A stretch of DNA of 64,000 bases from Methanoculleus taiwanensis (lineage in GTDB: Archaea > Halobacteriota > Methanomicrobia > Methanomicrobiales > Methanoculleaceae), in contig NZ_LHQS01000002.1 of assembly GCF_004102725.1 (NCBI RefSeq), positions 859,984 to 923,983 on the forward strand, written 5' to 3'. Made by a program: the position numbers and the translations under genes. Numbering within the stretch: position 1 is the first letter of the stretch; the number at the start of each line of letters is the position of its first letter. Shown here piece after piece: positions 1-64,000 of this stretch. Below the pieces are notes generated by a model. That model had not been told where the DNA came from. It saw nothing but the letters and a program-made list of their open reading frames with translations, and did not search any database.

Positions 1-881
1 TCGTAGAACAAGGGTAAGATGAAGAGAAAACCGGCAGTAATCAGTTTCTGGCCTATGGCGACAACATTCCCGGCCAAAAAGGAACGTTCAGGAACGATAG
101 TCACATCTACCAGGATACCTTTTGCCTTCCTGATCTGCCGCCTTTCCCAGAAGTAAAACCCGAAAAGAAGGATAATCCCTCCGGTGATGAAGAAGGGAAC
201 GATCGCCCATTCTGCCGGCTCTTTGATCATGAGGAGCCCAAAAACCAGGGCAATGAGGCCGAGAACCGAGAGGAGCGCTCCACCAAGATCAAAGCTCTTC
301 CAGGATGCTGTCGGGCGGGTCTCCTTCAGCATACGATGGAGAGCAAAGATGATGAGCAGGACTCCAAGCTCGAGGACAAAAACCCACCGCCAGGTGTAGA
401 AGGTGGTCAGATATCCGCCGAAAATAAGGCCGACCATACTGCCCACCGCGGCGATCCCGCCCCAGACACCGAAGGCAAATGCCCGTTCTTTCCCCTCGTA
501 GGTCCCGGTAATGAACGTTACCGTCGCCGGGAGCATCAGCACCGTACCGATCCCTTCAAGTATCGACCAGCCTGCGAGGAACATGGCTGCGTTCTGGCTG
601 ATTGCAGCCGTGAAAGCCCCGACGCCATACATCGCTGCACCTGCCATGAACGTCCTCTTCCTCCCGATGAAGTCCTGGAGCTTTGCCCCGATCAACATGA
701 AGGCAGCCTTCACCAGGGTATAGATGGTGATGATGGTCTGGATGCCTGAAGCGTCGGTGTTCAGGTCATTCACAAGGGCGCTGATGGAGACTTCTATGGT
801 GGTGGTGTCGATGACCAGGATGAATACAACCAGGCCGACGATGAGGAGGACGTCCCAATGAAACGAGCGGCGCTGTTCCAT
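1..881 (-). CDS. MFS transporter, drug-export type, 3' end beyond window
   Basis: I translated the minus strand from an ATG at 879-881; the frame stays open to base 1, so only the first 293 residues are seen. The product begins MEQRRSFHWDVLLIVGL and is strongly hydrophobic, with about eight membrane segments visible. The loop motif KLQDFIGRKRTF near residue 70 is the major-facilitator signature between helices 2 and 3, and RWVFVLELG near residue 165 is typical of the 14-helix drug:proton antiporter (DHA2) group. A family role in proton-driven export of drugs or metabolites is likely; the substrate cannot be read from the sequence. It is followed on the same strand, further upstream, by an unrelated methyltransferase gene and is probably transcribed alone. 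Confidence 0.85.
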   Translation of the reverse strand, partial: MEQRRSFHWDVLLIVGLVVFILVIDTTTIEVSISALVNDLNTDASGIQTIITIYTLVKAAFMLIGAKLQDFIGRKRTFMAGAAMYGVGAFTAAISQNAAMFLAGWSILEGIGTVLMLPATVTFITGTYEGKERAFAFGVWGGIAAVGSMVGLIFGGYLTTFYTWRWVFVLELGVLLIIFALHRMLKETRPTASWKSFDLGGALLSVLGLIALVFGLLMIKEPAEWAIVPFFITGGIILLFGFYFWERRQIRKAKGILVDVTIVPERSFLAGNVVAIGQKLITAGFLFILPLFY

Positions 882-983
882 AGGTCAGAATGAATCTGAC
901 GCTGGATATGTATGTATCGGAGGAGGTAAACCGGATCGTCGGATCGCTCGGGCGGCTGAAATCACCCGGCGAATAGAAGTGGG

Positions 984-1916
984 TTATGCGGGTGAATCCG
1001 CTTTTTCCCACCACACCTTCACCCGGGTCGAGTGGCCGGGTACGATGGTGGTATCCCCGTCAGGTTCGGCATAGCGGCTCAGGTACTCCCGGAGTATCTC
1101 TTTCTGCCCGGCCGTCTCGGCAAAGTACCGCGGGGCGAAGTGATCGACCGCCTCGGCAAGGTCTGCGAACCGGTTGATGTGCCGGAAGGGGAAGACCTCC
1201 ATGTTCGGATGGATGCCCATCGAGTACAGTACGTTGTAGAGGATGTCGCATTTCGGGGAGGGAACGAACGACGAGCCGTGGAGGAGAGGCCAGAGTTCGC
1301 GTGACATCGCGTCCCACGACGTCTCCCCGGCAAACCAGTAGATGTATACGTACCGGGAGGATGCCTCGTCGAGGTTTCTGACGGCGGTCCTGATATCGGG
1401 CAGATCCAGGGAGTACGACGCAAAGACGATATCGTACGGCGGACTGAGATCCTCCGCCACGCTGACGTCTTCCCACCGTTTCCGGACAACGTTGATGTTG
1501 TCGATCCGCTCCTCTTCGATCTTCTCCTCGAGCACCGACCACATCCCTTCCGAGGGTTCGACGGCCGTGACGTGGCTGACCTGCCTGGCGATGGGAATGG
1601 CAAGAGCCCCCGGCCCCGCCCCGACATCGAGCACACGCGACGAGGGCGTTAAGGGGAGATCGTGGAGCGTTTTTTGGATCCGCTCTCCGTTGTTCTCCTG
1701 CGCCATTCTGTAGAATCTGCGTGCCGCATCTTTCGTGTCCCAGAAATGTGCGTCCGTGGAGTTCCTGTTCGCCTCGTGGTGCCGTCTCCGCTGTTCTTTC
1801 CATACGTCGTTCCAGTCAATTGCGTGAGCTTCCATGGATATCTTCCCTTTTTCATGAACCTGCTCTGCGTGCATTGTCACCTGCATCTTTGTGCCCCGGC
1901 CGATCCGCGATGTCAT
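984..1916 (-). CDS. SAM-dependent methyltransferase
   Basis: This 310-residue protein has the class I methyltransferase motif I VLDVGAGPGALAIPIA at about residues 94-109, followed by an acidic strand-2 end (TAVEPS), so it should bind S-adenosylmethionine. The first 90 residues are charged and may form a substrate-specific cap. The ATG at 1916 is preceded by AGGAG five bases upstream, which favours this start over internal methionines at about residues 11, 15 and 29. The substrate is unknown. It lies beside a tetrapyrrole/metal gene group, so a role in modifying a corrinoid or similar cofactor is possible, but that is inference from neighbourhood only. Confidence 0.75.
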   Translation of the reverse strand: MTSRIGRGTKMQVTMHAEQVHEKGKISMEAHAIDWNDVWKEQRRRHHEANRNSTDAHFWDTKDAARRFYRMAQENNGERIQKTLHDLPLTPSSRVLDVGAGPGALAIPIARQVSHVTAVEPSEGMWSVLEEKIEEERIDNINVVRKRWEDVSVAEDLSPPYDIVFASYSLDLPDIRTAVRNLDEASSRYVYIYWFAGETSWDAMSRELWPLLHGSSFVPSPKCDILYNVLYSMGIHPNMEVFPFRHINRFADLAEAVDHFAPRYFAETAGQKEILREYLSRYAEPDGDTTIVPGHSTRVKVWWEKADSPA

Positions 1917-2171
1917 GATCTCCTGACGAACATCCCGGAGTAGGATGCGAACCCGCCTGCATCGACGGGATAGGTGCAGTAAATGCCGTCGTTGCCGCCG
2001 GCCCCGCAGAGAGGCCGGGCAGGCACGGAACGCACCGCGTCCCGGCAGCAGAGTGTTACAATACTATGGTATATGTCACACTTAATATGATCAATGTTGT
2101 CAAAACAAAGTATTGAATAACTGTCAGGTTCATGCTTATCATATCGCCGCACGGCAGGGTTTTGAGGGGTC
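1917..2171. promoter_or_regulatory. Divergent promoter region, methyltransferase / permease
   Basis: This spacer separates genes reading left and right. Bases 2055-2125 are AT-rich and contain TATA-like elements (TATGGTATATG near 2073, TATTGAATAA near 2110). The rightward gene has a Shine-Dalgarno-like GAGGGG just before its ATG at 2172. No small gene is supported here. Confidence 0.4.
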
Positions 2172-3131
2172 ATGTACGACAGTATCGTTCAGACGGTGAC
2201 GCTTGCGGCCGGCCTGCTCGGCGAGATGGTTCCGATGATGGTCATCGGCGTCTTTCTCGCCGAACTGCTCGTCGCCCTGAAGGTCGCCGGGAGGATTGCA
2301 GCCATCTCCCGCCCGCTCACCGCATTCGCCTGCCTCCGTGAGGAGTGCGGCACCAGTTTCCTCATGGCCTTCGTCTCGCCTCCTGCCGCCAACGCCATGC
2401 TGGTGGACTACCATGCGAAGGAGATCATCACCCGGCGCGAGCTGGTCATTGCGGCCATCATGAACTCGTTTCCGACGGTCGTCATGCACTGGCGCTACCT
2501 CCTCCCGGTCTACATCCCGCTCCTCGGGATCCCGGGCCTCATCTATTTCGGCCTGCTGATGCTGGTGGGGCTTGCAAAGACGGTGGTCGTCATGGTTGCC
2601 GGCCGGGTCATTCTCACACCTCCTCCCCCTGCTCCGCTCCGTTCCATGGAGGCGCCGGCCGCTGGTACGCTCCGTGACGCGCTGCGTGAGGCAGGTGCTT
2701 CTTCCTGGAAAACCCTGACACGCCTGCTCAAAGTCACCGTTCCCACCATCGTCATCGTCGCGTTCCTCATCAACGCAGGAACATTCGACCGGCTCGCCGA
2801 GATGCTGGAGGGTGCAGGCGGGTTCTTCCCGGTTCCTCCGGAAGGTTTCGCCATCATCGCCGCTCAGTTCGGGAGTTTCGTTGCGGGTGCGAGCGTCGCG
2901 TCCGCCCTGCTCGCTGCAGGGGACATGACCTGGCAGCAGATTGTGCTGACCCTGCTCGTCGGCAACATTCTCACCAGCGTGACCCGGAGCATCCGCTGGT
3001 TCGGGTCATCCTATGCGGCGATCTTCGGGATGCGAACCGGCACGGCGATCATGCTGATCTCGACGGCGCTTCGGAACGGCATTATGGTGGTGTTGGTCGT
3101 CGTGCTGGCGTACGGCCTTGGCTGGGGTTGA
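2172..3131 (+). CDS. Membrane permease, nucleoside-recognition (Gate) type
   Basis: The product (319 residues) is an integral membrane protein with about eight hydrophobic segments in two halves: residues 8-150, then a Pro-rich link (TPPPPAPLRS, about 151-160), then residues 185-319. The two-half layout and the segments TVPTIVIVAFLINAG and GSFVAGASVASALLAAG fit archaeal nucleoside-recognition or Gate-domain proteins, a family name that does not prove a nucleoside substrate. Archaeal members often sit near cobaltochelatase-like genes, as here, where the ChlI-ChlD fusion is convergent just downstream. I infer transport of a small solute or metal linked to that chelatase. Transcription starts in the preceding AT-rich spacer. 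Confidence 0.65.
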   Translation: MYDSIVQTVTLAAGLLGEMVPMMVIGVFLAELLVALKVAGRIAAISRPLTAFACLREECGTSFLMAFVSPPAANAMLVDYHAKEIITRRELVIAAIMNSFPTVVMHWRYLLPVYIPLLGIPGLIYFGLLMLVGLAKTVVVMVAGRVILTPPPPAPLRSMEAPAAGTLRDALREAGASSWKTLTRLLKVTVPTIVIVAFLINAGTFDRLAEMLEGAGGFFPVPPEGFAIIAAQFGSFVAGASVASALLAAGDMTWQQIVLTLLVGNILTSVTRSIRWFGSSYAAIFGMRTGTAIMLISTALRNGIMVVLVVVLAYGLGWG

Positions 3132-3251
3132 GCGCCTTCTCTGCTGCTCCGGTCAAACAACCCCTGTAAATGGCCTTTTAGGGTGGAAAAGTGATATTTC
3201 CTCACCAAGACATCGAAAAATATCGCACGGTCACGCGACAACGCCCGTAGA

Positions 3252-5312
3252 TCAGAAGACCGGGAGCGAATCCCGCTCACTCCGTGCAATCTCCGAGAGG
3301 GTCTCCGGCGAGAGATCCCGTATCGGGTAGTACCTCCCGGCCGAATGCTCTGCAATCTCCCTGCAGTAGCCGAGGTGCATCCGTACGGCGGAACGCTTCA
3401 CATCCTCCGTATCAATGACAATGGTATGGATGCCCTGTGTCCGGATCTCCTCTGCTATCCCGATAATCTCGTCCCGAACACTCCCGTTTGCCGAGACGTT
3501 CGCTCTGCCGTCCGAGATGATCACCAGCATCGGGACGACCTCGCCGTTCTTCCGCCGCTCGTGGAGGAGTGTTTCCAGTCCCTTCGCAAGACCCAGGGAG
3601 AGCGGCGTCTTCCCGCCGGTCGGCATCTCCTCGAGGTGGCTGAGCGCCAGATCCACGCTCGAACAGAGCGGGAGGAGCACGCTCGCTTCGGTGCCGCGGA
3701 ACGCCACGAGGCCGATCCTATCCCGCTTCTGGTACGAATCGAGCAGCAGCGACAGCACGGCTCCTTTCGCTGATTCCATCCGCTTCATCGCTCCCATTGA
3801 GCCGCTGGCATCGACGACGAAGACGCATGCGGTCGAGACCTTCCCTATCCGGACGCGTTCCCGGATGTCCTGGTCATGGACAGCAATCGCTTTCCCCTGC
3901 CGATCCCGCGTCCGCTGGTGCGGAGCGGCCGCCCGGAGCGTCGCGTCGAGCGCGATATCCCCATTTCCCGTCGGAAATCGCGAGGATATATACGTACCTG
4001 CATTTCTGGCCGACAGGGTCTCGACCCGTCTGCCCGAGATCGATCGGCGGCGTACCGTATCCCGCCTTCTGGAGCGATCGATGCGGTTGGCGTCGATCGG
4101 GTCACCGACGCCGTACAAAGATTCCGGTGGAGAACCGCCCGCCGGTGGCGGGGGCTCGCCCTGCCGGTCATCCTGCTCCTCTCCTATCTCCGGTCTGGAA
4201 GCGGGCTGTTCTCGTGGCTCCCTGCTGTTCTCACTCTGATCGTTTTTTTTTGACTCCGCGTTCTCCAGGGCGTTGTTCAGCTGATCCCGATCAATTTTGG
4301 GCTCTTCGAAGGGTTTTCTTCGCATCCTGTGCGGGAGTGCAAGTTCCATCGCTTCGCGGATATCGTCCATCGTCACTTCGGTTCGGTTCTGGAACGCGGC
4401 GATGGTCTTTGCCGTCCTGACGATGGTGATCTCTGCCCGGTGGGTTCGGACGCCCATCTGGATGCAGGTGTCGGCGATCAGGCGAATGAGGTCGTCGCTG
4501 ATGGTAACCCTCGGCAGGATGGCCTTTGCCTCGAGGATCCGCCCGCGCAGTGCGGCCAGGTCGGCCTCGCACGAGGCCCGGAAACCTTCGGGATCCGCCT
4601 CGAACGCCTCTGCCGCCTTTACGATAGCCAGCCGCTGCTCGATATCCTCGATCCCTTCCACATGCACCTGCAGCCCGAAGCGGTCGAGGAGCTGGGGTCG
4701 GATCTCCCCTTCCTCCGGGTTCATGGTGCCGATGAGGATGAAGCGCGACGGATGGGATAGTGAGATGCCTTCCCGCTCCACGACGTTGACGCCCATTGCA
4801 GCAGCATCGAGGAGGACGTCGGCGACGTGATCGTCCAGAAGGTTAATCTCGTCGATGTACAGGATGCTCCGGTTTACCTGTGCCAGGATGCCCGGTTCTA
4901 TCGCCTTGATCCCTTCTTTGATCGCCCGCTCTATGTCGATGGTACCTACCACCCGGTCCTCGGTAACGCCGAGCGGGAGGTCGACGACCCGGACGCGCCG
5001 CCGGACGACTTCGAACCCTTCGCCGCGTGCCGCGGCTTCGGCGCAGAGGTCGCACACTTCGCGAATGTTGAACGGGTTGCAGTTGAACGGGCATCCTTTG
5101 ACCATATCGATCTCGGGGAGCAGTTCCGCAAGCGCCCGAACGCCGGTCGATTTGGCGGTTCCCTTTTCGCCACGGATGAGCACGCCGCCGATCCTCGGGT
5201 TGATGGCGTTGAGAAGGAGGGCTTTTTTCATCTCGTCCTGTCCGATGATTGATGTGAATGGGAGCGTTATGCGTTGTACCTGGGAACTCATTCTACAACA
5301 CTCTTTTTTCAT
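3252..5312 (-). CDS. ChlI-ChlD fusion, magnesium/cobalt chelatase ATPase subunit
   Basis: One polypeptide joins an AAA+ ATPase (ChlI/BchI-like) to a von Willebrand A domain (ChlD/BchD C-terminal part). Walker A is GEKGTAKST near residue 50 and Walker B is [12 protein letters not shown] near residue 150. A Pro/acid-rich linker occupies roughly residues 370-420. The metal-dependent adhesion site DASGSMG appears near residue 500, with a later SDGRANVS. In the family this motor drives metal insertion into a porphyrin or corrin ring by a large CobN/ChlH-type subunit; cobN lies 7 kb away on the same strand, so it is the likely partner. I chose the ATG at 5312 because a TATA-like TAAATATG sits about 25 bp upstream; ATGs at 5324 and 5291 are alternatives. 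Confidence 0.85.
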
Positions 5313-5581
5313 AGTAATAAACATTTCATATTTAGTGTTACAAATAATGATTTTAATATTTCAAATTAGCATTAGGTATGGAATTTATCCAGGTCGTTTT
5401 TTCGCTCAATGGTACTGTAATCTGGAAGGCCTGCCTGGATAATAACTATATTTTGGTATGCAATTGACGTTTTATCCCTATTTTTGTGCCACTTGTATTC
5501 CGACTCCGTGTTACGTATTGAGCAGAAAATTAAATGGAAATAATCATATAATTGACAATTTTAAGAATTAGTATTACGTTG
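5313..5581. promoter_or_regulatory. AT-rich divergent promoter, chelatase / ABC exporter
   Basis: This strongly AT-rich island lies between a leftward and a rightward gene. A TATA box CATATAAT at 5545-5552 is placed to start a rightward transcript within a few bases of the ABC gene start, leaving little room for a ribosome-binding site. On the other strand TAAATATG near 5337 is about 25 bp upstream of the chelatase ATG. Confidence 0.5.
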
Positions 5582-6568
5582 GTGGTCGATATTCCTGATA
5601 TCATCGAAGTAGGAGGATTCTCTCATCGTTTCGGCAGCCTGACAGCAGTTGATACCATAACCTTCTCTGTCCGGGATGGTGAGATCTTCTCCCTTCTCGG
5701 GCCGAATGGCGCAGGGAAAAGCACCACAATCAACGTGCTCACCACCCTGCTCCCCCTTCAGAAGGGAGCAGTCAGGGTTGCGGGTTACGATGTCTCCCGC
5801 GATCAGCCGGCCGTCAGGCGTTCGATAGGCATCGTCTTTCAGAATGAGGTGCTTGACCGGGACCTGACCGTATGGGAATCGCTTGAATTTCACGGACGCC
5901 TCTATTCCATCCCCCGGAATGAGCGTGCGGCACGCATTGAGGAACTGATGGCAGTGGTCGAACTGACCGAGAAGAGCGACATCCGGACGAAGTACCTCTC
6001 CGGGGGAATGCGCCGGAGGCTCGAGATCGCCAGGGGGCTCATGACACGCCCCAGGGTTCTGTTTCTCGATGAACCCACTATCGGTCTCGACCCGCAGACC
6101 CGAAGGCGGATCTGGGATTACATCCGGCGGGTGAACGAGGAGGGGACGACGATCTTTCTGACCACGCACTACATGGATGAAGCAGACCACCTCAGCGACC
6201 GCATCGGTATCATCGATCACGGCAGGATTGTCGTCGAGGGAACACCCGAAGAACTGAAGAAGTCACTCGGGAACGATATTGTCTGGCTGGATACCGACGA
6301 TAACGATCAAACCGCTGCTCTCCTCGGCACGATCGGGAGCGTCCATTCCATACGGGCTGCAGGAGAAGGGGTTACCGCCGTCACGAACGAGGATGGAACC
6401 CGGTGTCTCCCGAACGTTATCGATCTCATCTCGCGAAACGGGATCTCTCTTGCCGGGATTAATCTCAAAAAACCCACCATGGACGATGTTTTCATCCACT
6501 ACACCGGGCGGGCGATCCGGGAAGAGAGCACCGATAAGGTTCATCCGCACCAGAGGAGGAGACGATGA
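5582..6568 (+). CDS. ABC transporter ATP-binding protein, DrrA-like exporter
   Basis: This 328-residue ATPase has Walker A GPNGAGKST, the ABC signature LSGGMRRRLEIARGL, Walker B RVLFLDEPTIGLD and the H-loop TTHYMDEAD. The roughly 90-residue C-terminal extension after the H-loop is typical of the DrrA/CcmA daunorubicin-resistance-type ATPases, which energise export of lipids, antibiotics or other amphiphiles. The downstream permease overlaps by four bases (ATGA), so the two are translationally coupled. The frame extends back to a TTG at 5552, but family alignment and the TATA position favour GTG 5582 or TTG 5579. The exported substrate is unknown. Confidence 0.85.
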   Translation: MVDIPDIIEVGGFSHRFGSLTAVDTITFSVRDGEIFSLLGPNGAGKSTTINVLTTLLPLQKGAVRVAGYDVSRDQPAVRRSIGIVFQNEVLDRDLTVWESLEFHGRLYSIPRNERAARIEELMAVVELTEKSDIRTKYLSGGMRRRLEIARGLMTRPRVLFLDEPTIGLDPQTRRRIWDYIRRVNEEGTTIFLTTHYMDEADHLSDRIGIIDHGRIVVEGTPEELKKSLGNDIVWLDTDDNDQTAALLGTIGSVHSIRAAGEGVTAVTNEDGTRCLPNVIDLISRNGISLAGINLKKPTMDDVFIHYTGRAIREESTDKVHPHQRRRR

Positions 6569-7410
6569 ACGCTATCTCGTGGGAGTTTGCGACGGTCTTC
6601 TGGCGCGACATGATCCGGTTCGGCCGCTTCAGGACGCTCCTCTTCTCGTCGCTCCTCCAGCCGGCGATCTGGATGGCGTTCTTCGGGATTGCCATGTCGA
6701 GCAACTTCAACCGGTTCGGCTCGTTCGCTCCCGCCCCCGACGGGGTGACGGCGATCGGCTACCTCACGTTCATGGCGGCGGGGGTGATTGCAATGACCTC
6801 GATGTTCACGAGCCTCTCCGGCGGGATGAGCCTGCTCTTTGACAAGACCTTCGGGCTGATGCGGGAGATGCTCGCAAGTCCGATGCCGAGAAGCCACCTG
6901 CTCGCAGGGATCGGCCTCTCCGGGGTTGTCAAGGCCTGCATCCAGTCCGTGATAATCATGGTCTTCGGCCTCGCCATCGGCGTCGGTTTCTTCCCGGGAA
7001 AGACCCTCGTCGGCATCGCGGTATCGGTTGCGGGCATCCTCATCTTCGTTGGTGTCTTCTCCCTCGGATTTCTCTTTCTCTCCTCGGCGATCGCCCTCAA
7101 ACAGGAGAGCCACGAGGGGATGCAGGGCATCATCACGATGCTCTCGATGCCGCTCTTCTTCACCTCGAACGCCCTCTACCCGGTGGATAACTTCCCGCTC
7201 GTCCTCAAGGCCATCGCCGTGGTCAATCCGCTCACCTACCTGGTCACCGGCATACGCTCGTTCGCCATCGGTAACGAGTTCTACGCGTTCGGACGGGAGT
7301 ACTGCTACACGCAGGCGGACATCCTCTTCGCGTTCGGCGCCCTCTGCCTCTTCACCCTCGTCACCTTTGCGCTCGCCTGGCACTCGGTAAAGCGTGTGTC
7401 GCTGACGTGA
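6565..7410 (+). CDS. ABC-2 type permease, DrrB-like
   Basis: The product has 281 residues and about six membrane helices, with an amphipathic N-terminus (WEFATVFWRDMIRFGRFR) typical of ABC-2 permeases. The segment MREMLASPMPRSHLLAG near residue 105 matches the conserved loop of the family, and the last third contains the usual PLFFTSNALYP stretch. A strong GAGGAGGAG precedes the ATG, which overlaps the stop of the ATPase gene. It should form the membrane pore of the exporter energised by that ATPase. The operon appears to end at a T-tract just downstream. Confidence 0.85.
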   Translation: MNAISWEFATVFWRDMIRFGRFRTLLFSSLLQPAIWMAFFGIAMSSNFNRFGSFAPAPDGVTAIGYLTFMAAGVIAMTSMFTSLSGGMSLLFDKTFGLMREMLASPMPRSHLLAGIGLSGVVKACIQSVIIMVFGLAIGVGFFPGKTLVGIAVSVAGILIFVGVFSLGFLFLSSAIALKQESHEGMQGIITMLSMPLFFTSNALYPVDNFPLVLKAIAVVNPLTYLVTGIRSFAIGNEFYAFGREYCYTQADILFAFGALCLFTLVTFALAWHSVKRVSLT

Positions 7411-7437
7411 GGCGTGTTCCAGGGTATACTAAAGCAG

Positions 7438-7450
7438 TTTTTTTCCTTTT
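7438..7450 (+). terminator. Poly-T terminator of the DrrAB operon
   Basis: A run of seven T, then CC, then four T lies 28 bp after the permease stop codon, with no strong hairpin. This is the usual archaeal termination signal. It faces a leftward T-run for the convergent methyltransferase gene. Confidence 0.5.
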
Positions 7451-7512
7451 CCAGGTGGAAACCGACCGCATGAAAGGAGCGATGTCCACTATCGCAATCT
7501 CGGAAACTGAAG

Positions 7513-7518
7513 AAAAAA
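7513..7518 (-). terminator. Poly-T terminator of the uptake operon
   Basis: Six A on the plus strand give a U6 tract in the leftward transcript, about 35 bases after the methyltransferase stop at 7554. It fits the end of the five-gene minus-strand operon that begins at 11884. Confidence 0.4.
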
Positions 7519-7553
7519 GAGAGGTTTGATCCAATACTTTGGTTATCCTGAAG

Positions 7554-8369
7554 TCATCCGTTCTTCTTCGCCAAAAATTCGAAGATGCAAAAGCCGGGCG
7601 CCGCACCGTGCATGCGGGACCGGTCGCCTTCACGCACCGTCAGCTCCGAAAACCCGATCTCCGTCATCGAGTCTATCAGTTCGTGCCGTTTCATCAGCCG
7701 CGGAGGTCCTTCGGCGGGCCGTGCGGACGCCGAATCCCGGAGACCCAGCGTCGAGCCGAAGAATGTCCCCCCGGCCCGCAGGCCGTCGAAGGCGTTCTGC
7801 AGGTATTCCCGGAACTCGCTCTCGTCGTCGATCACGTGAAAGACGCTTCCCGAGTAGATGATGTCGAACGAGCCGGGTTCGAACGGGAACGTGGGTGATA
7901 CCCGGAAGAGATCGGCGCTCTCGTTTCGGTCGGCGTAGAGGTCCATGCCGAGGTCGATGCTTTTGCCGTCGACGTCAAATCCCGTTACCTTCTCCCGCGG
8001 ATACCCGGCCCGCAGAAGCTGCCTGACGGCATCTCCCGTGCCGCATCCGTAGTCGAGGAGACGGCCGGTCTGTTTCATCGCCTCGGGGTAGTAAAAGTGC
8101 CTGACAATCCGGGGGTCTCCGACGTGCAGGACGATATACGGGTACGGAACACGCTCGGGCGTATACTTCTCGAGGATCGCTTCGCAATACCCCTCCGGGT
8201 AGACGACACCCGTGCTCTCCAGCCGTTTCATGGCCCGGGCAAGTTCTTCTTTCAGCGTCGAACCGTTCCGGTACCTGTGCATTCCGCGTCTATGAGGTTG
8301 TGTATCGGACAATCGTATCACCATACTGTTTTGGGGATTTTCGGCCCTTCGTTCACGGTTCTCCGGCAT
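7554..8369 (-). CDS. SAM-dependent methyltransferase at end of uptake operon
   Basis: This 271-residue protein has motif I LLDYGCGTGDAVRQLL near residues 103-118, an acidic strand-2 end (GFDVD) and the post-motif IIYSGSVFHVIDD, all of class I SAM methyltransferases. The longest frame begins 17 bases inside the upstream ATPase gene; internal starts at 8324 and 8282 are possible, and none has a good ribosome-binding site. Its position as last gene of a metal-chelate uptake operon suggests that it modifies the imported compound or a related tetrapyrrole. That is inference; the methyl acceptor is not visible in the sequence. Confidence 0.75.
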   Translation of the reverse strand: MPENRERRAENPQNSMVIRLSDTQPHRRGMHRYRNGSTLKEELARAMKRLESTGVVYPEGYCEAILEKYTPERVPYPYIVLHVGDPRIVRHFYYPEAMKQTGRLLDYGCGTGDAVRQLLRAGYPREKVTGFDVDGKSIDLGMDLYADRNESADLFRVSPTFPFEPGSFDIIYSGSVFHVIDDESEFREYLQNAFDGLRAGGTFFGSTLGLRDSASARPAEGPPRLMKRHELIDSMTEIGFSELTVREGDRSRMHGAAPGFCIFEFLAKKNG

Positions 8370-9135
8370 CTGCAGCCCGGATGGGGACGACGATCGGGCC
8401 GGTACCGTCGTTGTCGATGATGCGAGCCTCGACGCCGTAGACCGCCCGGATATTTTCCGGGGTGATCAGGTGTCCGGGGGGACCTGCGGCAGAGACGATC
8501 CCTCCTTTCAGCATGGCCAGGGTGTCGCAGTACCGGGCGGCGAGATTCAGGTCGTGGATCGAGATCACGACGGTGATCCCGGTCGTGTCCACGAGCGACC
8601 GGATGCACTCCATCGCCTCGAGCTGGTGCCGGAGGTCGAGGCTGCTCGTCGGTTCGTCCAGGAGAAGCACATTTGGATCCTGTGCAAGCGCCCGTGCGAT
8701 CAGGATCTTCTGCTTCTGCCCGCCCGAGAGCTCGTTGAAGTTCCGCATCGCAAGCCCGTCGATCTTCAGCTGCTCCATCACGGCAGCCACGCGGTCGATA
8801 TCCTCATCTCCCACGCGCCAGCCCATACGCGACCGCCGCCCCATCAGCACCATGTCAAAGACCGTGAACGAGGGCATCGGAGGCGAGCTCTGCGGGACAT
8901 AGCCGATGACCCGTGCAATCTCCCCGGCCTCCATGCGTGAAACCTCGTGATCGCCGATGAGGATGCTTCCCCTGGGTCTGAGGATCTGATCGATGCACTT
9001 GATGAGTGTGGTCTTCCCCGAACCGTTCGGACCGACCAGGCCGAGGATCGACCCCTCACCTACCTCAAGGGAGAGATTCTGCAGGACGGAGGTACTCCGG
9101 TACGAGAAGCTCATATCCCGTATGGAAATCTTCAC
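8353..9135 (-). CDS. ABC ATPase of iron-chelate/corrinoid uptake system (FecE/BtuD-like)
   Basis: The 260-residue ATPase shows Walker A GPNGSGKTT, signature LSGGQKQKILIARAL, Walker B VLLLDEPTSSLD and H-loop SIHDLNLAARYCD, all typical of the FecE/FhuC/BtuD group that powers uptake of siderophores, haem or vitamin B12. The GTG at 9135 overlaps the permease stop as GTGA, with GGGGGAG just upstream; a TTG at 9138 is the only longer alternative. It acts on the cytoplasmic face together with the FecCD-type permease and the binding protein upstream in the same operon. Confidence 0.85.
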   Translation of the reverse strand: MKISIRDMSFSYRSTSVLQNLSLEVGEGSILGLVGPNGSGKTTLIKCIDQILRPRGSILIGDHEVSRMEAGEIARVIGYVPQSSPPMPSFTVFDMVLMGRRSRMGWRVGDEDIDRVAAVMEQLKIDGLAMRNFNELSGGQKQKILIARALAQDPNVLLLDEPTSSLDLRHQLEAMECIRSLVDTTGITVVISIHDLNLAARYCDTLAMLKGGIVSAAGPPGHLITPENIRAVYGVEARIIDNDGTGPIVVPIRAADAGEP

Positions 9136-10187
9136 CAATCGCCACTCCCCCTGCGGACGAAGAGGTAGAGGAAGAACGGCACTCCGAAGAATGCGGTCAT
9201 CACCCCGACGGGCAGGACCTGTCCCGGCAGTACGGTTCTCGCAGCCGTATCCGCCGCCAGGAGCAGGAGTGCACCGAGCAGGCCCGATGCCGGTAGGAGG
9301 AAGCGGTGATCCCCGCCCACCAGCATCCGGGTTATGTGGGGTGCGACGAGCCCGATGAACCCGATCGTTCCGGTGAAACAGATGATCCCGGCAGTGATGA
9401 GCGAGGTCAGGCCGAGGCTCGTGAGCCTGACGCGTTTTACATTCACTCCCATGCTTTTGGCGCTCTCGTCCCCCGCACCCATGACGTTCATGTCGATCGC
9501 TTTCCAGAACAGGTAGGGCAGTGTGATCAGCAGGATGACGCTCGTCGCGGTGATAATGTCCCAGTTCGCCTTATCGAGACTGCCGAGCATCCAGAATACC
9601 ACCTGTTGGAGATTGTCGGCATCGCTGAAGTACTGGATGAAGGAGGTCACCGCCGAGAAGAGATAGCTGATCGCGATCCCGGCCATAATCACCGAACCGG
9701 GCGACAGCCCCCGTATTGAGGCGAGCCCGAAGACGGCAGCCGAAGCAAGGAGCGTAAAGAGGAAGGCGTTCCCGATGACCAGGTATATGCCCGCCCCGAT
9801 CCCTGCCCCGAGAATGATCGCGAGTGAAGCGCCGAATCCGGCAGCGGAGGCGATCCCCAGGGTGAAGGGGCTTGCCAGGGGATTGCGGAGAATCGCCTGC
9901 ATGACGGTTCCGGCGACCGCGAGACCGAACCCGGCAATCATGGCAAAGACAATTCGCGGGAGGCGGTTGACCATGATAGCGCACTCTTCTGCCGTGGTGG
10001 GCTCTGAAAAAAGACCTCTCGCGATGATCGAGTAGACTTCGACCACCGAGAGATCGTACGAGCCGATATTTGCTGCTATGCCTGCAAGAGCGAGGAGGAG
10101 AATGAGGCAGGAGCCGACAAGGATCCATTTCCTCCTGATGTATCCGGTGTAGTGCGTCCGAAGCCGTGCAAGTTCGGTCTCATGCAT
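9132..10187 (-). CDS. FecCD/BtuC-type ABC permease
   Basis: This 351-residue protein has about ten hydrophobic segments. It contains the FecCD hallmarks RLPRIVFAMIAGFGLAVAG near residue 75, NPLASPFTLGI shortly after, and the C-terminal GFIGLVAPHITRMLVGGDHR that forms the ATPase-coupling loop. It forms the membrane channel for a metal-chelate or corrinoid. GAGGTGA lies upstream of its ATG, ten bases after the binding-protein stop. Neighbouring chelatase genes make a cobalt corrinoid a plausible cargo, but haem or a siderophore cannot be excluded. Confidence 0.85.
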   Translation of the reverse strand: MHETELARLRTHYTGYIRRKWILVGSCLILLLALAGIAANIGSYDLSVVEVYSIIARGLFSEPTTAEECAIMVNRLPRIVFAMIAGFGLAVAGTVMQAILRNPLASPFTLGIASAAGFGASLAIILGAGIGAGIYLVIGNAFLFTLLASAAVFGLASIRGLSPGSVIMAGIAISYLFSAVTSFIQYFSDADNLQQVVFWMLGSLDKANWDIITATSVILLITLPYLFWKAIDMNVMGAGDESAKSMGVNVKRVRLTSLGLTSLITAGIICFTGTIGFIGLVAPHITRMLVGGDHRFLLPASGLLGALLLLAADTAARTVLPGQVLPVGVMTAFFGVPFFLYLFVRRGSGDW

Positions 10188-10196
10188 TGTCGAACG

Positions 10197-11402
10197 TCAC
10201 CTCGTGTCCGGATATGTGAAGACGCCATGCTCGGCGACGTCGTAGTCGACGCCGTGGAACCGGTCGATATACTCCTGGTTGATCGCCTCCGGATCGAGGT
10301 CTGCGAACCGGTCAGGATAGAACCACTTCGCGATCGTCGCAAGAGCCGCCGGGTACTGGAGACCGTAGGCGTAGCGGTATGAGACAATATACACCTGGTT
10401 GTTCTTCGCCGCCGGGGTGAAGGTGAGGATCTGCTGACCGGTGATGTCGCTATGGTGATCGGCAAGCGCTGTCGGGTCGTCGGTTTCGTAACCGCCTGCA
10501 TAGCACAGTCCGAGGATCGCGTCCGGGTTCTGCTGCGCTATCCACTCGGTGTTGACGACGCCGGTCTTTGCCGCGACGGTATCGGCGGCTACATTGACCC
10601 CGCCGGCGTCGGTGCAGTGGGCATGCATGTACTGCCCTTCCGAGGCGGTCCGCCGGTCCGCCCCGCCGGAAGCACCGACATCGATGAAGACCTTCAGCCG
10701 CTCGTCTTCGGGGATCGCCGCCGCCCGCTGCTTGATATCGTCGACGTAGCGGTCGTGCCAGGCGACGTACTCGGCAGCCTGCTCCTGGCAGTCGAGGAGA
10801 TACCCGATCTTCAGGATCTCGTCCCGAAGGTAGGAGGGCTCGAGGTAGTCCATCCTGACGACCGTGACCGAGGAAGGCATCTTATCGACGAAGAAGTCGT
10901 CACCCGGGCCGAGGGTGACGTAGGTGATGATAGCGTCGGGATTGCATTCGTAGATCTTTTCAATGTCGGGGAAATTCGGGCCGCCGCCCCCGATGTCGAT
11001 CTTCTCGAGGGCGTAGGGGTTGATCACCGCCGCTCTGACACCCGAGTTGGCGACCCCGATCACCTTGTCTTCCTGATGGAGCGGGGTTACCCAGTGGCTG
11101 TTGTAGGCGACGATCCGGTTCAGCGGCCTGACGATGGTGATCTCCTTCCCGGTGGTATCCGTGATCCGGCGGGGATACTCGGGGAAGTTGTGGCTCGCGT
11201 CTGCAAGATCAGCGCGGCTGAAGTGGTCGCCCCGGCCGCCGCAGTACTCCGCATCCATAAAGGAGATGATCTCCTCCGCGAGGACGTCCCCGGCGACGTC
11301 ATGGATCTCCTGTGGCGTCGTGGGAACCGCCGTAGCGGCGGCCGGCGCGATCAGAAGGGCCAGGAGGATCGCGAGGGCGGCGGCGTATCCGGTGGCTTTC
11401 AT
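10197..11402 (-). CDS. Secreted substrate-binding protein, metal-chelate/corrinoid family
   Basis: The 401-residue product starts with a signal peptide (MKATGYAAALAILLALLIAPAAATA) and has a helical insert before a class III (BtuF/FhuD-like) binding domain: TDTTGKEITIVRPLNRIVAYN opens the first lobe and NPDAIITYVTLG and NPDAILGLCYAGG mark the two lobe strands. AGGAGG stands eight bases before the ATG at 11402, which overlaps the stop of the upstream gene as ATGA; this decides the start over the GTG at 11411. There is no lipobox and no C-terminal sorting tail, so it may be retained by the PGF-CTERM protein encoded just ahead of it. Confidence 0.82.
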   Translation of the reverse strand: MKATGYAAALAILLALLIAPAAATAVPTTPQEIHDVAGDVLAEEIISFMDAEYCGGRGDHFSRADLADASHNFPEYPRRITDTTGKEITIVRPLNRIVAYNSHWVTPLHQEDKVIGVANSGVRAAVINPYALEKIDIGGGGPNFPDIEKIYECNPDAIITYVTLGPGDDFFVDKMPSSVTVVRMDYLEPSYLRDEILKIGYLLDCQEQAAEYVAWHDRYVDDIKQRAAAIPEDERLKVFIDVGASGGADRRTASEGQYMHAHCTDAGGVNVAADTVAAKTGVVNTEWIAQQNPDAILGLCYAGGYETDDPTALADHHSDITGQQILTFTPAAKNNQVYIVSYRYAYGLQYPAALATIAKWFYPDRFADLDPEAINQEYIDRFHGVDYDVAEHGVFTYPDTR

Positions 11403-11884
11403 CGCAGACACCTCCTGCCGGCGAGCAGCAGTGCACCTGCCGCAACTGCGATGCCGAATCCGGGTGCTTCGTGCGCGGCTGCAGAGCCGGTGCCCGTAGC
11501 GGTGAGGGACGTCTCTGCTATCTCACCCGTTTCCCCTGTGCCAAAATCCTCCCAGACTCCGGAAATCACGCAGTTTCCGTTCTGACCGGCACTGAGCGTG
11601 TAGACAATCTCCGTGTCGTCGATAGCGGAAAGGATGATCTGCTGGCCTGATACCCGGTATCGTCCTTCCGGCAGGGTTGTCCCGGCGAAGGCAAACCCGC
11701 CCGGGATCGTCTCTACGATCCCCATGATCGATCCCGGAGGAACGGTGATTGTCACCTCGACGGTGTCCCCTACGGAGGGCGTTTCGGTCGAGACGCTGCG
11801 CACCACGTCTCCTTGCGCACCGAGCGCAGGAACAGCGAGCATGCAGCAGACAGCCAGTGCAATAAGGGCTGCAGGTATGTTCAT
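11399..11884 (-). CDS. PGF-CTERM surface protein, first gene of uptake operon
   Basis: This 161-residue protein has an N-terminal signal peptide and a beta-rich body of about 100 residues. It ends with APGFGIAVAAGALLLAGRR: the PGF motif, a hydrophobic helix and a basic tail. That is the archaeosortase A recognition signal, so the mature protein should be cut and lipid-anchored to the S-layer side of the membrane. The gene overlaps the binding-protein gene by four bases. By position it could be a substrate receptor or tether for the ABC importer. A TATA-like TTTTATTA lies about 26 bp upstream of the ATG, so the mRNA is probably leaderless. The body belongs to no family I can name. Confidence 0.7.
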   Translation of the reverse strand: MNIPAALIALAVCCMLAVPALGAQGDVVRSVSTETPSVGDTVEVTITVPPGSIMGIVETIPGGFAFAGTTLPEGRYRVSGQQIILSAIDDTEIVYTLSAGQNGNCVISGVWEDFGTGETGEIAETSLTATGTGSAAAHEAPGFGIAVAAGALLLAGRRCLR

Positions 11885-11942
11885 GGTATGAAAATGTATG
11901 ATTTGATAATAAAAATCTTCCTTTTTGTAATATCAAAACTAG

Positions 11943-11948
11943 AAAAAA
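11943..11948 (-). terminator. Poly-T terminator of cobN
   Basis: A run of six A on the plus strand gives a U-tract in the leftward transcript about 75 bases after the cobN stop. It separates cobN from the promoter of the uptake operon. Confidence 0.4.
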
Positions 11949-12023
11949 GAATTAGTTATTTTACTTGGTGTGAAAATACTCCTCACACGTAATCAGCATC
12001 TCCCGGGAGAACGGCTGCACCGG

Positions 12024-15000
12024 TCACAGCCCTTCTTCGATATCCCCTTCGAGTTCCAGATACGCACATCGGAGCTTTTCCATCTCTTCCTCGGTCGCGT
12101 CCCAGTAGCCCCTGCTCTCGGCCTCAAAGAGCCGCTCCATGACGCCTGCAGTGGCGTATTTATTGTTCTCCTTGAGCCGTTCGAGCAGCTCCTCGTCGAA
12201 GACGAACCGCTCGGCGATCGAGGACCAGATCCAGTTGTCGACGGCGTTCGTCGTCGCCGCGAGCCCGAGGGTGTTGTAGACCCGCTCCTCGATCTGCTGG
12301 GCGCCGTGGTAGTCGTGCTCGAGCATGGCGTCGATCCACTTCGGGTTGAGGAGGCGCGTCCTGGTGCCGCGGGCGATGACGTCGGCGACATCCTCGGTCT
12401 TGATCACCTCTTTGGTGGTGTCGGAGATCATCATCGCCGGTTTCTTCCCGGTGACGGTTTCGACCGCCTTCGAAAGCCCGCCGAAATATTCGAAATAGTG
12501 GTCGAGGTCGACGATCTCCCGGTCGTGCCGGTCGCGCACCTGCGAGACGAGCTCCACCCGCCCGATGCTCTTCTGGTACATGCCTTTCGTCTTCACGCCG
12601 TGAACGTTGTCGGTGTAGAGGTGGCTCATCGACTCCATGTAGACCTCGGCAAGGTCCTTCTCCTCCTTCCATACCGCGTCCTCGAGCAGTGCGAGCGTTC
12701 GCGTACCGTATTCCCCTGCCCGCGGCCCGTAGATCCTCCCGTACGCAAGTTTCTTTGCGTGTTTCTCGTCCGTCAGCCCCTCGACGATCTCCTGCCTGAG
12801 CGCCTCAAGATTCTCGAGCGAGTGCTTGCGGACGGAGTTCATCTCCGGCGGCTCCGGAAGTTCGGAGACGAGCGCGAACGCCTGGTTCAACAGCTGCGTG
12901 ATGTTCGGGAACATATCCCGGAAGAACCCGCAGATGGAGAGATGGCAGTCGATGCGGGGACGCCCGAGGTCTTCGAGCGGGATCACCTCAAGCTCCGGGC
13001 TCCAGGATCCCTGCCTGCGGACGACCCTGACCCCGAGGTAGCGGAGAATCTGCCCGATCGTCTCGCCGCCGGAGTTCGTCGTTTCGAATCCCCAGAGGAC
13101 GATCCCGATGCTCTCGGGGTATGCTTCGCCCTGCTCCCGGAACTTTGCCAGGGTGTTCTCCGCGATCTCCGCACCCCGTTCGCACGCGACCTGTGTCGGG
13201 ATCTTCGTCGGGTCGAACTGGTTGATGTTGAGGCCGGTCGGGAGCACCTCGGGCTTTCTGATGACGTCGCCGCCGAGCCGCGGTTCGATGAACTCGGTCT
13301 TCATCCCCCGCAGGCAGTTTTCGAGCTCGAGCCCGTTATCCGCGTAATCCCGTGCAAGTTCGAGCCCGAAGGCGAGCGTCGCACGGAGCCGGTCGGCCGC
13401 ATGCCCACAAAGGCCGCTCTCCAGAAGGGCGGCCTCGTCCGACCGGTCGATGAGGGCGCCGACGATCGCGTGGCACTTTTGGTCGATCCCGTCGAGAACC
13501 CGTGCATACGCCCCCTTATCTCTGATCGCGGCGTCGTAGTCCAGGCCTTCGGCCTCCGCAAGGATCCGGTTGATCGAGGAGCTGCCGTCGCGGTCGTAGC
13601 GGAGGATGAACTCCACGTAGCGCTTGACGGCCTCGTTTGAGTAGACCTCGCCGAGAGTATGCAGCCCCATCGGGATGATGCTCCGCTTCATCTCGTAGAC
13701 CTCTTCGTGGATCTCATGAATGCTGCCGCCCGAGAAGTGCAGCTCGCGGGCGAGCCCGAAGATCTTCTCCCGGACGCGCTCCGCCCGCAGATCCTGAGCC
13801 TTGCTCACCGCCTCCTCGTGTTCGTCGATGAGCGTCTCCAGGTCGACGTAGCGCTCGTAGAGATCCGAGGTCGAGAAGGGGGGCGAGTTGTAACTGATTA
13901 TCGTGCCGTAGAGGCGGCGTTTGGCGATCGTCGACTCGGAGGTGTTCACGACCGAGTAGATGTAGAGATGAGGCATATTCCCGATGAGGATGTCCGGGAA
14001 GCACTTTCTGCTCATCCCGATCTCTTTGCCCTTCGTGAACTCCGCAAGACCGTGCGTGCCGACATGGTAGACGACGTGGGCGCCGAAGACGTGCTCGAGC
14101 CAGTAGTAGTAGGCGATATACTGGTGGTGCGGCGGTTTCGTCTTGTCGTGGGCAGCCTTTGCAACGTCGCTCTCGTCGAGCGGCGGTCGCGCCGGTTGTA
14201 TCCCAACGAAGATATTCCCGAAGTTTACTCCGGGTACCAGGAAGCGATGCCCGAGGGTCATCACTTCGCCGGGCGGCGGCCCCCAGCACTCGATCACGTC
14301 CTGCTGCACGTCAGGGTCGAGCGATCTGAAGTGCGCCCCGTACTCCGCGGCATCGAGCGAGGAGCAGGCGTCCAGGGTATGTTCCGGCGAGAACCACGTT
14401 CCCGAGTTGACGATCTCCTTCTCCTCGAAGATCTCGTGGAGCGGCCGGTCCGGCAGCTCGACGGTGTAGCCCTGTCCGGCAAATGCCTCGAGCATCCTGC
14501 GCACGCTCACGAAGACGTCGAGGTACGAGGCGCGGCCGAGGTTCCCCTCGCCGGGCGGGTAGCCGTAGATCATCACGGCGACCTTTTTCTCGGCATTGGC
14601 AAGGTGCTTGAGCCGGATCCAGTTCCCGACCCTGGCGCAGATCCGGTCGAGCCGGTCCGGGATCGGCAGCACCTCCTTCGCCTCGACGCCGTTTACGGTC
14701 ACCGTCTGCAGCCCGCAGCAGGGAATGGGCTCGATGCATCCGTCGAGTTCCGGCCAGATCACCGCCATGATCGTCATCACCGGCGATATTCCGGCGGTCT
14801 CCCGCTCCCAGTCCTCCACGTCCTGGGAGAACAGGGAGACCGGTGCAAAGACCGGCACGTTCAGCCTCCTGAGCAGCCTGGTCGTCTGGGCCGGGTCGCC
14901 GCCCAGGGGTCCGCCGTTGAGCCTGAACCACTTGAGGTTGATGACCGCATCCACGCACGGCGCTCCGTCCCGGAAGAAGAACTCTTCGATGGCGCGGAGG

Positions 15001-15797
15001 TTATGTTCCGGAGCCGAATGCACCGGGATCACGTTCATCTCCGGGAACGCCTCGAAGAACGCCCGAATCTGCGGGATGTTCTGGTCGAGGTGCATACCGC
15101 TGTTGATCATAACACCGATGCCGGGCCGCCCGTCTCTGCAGCCTGCGGCGGCGAAGTACTCGTCGAGATCCGCAAAATGCCCGAGATCGGGGTGGACGAT
15201 CCCGTACTCCGGGCATTCGACCGGTTCCGCCGCATCGGGCAGGGCGGTGTAGCCGAGGTAGCGCTTGAGGAGGAAGAGGATGAGGTTATAGTAGTTGTCG
15301 CGCCCTCCGTAGCGCCAGTAGCGGATTGTCTTGAGATAGTTCTCCGTATCCTCGTGGAGCCGCTCCCGTGCATCCGTCCCGGAGGCTGCGATTGCATCGC
15401 GGGCGACCTCGATCCGGTCTTTCGGAGCACCGGCATCGCCGTCTGCTCTTCGCGGCCATCCTTCCGCCGCCTCTCTTCCTTTCCCGGCGAAGCTCCCGAG
15501 CCGGGTCACCTCGAAGAGCCGGTGGAACGGCCCCATCATGCTGAGGACGATATTGGCGCCGTCCCGCAGGGCGGCGTAGGCGAGTTCGCTCGCCCTCCCC
15601 GCACCCCGGATATCGATCAGGACGATCTCCGCAGCCCGGAGAGCCTCCGTGAGGGCCTCCTCATCGACCTCCTCTTTTTCGATCTGGTGGGGGTAGACCA
15701 TGGTCATCACGATACCGAGATCGAAGTCCCGGTTCAGGCAGTCAATCGCCTCGACGACCGCCGGGGATGGAACGGTGGAGATGCAGGCGAGTTTCAT
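12024..15797 (-). CDS. cobN: Cobaltochelatase large subunit CobN
   Basis: The product has 1257 residues, the usual size for CobN/BchH proteins, and it is similar throughout to that family: CCGLQTVTVNGVEAKEVLP and VYHVGTHGLAEFTKGKEIG carry conserved substrate-domain residues, and DVADVIARGTRTRLLNPKW lies in the C-terminal third. CobN binds the corrin or porphyrin ring and metal, and needs an AAA+/VWA motor, here probably the ChlI-ChlD fusion, to insert cobalt. Related archaeal paralogues may act on other rings, so the metal is not certain. I place the start at MKLACIST (15797), not at the upstream codons, because it overlaps the stop of a preceding cobN-like fragment as ATGA. Confidence 0.88.
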   Translation of the reverse strand: MKLACISTVPSPAVVEAIDCLNRDFDLGIVMTMVYPHQIEKEEVDEEALTEALRAAEIVLIDIRGAGRASELAYAALRDGANIVLSMMGPFHRLFEVTRLGSFAGKGREAAEGWPRRADGDAGAPKDRIEVARDAIAASGTDARERLHEDTENYLKTIRYWRYGGRDNYYNLILFLLKRYLGYTALPDAAEPVECPEYGIVHPDLGHFADLDEYFAAAGCRDGRPGIGVMINSGMHLDQNIPQIRAFFEAFPEMNVIPVHSAPEHNLRAIEEFFFRDGAPCVDAVINLKWFRLNGGPLGGDPAQTTRLLRRLNVPVFAPVSLFSQDVEDWERETAGISPVMTIMAVIWPELDGCIEPIPCCGLQTVTVNGVEAKEVLPIPDRLDRICARVGNWIRLKHLANAEKKVAVMIYGYPPGEGNLGRASYLDVFVSVRRMLEAFAGQGYTVELPDRPLHEIFEEKEIVNSGTWFSPEHTLDACSSLDAAEYGAHFRSLDPDVQQDVIECWGPPPGEVMTLGHRFLVPGVNFGNIFVGIQPARPPLDESDVAKAAHDKTKPPHHQYIAYYYWLEHVFGAHVVYHVGTHGLAEFTKGKEIGMSRKCFPDILIGNMPHLYIYSVVNTSESTIAKRRLYGTIISYNSPPFSTSDLYERYVDLETLIDEHEEAVSKAQDLRAERVREKIFGLARELHFSGGSIHEIHEEVYEMKRSIIPMGLHTLGEVYSNEAVKRYVEFILRYDRDGSSSINRILAEAEGLDYDAAIRDKGAYARVLDGIDQKCHAIVGALIDRSDEAALLESGLCGHAADRLRATLAFGLELARDYADNGLELENCLRGMKTEFIEPRLGGDVIRKPEVLPTGLNINQFDPTKIPTQVACERGAEIAENTLAKFREQGEAYPESIGIVLWGFETTNSGGETIGQILRYLGVRVVRRQGSWSPELEVIPLEDLGRPRIDCHLSICGFFRDMFPNITQLLNQAFALVSELPEPPEMNSVRKHSLENLEALRQEIVEGLTDEKHAKKLAYGRIYGPRAGEYGTRTLALLEDAVWKEEKDLAEVYMESMSHLYTDNVHGVKTKGMYQKSIGRVELVSQVRDRHDREIVDLDHYFEYFGGLSKAVETVTGKKPAMMISDTTKEVIKTEDVADVIARGTRTRLLNPKWIDAMLEHDYHGAQQIEERVYNTLGLAATTNAVDNWIWSSIAERFVFDEELLERLKENNKYATAGVMERLFEAESRGYWDATEEEMEKLRCAYLELEGDIEEGL

Positions 15798-15860
15798 GGT
15801 CGCAATCCCTCTTTGATATCCCCTTCGAGCTTGAGGTACGCTCTTATCATGTCGTCCATC
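15794..15860 (-). pseudogene. C-terminal scar of a second, tandem cobN
   Basis: The 20 or so codons before the TGA at 15794-15796 read MIRAYLKLEGDIKEGLRP. The intact cobN ends LRCAYLELEGDIEEGL. The match extends to the DNA level (GATATCCCCTTCGAG is shared on the plus strand). The scar's stop overlaps the start of cobN, as would be expected for two tandem cobN genes translated in series. The frame is open back to 16057 (87 residues), but the part before about 15860 does not resemble CobN. I infer that an upstream cobN copy was almost wholly deleted. A genuine short protein is less likely. Confidence 0.5.
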
Positions 15861-16132
15861 CCCGTAGTACACGGAAAGATCCGGAGAGTATCAGATTTGC
15901 CTCCCGTATATTCCCGGAAACGGGATTCGGCTGTAATCGTTGCCCGGTATATCGCGGTTGTGGCGCTCTCTGGTTCTATCAGGACTGTTTCGAATTCAAA
16001 ACACCTCTCCTTCTCTGAAAAGACGTCTTTCAGGCTGGAAAATGAAAGATCCCTCATTTTGCAATCTCACTCCTTCTGGAAATCATTGAACAGGTCGCAA
16101 CCGGCTGCCGTTTCACGGAACCGGTGCCTGAA

Positions 16133-16199
16133 AAAATGTTTTTTACCTTCTGCTCGGTTTTCGTTTCTTTGCCGCCTGTGTGCGGTTTCTCCCGCACAC
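16133..16199 (-). terminator. Hairpin plus T-tract terminator after the minus-strand pilins
   Basis: A perfect 8-bp stem (GTGTGCGG at 16178-16185 with CCGCACAC at 16192-16199, six-base loop) lies about 25 bases after the pilin stop. T-runs follow in the leftward transcript near 16133-16145. It resembles an intrinsic terminator and insulates cobN from the pilin operon. Confidence 0.5.
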
Positions 16200-16224
16200 G
16201 GCGCGTGAAGGGGATGCCGGAAAG

Positions 16225-16791
16225 TTATGACTGGATGGGCACCTCCACTTTTGCAATCATCTTTCCGTCCAGGGTGACCATTTCGAGGAAGAACGACGAC
16301 CCGACGTATTGGGGATTAATAATCCCGACGTCAGTCACTCTCGTGCCGCTGACAGCGTACATGTTCGGCGTCAGGTTCTGTGTCGTGCAGTTCACGGCGC
16401 TGATGTACGCGATGTCTCCGGGCGCGAACCTGGAGACCTGCCTTCCGCCCTTGCCGGATTTGTACCACGACAGTCCTCCCTGGCCGTTCTGGAGGAGGCT
16501 TAGATTGATCGCACTTACGTACGTCTGCTCCTCAATGCTTCCGTAGTTGGACGAAGGATGCAGGAGTATCTTGAATTCTCCGATGGAGAGTATGTCCCCC
16601 CCTTCGTGGTAGATGGTCATGCCCTCAGACTGGCTGTACTTGGCGTTGATGGTTACTTGCGGTGTCTTGGACTGTGTCTCCGCGAGCCCCCCGGCAAATG
16701 CGCTGACCACCGCTGCGATGATGACGGTCACGACCAGCATCAGCATTACTCCCACAACCGGGGAGACTGCACTGTCATCTCTTGAAACCAT
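16225..16791 (-). CDS. Type IV pilin-like protein 1
   Basis: This 188-residue protein starts with a short charged leader and the archaeal pilin signature DSAVSPVVGVMLMLVVT, continuing as a single hydrophobic helix to about residue 33. Prepilin peptidase is expected to cut within the SAVSP region, leaving the helix to pack in the pilus core. The C-terminal domain is beta-rich and polar (HEGGDILSIGEFKILLHPSS), which is usual for the archaeal pilin family. GAGGGGG lies upstream of ATG 16791, itself two bases after the stop of the second pilin, so the two are one operon. Exact role (adhesion or other) is unknown. Confidence 0.82.
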   Translation of the reverse strand: MVSRDDSAVSPVVGVMLMLVVTVIIAAVVSAFAGGLAETQSKTPQVTINAKYSQSEGMTIYHEGGDILSIGEFKILLHPSSNYGSIEEQTYVSAINLSLLQNGQGGLSWYKSGKGGRQVSRFAPGDIAYISAVNCTTQNLTPNMYAVSGTRVTDVGIINPQYVGSSFFLEMVTLDGKMIAKVEVPIQS

Positions 16792-16793
16792 GC

Positions 16794-17495
16794 TCAAAGC
16801 CCCCTCACTTTCACTTCTTCGTTGTAGATCACTTTTCCGGAGGGTGTGTGAACCAGCCTCACGTTGACCACGTCGCCCTCGTGGAGGTTGTTCCAGTTTT
16901 TGCCGAGGACTCCCTGGATGAAGTCCATATCCGTGTCTGCAGTAAACCCGGTACCATCTTTGTATTCGTACGTCGGCGTGGTCACACCGTATCCACCATA
17001 ACTCTCATCGGAGTTAGGGCCCCACGCGCCGGCAGGGTATGCACGCATGAGGGTGCCCGCCGTAAGGGTGTAGTTCCCGAAATGCTGATCGACGGTCTTG
17101 ACGTTGTTCATCCCGAACGACTCAACCCCGGGCCCCGTTGCAAATGGTGCGGGGAACAGGTAAGAGCCGTAATTGACGTTGTTTACGTTCGGCAGAACGA
17201 CCGTGGAGTTCTTCTCGCCGTTCTTCGCCGTCCAGTCAATGACAATTTTCACGTCGCTGGTGGGTATCGGTTCGCTCACCGAGATGACCCGCATCGTCAT
17301 CCCGCTCCCGTAGTAGTACCCGGTGTTCACGATCTCGGTCGTCATGGTAATTGTGGGCGTTTTCTTCTGGCTTGAGGCGAGATCGCCTGCAAATCCGCTT
17401 ACGACCGCAGCAATAATGAGCGTGACGACCAGCATCAGCATCACTCCCACCACGGGAGAGACTGCCTCTTCGCTGTCTTTTCTATGAGATTTCAT
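16794..17495 (-). CDS. Type IV pilin-like protein 2
   Basis: The 233-residue product has the leader MKSHRKDSEE followed by AVSPVVGVMLMLVVTLIIAA, the same class III signal and core helix as its neighbour. The N-terminal 40 residues are almost identical between the two pilins while the globular domains differ, which suggests an old duplication with surface divergence. I start at ATG 17495 because the open frame upstream (to 17561) lies in AT-rich promoter DNA. It is probably the first gene of a two-pilin operon. Confidence 0.82.
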   Translation of the reverse strand: MKSHRKDSEEAVSPVVGVMLMLVVTLIIAAVVSGFAGDLASSQKKTPTITMTTEIVNTGYYYGSGMTMRVISVSEPIPTSDVKIVIDWTAKNGEKNSTVVLPNVNNVNYGSYLFPAPFATGPGVESFGMNNVKTVDQHFGNYTLTAGTLMRAYPAGAWGPNSDESYGGYGVTTPTYEYKDGTGFTADTDMDFIQGVLGKNWNNLHEGDVVNVRLVHTPSGKVIYNEEVKVRGL

Positions 17496-18022
17496 GCTAC
17501 CACTCCAATCAGAATTCCATGGTATGAAAATTCTATACCGATGTAATACCAAATGTAACAATGTGCAATATAAAACTTATTAATTTATATTTTTTGTAAC
17601 TGTGGTGCAATAATATTCTGACAAGAAAATACATTTATCATATCTTCATTTTTCTAGCCGGACGGACTGGTGCATTCCTCTTGTTCTCGGTGTCTTCTCG
17701 TCTTTCCCCTGCTTTGTCGCCCAAACTCCCTCTCGCATCCATCATGCCGCTGCTTGGAGGTGCACGGGACGGTGCCGGAAGACGTGCCGGGATCGCAAAC
17801 CACCAGGTGCGCGGATAGATCGTGCTGGTGACGGATGGTATCGCACCCCTGAACCCGGTGGGTACGAACAATTACTCCGGTCGCCTACGGCCAGAGACAT
17901 GCCCGTGCATACGCCGATCCATTGCCGTGGCGTAGCCGGGTGTCCCGTTCTGCAGGATCGGAACACGCTATTAACGATACAGATGAAAAGTCATTAATAT
18001 TAAGTCAAAGATATGAAAAATT
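17496..18022. other. Divergent promoter with an unexplained GC-rich block
   Basis: This spacer holds AT-rich promoter DNA at both ends (17500-17645 for the pilins, 17966-18022 for the lipoprotein). Between them, about 17650-17960 is a GC-rich block with short open frames on the minus strand (78 and 75 codons) that I do not recognise and that have no ribosome-binding sites or codon pattern. It may be a decayed gene fragment. A TATA-like TTAATATTA at 17994-18002 is 24 bp from the lipoprotein ATG. Confidence 0.5.
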
Positions 18023-18709
18023 ATGAAATTTTACGGAAATAATCAAATTTTCTTCATACTTGTTCTGATATTTGCAATTATTGTGGCGACATCACTGGTC
18101 GCAGGATGCATTACGATATCAAAAAATGTGGACGCAGAACCTGAAACGGCCGGTATGGAGACTCCGGATGCGCATGAAATCCTGGTGCCTGACCCTGGGG
18201 GTGCCGCTGCAACCCAGAGAGAAACAAAGAGTACGGTCGTGGCTGCTGAACCATTCCTTCCCGGGGACGATAAGAAGCTCGGCCTGGCCTTCCCACCCGA
18301 CCTTGAGATTGGCTCTTCCGACGTGCTCGGCACCCTTTTTGAGGAAAAACGGTCGATTGTTCTAGAGAACTACGCATATGTCGTAGACGTTGCGTCCCCG
18401 CCGCTTGTTCTCTGGTTTGATGTGGAACCCCGGTACGACGACACGAGAGAGAGTTTCTTCATCGTAACGGTGAGGGATCGGAACTCGGGCAAGGTTGCCG
18501 CTCAAGGCGGATACGGGCAGGTGCATTCGGGAAGCAAGGAGCAGGAGATCACCCTCTACAGAGCGGGGACCTATCATATCAACATCGAAGCGCGGCAAAT
18601 CCACGTCGATTTTAAAATACTCACTGCAGATGCCCCCCTCCTGGAAGAGACCGTAATGCCCTCCGGGCAGGCAACCCCCAATCCGTATGAGATGTGGGAG
18701 TACTTCTAA
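18023..18709 (+). CDS. Putative lipoprotein of the pilus locus
   Basis: The 228-residue product has a hydrophobic N-terminal segment ending in the lipobox LVAGC at about residues 27-31, so it is likely exported and lipid-modified at the cysteine. The rest is a low-complexity acidic linker (about residues 35-85) followed by a beta-rich domain. I do not recognise the family. It lies between the two pilin genes (reading left) and the secretion ATPase (reading right), so it may be an accessory of the same surface structure. The start is supported by a TATA-like box 24 bp upstream, giving a leaderless mRNA. Confidence 0.65.
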   Translation: MKFYGNNQIFFILVLIFAIIVATSLVAGCITISKNVDAEPETAGMETPDAHEILVPDPGGAAATQRETKSTVVAAEPFLPGDDKKLGLAFPPDLEIGSSDVLGTLFEEKRSIVLENYAYVVDVASPPLVLWFDVEPRYDDTRESFFIVTVRDRNSGKVAAQGGYGQVHSGSKEQEITLYRAGTYHINIEARQIHVDFKILTADAPLLEETVMPSGQATPNPYEMWEYF

Positions 18710-18863
18710 AGCGGGCGTCTCCCCTCACATTCTTTTTTGGTTATCGTTATGCCGGCGTAGGATCAGCCGCATCCCACACCTGGTTGTTTGCATATGATAA
18801 TTCATAAAAATAACATTTAGTAACAAAAATGACTACACTTATATGCATCTTTGGTGCAGAACT

Positions 18864-20489
18864 ATGCGTATGGGTGGTAGATACAGCAGACTCGGCGTGA
18901 CAGATGCGTTCAGGGCTGTCCGCTCCTCAATTCCCTGGCAAAAGATGAGAGGCGCGGGGAAACCTGACGAAACACCTGCCGTGCCACAGGATCAGCCCGG
19001 GAATGGATCGGACGTTTGCGCGTTTCCGGAGATGCCGCATGCGGATGGACTGACGTGCATCGACCGCTACTGGCTTAGACCTCCTTACTCGTATGCGGCG
19101 ATAATCAGGAACGCAGCAAATATCCTTACCTACACGCTTGTCGAACCGCCCCTGACCTCCAGGGAGCTGATTCTCCTTCAGGAGACGCATGAATATCTCA
19201 GAGATACAGTCGTTCTTGAAGATCCGCATGAGAACTACCGTGTCAAATTGCAGTTATCGGATGTCGCCCGTATCATCCGCCATTTTGACCCCGGTATCCC
19301 GGAGGAGCGTGTCGGGATCCTGCATTATTACCTGGAACGGAATTTCCTGGGGTACGGGAAGATCGACGGGCTTATGCATGACGAGAATATCGAGGATATC
19401 AGCTGTAACGGTGACGGGGTTCCGGTCTACGTCTACCACCGTGCACATGCGAGCCTCCCGACGACAATTCGGTTCAGCGGAGATGAATTGAACCTGTTCA
19501 TCATGAAACTTGCGCAGAAGGCCGACAAGCACATCTCCCTCACGACCCCTCTTGTCGACGCCGCTCTTCCGGACGGATCGCGCACCCAGTTGACCTTCTC
19601 CAATGTCGTCTCAACGCGGGGGAGCTCGTTTACCATCCGGAAATTCAAGGCGGATCCGATGACGCCCCTGGATCTCATTGCATACAGGACATATTCCCCG
19701 GAAGTGCTTGCTTTCCTCTGGCTTGCTGTCGAGAACAGAAAAAGTATGATCGTCGTCGGCGGCACGGCCAGCGGCAAGACATCGACGATGAACGCTATCT
19801 CGTTTTTTATTCCCTTCAATGCGAAGATCGTTTCCCTGGAGGACACACGCGAGATCCAGCTCCCCCATGAGAACTGGCTCCCCACCCAGACCCGCGAGAC
19901 GACTATCAGCTCAACCCGGGTGGATATCGATCTCTTCTCCCTGCTGCGTTCTGCGCTCCGCCAGCGCCCGGAGTTCATCATCGTCGGCGAAGTCCGCGGA
20001 AGGGAGGCGCAGACGCTCTTCCAGGCCATGAACTCCGGCCATACTACCTATTCCACCCTCCACGCCGGCACGATACAGGAGGCGATCAACCGTCTTGCCC
20101 ACGATCCCATCAGCATCCCGAGAGCGATGTTCGGGGCGCTCGACCTCATCGTGATTCAGTCCCTCCATTACCGGGGGGGAGAGATCTATCGGCAGTGTGA
20201 TTCCGTCCACGAAATCATTCTGACGCCGGACGGGGAGATCCGGTGGTCGACACTGTACGAAAACGACCCTACAACGCGGGAGTTCCGCCGGGTTGCGGTC
20301 CGATCGCAGGTCCTCGATGAAATTGCTGCCATGCATGGGTGGGACGACGAAACGGTCGTTCGGCAGCTTGCTCTGCGCGAGCGGTTCCTCAGAGAAGGCA
20401 GGAAGGAAGAATACTCAACTGCAACCGCGCTCCTTGCGGCAATCAGGAATCTGGAGGTCTCGCACGATGTACGGAAGACTGAGGCATAA
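18864..20489 (+). CDS. Type II/IV secretion ATPase for archaeal pilus assembly
   Basis: The 541-residue protein belongs to the GspE/TadA/ArlI superfamily. Walker A is GGTASGKTSTMNA near residue 300, the Asp box is SLEDTREIQLPHENW, Walker B is EFIIVGEVRGREAQ, and the His box follows as GHTTYSTLHAG. The N-terminal 180 residues form the usual hexamer-linking domain (YGKIDGLMHDENIEDISCNG). It should power pilin extraction and assembly at the cytoplasmic membrane with the platform protein encoded next, which overlaps it by 23 bases. A TATA box CTTATATG at 18838-18845 lies about 22 bp before ATG 18864, so I prefer that leaderless start over 18843. Confidence 0.88.
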   Translation: MRMGGRYSRLGVTDAFRAVRSSIPWQKMRGAGKPDETPAVPQDQPGNGSDVCAFPEMPHADGLTCIDRYWLRPPYSYAAIIRNAANILTYTLVEPPLTSRELILLQETHEYLRDTVVLEDPHENYRVKLQLSDVARIIRHFDPGIPEERVGILHYYLERNFLGYGKIDGLMHDENIEDISCNGDGVPVYVYHRAHASLPTTIRFSGDELNLFIMKLAQKADKHISLTTPLVDAALPDGSRTQLTFSNVVSTRGSSFTIRKFKADPMTPLDLIAYRTYSPEVLAFLWLAVENRKSMIVVGGTASGKTSTMNAISFFIPFNAKIVSLEDTREIQLPHENWLPTQTRETTISSTRVDIDLFSLLRSALRQRPEFIIVGEVRGREAQTLFQAMNSGHTTYSTLHAGTIQEAINRLAHDPISIPRAMFGALDLIVIQSLHYRGGEIYRQCDSVHEIILTPDGEIRWSTLYENDPTTREFRRVAVRSQVLDEIAAMHGWDDETVVRQLALRERFLREGRKEEYSTATALLAAIRNLEVSHDVRKTEA

Positions 20490-22281
20490 ATTCCTCCATC
20501 TTCATGAGACGACAGACCTCCGGCGGACGCTGCGGGCGGCCCACATCCCCGTCGCAGCGGACCGGTACTGCACGTTTATGATCCTGGGAACGGTTCTCTC
20601 CCTCCTCGGTTTCATTGCGATCAACACCTACCTCTCCGCAAACAGGTTCGAGGTTACACTCTTCTCGGTCATCCCCGACCTTCCTGCACGAGTGATCCTC
20701 TTCATGCTGATGGTGCCGGGCCTCTTATTTGCCCTGTACTTCTATCCTTCAATCGTCGCCGCCGGAAGGAAGACGCGAATCGATTTCGACCTTCCCCACG
20801 CAGTCACCTACATGCAGGCGCTTTCAACCACCCTCACGCTGTACGAGGTGCTACGAAAAGTCTGTGAAGAAGCTGCCCTCTTCGGAGAAGTCTCCCGCGA
20901 ATTCGGCACCATTGTCAGGGATGTCGAGGTCTTCGGCGATGATCTCACCACTGCGATGAGATCCCTTATTGCAATCACTCCCTCCGAAACGTTCGGAGAT
21001 TTCTTAAACGATCTGATCTCCCTCTCGGACTCAGGGGGCAGCGTCACGGCTTTCCTTGCTGCCCGTTCGGATCAATTCAGGGAGAATGCCCGCCAGGAGA
21101 TGGCGATGACCTTGAAGACGATCGAGATCATGGCCGAGGTGTATGTGACCGCGTTCGTGGCCGGGCCGATTGCCCTGATTATCATGTTGATCTCCCAAAA
21201 TCTTGCCGGTACCGGGACACTTCAGTATATCATGCCGCTTATCTACGGTGGACTGCCCGCCGGGGCTATCGTGATGATCCTGCTGCTCTATCTTCTCGTA
21301 CCGGGCGATCCCCTCTCGATCTCCCGCCAGGAGGTCAAAGAAGTGGAATACGGTTCCGAAGTATCCGCTGCGGTAGACCCGTCGGCCGACACTAAATTCA
21401 CGAAAAGTATACGTTCGAAGAAGACCTATTTGCGAGTTCTTGGTGTCCTCCGCCACCCGCTACGGCATTATATCGCTGATTATACCTTCTCCGTCGCTGC
21501 AGGGGTCCTTACAACGGCAATCCTTGCCTATCTCTTCTTCATCGGCCCTTTCCAGGATTTCTTTGGAGTATATCAGATGGAGGCGACGTTCTGTCTGCTC
21601 ATTATCGGCTTTATGATCCCGGTGCTCGTCGCCTACGAGGGACGGCGGTGGTACGTTTCCCGGGTCGAGGCACAGATCCCCGGATTTCTCCGGGAGGTTT
21701 CCGACATGAAGGATATCGGCATGACGCTCCAGGGCGCGATCCACCGGATTTCCCGGGCGAAGATGGGGGTGCTCACCTCGGAACTCTGTGTTGTATCCTT
21801 CGATATCAAGCGCGGGTCCAGCCTCAACACTGCCCTTGTCAGGATGGAGGAGCGTATCGGGCTGGTCTCGGTCAAAAGGGTCATTTCCCTGGTGGTAAGG
21901 GCGAGCCAGGTCACCGACAACCTCCGTGAGATCCTGACGATCGCAATCAGCGACTTTGAGCATTACCTGAAGATGAAGAAGGAGCGGTTCAACACGACGT
22001 TCACCTACGTGATGATCGTGTATCTCTCCTTTGGCATCTTCCTTTACACGGCATACGAACTGAACGGAGCCTTTCTATCCAGTTTTGTCGCCCTTGGGGG
22101 CACAAGCCTGAATGTCTCGGAAAACCTGACCGATATGTTCCGGATCTCGATCATCCTCGGAACAATCTCGGGGATTATGGCGGGGCAGTTCAGCGCGAAC
22201 AGCATTCTGGCCGGATTCAAGCACGCGATCCTCTTCCTGCTTGCTGCAATCTGGCTCTTTGTATATCATATCGGAGCATAA
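20467..22281 (+). CDS. Pilus assembly platform membrane protein (TadC/ArlJ-like)
   Basis: The protein has 604 residues and two type II secretion F (T2SF) repeats, one around residues 115-260 and one around 410-560, each followed by clustered membrane helices (about 8-9 in total). This two-repeat layout is that of archaeal pilus and archaellum platform proteins. GGAGG lies nine bases before ATG 20467; the frame is open further upstream to 20293 but that part is a shadow of the ATPase gene. It anchors the ATPase and pilin subunits in the membrane. Confidence 0.85.
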   Translation: MYGRLRHKFLHLHETTDLRRTLRAAHIPVAADRYCTFMILGTVLSLLGFIAINTYLSANRFEVTLFSVIPDLPARVILFMLMVPGLLFALYFYPSIVAAGRKTRIDFDLPHAVTYMQALSTTLTLYEVLRKVCEEAALFGEVSREFGTIVRDVEVFGDDLTTAMRSLIAITPSETFGDFLNDLISLSDSGGSVTAFLAARSDQFRENARQEMAMTLKTIEIMAEVYVTAFVAGPIALIIMLISQNLAGTGTLQYIMPLIYGGLPAGAIVMILLLYLLVPGDPLSISRQEVKEVEYGSEVSAAVDPSADTKFTKSIRSKKTYLRVLGVLRHPLRHYIADYTFSVAAGVLTTAILAYLFFIGPFQDFFGVYQMEATFCLLIIGFMIPVLVAYEGRRWYVSRVEAQIPGFLREVSDMKDIGMTLQGAIHRISRAKMGVLTSELCVVSFDIKRGSSLNTALVRMEERIGLVSVKRVISLVVRASQVTDNLREILTIAISDFEHYLKMKKERFNTTFTYVMIVYLSFGIFLYTAYELNGAFLSSFVALGGTSLNVSENLTDMFRISIILGTISGIMAGQFSANSILAGFKHAILFLLAAIWLFVYHIGA

Positions 22282-22283
22282 TC

Positions 22284-22676
22284 ATGGCGGGAAATGCGGA
22301 TGCGGTATCTGAAGTTGTCGGCGAGATGCTGATGATAGCCCTCGTTCTTATTCTGGTTGCCGGTTTTGGTTGTTCGATCGGTTCTCTCATCCCTCACGAC
22401 CGGGACCCCACGATTACGCTTCTTGTGACGAACACGAGCGATAATTTCACCCTCTGGCACAAGGGTGGCGACTGGGTGAGGGTTTCTGAGATTACGGTGA
22501 CGGTGAGCAACAGTACGAGAATGGAGAAATTTAATGGTACTACGTTCTGTTGCGTGCCGAACGCTACCACGTTCGACCTCGGGGGTGCGATAACCGTCCC
22601 CTACCAGGTGCAGGGCGACGAGGAGTTCCGGGTGTTTACGCCACGAATCGTGCTCATGACCGGGAGGTTTTCATGA
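22284..22676 (+). CDS. Small type IV pilin-like protein 3
   Basis: This 130-residue product begins MAGNADAVSEVVGEMLMIALV, a class III signal in which the common SP of SPVVG is replaced by SE, followed by a core helix to about residue 33. The remaining 95 residues are beta-rich with several N-glycosylation-type sequons (NTS, NFT, NST, NGT, NAT). It starts two bases after the platform gene and overlaps the next pilin gene by four bases. It is probably a minor pilin of this system. Confidence 0.75.
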   Translation: MAGNADAVSEVVGEMLMIALVLILVAGFGCSIGSLIPHDRDPTITLLVTNTSDNFTLWHKGGDWVRVSEITVTVSNSTRMEKFNGTTFCCVPNATTFDLGGAITVPYQVQGDEEFRVFTPRIVLMTGRFS

Positions 22677-23629
22677 TGGAGGATTCGGCTGTCTCGCCGG
22701 TCGTCGCGGTGATGCTCATCCTCGCCATCGTGGTGACCTTTGTTTCGATCTCTCACACGATTATCGTTCCGTCGATGAAAGCACAGTCGGAGATCGAGCA
22801 TTTCGGGAAAGTTGAGGAGTCGTTCCTGAGGTTCGGTTCCGATATCGAACTCGCGGCCTCTCTCAAGCGGGATATAAGGCTGAGCGAGCGGATACCGCTT
22901 GGCGGGGGAGACTTTCTCTTAAATCCGGTCCGTTCGTCAGGGACGCTCCGGGTCTTGCAGGAGCCGAACTGGATCGTGAACGTCACCGTCAGGAACGCGA
23001 CCGATTCGGTGACCCGCTCCGCAATGCTCGTCAATGTCTCATACTCCTCATCCGAGAATTTCTGGCAGGATCAGGGCTACCGGTGGCAGTACGGGTACAC
23101 GAACATTTCAAAGGGGCGCGTTGAAACCCCGCTTGAACTCCCCACAATGACGGATGTCATCGAGCAGGCGGGCTCCTCGGGGTTCGGCACAACCCTGCTC
23201 GACCTCGAGTACTCTCCCGCAACCGTCCCGGTGATCGATGCAAACGCGACGGTGACCGGGTTTGACACGAACTGCACTTCGATCGCCATCGGCATCGTGA
23301 ACGTCACTGCCGGTGAGCGAAATTTTGCCAGCGGAAACGGGTTTTGCACCCTGGCTCTTGATTGTACGCGGTCCGCGATCGATACCGTGGAGAACCCGGA
23401 GCAGGTTACCATCCGTGTGAACCGCAACCTCCCTGTGCCCCTGGATGTGCCGCTCTGGGAGAAGTGCAATGCCACGGCCTGGGCACTCGATACGGCCTGC
23501 ACAAACATTGGCAACTACGCTTTCGCGACGACTCCGGAGTTTGATGAGTTCTCCATCGGAATCAGCCGGAGCGGCACCCCTGTCACCGTCCAGGTCGTGG
23601 AAACGGTGATCACGGTCATGGCGTACTGA
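22673..23629 (+). CDS. Large pilin-like protein 4
   Basis: The 318-residue product starts MMEDSAVSPVVAVMLILAIV, a class III pilin signal and core helix. The rest is a long extracellular domain, larger than ordinary pilins, rich in NVT, NAT, NCT and NIS-type sequons and cysteines (about six). Size and place at the operon end suggest a tip adhesin or minor pilin. GGGAGG lies upstream and the ATG overlaps the previous stop (ATGA). The open frame from 22550 is a shadow. Confidence 0.75.
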   Translation: MMEDSAVSPVVAVMLILAIVVTFVSISHTIIVPSMKAQSEIEHFGKVEESFLRFGSDIELAASLKRDIRLSERIPLGGGDFLLNPVRSSGTLRVLQEPNWIVNVTVRNATDSVTRSAMLVNVSYSSSENFWQDQGYRWQYGYTNISKGRVETPLELPTMTDVIEQAGSSGFGTTLLDLEYSPATVPVIDANATVTGFDTNCTSIAIGIVNVTAGERNFASGNGFCTLALDCTRSAIDTVENPEQVTIRVNRNLPVPLDVPLWEKCNATAWALDTACTNIGNYAFATTPEFDEFSIGISRSGTPVTVQVVETVITVMAY

Positions 23630-23639
23630 TGCTCCTCCA

Positions 23640-24420
23640 TCTCCGCAAACCGCCGGTCTGCGATGGGATGCTGAAAAGAGCCGGAAACGCAGATCCCCTC
23701 TCTCTTTTCGCCCCTGGTCGGCGCACCGTCAATCCTCGGGCTGGTTGCATTGTGGAGGATTGCTGGTTTCAATATGCCCTGCCCGATGATAACGGTGCAA
23801 GGAAGGACAAGCCCCCGTATCTGAAGCGCATAGTGCCTTCTGCAGACTGGGCGGCCTACCTGCAGCGCGAGGAGAAGGACGAGTTCGTCCAGATCTCCGT
23901 TTTAACAATGCAGTTCGAACTCATTCACCCGTTCTGCGACGGCAACGGACGTATCGGACGGATGCTCGTCCTACTGATCCTGTACGAGAAGGGATTGATA
24001 GGCAGCCCGAGGTTCTCCATCAGCGCCTACCTCGAGCGGCACCGCTCCGGTCGTAAGCCGACGCCCGGACGTTCCAGCAGATGCTGTTTCCGGGTAGGCG
24101 GGGAGCAAATGGATGCCGGCAACCGACGCTTCCCGCAAGGCGGCGCGATCGAACCGGCACCCTCGCGGCAGATCTCCGGAAGGTTGCCATCAGTACCCGA
24201 ATCTGGAGAGGTTGTACTTCCAGAGGTTCTGTATCGGCGGATGCCGCTGCAGGTAGACCTGCGGGATCTGCCTCTTTGGGACCTGGTGCCGCAAAAAGCG
24301 TTGGCTGCTATCGCCGCGATGGCCTTATCCCGGAGGGCGGCCGGTTCCCGGTCTTCCGTCCGGGGCGATGCTTTCAGAGCAGAGCCTCGAAGGCTTCTTT
24401 TACCTTTGCTTCTCGCAAAA
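23640..24420 (+). pseudogene. Decayed Fic-domain gene
   Basis: The frame contains a perfect Fic active-site motif HPFCDGNGRIGR (near 23925-23960), preceded by DEFVQISVLTMQFELI and followed by LVLLILYEKGLIG and SAYLERHR, all in the order seen in Fic AMP-transferases. After ERHR the family sequence ends: the motifs expected next (DEYY and the C-terminal winged helix) are absent from this frame, while GRFPVFRP, resembling the C-terminal end of Fic proteins, appears in another frame near 24340. The N-terminal third also lacks the usual features. Frameshifts and deletions have inactivated the gene. Confidence 0.7.
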
Positions 24421-24433
24421 GAGATTGCCGCCT

Positions 24434-24706
24434 TCATCTGATCCGCAGATCCTTGCGGGCCAGGTACCGCCGGGCGAGATCCGGATCGTAGATCCAGCAG
24501 ACCTTCCCCCGTGCGTCGATGGCGATCTTGTTTGACTCGAGGAGGTATTCGATGATCGTCTTGAACGTCTGATGCATGACCTTTCGCGGCAGGCGCTCCC
24601 ACAGTGCCCGGCGACGGTATTCGCCGCTGTGCTCCTGGATGAAGTCTTCGACCATTCTGATCGTATCGAGGGTGGGGGAATGGGCGGATCCGGTGCTCAC
24701 CGACAT
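24434..24706 (-). CDS. Small winged-helix-like protein
   Basis: The 90-residue product contains YRRRALWERLPRKVMHQTF and IIEYLLESNKIAIDARGKV followed by WIYDPDLARRYL. This looks like a winged-helix protein with a beta-hairpin wing, of a type I recall as common in methanogens near nucleotidyltransferase genes; no such partner is seen here. A TATA box (TTATATC on the minus strand, about 24732) is 26 bp from the ATG, giving a leaderless start; the frame open to 25000 is not coding in style. It is convergent with the decayed Fic gene. Confidence 0.6.
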   Translation of the reverse strand: MSVSTGSAHSPTLDTIRMVEDFIQEHSGEYRRRALWERLPRKVMHQTFKTIIEYLLESNKIAIDARGKVCWIYDPDLARRYLARKDLRIR

Positions 24707-25032
24707 GCTCTCATTGTTGTTGTATGGAGATATAACAAACGGATCCGATAACAGTGAGCATTCCCTCAAAGAGCATTTGGCTGGAATTCCCTGACGGGTG
24801 TGCGAGGCGGACGAGATCCCTGCACCTGAAGGCCGGCCGACTGTCGCCTTGCTTCTCCACCTCTTTCTGGTAGGTTTTTGTCTCACTCTTGGCGACCTCC
24901 CGTAACCCTCCCTGCCTCTGTGCGGAGCAGGCACCTGCGTTTGTGTGGGACTCCCCTCCCGGCGGATCTGAAACCTCGGTTTTAGGCCGTGGAGCAGCAC
25001 CGCCGGCTATACTGAAACAAACCATATATAGT
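24707..25032. other. Divergent intergenic region
   Basis: This 326-bp spacer has a minus-strand TATA at about 24732 for the winged-helix gene and a plus-strand TATA (CATATATA, 25023-25030) for the membrane protein. The GC-rich middle shows no convincing gene. Confidence 0.4.
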
Positions 25033-25779
25033 ATGACCGTCATTGAACCGGCTGATGATATGGGTGAAGCGGATATGCCGATACTGCATGACGGAACCTC
25101 CGAACGACCGGTCACCCCACTCAAGCAATCGATAAAACCGCCTCGCTCTGCGGCGGTCGCCGGCATCCTGTTTGCCGTCCTGTATGGCTCGGCCCTGGTG
25201 CTCATGGTTCTCTCGATTCCTCCCTACGCTATCGCCGACTATGAATGGGTGCGAACGCACGCACGGATGGTCGACTTTGCGCTGATCCTGGTTCCGTTCG
25301 CCGGGATCGCCTTTCTCTGGTTCATCGGCGTAATCCGGGATCAGCTCGGCGATGCCGAGGATCGGTTCTTCTCCACGGTATTCTTTGGCGGCGGCCTTCT
25401 CTTCCTGGCTCTCACGTTTATTGCGGCGGCATTGGTTGGGGGGCTTCTGAGCAGCTATGCCATCATATCGAGCACGCTGATAGAGAGCGGCGTCTTCCTC
25501 TACGGCAGGTCGGTTCTCTATCAGGTTCTCAACCTCTACGCGATCCGCATGGCGGGCGTATTCATGATATCCCTGGCGACGATCTGGCTCCGCACCGGGG
25601 TGATGCACCGTGCCTGGGCTATCGTAACCTATGTGCTGGCGCTGGTGCTGCTCTTAAGTATCGGCTTTTCGCTGTGGGTGCTCCTGATATTCCCGGCATG
25701 GGTGCTGGCAGTCAGCGTTCACCTGCTCGTCCTGAACCTCCGCAACCCGCCCGACGCCGCAAGCGGTGAGGTGCGTTGA
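25033..25779 (+). CDS. Membrane protein of unknown function, about six helices
   Basis: The product has 248 residues with a soluble N-terminus of about 40 residues and six hydrophobic segments. I do not recognise a family. The start is uncertain: a strong TATA box CATATATA (25023-25030) is only three bases before ATG 25033 and would place the transcript start near 25052, so ATG 25060 (MGEADMPIL) may be the true start. It precedes a DUF2254 gene by 13 bases and an MscS gene, so the three may form an operon concerned with the membrane or osmotic state. Confidence 0.6.
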   Translation: MTVIEPADDMGEADMPILHDGTSERPVTPLKQSIKPPRSAAVAGILFAVLYGSALVLMVLSIPPYAIADYEWVRTHARMVDFALILVPFAGIAFLWFIGVIRDQLGDAEDRFFSTVFFGGGLLFLALTFIAAALVGGLLSSYAIISSTLIESGVFLYGRSVLYQVLNLYAIRMAGVFMISLATIWLRTGVMHRAWAIVTYVLALVLLLSIGFSLWVLLIFPAWVLAVSVHLLVLNLRNPPDAASGEVR

Positions 25780-25792
25780 ACGCTGGTGCCGC

Positions 25793-27160
25793 ATGAGCAG
25801 CTCGAGGATACGGCGAGCCCGGATCCGGTACGCCCGGGATCGGATGCGGGTGAACTTCTGGTTTGTTCCCCTGCTGATGTCGTTTGGCGCGATCATCCTC
25901 GCCTGGGTCCTGCTCTGGGTAGACGCCCGTATCCCCTACGATATTACGCTGATCAGCCGCCTCGTCCTGATGGGCGGCGTAGCCGAGACACGCACGTTCC
26001 TGATCAACATGGGCACGACTATTATCCTCACCGCGGGCGTGGTCTTCACGCTGCTCACCCTGCCGCTCTCCACGATGGCGGCCCAGTATGGCTCCCGATT
26101 AGTCCGGCTCTTCATGGGCGATCGTACGACGCAGTTCATCCTCGGCATGTTCGTGAGCACGGTCGTCTACCTCTGGGCGGTGGCCGAGACCCTTCCCCTG
26201 GCTGATGAGGGCTGGAGGATACCGCAGCTCACCCTGACTGCGGGGGTGCTCCTGCTGCTCGCATCCTTCGCCTCGCTGATCCTGCTCATCCAGCACCTGA
26301 GCACCATGATCCAGGCCCCCACGATCGTGGCGAAGGCGGGAGTGGAGCTGCAGGACGCGATCCGCTCTCTGGCTCCGGAAGGGCGCCGAAGCGCCTCGGG
26401 CGGGGGACCGGCCGTGGCGGAGACCGGCAGCCACCCGGTACGGGCGGTGAAGGCAGGCTACATCCAGTACATCGATCACGACCACCTTCTGGCGGTCGCG
26501 ACCAGGAAGGACGCCGTCATCGAGGTGCGGAGAAAGACCGGCGACTTCGTCGGCCCCGGGGTCGTCATCGCCCACGTCAGGCGATCTGGTCAGGTGGACG
26601 TCGGGCTCGCGGGAGAGGTGCGACAGGCCATCCACATCGGAGACCGACGTTCGCCCGCCCAGGACGTCGTCTATGCCGTCACCCTGCTCACGGAGACGGC
26701 GTTGCGGGCGGTGTCGGAGAACGATTCTTACACGCCGACGATCTGCCTGGATTATCTCGGCGAAGGCCTGGCGCTGTTCCTCCGGCAGGGCGAACCGGCC
26801 TCCCACCACTACGACCGTCACGGTCGGCTTCGCCTCGTACTCGAGCCGGTGACCTTCGATGAGCTCGTCAGCGACTCCTTCGCCATGCTCCGCCATGCAG
26901 GGCGGGACAGCGCCCCGGTGCTCCAGCATATGCTCGAGGTGATCGCGACGATCGGCACGGAGATCACCTCTGCCGAGTCCTGCATGCCCCTGCGCCGCCA
27001 GGTCGCCCTCATCCGGGAGGAAGCCCGGGCGAGCGGCCTGATCGACGAGGACCGGCGCTCGATCTGCCGGAACGCGGACCTCCTGGAGGCGGCACTGCCA
27101 TGTGCGGGGTTGATACCAGATTCCGGTGCCACGGCCCGGAACGAGCCGGAGGAGCATTGA
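25793..27160 (+). CDS. DUF2254 family membrane protein
   Basis: The 455-residue product matches the DUF2254 pattern: an N-terminal block of four membrane helices (about residues 20-175) followed by a soluble C-terminal domain of about 270 residues. Family-like stretches are LINMGTTIILTAGVVFTLLT, STMAAQYGSRLVRLFMGD and YIQYIDHDHLLAVA. Biochemical function is not established for the family. The gene sits between a six-helix protein and an MscS channel with tight spacing, so co-expression is likely. Start at ATG 25793 is the first methionine after the preceding stop. Confidence 0.75.
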   Translation: MSSSRIRRARIRYARDRMRVNFWFVPLLMSFGAIILAWVLLWVDARIPYDITLISRLVLMGGVAETRTFLINMGTTIILTAGVVFTLLTLPLSTMAAQYGSRLVRLFMGDRTTQFILGMFVSTVVYLWAVAETLPLADEGWRIPQLTLTAGVLLLLASFASLILLIQHLSTMIQAPTIVAKAGVELQDAIRSLAPEGRRSASGGGPAVAETGSHPVRAVKAGYIQYIDHDHLLAVATRKDAVIEVRRKTGDFVGPGVVIAHVRRSGQVDVGLAGEVRQAIHIGDRRSPAQDVVYAVTLLTETALRAVSENDSYTPTICLDYLGEGLALFLRQGEPASHHYDRHGRLRLVLEPVTFDELVSDSFAMLRHAGRDSAPVLQHMLEVIATIGTEITSAESCMPLRRQVALIREEARASGLIDEDRRSICRNADLLEAALPCAGLIPDSGATARNEPEEH

Positions 27161-27161
27161 A

Positions 27162-28241
27162 ATGAACGTGACTCCGGACTCTATCACGGATCTCGGTGCC
27201 CAGGTTGGGCAAGCCCTTATCATTCTTATTGTGACCGGCATCGCCCTCGTCGCCGCCCGGGTCGTTATGCGGCGGGTGCTCTGGCCGGCGCTCAGAAAAC
27301 CCCGCCTCGCACCGAGCCGGCAGATGCTCTCGCTTGTCGAACAGTTCGTCTACCTGCTCATCATTGTATTCGGCCTGCACCAGGTCGTCCGGGTCGTCGC
27401 ACCGGGCGTTCTTCTTTTCGACGATATCTTCTTCCTCTTCTACTGGCTCCTTGGGATCTACTTCGCGGTACGCCTGGTCTCCGCCACTGCCGATTGGTAC
27501 CTGGGCGTGCTCGCCCCCCGGTTCGATGGAACCACCCACGAAAAGGTCGTCTCTCCGATAAAGTACATCCTGTACATCGTCATCTTCGCACTGGCCGCCA
27601 TCATCCTCATGGACTTCTTCGGCATTACCGGCACAGCCCTCACGACGAGCCTTGCCGCACTCGGCGTGACGACGCTGGTCGTGGGGCTGGCCGCCGAGAA
27701 TATCATCAACGACATCATCACCGGGCTCGTAATCAGGGTCGATCAGCCCTTCCGGCCGGGCGACCGTATCGAGATACTGGAGCTGAACACCTGGGGCGAT
27801 GTCCAGGAGGTAGGCTGGCGGTCGACCCGCATCCTCACCCGGGATAAACGTATGGTCACGATCCCGAACTCTCTCATCGGCAAGAACCTCGTCACGAACT
27901 ACTCGATCCCTGATAAGTTCTTCCGGGTCGAGACCGACGTGGCCGTGGCGTATGGAGCGGATATCGAAGTTGTCCGGCAGCTGATACAGGAGGCCGTGGA
28001 GGAGCAGGACTGGGTGGTGAGGGACAGGCCGATCCAGGTGCTGCTGTGGGAGTTCCGGGATACCGGGGTGCTGATCCGGGCCAGATGCTGGATCGAGGAT
28101 TACGTCGATACCCGAATCGTTGTAGACCAGTTGAACACGGCGATTTACAGGCGGCTCTTCGAGAGAGGCTTCGTATCGGGGCCGGTATCGGATATCGCCC
28201 TCCATACGGCAGAAGGTGAAGAGCATAGAGAGGGTGCGTGA
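27162..28241 (+). CDS. Mechanosensitive ion channel, MscS family
   Basis: This 359-residue protein has four or five membrane helices, ending in the pore helix ALGVTTLVVGLAAENIINDI, then the beta domain VDQPFRPGDRIEI and the conserved GDVQEVGWRSTRI with TIPNSLIGK. These are the MscS hallmarks. The channel opens under membrane tension and releases solutes during hypo-osmotic shock. GGAGGAG precedes ATG 27162, one base after the DUF2254 stop. Confidence 0.88.
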   Translation: MNVTPDSITDLGAQVGQALIILIVTGIALVAARVVMRRVLWPALRKPRLAPSRQMLSLVEQFVYLLIIVFGLHQVVRVVAPGVLLFDDIFFLFYWLLGIYFAVRLVSATADWYLGVLAPRFDGTTHEKVVSPIKYILYIVIFALAAIILMDFFGITGTALTTSLAALGVTTLVVGLAAENIINDIITGLVIRVDQPFRPGDRIEILELNTWGDVQEVGWRSTRILTRDKRMVTIPNSLIGKNLVTNYSIPDKFFRVETDVAVAYGADIEVVRQLIQEAVEEQDWVVRDRPIQVLLWEFRDTGVLIRARCWIEDYVDTRIVVDQLNTAIYRRLFERGFVSGPVSDIALHTAEGEEHREGA

Positions 28242-28400
28242 TTGCCCCTTCCTCCGGGTACGATCGCATGGGTCCGGGAAGGCGCCGGCACGGTTAATCG
28301 TCTACGTCCGGAGACCAGCAGCCGGAAGACGGACGCAAGGTTCCTTCTTCCCGTATCCGGACGTGCGGGACGTTCCGGGTCGGATCGAAAAGAGAAGGGG

Positions 28401-29891
28401 TCAATGGAGTTTACCGCTCCCCGCCTCCTCGAGCTGCCGAAGCACCGCGTCCAGGTTGAACGCGGCCGGCTTCTGGCGCGGCGGGTACTTCGTGAACGCC
28501 TCGATCTCGGCTGCGACGAGCGCCTGCATGCCGTAGATAAGGTATGCATGGGAGATCAGCCAGTCGTAGTAGGTGTTCGAGTTCTCGTCGGCCCGCTCGA
28601 ACGGGTCCTGCCGCAGGTTGAAGATCTTCGGGATCCGGAGCGGCACGAACGGCTCCATCCAGGTTGCGAGCTGTTTCGCCCGCTGTTCCATCAGCACAGC
28701 CTTCCAGTCCTTGTGCCGGATGCCGAGGATATCGCCGTCGTCGCTGATGTAGAAGAAGGTCTGCCGCGGGCTCTCCGCGACGTCTCCCGTCAGGTACGGG
28801 AGCAGGTTGTAGCCGTCGATATGCACCCGGAAGGTCTTCGACCCGGCACGGTGCCCCTCGAGGAGTTTCTCCTTGATCGCCGGCTCGCCGGCGGCGGCAA
28901 GGAGCGTCGGCAGCCAATCCTGGTGGGCGACTATGCCGTTCAGTACGGTTGCGGGTTTTATCTTTTCCGGCCAGCGCACGAACGCCGGGACGCGCCATCC
29001 GCCTTCCCAGTTCGTGTTCTTCTCGGACCTGAACGGGGTGATCGCGGCGTCCGGCCAGCTGTTGAAGTGCGGCCCGTTGTCGGTCGAGTACATCACGATC
29101 GTGTTCTCCGCGATACCGAGTTCGTCCAGCTTGTCGAGCATCCGCCCGATATTCTCGTCGTGGGCCACCATCACGTCGTTGTAGAACCCCTGGCCGCTCT
29201 TGCCCTTGTGCTTCTCTGCGGGGTGGGTTCGGAAATGCATGGCCGTGGTATTGTACCAGACGAAGAACGGTTTCCCGTTTCTGTGCGCTTTCTCTACGAA
29301 CGCGAGAGCCCGGTCGGTCACCTCCTCGTCGATCGTCTCCATGCGCTCTTTCGTGAGGGGCCCCGTGTCCTCGATCGTCTGCCCGCCCCGGCCGTCCGCC
29401 ACGGCGTGAAGGACGCCTCTTGGCCCGAATCGCTCCCGGAAGGCCGGGTCTTTTGGGTAGTCCGGGTCCTCGGGCTCCTCCTCGGCGTTCAGGTGGTAGA
29501 GGTTGCCGAAGAACTCGTCGAACCCGTGCATTGTCGGCAGGAACTCGTCCTTGTCGCCGAGGTGGTTCTTCCCGAACTGGCCCGTGACGTACCCCTGCGG
29601 TTTTAAGAGTTCCGCGATGGTCGGGTCTTCCGCCTGGAGGCCGACATCCGCGCCGGGCATCCCGACCTTGGTCAGCCCCGTCCGGATCGGGTTCTGGCCG
29701 GTGATGAAGGCGGCCCGCCCTGCCGTGCAGCTCTGCTGGCCGTAGTAGTCGGTGAAGGCGACGCCCTCGTTGGCGATGCGATCGATATGGGGTGTTCGGT
29801 AGCCCATCTGGCCCCGGTTGTTGTAACTGATGTTCCACCAGCCGATATCATCCCCCCAGAGAATGAGGATATTTGGATGCTTTTGTGCCAT
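28401..29891 (-). CDS. Sulfatase, arylsulfatase type
   Basis: The 496-residue product opens with PNILILWGDDIGW, the metal-binding Asp pair of sulfatases. The sulfatase signature is SCTAGRAAFITGQ near residue 56, with the cysteine expected to become formylglycine; it is CTAGR, not the textbook CxPSR. YSTDNGPHFNSWPD and FGKNHLGD supply later metal and substrate ligands. There is no signal peptide, so it should act in the cytoplasm. Sulfatases are uncommon in methanogens; transfer from bacteria is plausible. No maturase is encoded nearby. An AAGGAGGA ribosome site and a TATA at about 29940 support the start. Confidence 0.85.
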   Translation of the reverse strand: MAQKHPNILILWGDDIGWWNISYNNRGQMGYRTPHIDRIANEGVAFTDYYGQQSCTAGRAAFITGQNPIRTGLTKVGMPGADVGLQAEDPTIAELLKPQGYVTGQFGKNHLGDKDEFLPTMHGFDEFFGNLYHLNAEEEPEDPDYPKDPAFRERFGPRGVLHAVADGRGGQTIEDTGPLTKERMETIDEEVTDRALAFVEKAHRNGKPFFVWYNTTAMHFRTHPAEKHKGKSGQGFYNDVMVAHDENIGRMLDKLDELGIAENTIVMYSTDNGPHFNSWPDAAITPFRSEKNTNWEGGWRVPAFVRWPEKIKPATVLNGIVAHQDWLPTLLAAAGEPAIKEKLLEGHRAGSKTFRVHIDGYNLLPYLTGDVAESPRQTFFYISDDGDILGIRHKDWKAVLMEQRAKQLATWMEPFVPLRIPKIFNLRQDPFERADENSNTYYDWLISHAYLIYGMQALVAAEIEAFTKYPPRQKPAAFNLDAVLRQLEEAGSGKLH

Positions 29892-30284
29892 ATTGTTCCT
29901 CCTTGAGTATTTGGCTGCTTATTATTGCCCGAGTATTTATATTTTTAGAGAAATACCTCTGATTCCGGACAGCCGTGGCGTCGTTGTTCTGATAGAACAC
30001 GTTCTTCACCCGGGCGGTATTGGCGTCCCCGTTAACCGGCCCTGCCACTCACTACAGCGCCCCTTATGCATCCGCCCTTGATTTGGTCAGGGTGGGTCAA
30101 TACTATCGGAGAATGTGGATCCGTTCCTTCGATTTGAACCGCTCAGGAAGCACAGTACGGATCTCCTTGTTCACGAACCAAGAACCATTTTGTTCACGTA
30201 CCGTGGATATGCTGCTTGCAATCGGAAAGTGCACACGGCCGGTGGTGATGCTGCCCGTAAAATCGCTTCAGTTGAGCATCCCTG
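29892..30284. other. Intergenic region upstream of sulfatase
   Basis: The first 60 bases hold the sulfatase ribosome-binding site and a minus-strand TATA (AAATATAAATAC around 29935-29946). From about 30000 to 30284 only short frames without start signals are open; I see no gene. Confidence 0.45.
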
Positions 30285-30512
30285 CCGGAACAAAAACCGG
30301 CATCCCTATCATCCCGCTCCCCGATCTCTTCCGTGAAGAGCATGGATCTCGCTGAATACCGGAGGATCAATACCATCATCGAGCGCGACAGCGCCGACGC
30401 GACCTACAAGTACGCCCATTCTCCGGGGCGTCATCGAGATCTGCCAGCAGTCCTCGCACCTCCGGGAGGACGACGGCGATGCGGTCTGGTTCCCCCTCGG
30501 GCTGACCTCATG
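30285..30512 (+). pseudogene. Truncated duplicate of the HNH nuclease gene 5' end
   Basis: From the ATG at 30342 this reads MDLAEYRRINTIIERDSADA, identical to the first residues of the intact gene that starts at 31685. DNA similarity begins about 57 bases before the ATG in both copies and runs to about 30512. A frameshift at TACGCCC-ATTCTCC breaks the frame after ATYKYA, and the similarity ends at codon 55 or so. The two copies flank the hicBA pair, giving about 1.34 kb between repeats. Confidence 0.8.
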
Positions 30513-30690
30513 TTGTCGATCCCTTACAGCCCCGGATTCGTGGGTTCCGTCTTTCGCAAGATCACCTCTCGAGAGATACCCGGATCATGCCGCGAGGATA
30601 GCAGAGACGCCATCACTGCCGTCCGATCGTGGGGAGGGGGGTGGACGATCGAAGATTTTATCGAGGATTGCCCGGCGAGGGAATGACCGC

Positions 30691-30918
30691 CTAGAGCAGA
30701 TCACTCAAATCTTTGACCGTCATATCGGCCTGCTTTAAAATGTGCGACAGCGTTGAACGCTTGACCGGCTTATGCATAGGGACTGTCAGTTTCAGTAGTT
30801 TGTCCGGCAGATGCTTGTGCAGGCGGATATGGCTGCCACGCGTGCGGACGACGACCCACCCGTCCCGTTGAAGAGCGGTAACGATTTTGTCATAATCAAG
30901 AACAGGTACCTTGCTCAT
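30691..30918 (-). CDS. hicA: HicA-type toxin
   Basis: The 75-residue protein has the HicA fold signature GWVVVRTRGSHIRL with the catalytic-type histidine, and the C-terminal VPMHKPVKRSTLSHILKQA. HicA is an mRNA interferase with a double-stranded RNA-binding-like fold. The start overlaps the hicB stop (ATGA), so it is translated after the antitoxin. The antitoxin-first order is the reverse of the most common hicAB order. Confidence 0.85.
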   Translation of the reverse strand: MSKVPVLDYDKIVTALQRDGWVVVRTRGSHIRLHKHLPDKLLKLTVPMHKPVKRSTLSHILKQADMTVKDLSDLL

Positions 30919-31118
30919 ACGGCAATCTCAATCTGCTCGGCTGTTTCGCTAAAAGTGAGATCATCCTCGACAGTTTCAAGATACAGGTCAATCGCTTCCC
31001 TGATATTTTCCAATGCTTCTTCCTTTGTGTCGCCCTCGCTGATACAGCCGGGAAGGCTTGGTACATAGATCGTATAGCCCCCTTCCTCACTGGGCTCAAG
31101 CACTACACGCAGTCTCAT
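30915..31118 (-). CDS. hicB: HicB-type antitoxin
   Basis: The 67-residue product has the HicB motif GGYTIYVPSLPGCISEGDT followed by KEEALENIREAIDLYLE. It lacks a C-terminal DNA-binding domain, so it is the short form and may not repress its own promoter. A TATA-like AAGTATAAATT (31143-31153 on the minus strand) lies about 28 bp upstream of the ATG. It should bind and neutralise the HicA toxin encoded directly after it. Confidence 0.85.
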   Translation of the reverse strand: MRLRVVLEPSEEGGYTIYVPSLPGCISEGDTKEEALENIREAIDLYLETVEDDLTFSETAEQIEIAV

Positions 31119-31321
31119 ACCCTACAGTGTCAATCCGGGGAATTTATACTTAATTGGCACATGGATACATTGGGTGAGATTGCTGACCCGGCACTGTCGC
31201 CCGTGAAACCTTTGGCAAAGGAGGGTCAGATTCTTGGAAGAGCTCGGGCATCGGGGACTGCATCGTCAACGCCGGTGTTTCGGAGGGTATAAGTGTCTGG
31301 ATGCGATATCCAACAGTACCT

Positions 31322-31501
31322 ATGCATCCTCTCACCCGGATTCGGCAGAACCTTCGCACCATCCGGGAGCGATATGGCGTGGCCGAGGAGTATGTCGTCC
31401 ACGGCACGGCCTCGCTCCGGATCCACCGCTATCTCGAGAACCGCCGGTACGATCTCATAGGTATCGATATCGCCCACCCCAAACCCGGCGATGATGATTA
31501 A
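31322..31501 (+). CDS. Small protein of unknown function
   Basis: The 59-residue frame begins MHPLTRIRQNLRTIRERYGV. Its first 20 residues resemble the N-terminus of minimal nucleotidyltransferases, but the expected GSxxRG motif is absent and the rest is unrelated, so it is either a fragment or an unrelated small protein. A TATA-like TATAAG at 31288-31293 lies about 32 bp upstream. Weakly supported. Confidence 0.3.
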   Translation: MHPLTRIRQNLRTIRERYGVAEEYVVHGTASLRIHRYLENRRYDLIGIDIAHPKPGDDD

Positions 31502-31626
31502 TTGCATCTGGGACGCTCCATGCAGGAGAGCGGCAGTCTCCGGCATAATATTTTGCTCTCCGGGTCTCGCTGATGCCTGCAGGTCCCGGAGTTGATCGGG
31601 AAGGCATGTATCTGATTGCAGAAACC

Positions 31627-31849
31627 CTGCCGAACGAAAACCGGCATCCATATCATCCCATTTCTCAATCTCTTCCTGAAGAGCATGGATCTCGCTGAAT
31701 ACCGGAGGATCAACACCATCATCGAGCGCGACAGCGCCGACGCGACCTACAAGTACGCCCTCCTCCGGGGCGTCATCGAGATCTGCCAGCAGTCCTCGCA
31801 CCTCCGGGAGGATGACGGCGATACGGTCTGGTTTCCCCTCGGGCTGCTC
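31627..31849 (+). repeat. Second arm of HNH-gene direct repeat
   Basis: This segment matches 30285-30512 with few mismatches, including about 57 bases upstream of the start codon (AAAACCGGCATCC is shared). It spans the first 55 codons of the intact HNH gene. Confidence 0.75.
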
Positions 31850-32848
31850 GTCGAGAAGTGGCTGCTCTACTACTACCCGATCTTCGCGGCAGCGAGGTTC
31901 ATCCCGCAGAAGAACGGGGAGACGCCGGATCAGGATGCGGGGAAGGTTGTTTCATTCCGGAAGCACTTCATGCCGATCATTGTCTATTACAAAGAACGGG
32001 GTGGCATGTCGGTCTTCTACAATGACTATATTCGCAGTTCTATCCCGGCCGAGATCCAGCCGGCGTTCATAAGTCTGGTGAAGGAGATCCGAAAGACCAT
32101 CACCCAGATGCCGATGAATCACCTCGGGTATTCGCAGTCGAAAAGGCCTTACTCAGTCTTCGACTATACCAGGCCGCTGCCTCGGCTCCCGAACGATAGT
32201 CCGGTCGACCGACCATACCTGATCGAGCACGCCGGCCGGTTCTCCCTCTCACGGGATCTCTGCACGATCTTCGAGTACTTCGGGAGTTTCATCTCGGGGG
32301 AAGAGTGCCTGCTGAAGAAGTGGGCTGCATTTACCGCAGCGGCGGATAAGACACGCACCGTCACTGAGGAGTGCATGCTCTCCCTGCTCACGGCGATGCC
32401 GACGACCGAACGGGCGGTTGCGGATGCTCGCAGCATTTACCGGTCAGTCTTTGAGGAGGAGGGGTCGCTGACCTGTGTCTGGTCGGGGAAGGCCATTTCC
32501 TCACCGGACGCGATGCATATCGACCACGTCCTCCCCTTTTCGGTCTGGAAGAACAACGATCTGTGGAACCTCCTCCCCACCCTCGCGTCGGTTAACGCCA
32601 AAAAGCGTGATCGCATTCCCGACCGTTCACGCTTGGAATCCCGCCGGGAGTGCATCATCGAATACTGGGATCTGCTCCATGATCGTTCTCCTCACCAGTT
32701 TGAGAAAGAGATCTCGGTTTCGCTCTTGGGTCCATATGCTTCATGGACTGACTGGCAGGATCAGGCGTTTGAACGGATGATGCATAAGTGCGCCTACCTG
32801 ATCGATATCAGAGGTTACGAAGCATGGTACAAAACACGGGCATGCTGA
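31685..32848 (+). CDS. HNH endonuclease domain protein
   Basis: The 387-residue product has a long N-terminal region (about residues 1-270) of no known family and a C-terminal HNH domain: MHIDHVLPFSVWKNNDLWN followed by LLPTLASVNAKKRDRIP. The His-Asn-His metal site is complete (IDH, N of NDLWN, and N of SVNAKK). Such large HNH proteins are often parts of defence or mobile elements. A truncated twin lies 1.3 kb upstream. The downstream HIT gene overlaps its end by about 25 bases. Confidence 0.8.
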   Translation: MDLAEYRRINTIIERDSADATYKYALLRGVIEICQQSSHLREDDGDTVWFPLGLLVEKWLLYYYPIFAAARFIPQKNGETPDQDAGKVVSFRKHFMPIIVYYKERGGMSVFYNDYIRSSIPAEIQPAFISLVKEIRKTITQMPMNHLGYSQSKRPYSVFDYTRPLPRLPNDSPVDRPYLIEHAGRFSLSRDLCTIFEYFGSFISGEECLLKKWAAFTAAADKTRTVTEECMLSLLTAMPTTERAVADARSIYRSVFEEEGSLTCVWSGKAISSPDAMHIDHVLPFSVWKNNDLWNLLPTLASVNAKKRDRIPDRSRLESRRECIIEYWDLLHDRSPHQFEKEISVSLLGPYASWTDWQDQAFERMMHKCAYLIDIRGYEAWYKTRAC

Positions 32849-33213
32849 CCTGTCCGTTCTGCAATCCCCGCCCCGAGGAGATCGTGCTCGCGAGCGATCT
32901 CTGCTACGCCCGCTACGACAAGTACCCGGTGAACCCCGGCCACCTCCTCGTCATCCCCTTCCGGCACGTCGCCGGCTTCTTCGACGCGACGGACGAGGAG
33001 CAGGCCGCCCTCTTCGCGCTCGTCCGCGAGGCGAAACATCTCCTTGATGAACGCTTCCGTCCCGACGGCTACAACATCGGCGTGAACGTCGGCGAGGCTG
33101 CCGGGCAGACGGTGATGCACCTGCACGTGCACGTCATCCCGCGGTATACCGGGGATATGGAGGAGCTGCGGGGCGGGGTGCGAGGGGTTATTCCGGAAAG
33201 GCGGGTGTATTGA
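32824..33213 (+). CDS. HIT family nucleotide hydrolase
   Basis: The 129-residue product starts with a CPFC zinc-like pair and ends with the histidine triad HLHVHVIPRY. GHLLVIPFRHV is another conserved HIT stretch. Such proteins hydrolyse dinucleotide polyphosphates or AMP-lysine-type conjugates. Start choices are ATG 32824 and ATG 32842 (MLTCPFC); both are at the HNH stop. This is a housekeeping-type gene by style. Confidence 0.85.
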   Translation: MVQNTGMLTCPFCNPRPEEIVLASDLCYARYDKYPVNPGHLLVIPFRHVAGFFDATDEEQAALFALVREAKHLLDERFRPDGYNIGVNVGEAAGQTVMHLHVHVIPRYTGDMEELRGGVRGVIPERRVY

Positions 33214-33382
33214 GGAGATTCGGTCACGCCGGTTTACGAGAACCAATGACGGCTCGCTCCGATTATACGTGATGAAGCCGCTCCCGTCGAGCCCCCTCCG
33301 AATCAGATCTCGGATGCCCTCGTTCACTTTCAACCCGCGCCCGCCGCGCTTTTATATGCCCCCGTTTCCTGAACGCTTACCT

Positions 33383-34537
33383 ATGAGGCAGAAAGAAACC
33401 CTGCGCTACGACCAGACGCTCTTCCGCGACCGCGAGGTCTTCGAGTTCACGTTTGTCCCCGACCAGCTCAACCACCGCGACGCCCAGATCCGCGAACTCG
33501 CCCTTCTCGCCCGGCCGGCCGTCCGGGGCGGCAGCCCGAGGAGCGCTATCCTCCGCGGTCCGCCCGGCACCGGCAAGACCACCACTGTCCACCGGCTCTT
33601 CGCCGAGATCGAGGAGGCGACGCAGAGGATCGTCCCGGTCTATGTCAACTGCCAGCAGCACCGGACGCCGTTCGCCGTCTTTGCGTGCATCTACGAAAAA
33701 CTCGTCGGCTACGCTCCCCCGTCGGCCGGCCGGCACCTCGACGACGTCGTCGGCAGCATCACGAAACGGCTCGGCGACCGAAACGCCGCGCTCCTCGTCT
33801 GCCTGGACGACGCCAACTACCTGCACGAGGCCAGGCACTTAAACGACCTCCTCTACCGGCTCCTCCGGCTCTACGAATCGTGGGACGTCCGGAAGGCCGG
33901 CGTCTTCGCGGTCTTAAGTGACCTCTCCCTGAACCTCGCCGCCGAGGTCGACGCACAGGTCCGGTCGGTCTTCCACCCGACGGAGGTCTTCTTCCAGCCG
34001 TACGCAAAGCCGGAGATCCGGGAGATCCTGGAGGGCCGGATCCGGCAGGGGCTCTACCCGAACGTGGTGTCGCAGGCGAACACTGCCCTCATCGCGGAGA
34101 TCGCCGCACAGGAGCAGGACGTCCGGGTCGGGATCGACCTCGTCCGGACGGCGGCCGAGCGTGCGGAGAGCGACGGGCGCCGGACGGTCACCAGACAGGA
34201 CGTGATGGCCGCCTCCCGGTCGGTCATCACGCCGACCCTGCAGAAGCGGGCCGCTGACCTGAAGGAGGGCGAGCGTGCCCTGCTCTCCCGCATCGCAGAG
34301 ATGGCACGGGATACCGGCGCGGACATGACCTCGGGTGCGGTCTACGAGGCGGTGCAGGGGTACGCCGTAAGCAGCGAGACGACCTACCGGACACGGTTAA
34401 AGCGGCTCGAGGAGGCGGGGCTCATCGACCTGCCGCTCCGCACCGACCGCGGGCGAACCCGGGAGGTTCTGCTCCGCTTTACCCCCGAGCAGGTGCTCGC
34501 CGTCTGTGAACCGCGGGGGAAAACCGGCGCGGCATAG
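33383..34537 (+). CDS. cdc6: Orc1/Cdc6-type replication initiator
   Basis: The 384-residue product is an Orc1/Cdc6 protein: Walker A GPPGTGKTT near residue 60, Walker B LLVCLDDANYL (Asp where Glu is usual in DE), sensor I FAVLSDLSLN, and a C-terminal winged helix with AVSSETTYRTRLKRLEEAG and GLIDLPLRTDRGRTREVLL. It should bind origin DNA and load a helicase. A TATA box (TTTATATG, 33351-33358) lies about 29 bp before ATG 33383, giving a leaderless mRNA; the frame open from 33269 is not used. A primase-helicase gene follows, so it may serve this local replicon and not the main chromosome origin. Confidence 0.87.
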   Translation: MRQKETLRYDQTLFRDREVFEFTFVPDQLNHRDAQIRELALLARPAVRGGSPRSAILRGPPGTGKTTTVHRLFAEIEEATQRIVPVYVNCQQHRTPFAVFACIYEKLVGYAPPSAGRHLDDVVGSITKRLGDRNAALLVCLDDANYLHEARHLNDLLYRLLRLYESWDVRKAGVFAVLSDLSLNLAAEVDAQVRSVFHPTEVFFQPYAKPEIREILEGRIRQGLYPNVVSQANTALIAEIAAQEQDVRVGIDLVRTAAERAESDGRRTVTRQDVMAASRSVITPTLQKRAADLKEGERALLSRIAEMARDTGADMTSGAVYEAVQGYAVSSETTYRTRLKRLEEAGLIDLPLRTDRGRTREVLLRFTPEQVLAVCEPRGKTGAA

Positions 34538-34596
34538 TGCCTCTCTCCGGCGGGGAATAGCCGTTCCGCCCCTTCTCCGGCCATTTCACCCTTTTC

Positions 34597-34618
34597 CGGT
34601 TAAGTAACGGTTAAGTAA
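34597..34618. repeat. Tandem 11-bp repeat CGGTTAAGTAA x2
   Basis: Two exact, adjacent copies of CGGTTAAGTAA lie 60 bp after the cdc6 stop, followed by C-rich strings. Direct repeats beside an Orc1/Cdc6 gene may be origin boxes or an operator for the downstream operon. A TATA-like TTTTTAAG follows at about 34653-34660. Confidence 0.6.
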
Positions 34619-34687
34619 CCCCTATTTTCACCCGCACCATTCTCCCCACACCTTTTTAAGCCGTGTACCCGCACGCTCAACCAAGCG

Positions 34688-35122
34688 GTGCATGCAGAAT
34701 GGCTCTTCCCCTCCGGGATTGCCGGTGCACCGCGAAATGCAGCAGCGAGGCTACGCATGAAACAGAAATCACGACCCATACCCCGGGACGAGACTGCAGC
34801 CCCCGGAGAGCGGCGGGGCTCCTCTGTCCCGGCCGGATCGACGAGAGAACGCAAAAGAATCTGCGACGGCAGCCAGGCACAACCAATTGTTTCCAGCACT
34901 CGGATGCACCGGACCGCCAATGGTACTCGGCACTCCAACGATATAAGCGTGTCCGCCCCGGGAGATGCACCGCGGAAGGTGCCGCTCTACCTGATCGCCG
35001 GGGTCGTCGCGGCCGAGGTCGCCCGGCACAAGCGGGCACTCCGGGAGATCCACGTCGTCGGCGCCGCCGGCCACTACTACGCGGTCACCACCGTCGTTGC
35101 CGGAGGGGATACCGATGCCTGA
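34688..35122 (+). CDS. Small protein of unknown function, replicon operon gene 1
   Basis: The frame codes for up to 144 residues from a GTG at 34688, which lies about 30 bp after a TATA-like box; ATG 34757 and GTG 34949 are alternatives. The last 50 residues (KVPLYLIAGVVAAEVARHKR and IHVVGAAGHYYAVTTVVAGG) look folded, while the first half is polar and low in conserved character. No family is recognised. It overlaps the next gene by eight bases and is the first gene of the primase operon. Confidence 0.45.
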   Translation: MHAEWLFPSGIAGAPRNAAARLRMKQKSRPIPRDETAAPGERRGSSVPAGSTRERKRICDGSQAQPIVSSTRMHRTANGTRHSNDISVSAPGDAPRKVPLYLIAGVVAAEVARHKRALREIHVVGAAGHYYAVTTVVAGGDTDA

Positions 35123-35453
35123 GCCGGGAACGCTCGCCTACGGCAGCGGCGGCACCCTCCACGTCGCGGTCGATGCCGAACACTACCGGATCGAACCGGA
35201 GGACGCGAAACACCTGCTCTTCTCCGGGCGGGTGGTGCCGATCCAGCAGGACTGCGTCGTCCGCGACGGCGGGATGCCGATGGGCCAAACGACGATCGAA
35301 GGCCATGCCGCGGTGAACTGCACCGGCAAGGCCGTGGTGCTCCACACCCGCGCCGGCTCGTTCATCATCCCGCTCGTCAGCTTCCAGCGGGTCGCCCGGG
35401 GGGAGGCGGCGAGCGCCCCCCTCTTCCCCCTCATCCCGGGGGTGACGGGGTGA
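35115..35453 (+). CDS. Small protein of unknown function, replicon operon gene 2
   Basis: The 112-residue product starts MPEPGTLAYGSGGTLHVAVD; GGAGGGG is eight bases upstream. It is rich in beta-type sequence with no motif I can assign. It overlaps the previous gene and, by four bases (GTGA), the primase-helicase gene, so it is co-translated with it and may be a replication accessory. Confidence 0.55.
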   Translation: MPEPGTLAYGSGGTLHVAVDAEHYRIEPEDAKHLLFSGRVVPIQQDCVVRDGGMPMGQTTIEGHAAVNCTGKAVVLHTRAGSFIIPLVSFQRVARGEAASAPLFPLIPGVTG

Positions 35454-38311
35454 GCGATCCGATCCGCCGTGCGGCGGAGGTGATCGCCCCGGACGGTGTG
35501 GTGGAGGTGCGGGCACTCGCCGAGAGCGCCGTTCACTCCGGCTACTTCGACGACCGCGCCGAACTCGCCGCCCGGGCGGAGGTGCTCGACGCCGATCCGG
35601 CGGTTGGCGGGATCTACGTCACCCTCAATCCCGTGAACGGGGCGCTCCTCGCCCGGCGGGCGAACCGGATCAAGCTGCGGCTCTCGAGGAAGGACGCGAC
35701 GACGGCCGACGCCGATATCGTGAGACGCCGGTGGCTGCCGGTCGATATCGACCCGGTGCGGCCGAGCGGGGTCTCATCGACGGACGCAGAGCACGACCTC
35801 GCGCTCGCCACCGCCGAGCAGATCGCCGCCTGGCTCAGCGAGCAGGGGTTCCCCGACCCAATAAAGGCCGACTCGGGGAACGGCGCCCACCTGCTCTACC
35901 GGATCGACCTTGCGAACGACGAGGCGGCGACCGGGCTCGTGAAGGGCTGCCTCGCGACCCTCGACGCCCTCTTCTCGAACGAAGTGGTCACCGTCGATAC
36001 CGCGAACTACAACGCCGCCCGGATCTGGAAGCTCTACGGCACCGCATCACGGAAGGGCGATTCCACGCCAGAGCGGCCGCACCGGCGGGCGAGGCTGCTC
36101 GCGGTTCCCGACGGGATCGCAGTGGTTCCGGCGGAACGGCTACGGCACCTCGCCGGCCTGCTCCCGGTGGATGAACCGCCGGCACCGAAGAGGGGCACCG
36201 GCATCGACCTCGCCGCCTGGCTCGCAGGCCACAGGATCGCCGTCCGGTCCGCAAAACCCTACCGGGGCGGGACGCTCTACACCCTCGAGGACTGCCCGTT
36301 CTCGGCGGCGCACAGGGACGGGGCGTTTGCCATCCAGTTTGCGAGCGGTGCCATCTTCGCCGGCTGCCACCACACGAGCTGCGGCGGCGGGACGCAGCGC
36401 TGGCCGGAGCTCCGGGCACGCTACGAGCAGCGGGAGCAGAAACGGGAGAAGAGGGAGCAGGAACAGGGGAAGAAGAACAACTCCCCCCATCCCCCACCAG
36501 AGAATGAGCACCACCACCGGGCAATGGAGATCCTGAAAGAGGGCGATCCGCTTGCGTTCCTGCTCGCGACCTTCAACAAGAGCCACGTCGGCGACCGGAT
36601 CGTGGCGGAGTGCCTGGCGATGTCGGTCGCCTCGCAGTCGGTGGCGAACACGAATGGCCTGCACGTCGCGATCTCGGGGAACTCCGGCAAGGGCAAGAGC
36701 CACGCCTGTTCGACGATGCTCGCCCTCATCCCCGAGGCCTACAAAATGACCGGCACCGTCTCGAACAAAGCGCTCTACTACGCAGACGACCTCCGGCCCG
36801 GGACGGTGATCCTCTTCGACGACACCACGCTCTCCGACGACCTGCAGGAGGTCCTGAAGTCCGCGACCTCCTCGTTCCACGAGCCGATCGAGCACCGGAC
36901 GGTCACGGCCGACCGGCAGCTCCGGGTCTGCAGCATCCCCGAGCGGTGCGTCTGGTGGCTCGCCAAGGTCGAGAACCCGGGCGACGACCAGGTGATGAAC
37001 CGGATGCTCACGGTCTGGATCGACGACTCGGCCGAGCAGGACCGGGCGGTGCTCGAGCACCTCAAGCGGATTGAGGCGGGCGAACATACCAATGGAGATG
37101 ATCCGGACGTCCTGACCGCCCGGGCGCTCTGGTCGATCGTGAAGCAGCAGCGGATCTCCGTCCGGATCCCCTTCGCCCGGCGGATCCAGTTCTCGAACCC
37201 GGCGAACCGCCGCAATCCCGCGATGCTCTTCGACCTGATCAAGTGCCACGCGGCGCTGCGGTTCCTGCAGCGTTCCCCGAAGGAGATCGGCAGCGTCCTC
37301 CATATCGAGGCAACCCGCCAGGACTTCGACGCGGCCGCCCGGCTCTACGGCGCGATCAACCGGGAGGGCGGCGGGCAGGAGTCGAAGATGACCCGGAACG
37401 AAGCGGCGGCACTCCAGACGATCGCCCGGATGGGGTGGGAGACGTTCACGGTCCGGATGCTGCAGCAGGTCACCGGGCTGTCGTACCACCAGGTCAGGCG
37501 GATCTTGCAGGGCTACTCGGCGCGGGGGATGACCTACTGCGGCCTCCTCGAGAAGTGCCCGGCCATCAGCGTGGTGGATGCGACGGTGATCGACGAGAGT
37601 TCGGGGACGACCGTCCGCCGGCACGAGCTCCACTTCCAGTTCGATATCGAGCGCTACCGGGAGTGGATGGCGGAGCTCGCGGTCTGGCTGGAGGATGAGG
37701 ATGCAGACCCCGGGGAGGAGGGCTCCCCGCCGCCTCCGGATGGGTGTTGCAACGATGGTTGCAAACAGGAGTGCAAGGGGGTGTGCAAAGGGGAGTGCAA
37801 AGAGCTCGAGGGTGCAGATTCTCGGCATTATGGCGATAATTTCGAGAACGGGGGGATATTGGGAGAGATTTATCGCGACGATGAGAGGTCGTTTGCAACA
37901 CTTTCCGGATCACGCAGTTCCCCCTGGTTGACTCCACCGGAAGAGCACCCTGATCGCCTGCACGACCGGAGTGAACCGTGTGCTTTCGGATCTGTTGCAA
38001 ACGGAAAACTCGAAAATCGTGATTCGTCGGCGAATCAAGAATCCCTTGGCGCAGTGGAGAGTTCACAGACGAAAAGTGTTTGCACACCCCTTTGCAACAC
38101 CACGTACAACCGTGGTGCAACACCCGTCCGACCGCTGCCCGGCCTGCTCGACCACTGCACGTTCAAGCGGGTGTCCGTCGACCTCGGGCGGTGCACGATC
38201 TGCGACACCGCAAAAGCGGCCTACCACTCACGCGAGGCACGGGCGAGTATCTGCCAGAGATGTTATACCCGGCTGGTGCGGGAGGGGAACGCGAGGGAGG
38301 GGGTGCGGTGA
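35450..38311 (+). CDS. Primase-helicase fusion (AEP-like primase, SF3-like ATPase, winged helix, zinc ribbon)
   Basis: The 953-residue product has an archaeo-eukaryotic primase-like N-terminus: PVDIDPVRPSGVSSTDAEHD carries the acidic metal site, then KADSGNGAHLLYRIDL with the HxY-type residues and RIWKLYGTASRKGDSTPERP. A Cys/His region (CPFSAAHRDGAFAI, CHHTSCGGG) occupies about residues 282-320. The ATPase has Walker A SGNSGKGKSH near residue 409 and Walker B VILFDDTTL near 457. A winged-helix region (TRNEAAALQTIARMG, about 660-740) follows, then a Cys-rich repeat and a zinc ribbon (CTICDTAKAAYH, CQRCYTRLVREG). GTG start overlaps the upstream gene. Such proteins replicate plasmids and viruses. 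Confidence 0.82.
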   Translation: MSDPIRRAAEVIAPDGVVEVRALAESAVHSGYFDDRAELAARAEVLDADPAVGGIYVTLNPVNGALLARRANRIKLRLSRKDATTADADIVRRRWLPVDIDPVRPSGVSSTDAEHDLALATAEQIAAWLSEQGFPDPIKADSGNGAHLLYRIDLANDEAATGLVKGCLATLDALFSNEVVTVDTANYNAARIWKLYGTASRKGDSTPERPHRRARLLAVPDGIAVVPAERLRHLAGLLPVDEPPAPKRGTGIDLAAWLAGHRIAVRSAKPYRGGTLYTLEDCPFSAAHRDGAFAIQFASGAIFAGCHHTSCGGGTQRWPELRARYEQREQKREKREQEQGKKNNSPHPPPENEHHHRAMEILKEGDPLAFLLATFNKSHVGDRIVAECLAMSVASQSVANTNGLHVAISGNSGKGKSHACSTMLALIPEAYKMTGTVSNKALYYADDLRPGTVILFDDTTLSDDLQEVLKSATSSFHEPIEHRTVTADRQLRVCSIPERCVWWLAKVENPGDDQVMNRMLTVWIDDSAEQDRAVLEHLKRIEAGEHTNGDDPDVLTARALWSIVKQQRISVRIPFARRIQFSNPANRRNPAMLFDLIKCHAALRFLQRSPKEIGSVLHIEATRQDFDAAARLYGAINREGGGQESKMTRNEAAALQTIARMGWETFTVRMLQQVTGLSYHQVRRILQGYSARGMTYCGLLEKCPAISVVDATVIDESSGTTVRRHELHFQFDIERYREWMAELAVWLEDEDADPGEEGSPPPPDGCCNDGCKQECKGVCKGECKELEGADSRHYGDNFENGGILGEIYRDDERSFATLSGSRSSPWLTPPEEHPDRLHDRSEPCAFGSVANGKLENRDSSANQESLGAVESSQTKSVCTPLCNTTYNRGATPVRPLPGLLDHCTFKRVSVDLGRCTICDTAKAAYHSREARASICQRCYTRLVREGNAREGVR
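37747..37800. repeat. Five TGCAA repeats at 12-bp spacing inside the primase gene
   Basis: TGCAA begins at 37748, 37760, 37772, 37784 and 37796, exactly 12 bp apart. The flanks differ, so conservation is of the core and the spacing. In frame it gives Cys every four residues. Single TGCAA copies also lie at 37894 and 37996. Confidence 0.8.
37962..38311 (+). repeat. 3' tail of primase gene, first copy of a 0.35-kb direct repeat
   Basis: This segment matches 41026-41394 along its length, including GTTGCAAAC, the TGCAA array and the zinc ribbon codons, ending at the same stop codon (GAGGGGGTGCGGTGA). Confidence 0.8.
38081..38120. repeat. Second TGCAA array in the primase gene
   Basis: TGCAC at 38081, TGCAA at 38093, TACAA at 38105 and TGCAA at 38116 give spacings of 12, 12 and 11 bp. 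The last three also form an imperfect inverted repeat TTGCAACACCAC / CGTGGTGCAA. Confidence 0.75.
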
Positions 38312-38338
38312 TCCCCGTCGATCCCCTGCAGGCCGGCG

Positions 38339-38587
38339 GTGGTGCTCGGGATGGTTGGAGCGGTGCTGGTGGCGTCGCGGTCGCCGGGCATCCGGCGGGC
38401 AGGGTTTGCGGCTTGGGTCGTGGGGAATCTGCTCTGGTTACTGCATGGGATCCTGACCGCCGACCCGTATCTGAGTATTCTCTTCGGGTTTTACGGGGTT
38501 ACGGCGTTCTGGGGATTGAAGAACTGCGTTGCATTGGGAACGCCTTGTGACCGGGCTCAACCAGCGTCGCCCGGTGCAAACGGTTAA
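38339..38587 (+). CDS. Small membrane protein with three helices
   Basis: The 82-residue frame has three hydrophobic segments with small-residue motifs (GMVGAVLVASRSPGIRRAGF, AAWVVGNLLWLLHGILTADP, ILFGFYGVTAFWGLKNC). This resembles small SemiSWEET-like or PnuC-like membrane proteins seen on phages and plasmids, but I cannot assign a family. Start may be GTG 38339, 38342 or ATG 38351; no good ribosome site is seen. Confidence 0.5.
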   Translation: MVLGMVGAVLVASRSPGIRRAGFAAWVVGNLLWLLHGILTADPYLSILFGFYGVTAFWGLKNCVALGTPCDRAQPASPGANG

Positions 38588-38770
38588 CACCGATGCGTCT
38601 CAAATTGAATTTAAACACCGGTAGCGGCAAAAATTGCCGGATCCGCAGAACACAACGTCATAGTATTTCCACACCCGGGAACGTACTCAGAAGGATAGCA
38701 AAGATAGAGAGAGGGAAGACGTGGCAGGCGAAAAGATCGGAATCCTCCGGCCCATTCGGGAGCAGGCGCG

Positions 38771-40273
38771 ATGACCCCCATTCGCATCTTCGTCAGCAGC
38801 GTGCAGAAGGAGTTCGCTGAGGAGCGGCGGGTGCTATTCGATTACATCAGGAGCGACCCTCTGCTGCGTCGTTTTTACAATGTATTCCTCTTCGAAGACC
38901 TGCCGGCTTCCGGGCGCCGGCCGGATGAGACCTATCTGGCAGAGGTAGACCGCTGTGGCGTCTACCTTTGTCTGCTTGGTAACGAGTACGGCCGTGCGGA
39001 TACCGACGGTCGCTCGCCCACCGAACGGGAGTTTGATCGCGCCACTGCCGGAGGTAAGGAGCGCCTGGTCTTCGTTAAAGGCAATGACGACTCAGTGCGC
39101 GATCCGAGGGTGCTTGCTCTTCTCCGCAATGTTGACAGCCAGCTCATCCGCCGTCGTTTCGGCAGCGTCCCGGAGTTGACTGTGGAGGTTTATGCCAGCC
39201 TTGTCGAACACCTGGACCGCACCGGCGCACTGCGAACCCGCCCATTTGATGCCTCCGCATGTGCCGATGCTACGCTCGATGCTATCTCGCAGGAGAAGGT
39301 CGGGGAGTTTCTTTCCCGTGCTCAGCAAAGTCGAGGGTATGCCCTCAGCCCCAATACCCCGGTGCGCAAAGCGCTGGCGCACCTTAACCTGCTTGATGGG
39401 AGTCTCCCCAACAACGCGGCTGTGCTCCTATTCGGTAAACAGCCTCAGCGTTTCCTCGCCAGCTCCGAGGTCAAGTGCCTTCACTTCCACGGAACCGTTG
39501 TGGGCAAACCCATTCCCTCCTACCAGATTTACAAGGGCACTGTCTTTGAACTGGTCGATCAGTCGCTTGACTTCGTCCTCTCCAAGATTGCCCGTTCTAT
39601 CGGCACCCGAGCCGAGGGGCCTACGGCCCCGGCGACATACGAGGTCCCTCCAGAAGCTGTGGGCGAGGCTATCGTCAATGCTGTTGCGCACCGCGACTAT
39701 GCTTCAAATGCCTCGGTTCAGGTCATGCTCTTTTCCGACCGATTGGAGGTGTGGAATCCCGGTCAACTGCCGCCGTCCCTTTCGCCCGAGGCGCTCCGTG
39801 TCCCGCATCCCTCTATCCCGCGCAACCCTCTCATTGCAGAACCGCTCTTCCTGACTCGTTATATTGATAAAGCCGGCACCGGAACCCTTGATATGATCGA
39901 GCAGTGTATCCAGGCCGGCCTGCCGCCGCCGGAATTCCGGCAGAATGGCGAGCAGTTCGTCCAGGTTCTATGGCGCCCCGGGCGAGACCGGGTAATACGT
40001 GCTAAAACAGGGGACCAGGTGGGGACCAAGTTGGGACTAAGCGGGGACCAAGTCGAAGTGCTGCGCGCCTGTATGGCAGAGACACCCATCTCTGAACTTA
40101 TGGATATTGCAGGGAGGACGAACCGCACCAAATTCAGGAACGCCATACTGAAGCCACTGATGCAGGCGGGGTTGATCGAGATGACCATCCCGGACAGGCC
40201 CCGGAGCGGCAACCAGAAGTATCGGGTCACTGAGAGGGGGCGTGCCCTGCTTGCCGGGAGGGATACGCCGTGA
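38771..40273 (+). CDS. DUF4062 protein with RecG-like/HATPase_c_4 domains
   Basis: The 500-residue product starts with RIFVSSVQKEFAEERRVLF, a DUF4062 domain (about residues 1-120) with a TIR-like look. Then come a divalent-type AlbA_2/schlafen-like stretch (KALAHLNLL, about 195-290) and the histidine-kinase-type ATP site of RecG-like transcription proteins (EAIVNAVAHRDYASNASVQV, DRLEVWNPGQLPPSL; about 310-385) and a winged helix (RNAILKPLMQAGLIEM). DUF4062 is often fused to defence NTPases. Codon use is looser and GC lower than its neighbours, which supports transfer. A decayed copy of the ATP domain follows directly. Confidence 0.75.
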   Translation: MTPIRIFVSSVQKEFAEERRVLFDYIRSDPLLRRFYNVFLFEDLPASGRRPDETYLAEVDRCGVYLCLLGNEYGRADTDGRSPTEREFDRATAGGKERLVFVKGNDDSVRDPRVLALLRNVDSQLIRRRFGSVPELTVEVYASLVEHLDRTGALRTRPFDASACADATLDAISQEKVGEFLSRAQQSRGYALSPNTPVRKALAHLNLLDGSLPNNAAVLLFGKQPQRFLASSEVKCLHFHGTVVGKPIPSYQIYKGTVFELVDQSLDFVLSKIARSIGTRAEGPTAPATYEVPPEAVGEAIVNAVAHRDYASNASVQVMLFSDRLEVWNPGQLPPSLSPEALRVPHPSIPRNPLIAEPLFLTRYIDKAGTGTLDMIEQCIQAGLPPPEFRQNGEQFVQVLWRPGRDRVIRAKTGDQVGTKLGLSGDQVEVLRACMAETPISELMDIAGRTNRTKFRNAILKPLMQAGLIEMTIPDRPRSGNQKYRVTERGRALLAGRDTP

Positions 40274-40309
40274 TCACCCGCGAGGCCGGCCCGCAGGCGC
40301 CGGTGCGCT

Positions 40310-40784
40310 TGCGAGATCCCAAAGGAGGTGGTGGCGGAGGCGGTCGTCAACGCCGTCGCCCACCGCGACTACACGAGCAACGGCAGCGTCCAGGTGATGC
40401 TCTTTGCGGACCGGCTGGAGGTCTGGAACCCGGGCAGACTCCCGCCGTCCCTGACGCTCGAGAAACTGCGGCAGGCGCACGGGTCGGTGCCGGGCTTCGG
40501 CTCCCGGTCAGGGGCCGCAGCTAGGGTCGCGGCCGGAATCACTGGAAGCGAGAGTCCTCCTGCTCCTCGAGGGCGAGCCGAAGTCCAAAGCAGAGCTCTC
40601 CAGGGAACTCGGACAGAAAGAGATCTCGGGCCAGCAGAGCAAGGTCGTCCGCCAGCTCCTGGCTGATCAGCTGATCGAGTATACCATCCCCGAAAAACCG
40701 AGTAGCCGGTTCCAGAAGTACCGCCTCACCGGGAAAGGCCGGGCAACGCTCGCGAAACCCGGTTCTGAGGGAGACATGCCGTGA
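40310..40784 (+). pseudogene. Decayed copy of a RecG-like ATP-binding gene
   Basis: The first part reads EVVAEAVVNAVAHRDYTSNG and DRLEVWNPGRLPPSL, like residues 295-355 of the gene just upstream. The C-terminal part in another frame reads LLADQLIEYTIPEKPSSRFQ and KYRLTGKGRATLAKPG. A deletion and a frameshift near 40480-40560 separate the two. The remnant differs from the intact gene in wording, so it comes from a diverged paralogue. Confidence 0.75.
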
Positions 40785-40926
40785 CGGAGTGGGTTTCGTC
40801 TGACGGGTGTGGATAGTATCACGGATTTTCGGCAGAACAGGGGGTTGATCCAGGTCGGAAAACCGGGCAGATGCCCTCCTGGCGTGGGTGAATGAGAGAT
40901 GAATGAATAAGAAGAGCTGATCGAAG

Positions 40927-41394
40927 ATGAGTGATGAGCGCCGGGCGGGGCTTGAACGGCCGCACTACATCACAAATGTCCTGAAAGCCGGCGGCAGAGC
41001 AGTGCACCGGAAGATCGCCCTGACTCGCATGCACGGCCGGAGCGAACGGTGTGTTTTCGGATCTGTTGCAAACGAAAAAATCGAAAATGGCAATTCATCA
41101 GGAAATGCTGTAACGCCCGGCGTAACAAAGAGTTCGCAGACCGAAAGTGTTTGCACTCCTGTTTGCACACCCCTTTGCAACACCATGTACAACAGTGTTG
41201 CAACGCCCGTCAGGCCGCTGCCCGGGCCGCTCGACCACCGGACGTTCAAGCGGGTGTCCGTCGACCTCGGGCGGTGCACAATCTGCGACACCGGGAAGGC
41301 GGCCTACCACTCACGCGAGGCGCGGGCGAGTATCTGCCAGGGGTGCTATGCCCGGCTGGTGCGGGAGGGGAACGCAAGGGAGGGGGTGCGGTGA
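40927..41394 (+). CDS. Zinc-ribbon protein, duplicate of the primase tail
   Basis: The 155-residue product starts at ATG 40927 with about 30 residues of unrelated sequence, then repeats the primase tail: CVFGSVANEKIENGN, a Cys-x3-Cys run (SVCTPVCTPLCN), and the ribbon CTICDTGKAAYH with CQGCYARLVREG. It ends at the same stop as the primase gene copy. It may be expressed as a free DNA-binding subunit, or be a by-product of the duplication. The array has one 12-bp unit more than the other copy. Confidence 0.55.
   Translation: MSDERRAGLERPHYITNVLKAGGRAVHRKIALTRMHGRSERCVFGSVANEKIENGNSSGNAVTPGVTKSSQTESVCTPVCTPLCNTMYNSVATPVRPLPGPLDHRTFKRVSVDLGRCTICDTGKAAYHSREARASICQGCYARLVREGNAREGVR
41152..41204. 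repeat. Third TGCAA array, in the duplicated tail
   Basis: TGCAC at 41152 and 41164, TGCAA at 41176, TACAA at 41188 and TGCAA at 41199 are spaced 12, 12, 12 and 11 bp. This is the same pattern as 38081-38120 with one additional unit. Confidence 0.75.
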
Positions 41395-41512
41395 TACATA
41401 CATCACTGGGAAATTGCCAATGTAAACTCAATGGCACCGGAAAGGGCAGATTTCGCGGAGCGTTTTTCAGAATCGGCACGGCCGGAAGAAGTGATAGTGC
41501 GGAGCATCGGGC

Positions 41513-42162
41513 ATGAGCAGCGCTAACATCCCCCTGACGGCTATCCCGCTTTTCTCTCCGCTCTGAAGGTGCGGGTTCGCGAAGCTCAGGTCCGGGCTGC
41601 CCTCTCGGTGAACCGGGAACTGATCCAGCTCTACTGGCAGATTGGGCGGGAGATCGTACAGCGGCAGCAGGAAGAGGGCTGGGGAGCGAAGGTGATCGAC
41701 CGGCTCTCAGCGGATCTGCGGCGGGAGTTTCCGGATATAATGGGCTTCTCTCCCCGGGACCTCAAGTACATGAGCGCATTCGCACGGGCATATCCGGACG
41801 AGGCAATTGTGCAGGAGGTGCTTGCACACATTACCTGGTACCACACGGTCACGCTGCTCGACAAGGTGAAGGATCCGGTGCAGCGGGAGTGGTACATCCG
41901 CAAAACCATCGCGAACGGCTGGTCGCGGAACGTGCTCGTGCACCAGATCGAGAGCGGCCTCTACGAACGCGAAGGACGGGCAGTCACCACCTTTTCGGCG
42001 ACGCTGCCGCCGGAGCAGTCCGATCTCGCCATCCAGACGATAAAAGATCCGTATGTCCCTGACTTTCTCGAGATGGGAGAGGCGGTGCGGGAGCGGGGTC
42101 TGATCGACCACATCCGCGAGTTTCTCCTGGATCTCGGGGTGGGGCAGAACCTTCGGGGTTAA
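41513..42162 (+). pseudogene. Frameshifted and truncated DUF1016 (YhcG-like) gene
   Basis: The N-terminal DUF1016 helical domain is well preserved: RAALSVNRELIQLYWQIGRE, EEGWGAKVIDRLSADLRREF, SPRDLKYMSAFA and GWSRNVLVHQIESGLYER. The protein stops at VGQNLRG, where full-length members continue into a nuclease domain of about 150 residues with PD-(D/E)XK catalytic residues; that domain is missing. The start MSSANIP (ATG 41513) is out of frame by one base with the rest; adding one C to the five-C run at 41530-41534 would join them. It is probably inactive. Confidence 0.7.
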
Positions 42163-42294
42163 TCCTGGACATGATCCGACGACAGCCGGAGATCACGATA
42201 CCGGAGATGGCTGGAGCCGGGGAGGTGATGATGCCGCCCGGCGTGCTGTTGAGAAACTATTTCAGCAGGTGCTGCAGAGAGCATCCGATCGAAC

Positions 42295-42525
42295 ATGAAC
42301 GGAAAACAGATAGCGGGAGCACTTTTCGGTGCTTTTATAGCATTTCTTGGCCTGTTATGGTTTCTGCAGGGCACAGACATTGTCCGGATGCGCCCGATTC
42401 TATGCTTTACGAACTGTGAAGAGATTGTCGGCGGATCCCCGGTCTGGGCAGTAACCGGGGCGGTTGTTTTCATTATCGGGGTTGTTGTCATTGTCATAAG
42501 CGGAAGGCGCATCGGAAGACCCTGA
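42295..42525 (+). CDS. Small two-helix membrane protein
   Basis: The 76-residue product has two hydrophobic segments (GALFGAFIAFLGLLWFLQG and AVTGAVVFIIGVVVIVISG) joined by a loop with a CFTNC cysteine pair, and a basic C-terminus. This layout is common among small membrane proteins of unknown function. Start ATG 42295 is supported by the hydrophobicity pattern only. Confidence 0.5.
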   Translation: MNGKQIAGALFGAFIAFLGLLWFLQGTDIVRMRPILCFTNCEEIVGGSPVWAVTGAVVFIIGVVVIVISGRRIGRP

Positions 42526-42682
42526 GACCTCGGGCCGATCACACTGCCGGACAGGAGCAGTGTTTCACGGAGGCCGGGACGTTTCGTGCGGAGTACAGCA
42601 CTGTTTGAGGAGAGGTGTTTGACCTGATCGTGACGTGGCGGCAGGTGAGAGCGATCAGAGAGGCGATCCCATCCTGCAGGGC

Positions 42683-42928
42683 CTACCGCCCGCCGAGCAC
42701 CCGCACCAGCACCGCCACGACCCCGCCGACGAGCCCACCAGCCCCGGCACTGATCCGCTGCATTCGCTGCTCCTCGCCGGCCTTCCGCTGCCGCCAGCCC
42801 TCGAGGTCGCGGATGCGGGTTTCAAAACCCTCGTCCCGCGCTTCCATCCGCTGCAGCGTCCTGCAGATCCACTTCACATCCCGGCTGACCTCGTAGACGA
42901 GCTCCCGGGTGGTCTTCTCCTCCGGCAT
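42683..42928 (-). CDS. Coiled-coil membrane protein, phage XhlA-like
   Basis: The 81-residue product has an acidic/basic coiled coil of about 55 residues (ELVYEVSRDVKWICRTLQRM, TRIRDLEGWRQR) and a C-terminal glycine-rich membrane helix (GAGGLVGGVVAVLVRVLG). This layout matches haemolysin XhlA-type and holin-associated proteins of phages. GGAGGG lies 9 bases before the ATG. It suggests remains of a virus near the replicon region. Confidence 0.5.
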   Translation of the reverse strand: MPEEKTTRELVYEVSRDVKWICRTLQRMEARDEGFETRIRDLEGWRQRKAGEEQRMQRISAGAGGLVGGVVAVLVRVLGGR

Positions 42929-43209
42929 CGTTGCATCCCTCCGTTGGAGTGCGTATGCACCGGCGGGGGATATGCGTTACTTGACGGGATACGGGTGCGG
43001 GCTCGCGCAGGATAAAGCGAAATCTATTTCCTTCCCGAACAACGAAAACAGGTTACAGGCCGGATGGCGTAAAGGGGTTTTGCTATACGGCATTTTCCGG
43101 CATGCAAATACTACAGCGACTCTTCCGGCGATAGGCCGGTTTATTCTTCAGCAATCCGCATCCATCCCCCGGAAAAGGCCTCCGATTGACATGTGTGATA
43201 CGTGATACG

Positions 43210-45615
43210 ATGATATGCAGACAGTTGCTCCCGCTCATGATACTTCTTGCACTGGCGGCGATGGTGCCGGTGGCGCTCGCCGAAGAACCGGAGGTTAGGG
43301 ATATACCATACCCTGACGGCTTTCCGCCGCTTGAAGATCTCCTGGTGCCGCTGCCGGACGGAACGGAGGAGCAGACGGTGCAGGACGCTGCATCCGGGGA
43401 GGCTTACGTCTTTGTGGACTGGTGGGGATCCGATATCCGCGGCAGCGGAAAACTCTGCTACCCGAGGGACGTGGCCGTCGATACCGATGGGAATGTCTAT
43501 GTCATGGACGCAATGAACTATCGGATCCAGAAGTTTGGTTCAAACGGAGACTTCCTCTTGAAATGGGGCGGTCGCGGCAGCTGCGATGGAAGGTTCTCCG
43601 CCATTGTGGGTGACATCGCGACCGATGCGGCGGGGAATGTCTACGTCGCAGAGAATGGCCGGGTTCAGAAGTTTGATTCAAATGGCACGTTCCTGATGAA
43701 ATGGTGGTGTCTAGGTTCTGGCGAAGGGCAGTTCGTCACTGCATATGCCATTGCCGTCGATGCAGACGGGAATGTCTATGTCACGGATAGTAACCGCGTT
43801 CAAAAGTTCGCTGCTGACGGCACATTCCTTCTGGCATGGGGGAGTGAAGGGTCCGGTGAAGGAGAGTTCAACTGCCCGTACGGGATTGCAGTCGATAGCC
43901 GGGGAAATGTATATGTCGCAGACAGCTCGAACCGGAGAGTCCAGAAATTCGACTCAAACGGCACGTTTATGATGGCATGGGGTGTTTACGGGCGCGGTGA
44001 CGGGGAGTTCCTCTGGCCTCAGGGTATCGATGTCGACTTGGAAGGGAACGTCTATGTATCAGACTACGATCGGATACTGAAGTTCGACGCGAACGGCACA
44101 TCCCTCTGGACTTCGGGGAGTGAAGGAACCGGGGATGGACAGTTCCGCTATCCGGAGGATCTCGCGGTGGCTGCCGATGGCACTGTCTACGTTGCGGATA
44201 CCTACAACTACCGGATCCAGAAGGTAAGCCCGGAAGGCGCGTTTCTCGCCAAGTGGGGGAGCGATCTCTTCAGTGATGGGCGTTTTCTCAGGCCACGCGG
44301 CCTTGTGATCGATGGAGTGGGGAATGTCTATGTTGCAGACTATGGGAACAGCAGGATCCAGAAATTCGGATTAAACGGCACGTTTTTACTAAAATGGGGA
44401 AGTCTTGGGTATTACAGTCAGCAATTTCAGGGTCCCTCCGACGTCGCCTGTGACGCGGTGGGGAACGTCTATGTTTCGGACTCGGGAAACGGCAGGATCC
44501 AGAAGTTCAGCCCAAACGGGGGCTATATGGGGAAGTGCGGGAGCTGGGGAACAACCGGGGATGGTAGGTTTTTTAATCCCGCCGGTGTTGCACTCGACGC
44601 AGAGGGGAATATCTATGTCACGGACGAGTATCTGCATCGGGTTCAGAAGTTTAGCTCGACTGGTGCTTTCCTGATGAAATGGGGAAGCGAAGGGTCCGGC
44701 GATGGGATGTTCCAATCCCCGAAAGGCATCACCATCGATTCGCACGATACTGTCTATGTCTCGGATCACTCCCGGGTTCAGAAGTTTGACGCGAACGGCA
44801 CCTTTCTGGATACGTGGGGAGAGTACGGGTCTGAGGCCGGACAGTTCTACGGCACCTCGGCCGTCGCACTCGACGCGCTTGGGAACGTCTTTGTTGTCGA
44901 TACGAAGAACTGCAGGATCCAGAAATTCAGTCCGAATGGCACGCTCCTCTCTCGATGGGGGACGTATGGATTTGGTCTCGGCCAGTTTTATTACCCTGAA
45001 GGAATAGCCGTCGATGCAGACGGGAATGTCTATGTCGCGGACACAGAGAACTGCAGGATCCAGATATTCGCCCCCCCGGTTACCGCCGGGATCGCCATCA
45101 CCGACGCCGCGGCATTGCCTGCCCTCATCCCGGCCGACATCGACGGCACACCCGAACCGGGTGAAACCACGACACTCTCCGTGACGGCGACCGGGGCGAA
45201 CGTCGCGTCGGTGACAGTCGATTTCTCAGCGATCGGCGGCTCCCCGGCGGCAGTGATGAGTGATACCGGCGATGGCATCTGGACGGTAAGTACTGCGGCA
45301 ATCGTCCCCTCGCCGTTTGCAGACGGCGCCTACCAGCCGGTCCTCCTGCCTGTGAACGCCACCAGCGCAGACGGGATCAGCAATACGTCGGTCTCGATCC
45401 CGCTCACCGTCGTGAAGAACGGGGATGCGAACCAGGACAACCGGGTTACGCTCTACGACGCGGTCTACACCGCCCGGCACGTCCTCGGGATCGAGGGCTA
45501 CCCGATGACCGAGAGCGTCGGGATGGTTGCGGGCGGCGATGCCCTCTCGCTCGCTGATGCGGCCTACCTCGCGAGGCACGTCCTCGGGATGCCGGGGTAT
45601 GAGGTTCTGCACTGA
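43210..45615 (+). CDS. Secreted NHL-repeat protein with dockerin module
   Basis: The 801-residue product has a signal peptide (LLPLMILLALAAMVPVALA), then 12 NHL repeats of about 43-46 residues with the pattern GNVYVADT.N.RIQKF..NGTFL..WGS. Twelve repeats fit two six-bladed propellers, or one larger ring. A beta-sandwich-like region (about 620-735) follows, then a C-terminal dockerin: GDANQDNRVTLYDAVYTARH and GGDALSLADAAYLARHVLG form two calcium-loop helices. It should be cell-surface and may bind cohesin partners. Start ATG 43210 fits the signal peptide. Confidence 0.8.
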   Translation: MICRQLLPLMILLALAAMVPVALAEEPEVRDIPYPDGFPPLEDLLVPLPDGTEEQTVQDAASGEAYVFVDWWGSDIRGSGKLCYPRDVAVDTDGNVYVMDAMNYRIQKFGSNGDFLLKWGGRGSCDGRFSAIVGDIATDAAGNVYVAENGRVQKFDSNGTFLMKWWCLGSGEGQFVTAYAIAVDADGNVYVTDSNRVQKFAADGTFLLAWGSEGSGEGEFNCPYGIAVDSRGNVYVADSSNRRVQKFDSNGTFMMAWGVYGRGDGEFLWPQGIDVDLEGNVYVSDYDRILKFDANGTSLWTSGSEGTGDGQFRYPEDLAVAADGTVYVADTYNYRIQKVSPEGAFLAKWGSDLFSDGRFLRPRGLVIDGVGNVYVADYGNSRIQKFGLNGTFLLKWGSLGYYSQQFQGPSDVACDAVGNVYVSDSGNGRIQKFSPNGGYMGKCGSWGTTGDGRFFNPAGVALDAEGNIYVTDEYLHRVQKFSSTGAFLMKWGSEGSGDGMFQSPKGITIDSHDTVYVSDHSRVQKFDANGTFLDTWGEYGSEAGQFYGTSAVALDALGNVFVVDTKNCRIQKFSPNGTLLSRWGTYGFGLGQFYYPEGIAVDADGNVYVADTENCRIQIFAPPVTAGIAITDAAALPALIPADIDGTPEPGETTTLSVTATGANVASVTVDFSAIGGSPAAVMSDTGDGIWTVSTAAIVPSPFADGAYQPVLLPVNATSADGISNTSVSIPLTVVKNGDANQDNRVTLYDAVYTARHVLGIEGYPMTESVGMVAGGDALSLADAAYLARHVLGMPGYEVLH
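45110..45615 (+). repeat. Dockerin module, copy 1 of a 0.5-kb direct repeat
   Basis: This segment matches 46627-47132 base for base over most of its length (offset 1517 bp), including the final stop codon. Differences are scattered single bases. Confidence 0.85.
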
Positions 45616-45764
45616 AAAGCAGAATCCCTTTTCCATCGTTTTAATCCTGAAAATGCCCTTAAATCAAAATAGCCTTGTTTTATTGGTCATTATCTGAATC
45701 GGGTTTCCCTAATCAAATGAAATCTCGAAAAACTCTTTTACCGGAGAGAAGATATCCCTTTCCT

Positions 45765-47132
45765 ATGATAACCGCCCACCGTATTCTCCTGACGCTGACA
45801 CTCTGCCTGTTCCTCTGCGTCCTCGCCGAAGGCGCATCGGTCACCGTGACCGCATCCGGCACCGGCGTCTACTGGATCGGTGATGGAATCCTGCTTGGCG
45901 GCACCAACACCGGCAACACGACCACCTACCTCTTCCTGACCGGTCCTGACCTCCCGGAGAACGGCGTCAAACTCGACGACGTCACCGTGCCCGTAGCCGA
46001 CGGGCAGGGCAGTACCTTCGTCCAGGCTGGCGTCGGGCCCGATAACACCTGGAGGTACACGTGGGATACCTCCGCCGTGCGCCAGGTCGCGGGCGTGGAT
46101 CACAGCACGTACACGATCTACGCCGTTTCAGCCCCGCGGGACAGGGCTCATGTCTCCAAAGCGGCGTTCGGCACCACATCGGTCGTTGTGAAGAGAGACT
46201 TTGTCACCGTGACGCTGAGCGCGGACTCCGTTGCCAGGGGCGACAGCCTGACGATCTCCGGTACGTTGCATGATTTCCCTGACAATATTTCAGTCTGGCT
46301 CTTCGCCGAGGGGTATCGCAGTTTCGCACGGCCTGCCGGCGGTGCGGGCGACGGCTCCTTCGCAAACGTCGTTACCGGCAGCGAGACGCTGAATATGACG
46401 GCCGGGTGGTGTTCTGTTATAATCCAGCACCCGGGAAAGGACGGGGAGCCGGATGTCGTCCCCATTAACGAAACCTGGATCCGTGACGCTGCAGGGAGCG
46501 AGATCGATCTTGGTGTGCTGTCACGTGAAGTCGCAGTAGGCACCCTCATTCAGGCCATCCGTACGTCACAGTCCGACGCGTATGCCTGGTCATACTTCCG
46601 CGTAGTGGAGCCCTTGACCGATCCCCGGGCGACGCCCGCCCTCATCCCGACCGACACCGATGGCGTCCCGGGACCGGGCGAGACCGCCACGCTCTCGGTG
46701 ACAGCTACCGGGGCGAATGTCGTTTCGGTGACGGCCGCTCTCTCAGCGATCGGCGGCTCCGCGGCGGCAGTGATGAGTGATACCGGCGACGGCATCTGGA
46801 CGGTAAGTACTGCGGCAATCGTCCCCTCGCCGTTCGTGGACGGTGCCTACCAGCCGGTCCTCCTGCCTGTGAAAGCCACCGGCGCAGACGGGATCAGCAA
46901 TACGTCGGTCTCCATCCCGCTCACGGTCGTGAAGAACGGGGATGCGAACCAGGACAACCGGGTTACGCTTTACGACGCGGTCTACACCGCCCGGCACGTC
47001 CTCGGGATCGAGAGCTACCCGATGACCGAGAGCGTCGGGATGGTTGCGGGCGGCGATGCCCTCTCGCTCGCCGATGCGGCCTACCTCGCCCGCCACGTCC
47101 TCGGGATTCCCGGCTACGAAGTTTTGCACTGA
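45765..47132 (+). CDS. Secreted DUF3821-like protein with dockerin module
   Basis: The 455-residue product has a signal peptide (ILLTLTLCLFLCVLAEG), then a beta-rich domain (GVYWIGDGILLGGTNTGNTT) like archaeal DUF3821 proteins, and a second beta domain (VTLSADSVARGDSLTISGTL, about residues 145-270). The last 170 residues are nearly the same as those of the NHL protein: a beta-sandwich and a dockerin. Start ATG 45765 is chosen by signal peptide; GGAGAG lies some 15 bases upstream. The frame open from 45675 lies in AT-rich promoter DNA. Confidence 0.78.
   Translation: MITAHRILLTLTLCLFLCVLAEGASVTVTASGTGVYWIGDGILLGGTNTGNTTTYLFLTGPDLPENGVKLDDVTVPVADGQGSTFVQAGVGPDNTWRYTWDTSAVRQVAGVDHSTYTIYAVSAPRDRAHVSKAAFGTTSVVVKRDFVTVTLSADSVARGDSLTISGTLHDFPDNISVWLFAEGYRSFARPAGGAGDGSFANVVTGSETLNMTAGWCSVIIQHPGKDGEPDVVPINETWIRDAAGSEIDLGVLSREVAVGTLIQAIRTSQSDAYAWSYFRVVEPLTDPRATPALIPTDTDGVPGPGETATLSVTATGANVVSVTAALSAIGGSAAAVMSDTGDGIWTVSTAAIVPSPFVDGAYQPVLLPVKATGADGISNTSVSIPLTVVKNGDANQDNRVTLYDAVYTARHVLGIESYPMTESVGMVAGGDALSLADAAYLARHVLGIPGYEVLH
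46627..47132 (+). repeat. Dockerin module, copy 2 of a 0.5-kb direct repeat
   Basis: Second arm of the 506-bp direct repeat shared with the NHL protein gene. The similarity stops abruptly at its left end within the coding region. Confidence 0.85.
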
Positions 47133-47243
47133 AGAGCAGAATCCCTTTTTTCCCCCGTCCGGTCAAGGCAGATTGATATCTCCCCGGGTAATATTCTATG
47201 ATTGTCTGTCATCCCGGGACTCGGCAGGCAGGAGCAAACACCA

Positions 47244-47747
47244 ATGGCAGACTTTGTCGAGAAGAGCAACACCAAAACGGCGGTCAGGGATCTTTCGATC
47301 CCGATCGCCGACATCAGCACCTTCGACGCTATCGTCGGAAGCGTGCTTGCCGACAACCCCTTCGGGTGCGTGGACTACATCGAGGGCGGCGTCACGTATG
47401 ACGGCGTGACCCGGAACCGCGAGTCCTACACCGCGAAGGTGAACTACGAGGACGACGACGGCAAGCGCGTTGGTGCCGTCTCCGCACGGGCGCCGACGGT
47501 CGCCGCGTTCGGCAGCGTCGCTACCGAGATCATGGGCGATGCGGCCCTTGCAACCGCGATGGGCGGCGATGCCGTCCGCGACGCCGAGCACGATTCCTAC
47601 TCGTGCCAGCTTCGGTGCCACGACCCGTCCGGCGAGATCTACTACGTCACGTTCAGCAGGAACGCGGTCAGGATCACGAGCTACCAGGACGACGCGATCC
47701 GCACCACGGTCGAGACCTGGGCGGACGGCGTGCCGGCGCTCGGATGA
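47244..47747 (+). CDS. Conserved-looking protein of unknown function
   Basis: The 167-residue product starts MADFVEKSNTKTAVRDLSI; GGCAGGAG is upstream of the ATG. It has a regular alternation of beta strands (GGVTYDGVTRNRESYTAKVN, IYYVTFSRNAVRITSYQDD) and an alpha-helical middle (ATEIMGDAALATAMGGD). I do not recognise the family. No signal peptide is present, so it is cytoplasmic. Codon use matches the neighbours. Confidence 0.6.
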   Translation: MADFVEKSNTKTAVRDLSIPIADISTFDAIVGSVLADNPFGCVDYIEGGVTYDGVTRNRESYTAKVNYEDDDGKRVGAVSARAPTVAAFGSVATEIMGDAALATAMGGDAVRDAEHDSYSCQLRCHDPSGEIYYVTFSRNAVRITSYQDDAIRTTVETWADGVPALG

Positions 47748-48068
47748 GAGGGAATACCCCTCTCTTTCCGTCCTGGAAGAGGGCTATTTTTTTGGGTAGT
47801 TACCGGTTTTGAGGCTGCTTATGGAGGGTGGAGACCCTGCCTCGCCTCGAGATCGGCCGTCTGTGGGCGTCTGTGCGGGTGGTTTTTCCGGCGGATTTGG
47901 TCGGAACTTCGGGTATTTATGTATTGCTTTACCGAAATGGCGGCCGTACCGCAGGGACAGAAGAGCCGGTAGACGTTTCTTTCGGAACATATGCGCCCAT
48001 AACAATCAGAACCGTGATCAACGACCTATTTAATGCCCAGGGAGAAAGAAGGAACCTGAAGAGCAGAT
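47748..48068. other. Intergenic region with no clear gene
   Basis: Short overlapping frames exist on both strands (73-93 codons), but none has a ribosome site or recognisable motif. A TATA-like CTATTTAATG near 48027 may serve the small zinc-ribbon gene that follows. Confidence 0.4.
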
Positions 48069-48278
48069 ATGACCCTCTGTCCACGATGCCAGCGGGAAAA
48101 TCTCGTTAAGACGATTTTTGGCTCATTCAAGTGCCCGGGGTGCCTCCGCCAGAAGCAGAAGATGGGGTCTGTCTTTACCAGGTGCACGCAGACTGCCAGG
48201 AGACCCGCGCAGGATTATCGGAAAACAGCCCAGGAGATCGGCGGTGACGCGGAAGGCCTCAACCCCTCCACGGAGTAG
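48069..48278 (+). CDS. Small zinc-ribbon protein
   Basis: The 69-residue product starts MTLCPRCQRENLVKTIFGSF and has a second Cys pair (KCPGCLRQK), a four-cysteine zinc ribbon in the first 28 residues, followed by a basic tail. It may bind nucleic acid. A TATA-like box lies about 38 bp upstream. No neighbour indicates a role. Confidence 0.45.
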   Translation: MTLCPRCQRENLVKTIFGSFKCPGCLRQKQKMGSVFTRCTQTARRPAQDYRKTAQEIGGDAEGLNPSTE

Positions 48279-48433
48279 GTCGATTACTCCCGACCCAATC
48301 CAGTATTCCGGTGTAGATCCCGCAGATCTGATCGAGCTTGTATCGTTGCGAAAACCCGTTAAAACCGGGAAGGCTATGCCCCTGCTGCTACCGTGCATCA
48401 CCGGCGGTCAGGGGTGCTGAACCGTCCCCGCAT

Positions 48434-49723
48434 TCAGTCCGGCACCGCTCTTCTCCGCTTCAGGCCCGTTGCCAGAACCATGGCTGTGACGGAGGAGATG
48501 GTCAGGAGCAGGAGCATGGTGGTGTCGGCCGTGCCCACGACCGCGACCAGGAGAATGGCGGTCAGGGGCGCTCCCATGGCGAGGGCGAGGGCGGCGGCCT
48601 CGATGCAGAGGATGCAGATCGAGACCGGCACGCCCGGAACGATCAGGTTCGTGGCAAGCCCGAGCATCGTTGCGGAGAAGAGGATGGGGAAGAGAGGGCC
48701 GCCAATGTAGCCGCTCCGGAACGCGAGCGCGAGCAGGAGGATCTTGAGAACGGCCATGGCAAGGAGCATTCCGGCGCCGATCGCGGCCGGATCGGCGATG
48801 ATCGCATGGATCTGGTTTTCGCCCGAGAAGAGAAGGTTCGGGATGAAGTAGCCGACGATCGAGGTGATGGCTCCTGCTGCAAGGATGGGAGCGAAGATGC
48901 GGTCGTTAAAGACCCGCTCCATGACGCTCGCGGTCGCCTGCATGGCGATGCCGGCAAAGACCGCGAGCAGCGACCCGACGATGCCGAGGGCGATCGCGTA
49001 CAGAACGTAGACGAAGTGCAACTCGCCGATCGGCGTGAAAGCGATGCTCCGGGCGAACGAGGGCAGCCCGATGAGCAGGTAGAAGAGAAAGCCGATGCAC
49101 CCTGCGAGCAGGTTCCAGGTCAGGAACTTCAGGGCGTTTCGGTTGCCGCCCACCTGGAACTCCGTTGCAAAGACCCCCGTGAAGAGCGGGCTGCCGACGA
49201 TGCCGTTGAAGGCCGAGGCGAGGGCGGCGACGTTGACCCCGAACGAGGTCTCGGCGGATTCGCGTGCAATCCGGAGTTTCTCCTGCAGGAAGGCGGTGAC
49301 GTCGCCGACGAGGATGACGATCCCCCCCTCCGGCCCGACGCTCACCCCGGCGAGGAGCGAGAAGAGCGACGAGGCGAGGGCGCCGGGGAACGTCCTGTAG
49401 TCGACCTTATGCCCGCCGCCCTTCATCGACTCGATGAACCCGCCCTCCATCACGGTCGGGGCGTGCAGGTACTTCCGGCAGAGACCGACCAGCAGCGAAA
49501 ACGTCATCACCCCGACCGGGATCAGCCAGCGGTTGGCGGTTACAGCCTCGTTCCTGAACCAGATGGCGTTGATCAGGGTTGCATAGAGGGTGATGTACCC
49601 GGCGGTAAAGGCGATGGCGACGAGTGCAATGAAGATGATCTGCGTAAGCTTCGGATCCGCCCCGCCGGCCGGGCATACCGGCAGTTCTGCCGGATCGCCT
49701 GCTGTCCCGGTCATATCCGGCAT
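48434..49723 (-). CDS. ClC family chloride channel or transporter
   Basis: The 429-residue membrane protein has about ten helices. The ClC signature SVGPEGGIVILVGD (GxxGPEG) is near residue 125, and FRSGYIGGPLFPILF near 330 matches the third anion-site motif (GxFxP-like). The proton-glutamate of exchangers appears as the E of GPEGG, so a Cl-/H+ exchanger is possible. Start ATG 49723 (with GGAAGG upstream) or 49714; the longer frame overlaps the pseudogene to the right. Confidence 0.8.
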   Translation of the reverse strand: MPDMTGTAGDPAELPVCPAGGADPKLTQIIFIALVAIAFTAGYITLYATLINAIWFRNEAVTANRWLIPVGVMTFSLLVGLCRKYLHAPTVMEGGFIESMKGGGHKVDYRTFPGALASSLFSLLAGVSVGPEGGIVILVGDVTAFLQEKLRIARESAETSFGVNVAALASAFNGIVGSPLFTGVFATEFQVGGNRNALKFLTWNLLAGCIGFLFYLLIGLPSFARSIAFTPIGELHFVYVLYAIALGIVGSLLAVFAGIAMQATASVMERVFNDRIFAPILAAGAITSIVGYFIPNLLFSGENQIHAIIADPAAIGAGMLLAMAVLKILLLALAFRSGYIGGPLFPILFSATMLGLATNLIVPGVPVSICILCIEAAALALAMGAPLTAILLVAVVGTADTTMLLLLTISSVTAMVLATGLKRRRAVPD

Positions 49724-49822
49724 GCGATCGAGCCTTCCGCTACAGGCCGTCCTCCCATTGCGTTTTCCGGAGGCGGTTTTGGTATAAATAGGCACCGTTC
49801 CGTCCGGGCGGGAAGGGAACGG

Positions 49823-50046
49823 ACCCCGGTATCCCGGCAGTGTGCTGCAGCCTCTGTTACCCGCTCTGCAACGGCGGCATCTATCCCGTACCGCCCGACG
49901 ACCACGACCTCCGCATCACGGATACGGTCCTGGAACGCGGCGGCGTCGGCCGGGTACGTCTCGAAGATCTCGACTTTTCCGAGGCGGTCGAGCCGGCGGC
50001 GGTCCTCCTCGGTCAGGAAGATCGGGTCGGGGACGACGATCTTCAT
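49823..50046 (-). pseudogene. N-terminal fragment of a 2-hydroxyacid dehydrogenase
   Basis: The first 70 residues (MKIVVPDPIFLTEEDRRRLD, DRIRDAEVVVVGRYGIDAAV) match the N-terminus of D-isomer-specific 2-hydroxyacid dehydrogenases. The frame then leaves the family at about 49836 and ends at 49711. The NAD-binding domain is missing, so it is a truncated remnant. Confidence 0.65.
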
Positions 50047-50126
50047 CTCTGCATCCCCCGCAGGTACATCCCGGGGTTCTCATCGAACTTTTTCTTGCAG
50101 GCGAGACTGCAGAACGATCTTCCCCG
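50043..50126 (-). pseudogene. C-terminal fragment of a YHS-domain protein
   Basis: The 27 codons between a TAG at 50127-50129 and the TGA at 50043-50045 read SFCSLACKKKFDENPGMYL, the end of a metal-binding YHS/TRASH domain. The upstream part runs into the 3' end of the kinase gene and has a stop. The stop overlaps the start of the dehydrogenase fragment (ATGA), as in a former operon. Confidence 0.55.
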
Positions 50127-50133
50127 CTACCAC

Positions 50134-52230
50134 TCACGACCGTTCCGCTCTGGATCCGGTGCCCCTCAGTCTGCTGCAATCTGCCACCGGGAGCGTAAAC
50201 TTGAACGCCGCCCCTTCTTCAGGACGGCCTGCCACCCGGTCTTCGACCCATACCTTTCCGCCGTAGCGCGTAACAAGCGTCCGGCAGATGTAGAGCCCGA
50301 GCCCTTCGCCTCTGCCATGCGCTCTGCCCCGTTCAAACCGATGGAAGAGCCGCTCTTTTATCTCATCCGGCACGCCCGGCCCGGTATCTTCCACAGAGAC
50401 CAGCACCCCCTCGTCCTGCTCCACGACACGGATCGTAATCTCCACGTCTGGTTCGCCGAACTTGACCGCGTTCCCTATCAGGTTCGTAAAGATCACCGGC
50501 AGCAGATTGTCGGCCGGCACCTCGACCTGCGAGTCCTGATACCGGATCGACGCTCCGGGGAAATTGCCGATCTCCTCCCTGATGACCGCATCGAGATTCA
50601 CCGGCACCAGACGGCCGGTTTCCGTCTGAAGCCGCCGGATGGTGGCGACGTTCTGGAGAATCTCACTGCTTCGCTGGACGGCATCACGCAGTCTACGGGC
50701 GTAGAGCCACTGGTCGCCCGCAAGCAGTTCGACCAGCAGATCGGCGTATATGCTCGAGACATTGTTCGCGTTTCGGACGTCGTGGGTCATGATGTCGAGG
50801 TACATGTTCGCCTCGTCGCGTGTCGCTTCGAGTTCCCGGCTCCGCCGGACGAGGTCGTCGGTGCGGCGGCGCAGCGCCTCTTCCGTCCGTTTGCGCTCGG
50901 TAATATTCGATGTGGTCAACAGCATGCGCCAGTCTGAAAACGGGAGCGGTACCGCACTCACGTTCGTCCAGATAGTGCTGCCGTCCTCTTTCTCGACGCC
51001 GATATCGACATTTCTGATCGCGGTCTGCTCCGTGATTACACGGCTGCTGGGGAATTCCGCCGCCGGCATCTCGGTTCCGTCAGGCCGGATGTATCGACGA
51101 TTTTCGTAGGCTCCGTGCAGGAGTTCATCACACGAGAGATCGAGGATATCTCCCAGAATGGGATTAACGTCCAGTACCTTCCTGTGTTCGTCGAGGACCG
51201 AGATGCCGACAGGCAGGAGCTGAAAGAGGGTCTGGAGTTTCTTCTCGCTCTCCCGGAGGGCTTCTTCCGTCTGTTTCCGCTCGGTGATATCCTGAACGAC
51301 GCCCTGAATCAGTTTCGGTTTGCCACGTTCTTCGCGACATACCCTGCTCCTGACCTGCACGAATCTCACGGTGCCGTCGGGTCGCACGATGCGATGCTCA
51401 TTGAACTCGGGGAATCCATCATCGACTGCGCTCCGTATTTTTCGGATCGCCTCGTCCCGATCGTCAGGATGGATGCAGGCCGTATACGTATCGGAGGTAG
51501 GCAGGATTTCCTGCGGAGCCAGCCCCAAAATCCGATATAACTCATCGGACCATGTCAGCAGATTCTTTTCGAGATCCCAGGAGTAACTCCCGACATGCGC
51601 GATTGCCTGGGAGGCTGCAAGATTTCTTTCGCTGATAATCAAGTCCTCCTCGGCCCGTTTCCGCTCGGTGATATCGCGTGCCGCCCCGAACCATTCCACG
51701 ATCTCTCCGTCCGCGTTGTGCACCGGAACGGCTCGAAAAGCCGTCCACCCGAGTGTCCCATCGGCACGCAGGACCCGGTGCTCCAGTTTGAAGACGGTCC
51801 CGGTCTGGATGGCTCTGCGAATCACCTCGCAGACCCATGGCTGGTCATCGGGGTGGATGTACTCCTGCAACCAGTTACGGTTCGGTTCTATGGTATCCGC
51901 CAGGAACTCTCCGCCCTGCAGCTCCTGCACCTCTCTCCAGTCCGGACTCATGCGGTAGAGTACCTGGGCACTGGCGGCGATCAGGGCGCGGAGTTGTTTT
52001 TCGCTCGCCCACAGTGCCTGCTCTGCCCGATCACTCTCGTGGCGCTCACTTCGCTGTGCCTCCTCCAGCTCCCCGTGTTCACCATCAGCCCGTCTGAGTT
52101 CTGCATTCTCCCGCCGAAGGGAATCAATCTCGGTTTGAAGCTCTTCGACTTTTGCAGAGAGATCCCGTACCGTTTTGTCCTGTCTGGTAGGGGTGGAATG
52201 ATTCTGTGTGGTTTCTGGAGGCGCTGGCAT
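50134..52230 (-). CDS. Soluble PAS-domain sensor histidine kinase
   Basis: The 698-residue product has an N-terminal coiled coil (KVEELQTEIDSLRRENAELR), three PAS domains each ending in the xxDITERK motif (about residues 75-195, 200-325, 330-455), a HisKA-like phosphoacceptor (YLDIMTHDVRNANNVS) and a HATPase domain with N box NLIGNAVKFG, G1 box VEDTGPGVPDE and G2 box GEGLGLYIC. No membrane segments are seen, so it senses cytoplasmic signals, such as redox state or small molecules. No response regulator lies nearby. Function in signal transduction is clear; the stimulus is not. Confidence 0.88.
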   Translation of the reverse strand: MPAPPETTQNHSTPTRQDKTVRDLSAKVEELQTEIDSLRRENAELRRADGEHGELEEAQRSERHESDRAEQALWASEKQLRALIAASAQVLYRMSPDWREVQELQGGEFLADTIEPNRNWLQEYIHPDDQPWVCEVIRRAIQTGTVFKLEHRVLRADGTLGWTAFRAVPVHNADGEIVEWFGAARDITERKRAEEDLIISERNLAASQAIAHVGSYSWDLEKNLLTWSDELYRILGLAPQEILPTSDTYTACIHPDDRDEAIRKIRSAVDDGFPEFNEHRIVRPDGTVRFVQVRSRVCREERGKPKLIQGVVQDITERKQTEEALRESEKKLQTLFQLLPVGISVLDEHRKVLDVNPILGDILDLSCDELLHGAYENRRYIRPDGTEMPAAEFPSSRVITEQTAIRNVDIGVEKEDGSTIWTNVSAVPLPFSDWRMLLTTSNITERKRTEEALRRRTDDLVRRSRELEATRDEANMYLDIMTHDVRNANNVSSIYADLLVELLAGDQWLYARRLRDAVQRSSEILQNVATIRRLQTETGRLVPVNLDAVIREEIGNFPGASIRYQDSQVEVPADNLLPVIFTNLIGNAVKFGEPDVEITIRVVEQDEGVLVSVEDTGPGVPDEIKERLFHRFERGRAHGRGEGLGLYICRTLVTRYGGKVWVEDRVAGRPEEGAAFKFTLPVADCSRLRGTGSRAERS

Positions 52231-52600
52231 CCTGATCGGGGCTCCTATTTAAAGCAGTAACAGTGACTTTCCCACAGGTTGTAATAACAGTAGCTCTCTT
52301 GGCCTGCTCAGGGTCGACCTTCGGGCGGTAATGAAACGTGCTTGCCTGTTGATAATGGTCCGATTTTCCTGAGATAACGCTAACCTGAGGTATGAATGTG
52401 GGCAATCGGGCGAGATTCCTCACTTGCGATGCTCGCTTCGGAACAACTGCCCCGGTTCTTCCCGGTGTCCTGGGTCTCGGGCGCCCTCACTCGCTCGGCG
52501 AGGCCTCGCAGCGTGACGGCAGTCCCCCACCACAGGGGGTGCTAACCACCTCACAACGAGAACCTGCACGCCCGGAATCTCATCGAAAAAGAGTATCTCT
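52231..52600. other. Hairpin-rich intergenic region
   Basis: No gene is supported in these 370 bases. Two structures stand out: the palindrome GCGAGGCCTCGC near 52498-52509, and a stem CCCCC/GGGGG around 52524-52539 (CCCCCACCACAGGGGG). They may be transcription terminators or remains of an insertion. Confidence 0.4.
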
Positions 52601-52840
52601 TCAGTCCCCGCCGTGTCCCGTCCAGAAGACCGCATACACCGGGTAGTGGTCCGAAACGTCTTCCGTCATCGCCTGGTTCAGTCCATAGGCCGTGTCGAAC
52701 CGGAAAATCCCTGCCTCGCCCGCATAGCCGGTGCCGGCACCGTCGGTGATGATGATCCGATCGTAAGTGACGTCAGTGCTCTTCGTGGTGGTGTCGAGGT
52801 CGTGATTGTTCACCAGTCGAATGCTCGTGGAGTTGCTGTG
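52601..52840 (-). pseudogene. C-terminal fragment of a DNase I-like nuclease
   Basis: The last 75 residues contain TYDRIIITDGAG and VSDHYPVYAVFW, the terminal Asp-His motif of the endonuclease/exonuclease/phosphatase fold. No N-terminal domain (metal Glu, catalytic His) is present: the frame ends at a TAG at about 52850. The fragment overlaps the tail of the membrane protein gene to its right. Confidence 0.65.
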
Positions 52841-53162
52841 GACAGGCGACTACCAGCCTCTTGAGCACAGTCTCCTGCGATGCCCGGACCGTGCGTTCGA
52901 GCCCGTAGAAGACGACGAGGCCGAGCAGGGCGATGATAGAGATATGGTTCTCGATGGAAACGAGCAGCCCGGCGTGGAGCGACCGGAGGACGACCTCCTG
53001 GCCGGCGCCGATTTCGGGGAGCAGGCGGACGAAGACATATGCCACGGAAACGCCGCCGGCGAATGAAAGCCAGCGGCTCCGGGGGATGATGTCCAGGAAC
53101 CGCAGATTGCCGGCGACCAGAACGGCTGCGGCGATCAGGGTCAGGACGACGACCGATACCAT
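52773..53162 (-). CDS. Truncated membrane protein
   Basis: The 129-residue product has three membrane segments (VVVLTLIAAAVLVAGNLRF, SFAGGVSVAYVFVRLLPEIG, IIALLGLVVFYGLERTV) and ends in a charged His-rich tail (RPRHHHEEH). It resembles the N-terminal half of a ZIP-like permease (LLPELGAGQE pattern), but it lacks the second half. The tail reads in the frame of the nuclease scar. A TATA box (CCTATATA on the minus strand, 53185-53192) is 26 bp from the ATG, so it may still be expressed. Confidence 0.5.
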   Translation of the reverse strand: MVSVVVLTLIAAAVLVAGNLRFLDIIPRSRWLSFAGGVSVAYVFVRLLPEIGAGQEVVLRSLHAGLLVSIENHISIIALLGLVVFYGLERTVRASQETVLKRLVVACPQQLHEHSTGEQSRPRHHHEEH

Positions 53163-53250
53163 CGGGGCTGATGAGGTGCTTGGGGTATATAGGCCTCTCT
53201 CCGGCACGGTGCGTGGCGAATACCTGCGTTTTCGCAGGCAGGGTGCTGGG

Positions 53251-54546
53251 TCAGATAAGTCTGGCCCGCCGCTCCGGCCGGGTAGTCCGGTAGATCCACT
53301 CGATTGCGATCGCAAGACCGAGCATCCCGGCAAGCACCCCCACCTGGCCGGGTTTGTTCCGGACAACGTACCAGAGGATAGCAATAAACGCCCCGATGCA
53401 CCCGGCGAATCCCAGCATCGGGATAAACCGGTTGCTCGCCGTCTTCGCTGCCAGCCGGACGTTCGCCAGGTTTACGGCAGCGAAGATCAGGAGAAAACCG
53501 GTGCTGCCCATGGCGGAGATGCTTGAGAGGTCGAGGAGGTTGGCAATCAGCAGGGTTGCTCCGGTGGTGATGAGCAACCCTTCGAGCGGCCGGTTCCAGA
53601 TCTTCTTCTCGAGGAACGCCGGCAGTTCACCGTCCTTTGCGATGATGTAACTGATCCGGGAGGCGCCGTAGAGGGTCGCATTGATCGCCGACGTCGTCGA
53701 GAGCATGGCGGCGAGGGCGATGAGGGCGAACCCCGCCTGACCCATGAACGGTTTTGCCGCTTCGGCGAGGGCGTAGTCGCGGGCGGCGACGATCTGGTCG
53801 ACCGGAAGCGTCCCCACCGTCACGATCGCAATCGCGATGTATAGGACGATGACGAAGGTGACCGCCACAGCGTACGCCCTCGGAAGATTTTTGCGGGAAT
53901 CTCTGATGTCTTCTGCAGTGTTTGCGATCAGCTCGAACCCTTCGTAGGCCACGAAGATGATCATCCCGCCCGCGACCAGTTCGGCGAGCGGTGACCAGGC
54001 TGCAGGCTCCAGGTACGCGGTATCGATCCCCCGGATGCCGAGAGCAATGAAGAGGAGCAGGATGGCGAGTTTCAGCCCGACGATCAGGTCCTCCGCCCGG
54101 CCGATGATCTTTGCACCGAAGGCATTGAGGGCGGCGATGGCAAGCACGCTCGCCGAGATCAGAATGTGCTGCCAGACCGGCCGAGCGGCCTCTGGAAAGA
54201 AGGTGGAACCGTAACTCCCGAAGGCGTAGGCGTAGAGCGAGAGCATGACGACGTAACTGATCCAGAGTAGCATGTTGAGGCTCCCGGTAAAAAGGCCGGT
54301 GCCGAACGCTTTATTGAGGAACGTGATGGTCCCGCCCTGGCTCGGATAGGCCACCGAGAGGCGTGCATAGGAGTAGGCGGTGATCAGGGCGACTGCCCCG
54401 GCAATGGCGAAGGCAACCGGGGTGCCGCCTTCCGCGAGGGCAACTGCGAGGCCGAGAACCGCGAAGATCCCGCCGCCGACCATGCCGCCGATCCCGATCG
54501 CGACAGCCTCGAGGAGGCCGATACTCTGTCTTTCATCGGTCTTCAT
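53251..54546 (-). CDS. APC family amino acid permease 1
   Basis: The 431-residue protein has 12 predicted helices and starts with GLLEAVAIGIGGMVGGGIFA, the conserved first helix of APC transporters, with GGTPVAFAIAGAVALITAYS after it. FVAYEGFELIANTAEDI is the helix-6 consensus. Import of an amino acid or amine by proton or sodium symport is likely. It is followed upstream by a second APC gene on the same strand, 221 bp away. Confidence 0.85.
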   Translation of the reverse strand: MKTDERQSIGLLEAVAIGIGGMVGGGIFAVLGLAVALAEGGTPVAFAIAGAVALITAYSYARLSVAYPSQGGTITFLNKAFGTGLFTGSLNMLLWISYVVMLSLYAYAFGSYGSTFFPEAARPVWQHILISASVLAIAALNAFGAKIIGRAEDLIVGLKLAILLLFIALGIRGIDTAYLEPAAWSPLAELVAGGMIIFVAYEGFELIANTAEDIRDSRKNLPRAYAVAVTFVIVLYIAIAIVTVGTLPVDQIVAARDYALAEAAKPFMGQAGFALIALAAMLSTTSAINATLYGASRISYIIAKDGELPAFLEKKIWNRPLEGLLITTGATLLIANLLDLSSISAMGSTGFLLIFAAVNLANVRLAAKTASNRFIPMLGFAGCIGAFIAILWYVVRNKPGQVGVLAGMLGLAIAIEWIYRTTRPERRARLI

Positions 54547-54767
54547 TCCCGATCCCCCGGTGTTTCTTGCCCGTCTGTATGTGCCGAAGGTTTTAAACCC
54601 TCCTTACCGTTCAGTGGCACGGTTCAATTCCCTTTCCACGCAGCATCGAGCATTCCACGGATGGTATGCAGGTACCCGCAGGTTCCTGGCGCGGTATGAC
54701 GGTTCGGCATGCTCCGGCCGCTATCCGGTTGGATGGCCTTCGGGAGGTTGCAAGCACGTGATTGGCT

Positions 54768-56102
54768 TTAATCCACGGTTTCCATGTCTCCGGGCCGGCG
54801 AAGCAGAAGGCGTATCTCCCGGACAATCCTCTCTCCTTCCGGGGTATCCTCGAGGACGAAGAGGGCGGAGCCCGCTAACAGGACGCCGATGCCGAGCAGG
54901 ACGATCGGCAGTGCGAGGGTGAGGAGCATCGCCACGCAGGATGCGGCGCCCAGCAGCGGGAACAGTACCCCGAGCGGAACGGCAAAATAGCTCTTCTCCG
55001 GGGGAAGAAGCGCCTCCTGCCTCACCAGAATGAGAGCACTTATGTTCACGAGCGCCATGGTGACGAGGATCGTGACATTGGTGAGCTCGACGATGAACGA
55101 GAGGTTCCCGATCAGAATGAGGAGGAGCGCAAGCCCGGCCCCGAGCAGGATGGAGTTGATCGGCTGATCCTTCCTGAGCCGGGCAAACCGTCCCGGGATC
55201 TGTTTTTCGCTCGCCATCTCCAGGATGATCCGCGAAGCACCGATGATATTGGCATTCGCCGACGAGAGCGTCGAGAAGAGTGCCCCCAGTGCGACGATGG
55301 TTCCCCCGACGGACCCGAAGAGGACGACCGCTGCGTCGAAGACGCTCTCGCTCCCGTACGTAGGGAGCCGTGCTGCGAGCAGCGCAACGATGACCCCCGT
55401 ATAGATTGCTGCCACGATGCCGATGGAGGCGAGGGTGGCAAGCGGCACGCTCTTCGAGGAGCCCTTCACCTCCCCGCCCATCATGGCCACGACCTGAAAG
55501 CCGATGTAGGCGAAGAAGACCATCGTCACCCCCTGCAGCATGCCGCCCACGCCCCCCGGGAGAAGCGGCGTGAAATCGGTGATCCGGATATGGACGAGCC
55601 CGACCAGTATCAGGCCGACGAGGATTGCCACCTTCGCGGCGACGAGGGCCACTTCGGCCTTCCCGGCTTCCGAGACCCCCCTGAGATTGAGCGCCGTGAG
55701 CAGCACCAGGGCGGCGACGGCCCCGTACCGCGGGTCGAGGTTCGCCCCGGTCAGGAGGTTTGCGTAGATCCCGAACCCGAGGAGCACAAAGGCAGTGGCG
55801 ATGGTGACGCTGATGTACATCGCCCACCCCGCAAGGAATCCGGGATAGGCTCCGAGGATGCGCCGGGCGTAGAGGTATCCGCCTCCGTCTTCGGGATAGA
55901 TGCTGGCGAGCGCCGCATAGGAGAGGCCCGAGAAGACGACGAGGAGGCCGCAGAGGAGGTAGGAGAAGACCGCCGCGGGGCCGGCGATATTCACGACGAG
56001 GCCGCTCAGGACGAAGACCCCGGCACCCACCATATTCCCGACTGCGAACGCGATGGCGGCGTACAGGCTCAGGCCCCCGGTCCGCCGTGCACCGTTCTGC
56101 AT
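54768..56102 (-). CDS. APC family amino acid permease 2
   Basis: The 444-residue protein starts MQNGARRTGGLSLYAAIAFA followed by VGNMVGAGVFVLSGLVVNIAG, the APC helix-1 motif, and has 12 helices; YLLCGLLVVFSGLSYAALAS and FFAYIGFQVVAMMGGEVKGS match the family. The ATG at 56102 is chosen because a TATA-like TGTATATTC (56121-56129, minus) is 23 bp upstream; longer frames to 56729 are shadows. The substrate is unknown; it may duplicate the first permease. Confidence 0.85.
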   Translation of the reverse strand: MQNGARRTGGLSLYAAIAFAVGNMVGAGVFVLSGLVVNIAGPAAVFSYLLCGLLVVFSGLSYAALASIYPEDGGGYLYARRILGAYPGFLAGWAMYISVTIATAFVLLGFGIYANLLTGANLDPRYGAVAALVLLTALNLRGVSEAGKAEVALVAAKVAILVGLILVGLVHIRITDFTPLLPGGVGGMLQGVTMVFFAYIGFQVVAMMGGEVKGSSKSVPLATLASIGIVAAIYTGVIVALLAARLPTYGSESVFDAAVVLFGSVGGTIVALGALFSTLSSANANIIGASRIILEMASEKQIPGRFARLRKDQPINSILLGAGLALLLILIGNLSFIVELTNVTILVTMALVNISALILVRQEALLPPEKSYFAVPLGVLFPLLGAASCVAMLLTLALPIVLLGIGVLLAGSALFVLEDTPEGERIVREIRLLLRRPGDMETVD

Positions 56103-56212
56103 AGTATCCCGGATTCGGCTGAATATACAAAAAGATTCCGAACAGCGGGCCGGGCTGTGCCCATGCCTGCCCGGCGAGAGATTTCCGATGGCGGAAGCCG
56201 GGCTCTGTCCGT

Positions 56213-58107
56213 TCAGGTTCGGCGGCCGCGCTGACCCCCGCCGCCGTGTCCTGCAGCATCTGCGGCGGCAGCGTGGTGCGGACTGACCGTGCCGACGTAT
56301 CCTGCGTGGGCAAGCGAGACGGCGGCGTTTATTATCCCGATGTGGGAGAGCGACTGCGGAAAGTTGCCCCTGTGGATTCCTGTCCGTGGTTCGAGCTCTT
56401 CGGCGTACAGGCCGAGCGGACTTGCGCGTGCAAGAAGGTTTTGAAACAGCCGGTTTGCCTCCTTCACGCGGCCGGCGTGAATCAGCGCGTTGATAAGCCA
56501 GGTCGTGCAGACAACGAACGATGCCTCTTCCCCGCCTACGCCTTCGGGAGCGTCGATATAGCGATAGCAGAGACCGTCGACGACGAGGTGCTCGAGCGTG
56601 GCATCTATCGTCGAGAGCATCCGTGGATCGTCTCCTGCGATGAAATTGATGGAAGAGAGACGAAGGTTCGCGGCATCGAGGAGTTCGTCTTCGTACGACT
56701 GCTTGAATGCGCCCAGGTCGTCGCTCCACCCTTTCTCGAATACTTCCTCACGGATCAGGTCGCGTTCACGCCGCCAGCGGTCAACATCACCCGGGAGCTG
56801 CATGCTTTCCGCGATCTCGATCCCGCAGGTGAGGGCGAACCATGTCATGGCTTTGCTGTAGACGAAGTGGCGCACACCGCCCCGGACCTCCCAGATCCCG
56901 CTTCCCCGGTCACGCCAGTGGTCGGCCACCCAGTCGAGCATCTGCCGTACCGTCTCCCAGATCGGCGTCGGATCGTACTTCCCGATCCGCCAGGCAAACT
57001 GAATGGCACCCATAACTTCTCCGTAGACGTCGAGCTGTTTCTGGGTCGCCGCCCCGTTCCCGATTCTCACCGGCCGGGAGTCCCGATATCCCCGGAAGTT
57101 CTCGAGTATCGCTTCGGCGGTTCCGCTCTCCGGGACGACGGGGTACAGGATCGAAATACCCGTTCCTTTCAATCTGACCGTACGCACGAGCCAGTCGAAG
57201 AACGGTCGTTCGTCATCGAGGTAGCCGGCAAGGAGCAGTGCGTACAGCGTGAACGATGCGTCGCGGATCCATGTGAACCGGTAGTCCCAGTTCCGCCCGC
57301 CCCCGAAGGTTTCGGGGAGCGACGTCGTCGGCGCCGCAACGATAGCACCGGACGGTGCATAGGTCATCAGCTGGAGGGTGAGGGCGCTGCGGATAACGAT
57401 ATCGCGATACGGCCCTTCGTACGTGCAGGCACCGCTCCATCTCCGCCAGTAATCGGTCGTCACCTTCAGGGCGTCTTCCGGAGCAAGCTGTGGCAGGGCA
57501 GCATCTTCCTCCGTTGCGAGCGTGAACGCGGCCGCATCCCCGGCGTGAAGCGTGATCCGGCAGGTCAGTGCCCTGCCCGGGGTATCCACCTGCCACGCCG
57601 TCGGCCCGGCGATCGTGAATGTCCCGAACGTCACCCGGTCTCCGCGACGCGCAAACTCCGGGTGTCTGCGGGCGTAGTCCGGGCGGGGCAGACAGGTGGA
57701 GACAATCTCTGCCTTCCCGTCGGTGCATTCCGCGATGCGTACGATTCTGCCCGGAGCCGGAAGCCGGCGGAACCGGGCGACACGTGCGATGTCCATGAAG
57801 TCCCGCAGGACGACGGTCCCATCGGTGCACCGGAACGTCGTCTCGAGGATGGTTGTTCCCTCACGATACCGGTGCGAACTGTCGACGGTTCTTCCGGCTG
57901 TATGCTCCAGTAGCCACCGCGATCCGGGTCGAGAATGCGGGCAAAGAGCGACGGCGAATCGAACCGGTGGAAGCAGAGCCAGTCGACGGACCCGCGGCTG
58001 CTGATGAGTGCTGCGGTGTGGCCGTTCCCGATGATACCATAGTCTTCGATGGGCAGGTACTCATCACGGCGGCGGGACTGCATGGGAGTCTGTGACCGGT
58101 CCGCCAT
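56213..58107 (-). pseudogene. GH15 glucoamylase-like gene with a frameshift
   Basis: N-terminal residues (from ATG 58107) read YLPIEDYGIIGNGHTAALIS and GSVDWLCFHRFDSPSLFARI, and the C-terminal part carries GH15 motifs: NWDYRFTWIRDASFTLYALL, the catalytic glutamate region YAEELEPRTGIHRGNFPQSL and SHIGIINAAVSLAH. They are in different frames. At about 57870-57885 the frame changes by one base: the sequence resumes as SHRYREGTTILETTFRCTDG in the second frame. One indel there would restore about 631 codons. It may be a real mutation or an assembly error. The enzyme would release glucose from alpha-glucans or trehalose. Confidence 0.75.
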
Positions 58108-58108
58108 A

Positions 58109-59527
58109 TCAATCGGCCTGCCCCGATGCACCCTTCAGGTCGCGGGGGTGCCTGCCGGCTCTGAAGTGCTCTTCGATCTCTTCGAGTGTGAGTCCTTTTG
58201 TCTCCGGCACCAGCCGGAAGACGAAAACCCAGGCAACGATGCCCACCAGTGCATAGAGCCAGAAGACGCCTGCCCGTCCCAGTACCCCTGCCAGTGTCAG
58301 GAACGTCAGGGTGATGAAAAAGTTCGCAGCCCAGTTGGCGATGGTTGCGACGCTCATGGCACGCCCTCGGACATTGAGGGGGTAAATCTCGGCGATCAGC
58401 AGCCAGAAGACCGGTCCGAGGCCGATGGCGAATGAGGCGACGTATGCCATCAGGCTGATCGCGGTGATCAGTCCCAGGAGATTGCCGCCCTGAACCGTGC
58501 CGCCGAGAGCAAACCCGGCCCCGAGCACGGCGAGGCTCACGACCATGCCGGCGATCCCCGCAAGCAGAAGCGGGCGGCGCCCTGCCCGATCTACGAGAAT
58601 GACGGCAGCGGCGGTTGTCAGGACGTTTACGGCACCGACGCCTGCAGTCGCTGCGATCGAGGCGCCGGCAGAGTGCAGTCCGGCAAACTGGAAGATCGTC
58701 GGGGCGTAATAGATGACGGTATTGATGCCGGTCAGCTGCTGCAGGACGGCCAGGCCGAGACCGACGATCAGGGGCATTCTCATCGCCGATGCCAGCAGGT
58801 CGGACCAGCTGCCGGCCTTCTGTATCCCGACCGACCGCTCGATGTCGTCGAGTTCGCCCGACACGTCCGATGTCCCGCGGATCTTCCGGAGAACGTCGGC
58901 CGCCTGGTCGGAACGGTGCCGGGACACGAGCCACCGGGGACTGCCCGGGAGCAGGAACATCCCGATGAGGAGAATGGTTGCCGGCACTGCACCGAATGCG
59001 AACATGGCGCGCCAGTCGCCGGTTGCGGAGAAGAGGTAATCGACGCCGTAGGACACGAGAATCCCGAGCGTGATGAAGAGCTGGTTGAGCGAGACCATGC
59101 CGCCGCGGAGCGCTGATGGTGCAATCTCCGATATATAGAGGGGAACGACGAACGACGCGACGCCGATGGCCATACCGATCAGCACGCGGCCGACGAGGAA
59201 GACGGGCAGGGCCGTGGCAGCGACGACGATCCCCGTGCCTGCGAGGAACACGGCCGATGCGGCGATGATCGAGCGCCGCCGCCCGATCCTGTCGGCAAGG
59301 AGGCCGCCGGCGATCGCACCCAGAATCGCGCCGACGAGCACGGAGCTGGTCGCCACCTCTTCCAGGGTCGGCGAGAGGCCGAACTCGCCGGTGATGAAGA
59401 GGATTGCTCCGGAGATGACGCCCGTATCGTACCCGAAGAGGATCCCCCCGATGGCCGCTATTGCAACGGCAATATAGACGAATCGCGTGAGACCGGACCT
59501 CCTCGGCTCTTTGCTTCGTGCCTTCAT
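58109..59527 (-). CDS. MFS sugar porter
   Basis: The 472-residue protein has 12 helices and the sugar-porter signatures GGLLADRIGRRRSIIA, PLYISEIAPSALRGGMVSL, LQQLTGINTVIYYAPTIF, VILVDRAGRRPLLL and the C-terminal VPETKGLTLEEIEEHF. It imports a hexose or pentose with protons. GGAGAG lies seven bases before ATG 59527. Its stop is one base before the start of the GH15 gene, so the two are one operon. This is of the bacterial/eukaryal XylE-GLUT type, uncommon in methanogens. Confidence 0.88.
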   Translation of the reverse strand: MKARSKEPRRSGLTRFVYIAVAIAAIGGILFGYDTGVISGAILFITGEFGLSPTLEEVATSSVLVGAILGAIAGGLLADRIGRRRSIIAASAVFLAGTGIVVAATALPVFLVGRVLIGMAIGVASFVVPLYISEIAPSALRGGMVSLNQLFITLGILVSYGVDYLFSATGDWRAMFAFGAVPATILLIGMFLLPGSPRWLVSRHRSDQAADVLRKIRGTSDVSGELDDIERSVGIQKAGSWSDLLASAMRMPLIVGLGLAVLQQLTGINTVIYYAPTIFQFAGLHSAGASIAATAGVGAVNVLTTAAAVILVDRAGRRPLLLAGIAGMVVSLAVLGAGFALGGTVQGGNLLGLITAISLMAYVASFAIGLGPVFWLLIAEIYPLNVRGRAMSVATIANWAANFFITLTFLTLAGVLGRAGVFWLYALVGIVAWVFVFRLVPETKGLTLEEIEEHFRAGRHPRDLKGASGQAD

Positions 59528-59754
59528 TTTCCATCTCTCCATGCCGTGTGGCTTCTGTCGGGCGGCGGGACGCTTCACCCGTATCAGCATAAAGGTAGTG
59601 GTGCAGGTGTGCCCTGCGTTCTCCAACGGCCAATCCGGGTCGCGGGGCAGGTGCGGCGGAGCACGGTATTCCAGGTGCGATAGGTATTAATGAGCGGAGG
59701 AAGATCGAAGGGGCGGAAGGGTGCAGCGGGCACCCGGTCTGGAGGAGCAATGCA
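59528..59754. promoter_or_regulatory. Divergent promoter, sugar porter / phosphoglycerate mutase
   Basis: This 227-bp spacer separates the leftward sugar operon from the rightward mutase genes. GGAGGAG lies before ATG 59755. TATA-like TATTAATG is at about 59684. It probably coordinates both sugar gene pairs. Confidence 0.4.
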
Positions 59755-60507
59755 ATGGTACTGCTGATTTTGCTGCGGCATGGCGAGAGCCTCTGGAACC
59801 GTGACGGCAGGTTCACGGGCTGGACCGATGTGGATCTCTCCGAGAACGGTATCGCGGAAGCCCGCCATGCTGCACGGCTCCTGCGGGACGGCGGGTATAC
59901 GTTCGACGTCGCCTACACGTCCGTGCTCAAACGCGCGATCCGGACGCTCTGGATCGTCATGGACGATATGGATCGTATGTACGTCCCGGTGCATAGGTCA
60001 TGGCGGCTGAACGAGAAGAGCTACGGCGCCCTGCAGGGTCTCAACAAACAGGAGACCGCTGAAGAGTACGGTGCGGAGCAGGTGCACCTCTGGCGGCGCG
60101 GCTACGATGTCCGGCCGCCGCCGCTTCTGTGGGACGACCCGCGGCACCCCCGGTTCGATCCCCGCTACGCGGGTCAGGACCCGGACGCCCTTCCGGCGAC
60201 CGAATCGCTGCACGACACGCTCGACCGGACGCTCCCCTACTGGCACGAGCAGATTGCGGAACGCCTGCAGGACGGGAAGACTGTTCTTATCTCGGCGCAC
60301 GGCAACAGCCTCCGGGCGCTGGTCAAGTACCTCGACGCCGTCCCGGACGAGGTGATAGCGGACCTCAACATCCCCACGGGCTACCCGCTGATCTATGAAC
60401 TGGACGAGGGCCTGCATGCCGTCCGGCACTACTACCTGGGAAATCCGGACGAGATTGCCCGGGCTACAGCGGCGGTGGCAGAGCAGGCCACGGTCCCACG
60501 GGGATGA
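59755..60507 (+). CDS. gpmA: 2,3-bisphosphoglycerate-dependent phosphoglycerate mutase
   Basis: The 250-residue enzyme has [20 protein letters not shown] with the phosphorylated His and Arg, [26 protein letters not shown], and the second catalytic His in [17 protein letters not shown]. Length and motifs match bacterial dPGM; most archaea use unrelated cofactor-independent enzymes, so transfer is likely. It interconverts 3- and 2-phosphoglycerate. The stop overlaps the downstream phosphomutase start (ATGA). Confidence 0.9.
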
Positions 60508-61871
60508 TAGGTATGGGAACGATCTTCAAAGCATACGATATCCGGGGAGCCTATCCGGACGAGCTCGATGAAGGCATGGCCCGCCGGATAGGTGCCGGGT
60601 TTGCCCGGCTCCTGCAGGCAGAGACGGTCGTCGTCGGGCGCGACATGCGGCTCTCCTCGCCGTCGCTTGCCGAAGCCTTCATCGAGGGGGCGCTCGCTGC
60701 AGGAGCGTCGGTGGTCGATATCGGGATGGTGAGCACGCCGCTCCTCTACCATGCCATCATCGACGGGGGGTTCGACGGGGGCGCCATGGTGACGGCGTCC
60801 CACCTGCCCGGCCGGATGAACGGGTTCAAACTCTGCCGCGCAAAAGCGATCCCGCTCAGCGGGGATGCGGGACTGCCCGCACTGGAACGCCTGGTCGCAG
60901 AATCGCCGCCGGTCCCGCCGCGGCCGATAACCGGGCCGTACCGCAGGGACTCCGTGATGGAACGCTATATCGGGACGCTCGTTTCGTTCGTCCGGCCGGC
61001 CCGACCGCTCAAGGTCGTCGTCGATGCCGGCAGCGGCATGGCCGGGCCGGAGGTCCCCCGCCTTGCGGCAGAGATCCCGGCATGGACGTTTATCTTCAGG
61101 GACATGGAGCCCGACGGCAGGTTCCCCGACCATATCGCAAACCCCCTGATCCCCGCGACGACCCGGGAGCTGCAGGCGGCGGTGGTGCGGGAGCAGGCCG
61201 ATATCGGCGTCGCGTTCGACGGGGATGCCGACCGGTGCGGGTTCATCGACGAGGCGGGAAACCGCGTCCCGGAAGACCTGGTGACGGCGCTCATCGCCCG
61301 GGTTTTTCTGCAGCGCCATCCGGGGGCGACGATCCTCTACGACCTCCGGTCAAGCCGCATCGTCCCGGAGACGATCCGGCAGTTCGGCGGGAGAGCGGTG
61401 CGGTGCCGGGTGGGGCACGCGTTTATCAAGGCGCAGATGCGCGAGGAGGAGGCTCTGTTCGCCGGAGAGCTCTCCGGGCACTACTATTACCGGGATACCG
61501 GCTACACCGACAACGCCGTGATGACGATGATCCAGCTGCTCAACCTCCTCTCCGGGCAGCAGGAGCCGCTCTCCCGCCTCGTCGCACCGCTGAAGAAGTA
61601 CGCGTCGACGGGCGAGATTAACATCCGGGTGACGGACAAGGACGCCGTCCTTGCCGGCCTTGAGGAGCGCTACGGCGACGCGGGGATCGATCACCTCGAC
61701 GGCCTGACGGTCGAGTATCCGTCGTGGTGGTTTAATATCCGCCCTTCCCAGACCGAACCCGTCCTCCGGCTCAACCTGGAGGCATGGGACGAGGAGGCCA
61801 TGGAGATGCGGAAACGGGAACTTCTGGCAGCCATTTCGAAGACCGACCCGGCTATGCGCATCATGGAGTAA
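60504..61871 (+). CDS. Phosphomannomutase/phosphoglucomutase
   Basis: The 455-residue enzyme begins [14 protein letters not shown]; the phosphoserine loop is [15 protein letters not shown] (usually TASHNP), the metal loop [13 protein letters not shown], the sugar loop [12 protein letters not shown] and the phosphate loop [16 protein letters not shown]. It converts hexose-6-phosphate to hexose-1-phosphate for glycan or glycogen synthesis. It overlaps gpmA, and with the GH15 and porter genes makes a sugar cluster. ATG 60513 is an alternative start. Confidence 0.87.
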
Positions 61872-61981
61872 GAACGCCGCCGGGACGATCGAGACCTCTC
61901 TCGTCTTCCGGTATCCCCTCGTTTCGGTCGAAGACGGTCTTGCGGATGACGTGGCGAAAGGCGGGAAAACCCGCACCCCGT

Positions 61982-64000
61982 TTACCTGGCCCATTTGATC
62001 TCGCCGTGATCGATGAGCCTGTAGACCCGAACTTTCACCCAGTCCATGATCACGAGTTCTTCGACGATGGAGTACAGCCAGACGAGCCCGGCCAGGTACC
62101 AGCCGATCGGCGTGACCCCGATACCGACGGCGACGATGACGGTCGCAATGGCTTTGGTGATGATCGCCGACCAGAGCAGAGCCGATCCCGGCCTGATCGA
62201 CCAGAACGGCCCCCTGGTGCGGGAGACGAAGATCGTGAGGTGCCCCGCCACCGCCAGCTTCAGGAAGATGAGCGACTGGACGACCGCAAGGCTCAATCCC
62301 AACGTTATATAGGCCAGATAGAAGAGAATAACCGTGGCAATGACCCCCACAAATCCGATGAGTGTCGCAAGGGTGATGATCTCCCGCATCTTCCACTGTT
62401 CCGGAGACTGTGAGTAGAGGACGTTATCGTAGGCGATGGTCATAATCGGGAGGTCGTTTAAGAGCGAGAGGAGCACGATCAGCAGTGCGGTGATCGGGAA
62501 GACGTTGAAGATGATGATGATGGACGTGACGAAGAAGAGCACGCGGATGGTCTCGGCGATACGGTAGATCACGTAATGAACCATGCGCTGGAAGATTCTC
62601 CGGCTCTCCTTGATCGCCTCGATGATCACCGAAAGTCCCGGCTTCGTGATCACGATCGATGCCGCCGACTTCGCCGCATCCGTGGCACCCGCAACGGCAA
62701 TGCCGACATCGGCCCTCTTCAGAGCGGGTGCATCGTTCACGCCGTCGCCGGTCATGCCGACGATATGCCCCCGGGACTGGAGGAGGGATACGATACGGTA
62801 CTTGTGTTCGGGAAACACCTCGGCAAACCCGTCCGCCTTTTCCACGATCTCCGCCGCTTCGGCGTCATGCTCATTCAGGAAGGCATCGGCGGTGGTGATA
62901 TTCGTCTTTAAGTTCACCTCTTTTGCGATTTCTTTGGCTATCGCCACGTGATCCCCGGTGACCATCTTTACGTCCAGCCCCATCTCCTCCGCCGTCTTGA
63001 TGGTCGCTGCCGAGTCCTCACGGGGCGGATCGTAGAGCCCGAGCACGCCGACGTACGTCCAGGTATCCCCATCGCCGCTCCGTGCGACGCCGAGCATGCG
63101 GAACCCTTTTTTCGCAAACGTATTCGAGAGCTCATCGATCTTCCTGCCGATCTCCTCGTTTCCACCCGCAAGGTTCTGGATTACCTGGGGAGCGCCCTTT
63201 GCCGCCTTGAACTGACGCCCTTCACTGTCTTTTACCGTGGCCTCTGTGCGTTTGACCACGGGATCGAAGGGCGCGAACCTGGCAACGGTGTAGGTACCGA
63301 GTTTCTCTGTGAGGGCCTGCCCCTCTTTTGAGTCGATGATCGCGATATCGATGGGATCCCGATCTTCCCCTCTGGATGCGAGCAGGGCATCAAGCAGTAC
63401 ATCTTCCTTCCCGGCATCGCCGAACGGCACGATCTCGGAGAGGGTGAGCTTGTTCTCCGTTATCGTTCCTGTTTTATCGGAACAGAGGATGTCGACCCCG
63501 GCCATCTCCTCGATGGCAACCAGTTTGCTGACGATCGCATTGTACTTGGTGAGCGCCACCGCTCCTACGGCCATGGTGATCGACAGGACGGCCGGCATTG
63601 CCGCGGGAATCGCTGCTACGATCAGGACGAGGGCGAACTGGAGTGTAGACAGAATGCTTTCCTGCCGGACGATTGCGATAAAAAACGTGATTGCGACCAG
63701 GCTGAGTGCGAGGACGATCAGGTAATCCCCGATCTTCAGGACGGCTTTCTGGAAATGGCTGACGGTTGCCGCCTCTTCGGCAAGTTCGGCGGTTTTCCCG
63801 AAGAAAGTCTTCAGTCCCGTCGTCACCACGACACCGGTCATTTCGCCCTGTTTTGCTATGGAGCCGGAGTATGCAACATCCGCTACGTGTTTATCGACCG
63901 GCAGCGACTCCCCGGTCAGTGCGGATTCGTCTGCCGAGAGGTAGTCTCCTTCGACGAGCTTGATATCGGCGGGAATAATGTCCCCCATCCGCACACGGAC
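61982..64000 (-). CDS. P-type proton-efflux ATPase, 5' end beyond window
   Basis: The visible 672 residues include ADESALTGESLPVDK (actuator TGES), the phosphorylation motif CSDKTGTITENKLTL, nucleotide-binding KGAPQV, the hinge MTGDGVNDAPALKRADVG, and about six C-terminal membrane helices. The pattern fits P3A plasma-membrane proton ATPases. The first part (helices 1-2) lies beyond base 64000. It would export protons at ATP cost, a route separate from the methanogen's ATP synthase. Confidence 0.88.
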   Translation of the reverse strand, partial: VRVRMGDIIPADIKLVEGDYLSADESALTGESLPVDKHVADVAYSGSIAKQGEMTGVVVTTGLKTFFGKTAELAEEAATVSHFQKAVLKIGDYLIVLALSLVAITFFIAIVRQESILSTLQFALVLIVAAIPAAMPAVLSITMAVGAVALTKYNAIVSKLVAIEEMAGVDILCSDKTGTITENKLTLSEIVPFGDAGKEDVLLDALLASRGEDRDPIDIAIIDSKEGQALTEKLGTYTVARFAPFDPVVKRTEATVKDSEGRQFKAAKGAPQVIQNLAGGNEEIGRKIDELSNTFAKKGFRMLGVARSGDGDTWTYVGVLGLYDPPREDSAATIKTAEEMGLDVKMVTGDHVAIAKEIAKEVNLKTNITTADAFLNEHDAEAAEIVEKADGFAEVFPEHKYRIVSLLQSRGHIVGMTGDGVNDAPALKRADVGIAVAGATDAAKSAASIVITKPGLSVIIEAIKESRRIFQRMVHYVIYRIAETIRVLFFVTSIIIIFNVFPITALLIVLLSLLNDLPIMTIAYDNVLYSQSPEQWKMREIITLATLIGFVGVIATVILFYLAYITLGLSLAVVQSLIFLKLAVAGHLTIFVSRTRGPFWSIRPGSALLWSAIITKAIATVIVAVGIGVTPIGWYLAGLVWLYSIVEELVIMDWVKVRVYRLIDHGEIKWAR

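Follow-up and report, generated by a model that had tools for sequence, protein, structure and literature searches.

Putative Rep-bound iterons inside the primase-helicase gene of an integrated archaeal replicon family

The rep locus, its repeat arrays, and its relatives

The window analyzed here, a 64,000-nucleotide stretch of the Methanoculleus taiwanensis genome (contig NZ_LHQS01000002.1), carries a long gene, herein referred to as rep, that follows a small conserved open reading frame and an Orc1/Cdc6 gene (table 1). No Pfam or NCBIfam family was matched by Rep, and the RepA_N domain is absent from it. In the full-length AlphaFold model (mean pLDDT 78), the AAA+ domain is most similar to MCM helicases by Foldseek, and the N-terminal domain modeled alone (pLDDT 90) has the RSF1010 primase RepB' as its closest structure, with D99/D101, H147, D183, and R191 invariant in 57 sequences, as candidates for AEP catalytic motifs I–III and a motif IV arginine. 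The middle, helicase part also matches Rep of small Methanothermobacter plasmids, and the C-terminal domain shows the cysteine pattern of a Zn finger in the model. Residues 751–892 are modeled below pLDDT 50, and the array DNA coincides with their codons. As modeled, this combination of RepB'-like primase, MCM-like helicase, and winged helix is the architecture of a replication initiator.

Table 1. Features of the rep locus in the window; residue numbers are those of Rep
Feature	Position	Strand	Basis or remark
Orc1/Cdc6 gene	33269..34537	+	0.9 kb upstream of rep; similar placing at a subset of loci
Small conserved ORF immediately before rep	35097..35453	+	At 82 loci; product without Pfam match
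rep gene, 953 aa	35450..38311	+	AlphaFold models, Foldseek
AEP primase domain	residues about 1–335
MCM-like AAA+ helicase domain	residues about 350–640
Winged helix	residues 649–748
Disordered linker, arrays in its coding DNA	residues 751–892
C-terminal Zn finger	residues 893–953
HTH/wing codons, residues 661–698	37430..37543	+	Predicted secondary structure; covariation with repeat word
Recognition helix	residues 679–687		Predicted secondary structure
Codon of residue 680	37487–37489	+
Codon of residue 691	37520–37522	+
Left array of putative iterons, five TGCAA cores at exactly 12 bp	37746..37802	+
AT-richer interval, left array to first lone site; candidate unwinding element	37803..37890	.	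AT in homologues
Lone reverse site TTGCAACA	37893..37900	-	Same place in homologues
Lone forward site TGTTGCAA	37993..38000	+	Same place in homologues
Right array of putative iterons, inverted relative to left; last site forward (38113–38120)	38079..38120	-
Solo Rep 3' end, 155 codons, retaining right array (41151–41179) and one lone site	40927..41394	+

The five TGCAA starts that the original prediction placed 12 bp apart are confirmed by the letters (37748, 37760, 37772, 37784, and 37796), and the spaced pair TGCAA-N7-TGCAA occurs eight times in the window versus 0.03 times expected from dinucleotide shuffles; the repeats are real and far beyond chance. The same prediction was right about "close variants" at 38081, 38093, 38105, and 38116, which read TGCAC, TGCAA, TACAA, and TGCAA at spacings of 12, 12, and 11 bp. 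The second array matches the first when read on the opposite strand (minus strand 38080–38096: TGCAAAGGGGTGTGCAA), hence the two are inverted, and the two lone sites lie between them. A third array sits in the solo copy of the rep 3' end, and two further sets of like kind occur in the genome: one in a paralogue at C2:565 kb whose layout is that of the window, the other in a remnant at C4:132 kb whose frame is broken while its arrays are intact. Solo 3' ends with arrays and without a full Rep recur across several genomes, also at L040 (about 6150–6800), L045, and L058, one of the four being frame-broken; such copies may represent remnants, act as decoys, or be satellites relying on Rep in trans.

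Relatives of Rep were found in 129 of the 199 Methanomicrobiales genomes searched, with several per genome. Their neighborhoods are those of integrated mobile elements: a phage integrase lies near 23 loci, a Hjc/Mrr-like nuclease near 28, and Cdc6 near 28. All copies known so far sit within a chromosome or contig; no circular contig carried rep, and plasmid, phage, and IMG/VR collections held no episomal relative.

Directly downstream of rep is a gene with DUF4062, HATPase_c_4, and Fic-like C-terminal domains (38771–40273), followed by a partial second copy (40328–40666), and relatives of this gene occur near 14 rep loci; inside the gene itself, at 40010–40053, the 11-bp unit GGGGACCAAGT is present four times. 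Between cdc6 and the rep operon there is a perfect 11-bp direct repeat of CGGTTAAGTAA (34597–34619), perhaps a promoter or Cdc6 element, and a partial copy (30333–30686) of the start of a 410-aa ORF (31616–32848) lies just upstream of that ORF.

Selection on the repeats as DNA and a site map shared by relatives

The linker-coding DNA of homologues carries differing 8-bp words (TGTTGCAA, TGCTGCAA, TGCTGAAA, TGCTGTCA, TGCGGAAG, and others), and about a third of homologues have no clear repeated 8-mer. In most homologues, the top 8-mer is more frequent than in nearly all of 200 synonymous-codon shuffles, and more frequent than in the rest of the same gene. Pooled over all genes, exact words occupy all six strand and frame combinations (49, 32, and 118 in frames 0, 1, and 2 of the plus strand; 41, 42, and 99 on the minus strand). 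In four homologues (L103, L106, L107, and L108), only the first 84 bp of the region are within the Rep frame; most of the array lies past the stop codon, where the right-hand part of the site map is retained. In L106 and L107 this part has stops in all three frames, whereas L103 keeps one frame open and is a weaker case taken alone.

These data bear directly on the alternative offered in the original prediction, that a Cys-x3-Cys peptide is what is selected. The proposal is understandable from the window's clade, where the cores are in frame and place a cysteine at every fourth residue in both arrays. It fails because the words occur in all frames and on both strands, synonymous-codon shuffles fail to reproduce them, other homologues have changed peptides without the motif, and some arrays are noncoding. 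Additionally, lysine codons in the array segment run AAA:AAG 62:22 against 63:276 elsewhere, and the segment is predicted to be disordered. The repeats are selected as DNA, and we give practically no credence to this or any other peptide as the selected feature.

Beneath the differing words lies a conserved map. Across five loci (L118, L182, L202, L225, and L124), site positions are conserved to 1–2 bp and the word has changed at every site. The shared map consists, on the left, of four reverse sites and one forward site; in the middle, of a lone reverse site about 88 bp on and a lone forward site about 77 bp further; and on the right, of one reverse site and then several forward ones, giving an overall dyad layout. 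Strict 12-bp spacing, which had been put forward as an iteron trait, holds in the window's clade only, whereas homologues space their sites by 8–11 bp; within this clade, multiplication of the inner sites has produced 12-bp arrays atop the older dyad map. The bin that matches the AT-richer interval of the window has a mean AT content of 0.63 in 54 homologues against about 0.37 in the flanks, and AT enrichment beside the sites is moderate overall (0.46–0.63 vs. about 0.37). Elsewhere near rep genes, only 47 copies of the words occur in 882 kb. Separately, the array segment of L080 (5871–6372) is an in-frame tandem repeat of 153-bp units in 3.3 copies (TRF); TGCTGTCA is present 17 times in L080 and 14 times in L078, both of which encode a longer Rep through a multiplied array segment.

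Covariation of the word with the winged helix of Rep

We computed partial correlations between word difference and protein difference with overall Rep divergence removed; relatives are not independent, and the permutation p values serve as guides. Word difference correlates with difference in the Rep HTH (residues 676–700; r = 0.61, n = 49, reached by 0 of 2,000 permutations), and the best 15-residue window within Rep 1–745 is 681–695. The small upstream protein covaries only weakly with the word (r = 0.14) and was rejected as the binder. At the 14 loci with an adjacent Cdc6, the word gives r = -0.20 with Cdc6 and r = 0.63 (p = 0.0005) with the Rep HTH in the same set. The original prediction had named the encoded protein or Cdc6 as possible binders; these correlations favor the former and speak against the latter, and we infer that the encoded Rep, not Cdc6, is likely to bind the words.

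Individual residues track individual letters. HQ at residues 680–681 accompanies GCAA, QQ accompanies GAAA, and QK accompanies GTCA; where residue 691 is S or T, word position 3 is mostly C, whereas A at 691 goes with T and, more weakly, N with G. On trees built from three separate protein parts, with words assigned semi-manually from automated lists, 10–14 of 12–15 changes at residue 691 fall on branches where word position 3 changes, against a null mean of about 3 and maximum of 8–10. Changes at 680–681 did not co-occur with word changes above chance over the whole tree. Among close relatives there are two minimal pairs: L050 and L046, 90.7% identical over 745 aa, differ in the HTH/wing by T691A alone and carry TGCTGCAA and TGTTGCAA, respectively, and L083 and L073 differ there by H680Q alone and carry TGCTGCAA and TGCTGAAA. 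An automated, orientation-free classification, in which only nine genes were new and the others came from the training set and first held-out set, recovered S with C in 74 of 81 cases and A with T in 8 of 10; N was found with G in 5 of 24, disagreed in 4, and was uncalled in the others. The rule is imperfect, L108 and L140 being among its exceptions, and the pattern in these sequences would be a partial recognition code. Exchange of the HTH and array as one cassette was rejected as the sole cause of covariation, given that the co-change persists on trees of the HTH flanks and of the 3' end; some such exchange may have contributed.

A proposed origin inside the initiator gene, its alternatives, and known systems

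We hypothesize, with considerable confidence, that the repeats are iterons bound by Rep and together constitute the origin from which an integrated archaeal replicon is copied. This iteron reading, an origin inside the initiator gene as known for lambda O, was that of the original prediction and is now backed by selection at the DNA level, concerted word switching on a conserved map, and covariation with the Rep HTH, all of which are computational observations; physical binding of Rep at the sites and a replication start there are what we infer from them. Multiple direct and inverted copies of one word are present above chance, and the match between sites and the DNA-binding domain of their cognate initiator is seen as covariation, with exceptions. 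Mechanistically, the winged helix of Rep, made from the same gene, would bind several site copies through recognition-helix residue 680 and its neighbors and wing residue 691. The dyad layout of the arrays would set Rep on both sides of the AT-richer stretch, where it could load its own MCM-like helicase and lay primers with the primase of the same chain. Placing the origin in the gene would create the linker peptide as a by-product and would link every Rep to the sites in its gene; joint changes in protein and sites would give rise to new specificity groups.

Iterons of known plasmids often serve several roles, and the sites could bind Rep for partition, copy-number control (handcuffing), or autoregulation rather than as an origin, an option to which the solo arrays without a Rep gene lend some weight. 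We nevertheless regard it as unlikely: almost no words lie near the operon promoter, and an origin better accounts for the dyad, its AT-richer interval, and the primase-helicase nature of the protein. A promoter operator was rejected on the scarcity of words elsewhere near the gene. That the sites are ORB-like and bind Orc1/Cdc6, at an origin of either the chromosome or an element, is suggested by the Cdc6 gene upstream of rep and near 28 loci, and by words such as GGTGGAAAC, which we take to be similar to half of an archaeal ORB. Most rep loci retain arrays in the absence of a neighboring Cdc6 gene, and repeat specificity does not follow Cdc6 but the Rep HTH (14 loci only), making this reading quite improbable.

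The inverted arrays might instead work by forming a hairpin, either in RNA or in single-stranded DNA, like the stem-loop downstream of rep in pRN1 (PMC4234260), and the window's array segment, the only one folded, does fold better as RNA than shuffles (z = -5.8). Pairing, however, predicts neither the word identity of the lone sites, nor concerted word switching, nor covariation with the Rep HTH, and the array segment had no match in Rfam, by which a known RNA family was also rejected; we hold a hairpin to be very improbable.

The cumulative GC-skew minimum of the window lies at 37361, inside rep, with a sign change of AT skew nearby; over 89 non-independent loci, GC skew of the right flank exceeds that of the left by 0.046 (SE 0.0085), and the sign change at rep loci resembles that at the main cdc6 locus of the same genome (skew sampled from stretches). 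The GC-skew flip lends weak support to replication from the rep locus because rep's own composition contributes to it. That rep loci are more than dormant elements and serve as working extra chromosomal origins in Methanomicrobiales, each with its own Rep-iteron specificity, seems to us doubtful.

Neither an origin within an initiator gene nor the diversification of iterons is new by itself. As far as the literature searched shows, the archaeal family, its conserved map with concerted word replacement, the natural comparison of coding and noncoding arrays, and the partial recognition code with single-residue pairs are new. For a replicon family present in most Methanomicrobiales, with no origin described in the literature searched, the locus supplies a candidate origin whose sites are mapped. 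The family also forms a series of naturally occurring, matched changes in protein and DNA specificity, in which the recognition of DNA letters by amino acids is partly readable because sites and protein change together across relatives. For the single-residue pairs, one amino acid change is predicted to go with base switches at many sites together, and the system could give methanogen shuttle vectors of several compatibility groups.

Geminivirus iterons likewise conserve positions and pattern while the word diversifies with the cognate Rep, but they lie upstream of the gene in a rolling-circle system of plant viruses (PMC12548392). In repABC plasmids, oriV is inside repC, with an AT-rich region sensitive to silent changes (PMC3155836); the origin is thus within initiator coding sequence, as proposed here, whereas repC has no iterons and belongs to another protein family. 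Among archaeal systems, pRN1 orf904 is also a primase-helicase-winged-helix Rep, with an SF3 helicase and a putative origin in its downstream stem-loop rather than in the gene (PMC4234260). The Rep of the Methanothermobacter plasmids pMTBMA4 and pMTB1 has a related helicase domain (23% identity, E about 1e-8 to 1e-9); the primase domain had no match in it, and a search for intragenic word arrays revealed none comparable.

The PrimPol-PV1 primases (PrimQH, RepB', PolpTN2) resemble Rep in their AEP primase, Zn-binding region, winged helix, accompanying and sometimes MCM-like helicase, and integrated elements, and differ in being mostly bacterial or from Thermococcales; the portion of the source consulted describes neither intragenic iterons nor a Zn finger after a disordered iteron-encoding segment (PMC5862659). 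Kazlauskas et al. propose that the winged helix of mobile-element primases recognizes the origin (PMC5862659), a proposal that the covariation of word and Rep HTH fits and for which it offers a concrete case.

The closest parallel in design is the RepA_N plasmid pSK41, where Rep boxes lie centrally in rep, are bound by the winged HTH of Rep, and fall in a stretch encoding a dispensable, deletable linker (PMC5703833). Our Rep is an unrelated protein, archaeal and confined to integrated elements, in which a single chain combines an AEP primase with an MCM-like helicase and the winged helix immediately precedes the origin segment instead of being N-terminal, and its binding is predicted from covariation. 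Both systems nonetheless share a winged-HTH Rep with boxes in its own gene, a linker-encoding segment followed by a conserved C-terminal domain, and several incompatibility groups, which for Rep are predicted.

What the first reader, a model, noticed from the sequence alone, without database searches (positions are those of the whole stretch)
38771..40273. DUF4062 fused to a RecG-like ATP-binding protein
The TIR-like DUF4062 domain is joined to a histidine-kinase-fold ATP domain and a winged helix. DUF4062 is known on defence NTPases; this fusion inside a replicon region could be a defence or anti-plasmid module. Its looser codon use points to recent arrival.
Basis: partly seen in the sequence, partly recalled or inferred. 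Interest (0 to 1): 0.5.

Follow-up and report, generated by a model that had tools for sequence, protein, structure and literature searches.

The report
NADase-type defence protein with swappable sensor
This archaeal gene joins an enzyme domain of a kind recently shown to destroy the cell's NAD during virus attack to an ATP-binding core and a DNA-binding-like tip; many of its relatives sit inside anti-virus gene clusters and carry different tips, so it is probably a cell-suicide guard whose detector can be exchanged.

Summary
ORF 38771-40273 (+, 500 aa, archaeal) reads DUF4062 – linker – HATPase_c_4 – winged helix. The N-terminus is predicted as a TIR-type fold and matches the NADase KpSwz by profile (E 4e-9). 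The Glu aligned with KpSwz's catalytic E97 (here E87) is invariant in 70 of 70 close homologues. A genome scan confirmed 320 relatives of the N-terminal half across many phyla; the tree mixes archaea and bacteria. Many relatives lie in defence operons: 36 of 88 loci have type I restriction genes within 4 kb (34 of 85 without seed loci), against 0 of 20 random archaeal regions. The scaffold is that of "Schlafen RNase–minimal histidine kinase–wHTH" defence proteins, with DUF4062 in place of Schlafen. A two-gene version (DUF4062 beside Schlafen-HATPase-wHTH) supports the pairing. The C-terminal tip is exchanged between near-identical cores (e.g. core 98%, tail 40%). Most likely it is an abortive-infection guard that destroys NAD+ when its tip senses an intruder or loss of a partner system. 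Biochemistry is inferred, and the window's own copy sits on an Orc1/primase-like element with no restriction gene within 4 kb. New variant of a known kind.

The parts
38771..40273 (+). 500-aa fusion protein gene: DUF4062 – linker – HATPase_c_4 – winged helix
38771..39226 (+). TIR-like DUF4062 domain (residues 1-152; Pfam core 5-91)
   Evidence: Pfam; fold matches to MAL TIR (Z 13.7), SARM1 TIR (13.4), SPARTA TIR (13.6), DNPH1 (13.6); KpSwz by profile E 4.4e-9
39029..39031 (+). codon of E87, predicted catalytic Glu (aligned with KpSwz E97)
   Evidence: invariant in 70 of 70 fused proteins; equivalent Glu invariant in the 12 split-operon DUF4062 proteins aligned; aligned with the Ala of the E97A chain 10wc
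39227..39709 (+). connecting region (residues 153-313), the part of the scaffold before the ATP-binding fold; holds the N-box-like E299-x3-N303
   Evidence: 3lmm match 157-404, Z 24.5; invariant E299, N303, H307, D309
39710..39961 (+). HATPase_c_4 (GHKL-type minimal histidine-kinase ATP domain, residues 314-397)
   Evidence: Pfam; invariant N329-P330-G331 and G371
39986..40030 (+). low-confidence hinge (residues 406-420), the place where many relatives carry 4-residue (12-nt) tandem repeats; the window protein itself has no such run
   Evidence: pLDDT <50 at 407-420; period-4 repeats in 35 of 88 tails, 0 of 88 cores; 12-nt units in L069, L061, L057
40046..40231 (+). C-terminal winged helix (Fic-like_C, residues 426-487), the exchangeable tip
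   Evidence: tails below 40% identical in 109 of 215 pairs whose cores are 75% or more identical
40313..40781 (+). remnant 3' end (HATPase from residue 291 plus a different, QPES-type winged helix) of a paralogue of the other subfamily, frameshifted
   Evidence: 98% identical to residues 291-350 of L061/L062 and 66% to the tail of L059/L060
37954..38312 (+). 3' end of the primase-like gene, left copy of the direct repeat flanking the module
   Evidence: D1 92%, D2 77% identity to 41025-41395
41025..41395 (+). right copy of that direct repeat (stand-alone C-terminal segment of the primase-like protein)
   Evidence: also (residues 836-953, 79%)
41569..42162 (+). DUF1016/YhcG-type protein, apparently truncated; a homologue (54%) lies in the type I R-M operon that carries the 92% identical fusion in L054
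   Evidence: Pfam
33383..34537 (+). Orc1/Cdc6 of the carrier element
   Evidence: NCBIfam 3e-116
35450..38311 (+). 953-aa primase/helicase-like protein of the carrier element (no Pfam family above cut-off; name inferred from sequence)
   Evidence: related stretches in 43 of 61 genomes searched

Best explanation
It is a single-chain abortive-infection guard. The N-terminal DUF4062 domain is a TIR-like NADase held inactive. The HATPase_c_4 core binds ATP and acts as the dimerising switch. The C-terminal winged helix is the sensor for an intruder, or for disturbance of the restriction/BREX complex beside which many relatives are encoded. On sensing, the core rearranges, the TIR-like domains assemble, NAD+ is hydrolysed through E87 and the cell stops growing before the virus matures. 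The protein is an effector swap on the scaffold of bacterial Schlafen defence proteins (Schlafen RNase – minimal histidine kinase – wHTH), with DUF4062 in place of Schlafen. Shown here: architecture, predicted fold, conserved catalytic Glu, defence-operon context of many relatives, split-gene version, tail exchange. Inferred: NADase activity of this subfamily, ATP-driven switching, the ligand of the tip, cell suicide.
For: DUF4062 is an experimentally shown NADase and antiphage effector in KpSwz (PMC13174449); our profile matches KpSwz over positions 3-176, E 4.4e-9, with the catalytic Glu aligned and invariant in 70 of 70. TIR-type fold predicted. Of 83 co-directional neighbours within 80 bp (56 loci), 16 match N6_Mtase, 9 HsdM_N, 9 Methylase_S, 6 HSDR_N, 11 ResIII; none of these is among the 25 of 132 families listed for 100 random archaeal proteins. 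Hits to type I R-M seeds within 4 kb of 36 of 88 fused loci (34 of 85 without the seed loci L053, L054, L056), 0 of 20 random archaeal regions. The 92% and 80% identical homologues lie in type I R-M operons. Schlafen–minimal histidine kinase–wHTH proteins are reported at BREX and related loci in at least 1017 taxa (PMC12839542). Split pair DUF4062 + HATPase-wHTH partner, 4-nt overlap in 12 of 13 loci (AlbA_2, HATPase_c_4 and Fic-like_C shown by Pfam in the 4 partners scanned), one pair between HsdM and HsdS. Tail exchange.
Against: No activity was measured. NWD1, NWD2 and NPHP3 carry DUF4062 but showed no NADase activity when purified (PMC13174449), so the domain need not be active. The fold search ranks nucleotide N-hydrolases (DNPH1, MilB) as high as TIRs. 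The window's own copy has no seed-detected R-M, BREX or helicase gene within 4 kb; neither have 37 other fused loci of 88; the only split locus of 13 with one is L076, itself a seed. The 70 proteins are the nearest relatives, so invariance of E87 is a mild test. The random control was archaeal while most fused loci are bacterial, and loci are not independent. The wider 5-kb archaeal neighbourhoods matched 213 PADLOC models against 25 in the control, but no model in more than 4 of 100 proteins, as in the control.
Confidence: 0.66

Rival explanations
1. A transcriptional regulator of restriction or replicon genes: the winged helix binds DNA, HATPase_c_4 changes conformation, and DUF4062 senses NAD+, ADP-ribose or a nucleotide without destroying the pool.
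For: Winged helices of ordinary regulator families (HTH_24, HTH_11, DeoR-like) in several of the fused members scanned; position within R-M operons.
Against: The catalytic Glu is invariant in 70 of 70, more than a binding site alone needs; tails are replaced between near-identical cores, odd for a promoter-specific regulator; the nearest solved DUF4062, KpSwz, is an effector whose own HTH/winged domain binds a phage portal (PMC13174449).
Confidence: 0.15
2. The N-terminal domain is an active N-glycosidase of the nucleoside deoxyribosyltransferase/DNPH1 kind that destroys (deoxy)nucleotides rather than NAD+; the rest works as in the best explanation.
For: DNPH1 and MilB score as high as TIR domains (Z 13.0-13.6); the preprint also reports distant similarity of DUF4062 to both TIR and NDT domains.
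Against: [quoted passage not shown] no NDT came up in three sequence searches of solved structures.
Confidence: 0.12
3. A decaying or inert passenger of the Orc1/primase-like element, with no present defence role in this genome.
For: A frameshifted paralogue tail follows it, the DUF1016 gene beside it looks truncated, and no R-M gene was detected within 4 kb.
Against: The gene is intact, dN/dS 0.14-0.17 over the whole protein against five homologues, catalytic and ATP-site residues kept.
Confidence: 0.07

Closest known systems
Swarozyc (KpSwz), DUF4062 NADase defence protein (PMC13174449; PDB 10wc)
   Same: N-terminal DUF4062/TIR-like domain, aligned over positions 3-176, catalytic Glu conserved, a C-terminal HTH/winged part, defence-gene neighbours in many relatives.
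   Different: Has an HATPase_c_4 core for which KpSwz showed no match; KpSwz's auxiliary domain was not matched either (alignment ends at chain residue 182).
Schlafen-family RNase – minimal histidine kinase – wHTH proteins of BREX and related loci (PMC12839542)
   Same: Same kind of HATPase + wHTH scaffold and operon context; a Schlafen-bearing version pairs with a separate DUF4062 gene in archaea.
   Different: SLFN_AlbA_2 is absent and DUF4062 takes its place.
SIR2 fused with Schlafen-type modules in Argonaute-linked proteins (og_40 in PMC6299218; PADLOC Aga_SIR2-PNTD models)
   Same: The HATPase region matches these PADLOC models (7e-14), which suggests another NAD-related domain on a related scaffold.
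   Different: SIR2 instead of DUF4062; Argonaute genes were not looked for near the fusions.
DIP2311 (3lmm)
   Same: Best solved structure for residues 157-404 (Z 24.5).
   Different: Listed as uncharacterised; the match begins after our DUF4062.

Membership tests
DUF4062 TIR-like NADases (PF13271) | Pfam gathering score passed | tested here: met
   70.5 bits vs 24.7
DUF4062 TIR-like NADases (PF13271) | Conserved catalytic Glu (KpSwz E97) | tested here: met
   E87, invariant in 70 of 70, aligned with the mutated position of the E97A chain 10wc
DUF4062 TIR-like NADases (PF13271) | TIR-like fold | tested here: met
   predicted model, SARM1/MAL/SPARTA TIR Z 13-14; NDT-type folds score the same
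DUF4062 TIR-like NADases (PF13271) | NAD+ hydrolysis | not testable with these tools
   needs biochemistry
Swarozyc defence system | KpSwz-type auxiliary domain (stalk + portal-binding HTH/winged domain) | tested here: inconclusive
   profile match to 10wc ends at chain residue 182; 10wc is not among the 50 Foldseek rows shown, and that library stops at April 2026
Swarozyc defence system | Activation by phage portal, abortive infection | not testable with these tools
   needs phage assays
Schlafen – minimal histidine kinase – wHTH defence proteins | SLFN_AlbA_2 domain | tested here: not met
   no AlbA_2 hit up to E 0.1 in the window protein; DUF4062 occupies that place
Schlafen – minimal histidine kinase – wHTH defence proteins | HATPase_c_4 followed by winged helix | tested here: met
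Schlafen – minimal histidine kinase – wHTH defence proteins | Encoded at BREX/R-M type loci | tested here: met
   for the family: 36 of 88 loci with type I R-M seed hits within 4 kb, neighbour domains; not for the window's own copy
RecG helicase | helicase domains | tested here: not met
   only DUF4062, HATPase_c_4 and Fic-like_C at E up to 0.1

The most novel reading that the evidence does not exclude
A family of NADase guards of restriction and BREX systems that diversifies its sensor the way polymorphic toxins diversify their tips: a conserved effector + ATP-switch core, often ending in a 12-nt-repeat hinge, after which the winged-helix sensor is replaced as a cassette, with a paralogue's old 3' end left behind as an orphan fragment in some loci. 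The Schlafen, SIR2 and DUF4062 versions would be interchangeable effectors on one guard chassis.
Probability: 0.35. Interest if true: 0.72.

Novelty: new variant of a known kind. Interest (0 to 1): 0.56.

Why it matters
It would show that the newly recognised DUF4062 NADase is used as an exchangeable warhead on a chassis otherwise loaded with Schlafen RNases, tying two defence families together and extending this DUF4062 architecture into archaea. The exchangeable tips make a testable question out of what guard proteins of restriction and BREX systems sense: near-identical cores with different tips are ready-made pairs for mapping triggers.

Tried and rejected
A viral home for the fusion: the one viral-contig scan matched 54 pattern stretches but confirmed none, and no phage record of 22 with a match covered 80% of the protein. 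Plasmids: 2 of 159 records with a match cover at least 80% (both Legionella; in L. hackeliae the gene is annotated as two pieces). Rfam, promoter scans, the viral fold library and the second structure job were not used.

Orphan 3' tips as a general rule: tblastn with 79 of 88 tails (9 lacked the motif used to cut them) finds a paralogue tail within about 140 bp downstream on the same strand in 5 of 81 loci (window, L053, L054, L055, L130), four of them one close clade; upstream, 1 of 82 has a match that near, from an apparently intact Schlafen-type gene (L161). Interesting, not general.

Operon spacing alone (38 of 81 upstream and 45 of 82 downstream neighbours co-directional within 80 bp; window and L067 not included, duplicate loci L092-L094 and L120 dropped) is no evidence, since prokaryotic genes are often packed so; only the neighbours' identity counts. 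In one search the BREX and helicase seeds came from loci of the same set, so those 3 and 11 loci are partly circular. R-M seeds came from L053, L054, L056 and L076; a seed hit can also be another N6 methylase or helicase. Only 100 of 272 (cases) and 100 of 212 (controls) dereplicated archaeal neighbours were scanned. Of the 40 archaeal stretches fetched, L011, L065, L066, L086 and L089 are not in the fused set (short contig, cut or broken genes, or no fusion found). Of the 80 loci, 69 gave a protein of 440-620 aa with both end domains; the other 11 were left out. Genes come from my own simple caller, so starts and short genes are approximate. Pairs and loci are not independent.

Whether the preprint's supplementary Figure S1 already draws this architecture could not be checked (no supplement look-ups allowed). 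In its main text (parts 1-3 of 6 read, the rest by term search) HATPase and AlbA do not occur. Paper searches for DUF4062 (9 papers; only the preprint opened), HATPase_c_4 (3), Swarozyc (0), two of Schlafen/AlbA_2/phage defense (7), Schlafen + GHKL + defense (1), bacterial Schlafen + anti-phage (1), Schlafen + HsdM (1), minimal histidine kinase + wHTH (1), AlbA_2 domain (4) showed no title or abstract start on this fusion. PMC6299218, PMC12839542 and PMC3710099 were seen in passages only.

Full report
What is there. ORF 38771-40273 on the + strand codes for 500 aa. Pfam finds DUF4062 at 5-91, HATPase_c_4 at 314-397 and a Fic-like_C winged helix at 426-487, all above cut-off. The AlphaFold2 model (70 aligned sequences, pLDDT 87.6, pTM 0.63; 407-420 below 50) has two well-matched parts. 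Residues 1-152 are a TIR/NDT-type fold (MAL TIR Z 13.7, SARM1 13.4, SPARTA TIR 13.6, DNPH1 13.6), and 157-404 match DIP2311 (3lmm) at Z 24.5. By its relatives the genome is a methanogenic archaeon's: the nearest rows are an unclassified Methanomicrobiales MAG, Methanoculleus sediminis and Methanoculleus sp. Afa-1.

The N-terminal domain. A 2026 preprint (PMC13174449; parts 1-3 of 6 read, the rest by term search) shows that DUF4062 proteins hydrolyse NAD+, that K. pneumoniae KpSwz defends E. coli by abortive infection through E97, and that its HTH/winged auxiliary domain binds the phage portal. The single sequence finds KpSwz (PDB 10wc) only at E 0.008, but a profile of our 70 proteins finds it at E 4.4e-9 over positions 3-176. 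The Ala of that E97A chain aligns with our E87, which is invariant in 70 of 70 fused proteins (these are the nearest relatives); the equivalent Glu is invariant in the 12 stand-alone DUF4062 proteins aligned. Activity itself is inferred; the same preprint found NADase activity for TEP1 but not for NWD1, NWD2 or NPHP3.

The scaffold. Residues 153-405 with the winged helix resemble the scaffold of Schlafen proteins. [quoted passage not shown] The window protein has no AlbA_2; DUF4062 stands in its place. GHKL-like positions are kept: E299 and N303 (N-box), N329-P330-G331 and G371 are invariant; the box names are my reading. PADLOC models whose names I read as SIR2-bearing Argonaute-linked proteins also match this region, and PMC6299218 (passages) reports SIR2 fused with Schlafen. 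The chassis may thus carry three effectors.

Split version. In archaeal genomes of this phylum a stand-alone DUF4062 gene (about 212 aa) lies just upstream of a HATPase-wHTH gene; the four partners scanned carry SLFN_AlbA_2, HATPase_c_4 and Fic-like_C. Thirteen loci were examined: six chosen because both hits had shown up near each other, seven by the DUF4062 hit alone. All 13 had the partner; 12 overlap it by 4 nt; one DUF4062 (L082) is frameshifted and one partner (L084) is short and not overlapping. In L076 the pair sits between HsdM and HsdS. The split form supports a working link between DUF4062 and the scaffold.

Distribution. In a collection of 84,980 genomes, 352 stretches matched the patterns and 320 were confirmed as relatives of the first 250 residues; the best 80 were kept, of which 69 gave full-length fusions by my gene caller. 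They lie in archaea, Chlorobiota, Planctomycetota, Verrucomicrobiota, Nitrospirota, Thermodesulfobacteriota, Poribacteria and others. The tree of 70 needs 32 changes of phylum label (least possible 16), and two archaeal rows group with two Syntrophaceae rows at 100/100 support; bins can hold foreign contigs, but the mixing is broad. Two Legionella plasmids carry the fusion beside partition and replication genes. The viral-contig scan confirmed none.

Neighbours. Of 86 fused loci (window and L067 not included, four duplicates dropped), 83 immediate neighbours in 56 loci are co-directional within 80 bp. Among them Pfam counts 16 N6_Mtase, 9 HsdM_N, 9 Methylase_S, 6 HSDR_N, 11 ResIII, 7 SNF2-rel_dom, 4 PLDc_2, 2 DUF6079; none of these is among the 25 of 132 families listed for 100 random proteins from archaeal genomes of the set. 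By tblastn with R-M seeds, 36 of 88 fused loci have hits within 4 kb (34 of 85 without the seed loci L053, L054, L056); of the archaeal whole-genome set 8 of 23, two of them seed loci; random archaeal regions 0 of 20; split loci 1 of 13, itself a seed. Three more loci hit BREX seeds and 11 helicase/DUF1156-type seeds, partly taken from those same loci, so these counts are soft; 38 of 88, the window among them, hit nothing. The 92% identical homologue L054 lies in a run HsdM – DUF1016 – HsdS – DUF4209 protein – fusion – orphan tip – HsdR, and the 80% one (L056) follows an HsdM gene and precedes an HsdM-like one. Against this, the window's copy lies behind an Orc1/primase-like element, as do those in L053, L059 and L062 (in L055 beside Orc1, without the primase-like gene); behind the L053 copy, further than 4 kb, an HsdM gene follows.

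Sensor exchange. In 23 aligned proteins the mean match to the window residue per 25-residue block is 0.48-0.86 up to residue 400 (0.36 at 176-200) and 0.26-0.39 after it. Tails belong to different Pfam helix families. Among 88 proteins, 215 pairs have cores at least 75% identical; 109 of these have tails under 40%, 53 have 40-60%, 53 more. Examples: L109/L116, core 98%, tail 40%; L060/L063, 95% and 25%. dN/dS in tails is 0.23-0.39 against 0.08-0.21 in the rest (five homologues), so point mutation alone is unlikely to make such contrasts: the tails have been replaced. In 35 of 88 proteins the junction holds a run of 4-residue repeats (TREE, VTEQ, QPES, GKTS), in 0 of 88 cores and in none of 20 rounds of shuffled tails; the window protein has none. 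At DNA level the 12-nt units are identical or one base apart in the three examples seen. Directly behind the window gene lies the frameshifted 3' end of a paralogue: its HATPase part is 98% identical to L061/L062 of the other subfamily, with a different winged helix. Similar orphan tips follow 5 of 81 loci, four of one clade.

Mechanism. The best reading is a guard: tip senses, ATP core switches, TIR-like domains assemble and destroy NAD+, infection aborts. Placing it inside R-M and BREX-type operons would give a back-up if a virus blocks the first line, as PMC12839542 proposes for Schlafen and other nuclease effectors. Rivals are a regulator that senses NAD or nucleotides, a nucleotide N-hydrolase, or an inert passenger; the first two share most of the evidence and need biochemistry.

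Novelty. Parts and context are known; the combination, its split form and its tail exchange were not found in the papers searched (calls listed under Tried and rejected), but the preprint's supplementary domain figure could not be read. I therefore call it a new variant of a known kind.

Noticed in passing
window 33383-41395: An Orc1/Cdc6 – two small proteins – 953-aa primase/helicase-like unit; related stretches of the large protein occur in 43 of 61 genomes, often several per genome (84% and 73% identical further copies in this genome, the latter over residues 1-756), with different genes behind it in the loci viewed; no Pfam family above cut-off.
   Followed up: partly
window 37954-38312 and 41025-41395; L058:12010-12207; L059:13366-13581; L060:12370-12693: The 3' end of the primase-like gene is duplicated behind the cargo, so the DUF4062 module lies between direct repeats; stand-alone copies of the same C-terminal segment are scattered in many relatives, perhaps marking a cargo site.
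   Followed up: partly
tails of L069, L061, L157, L166 and others, after residue about 395: Short tandem repeats (12-nt units in the three genes read at DNA level) code for the hinge between ATP core and winged helix; copy number differs between close relatives such as L136/L155 (core 93%). A slippage or recombination point?
   Followed up: partly
window 30334-30504 and 31677-31846: A truncated duplicate (94-99%) of the start of the HNH-endonuclease gene 31685-32848 lies about 1343 bp upstream; a HicA/HicB-like pair (my reading) lies between the two.
   Followed up: no
L132:7816-8844 beside 9001-10518: A 342-aa version with DUF4062 and winged-helix matches but no mid or HATPase match lies directly before a full-length fusion: possible internal deletion or minimal form.
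   Followed up: no
L072-L084, start of the HATPase partner: The IEFK-like motif near the start of the Schlafen part is intact in some split partners and altered (IEFL, VEFI, IEVL) in others, so the Schlafen part may be inactive in some; that the motif matters is from memory.
   Followed up: no
window 43210-47132: Two neighbouring large genes share a nearly identical C-terminal segment (GDANQDNRVTLYDAVYTARHVLGIE...): NHL-repeat-like and dockerin-like by eye.
   Followed up: no
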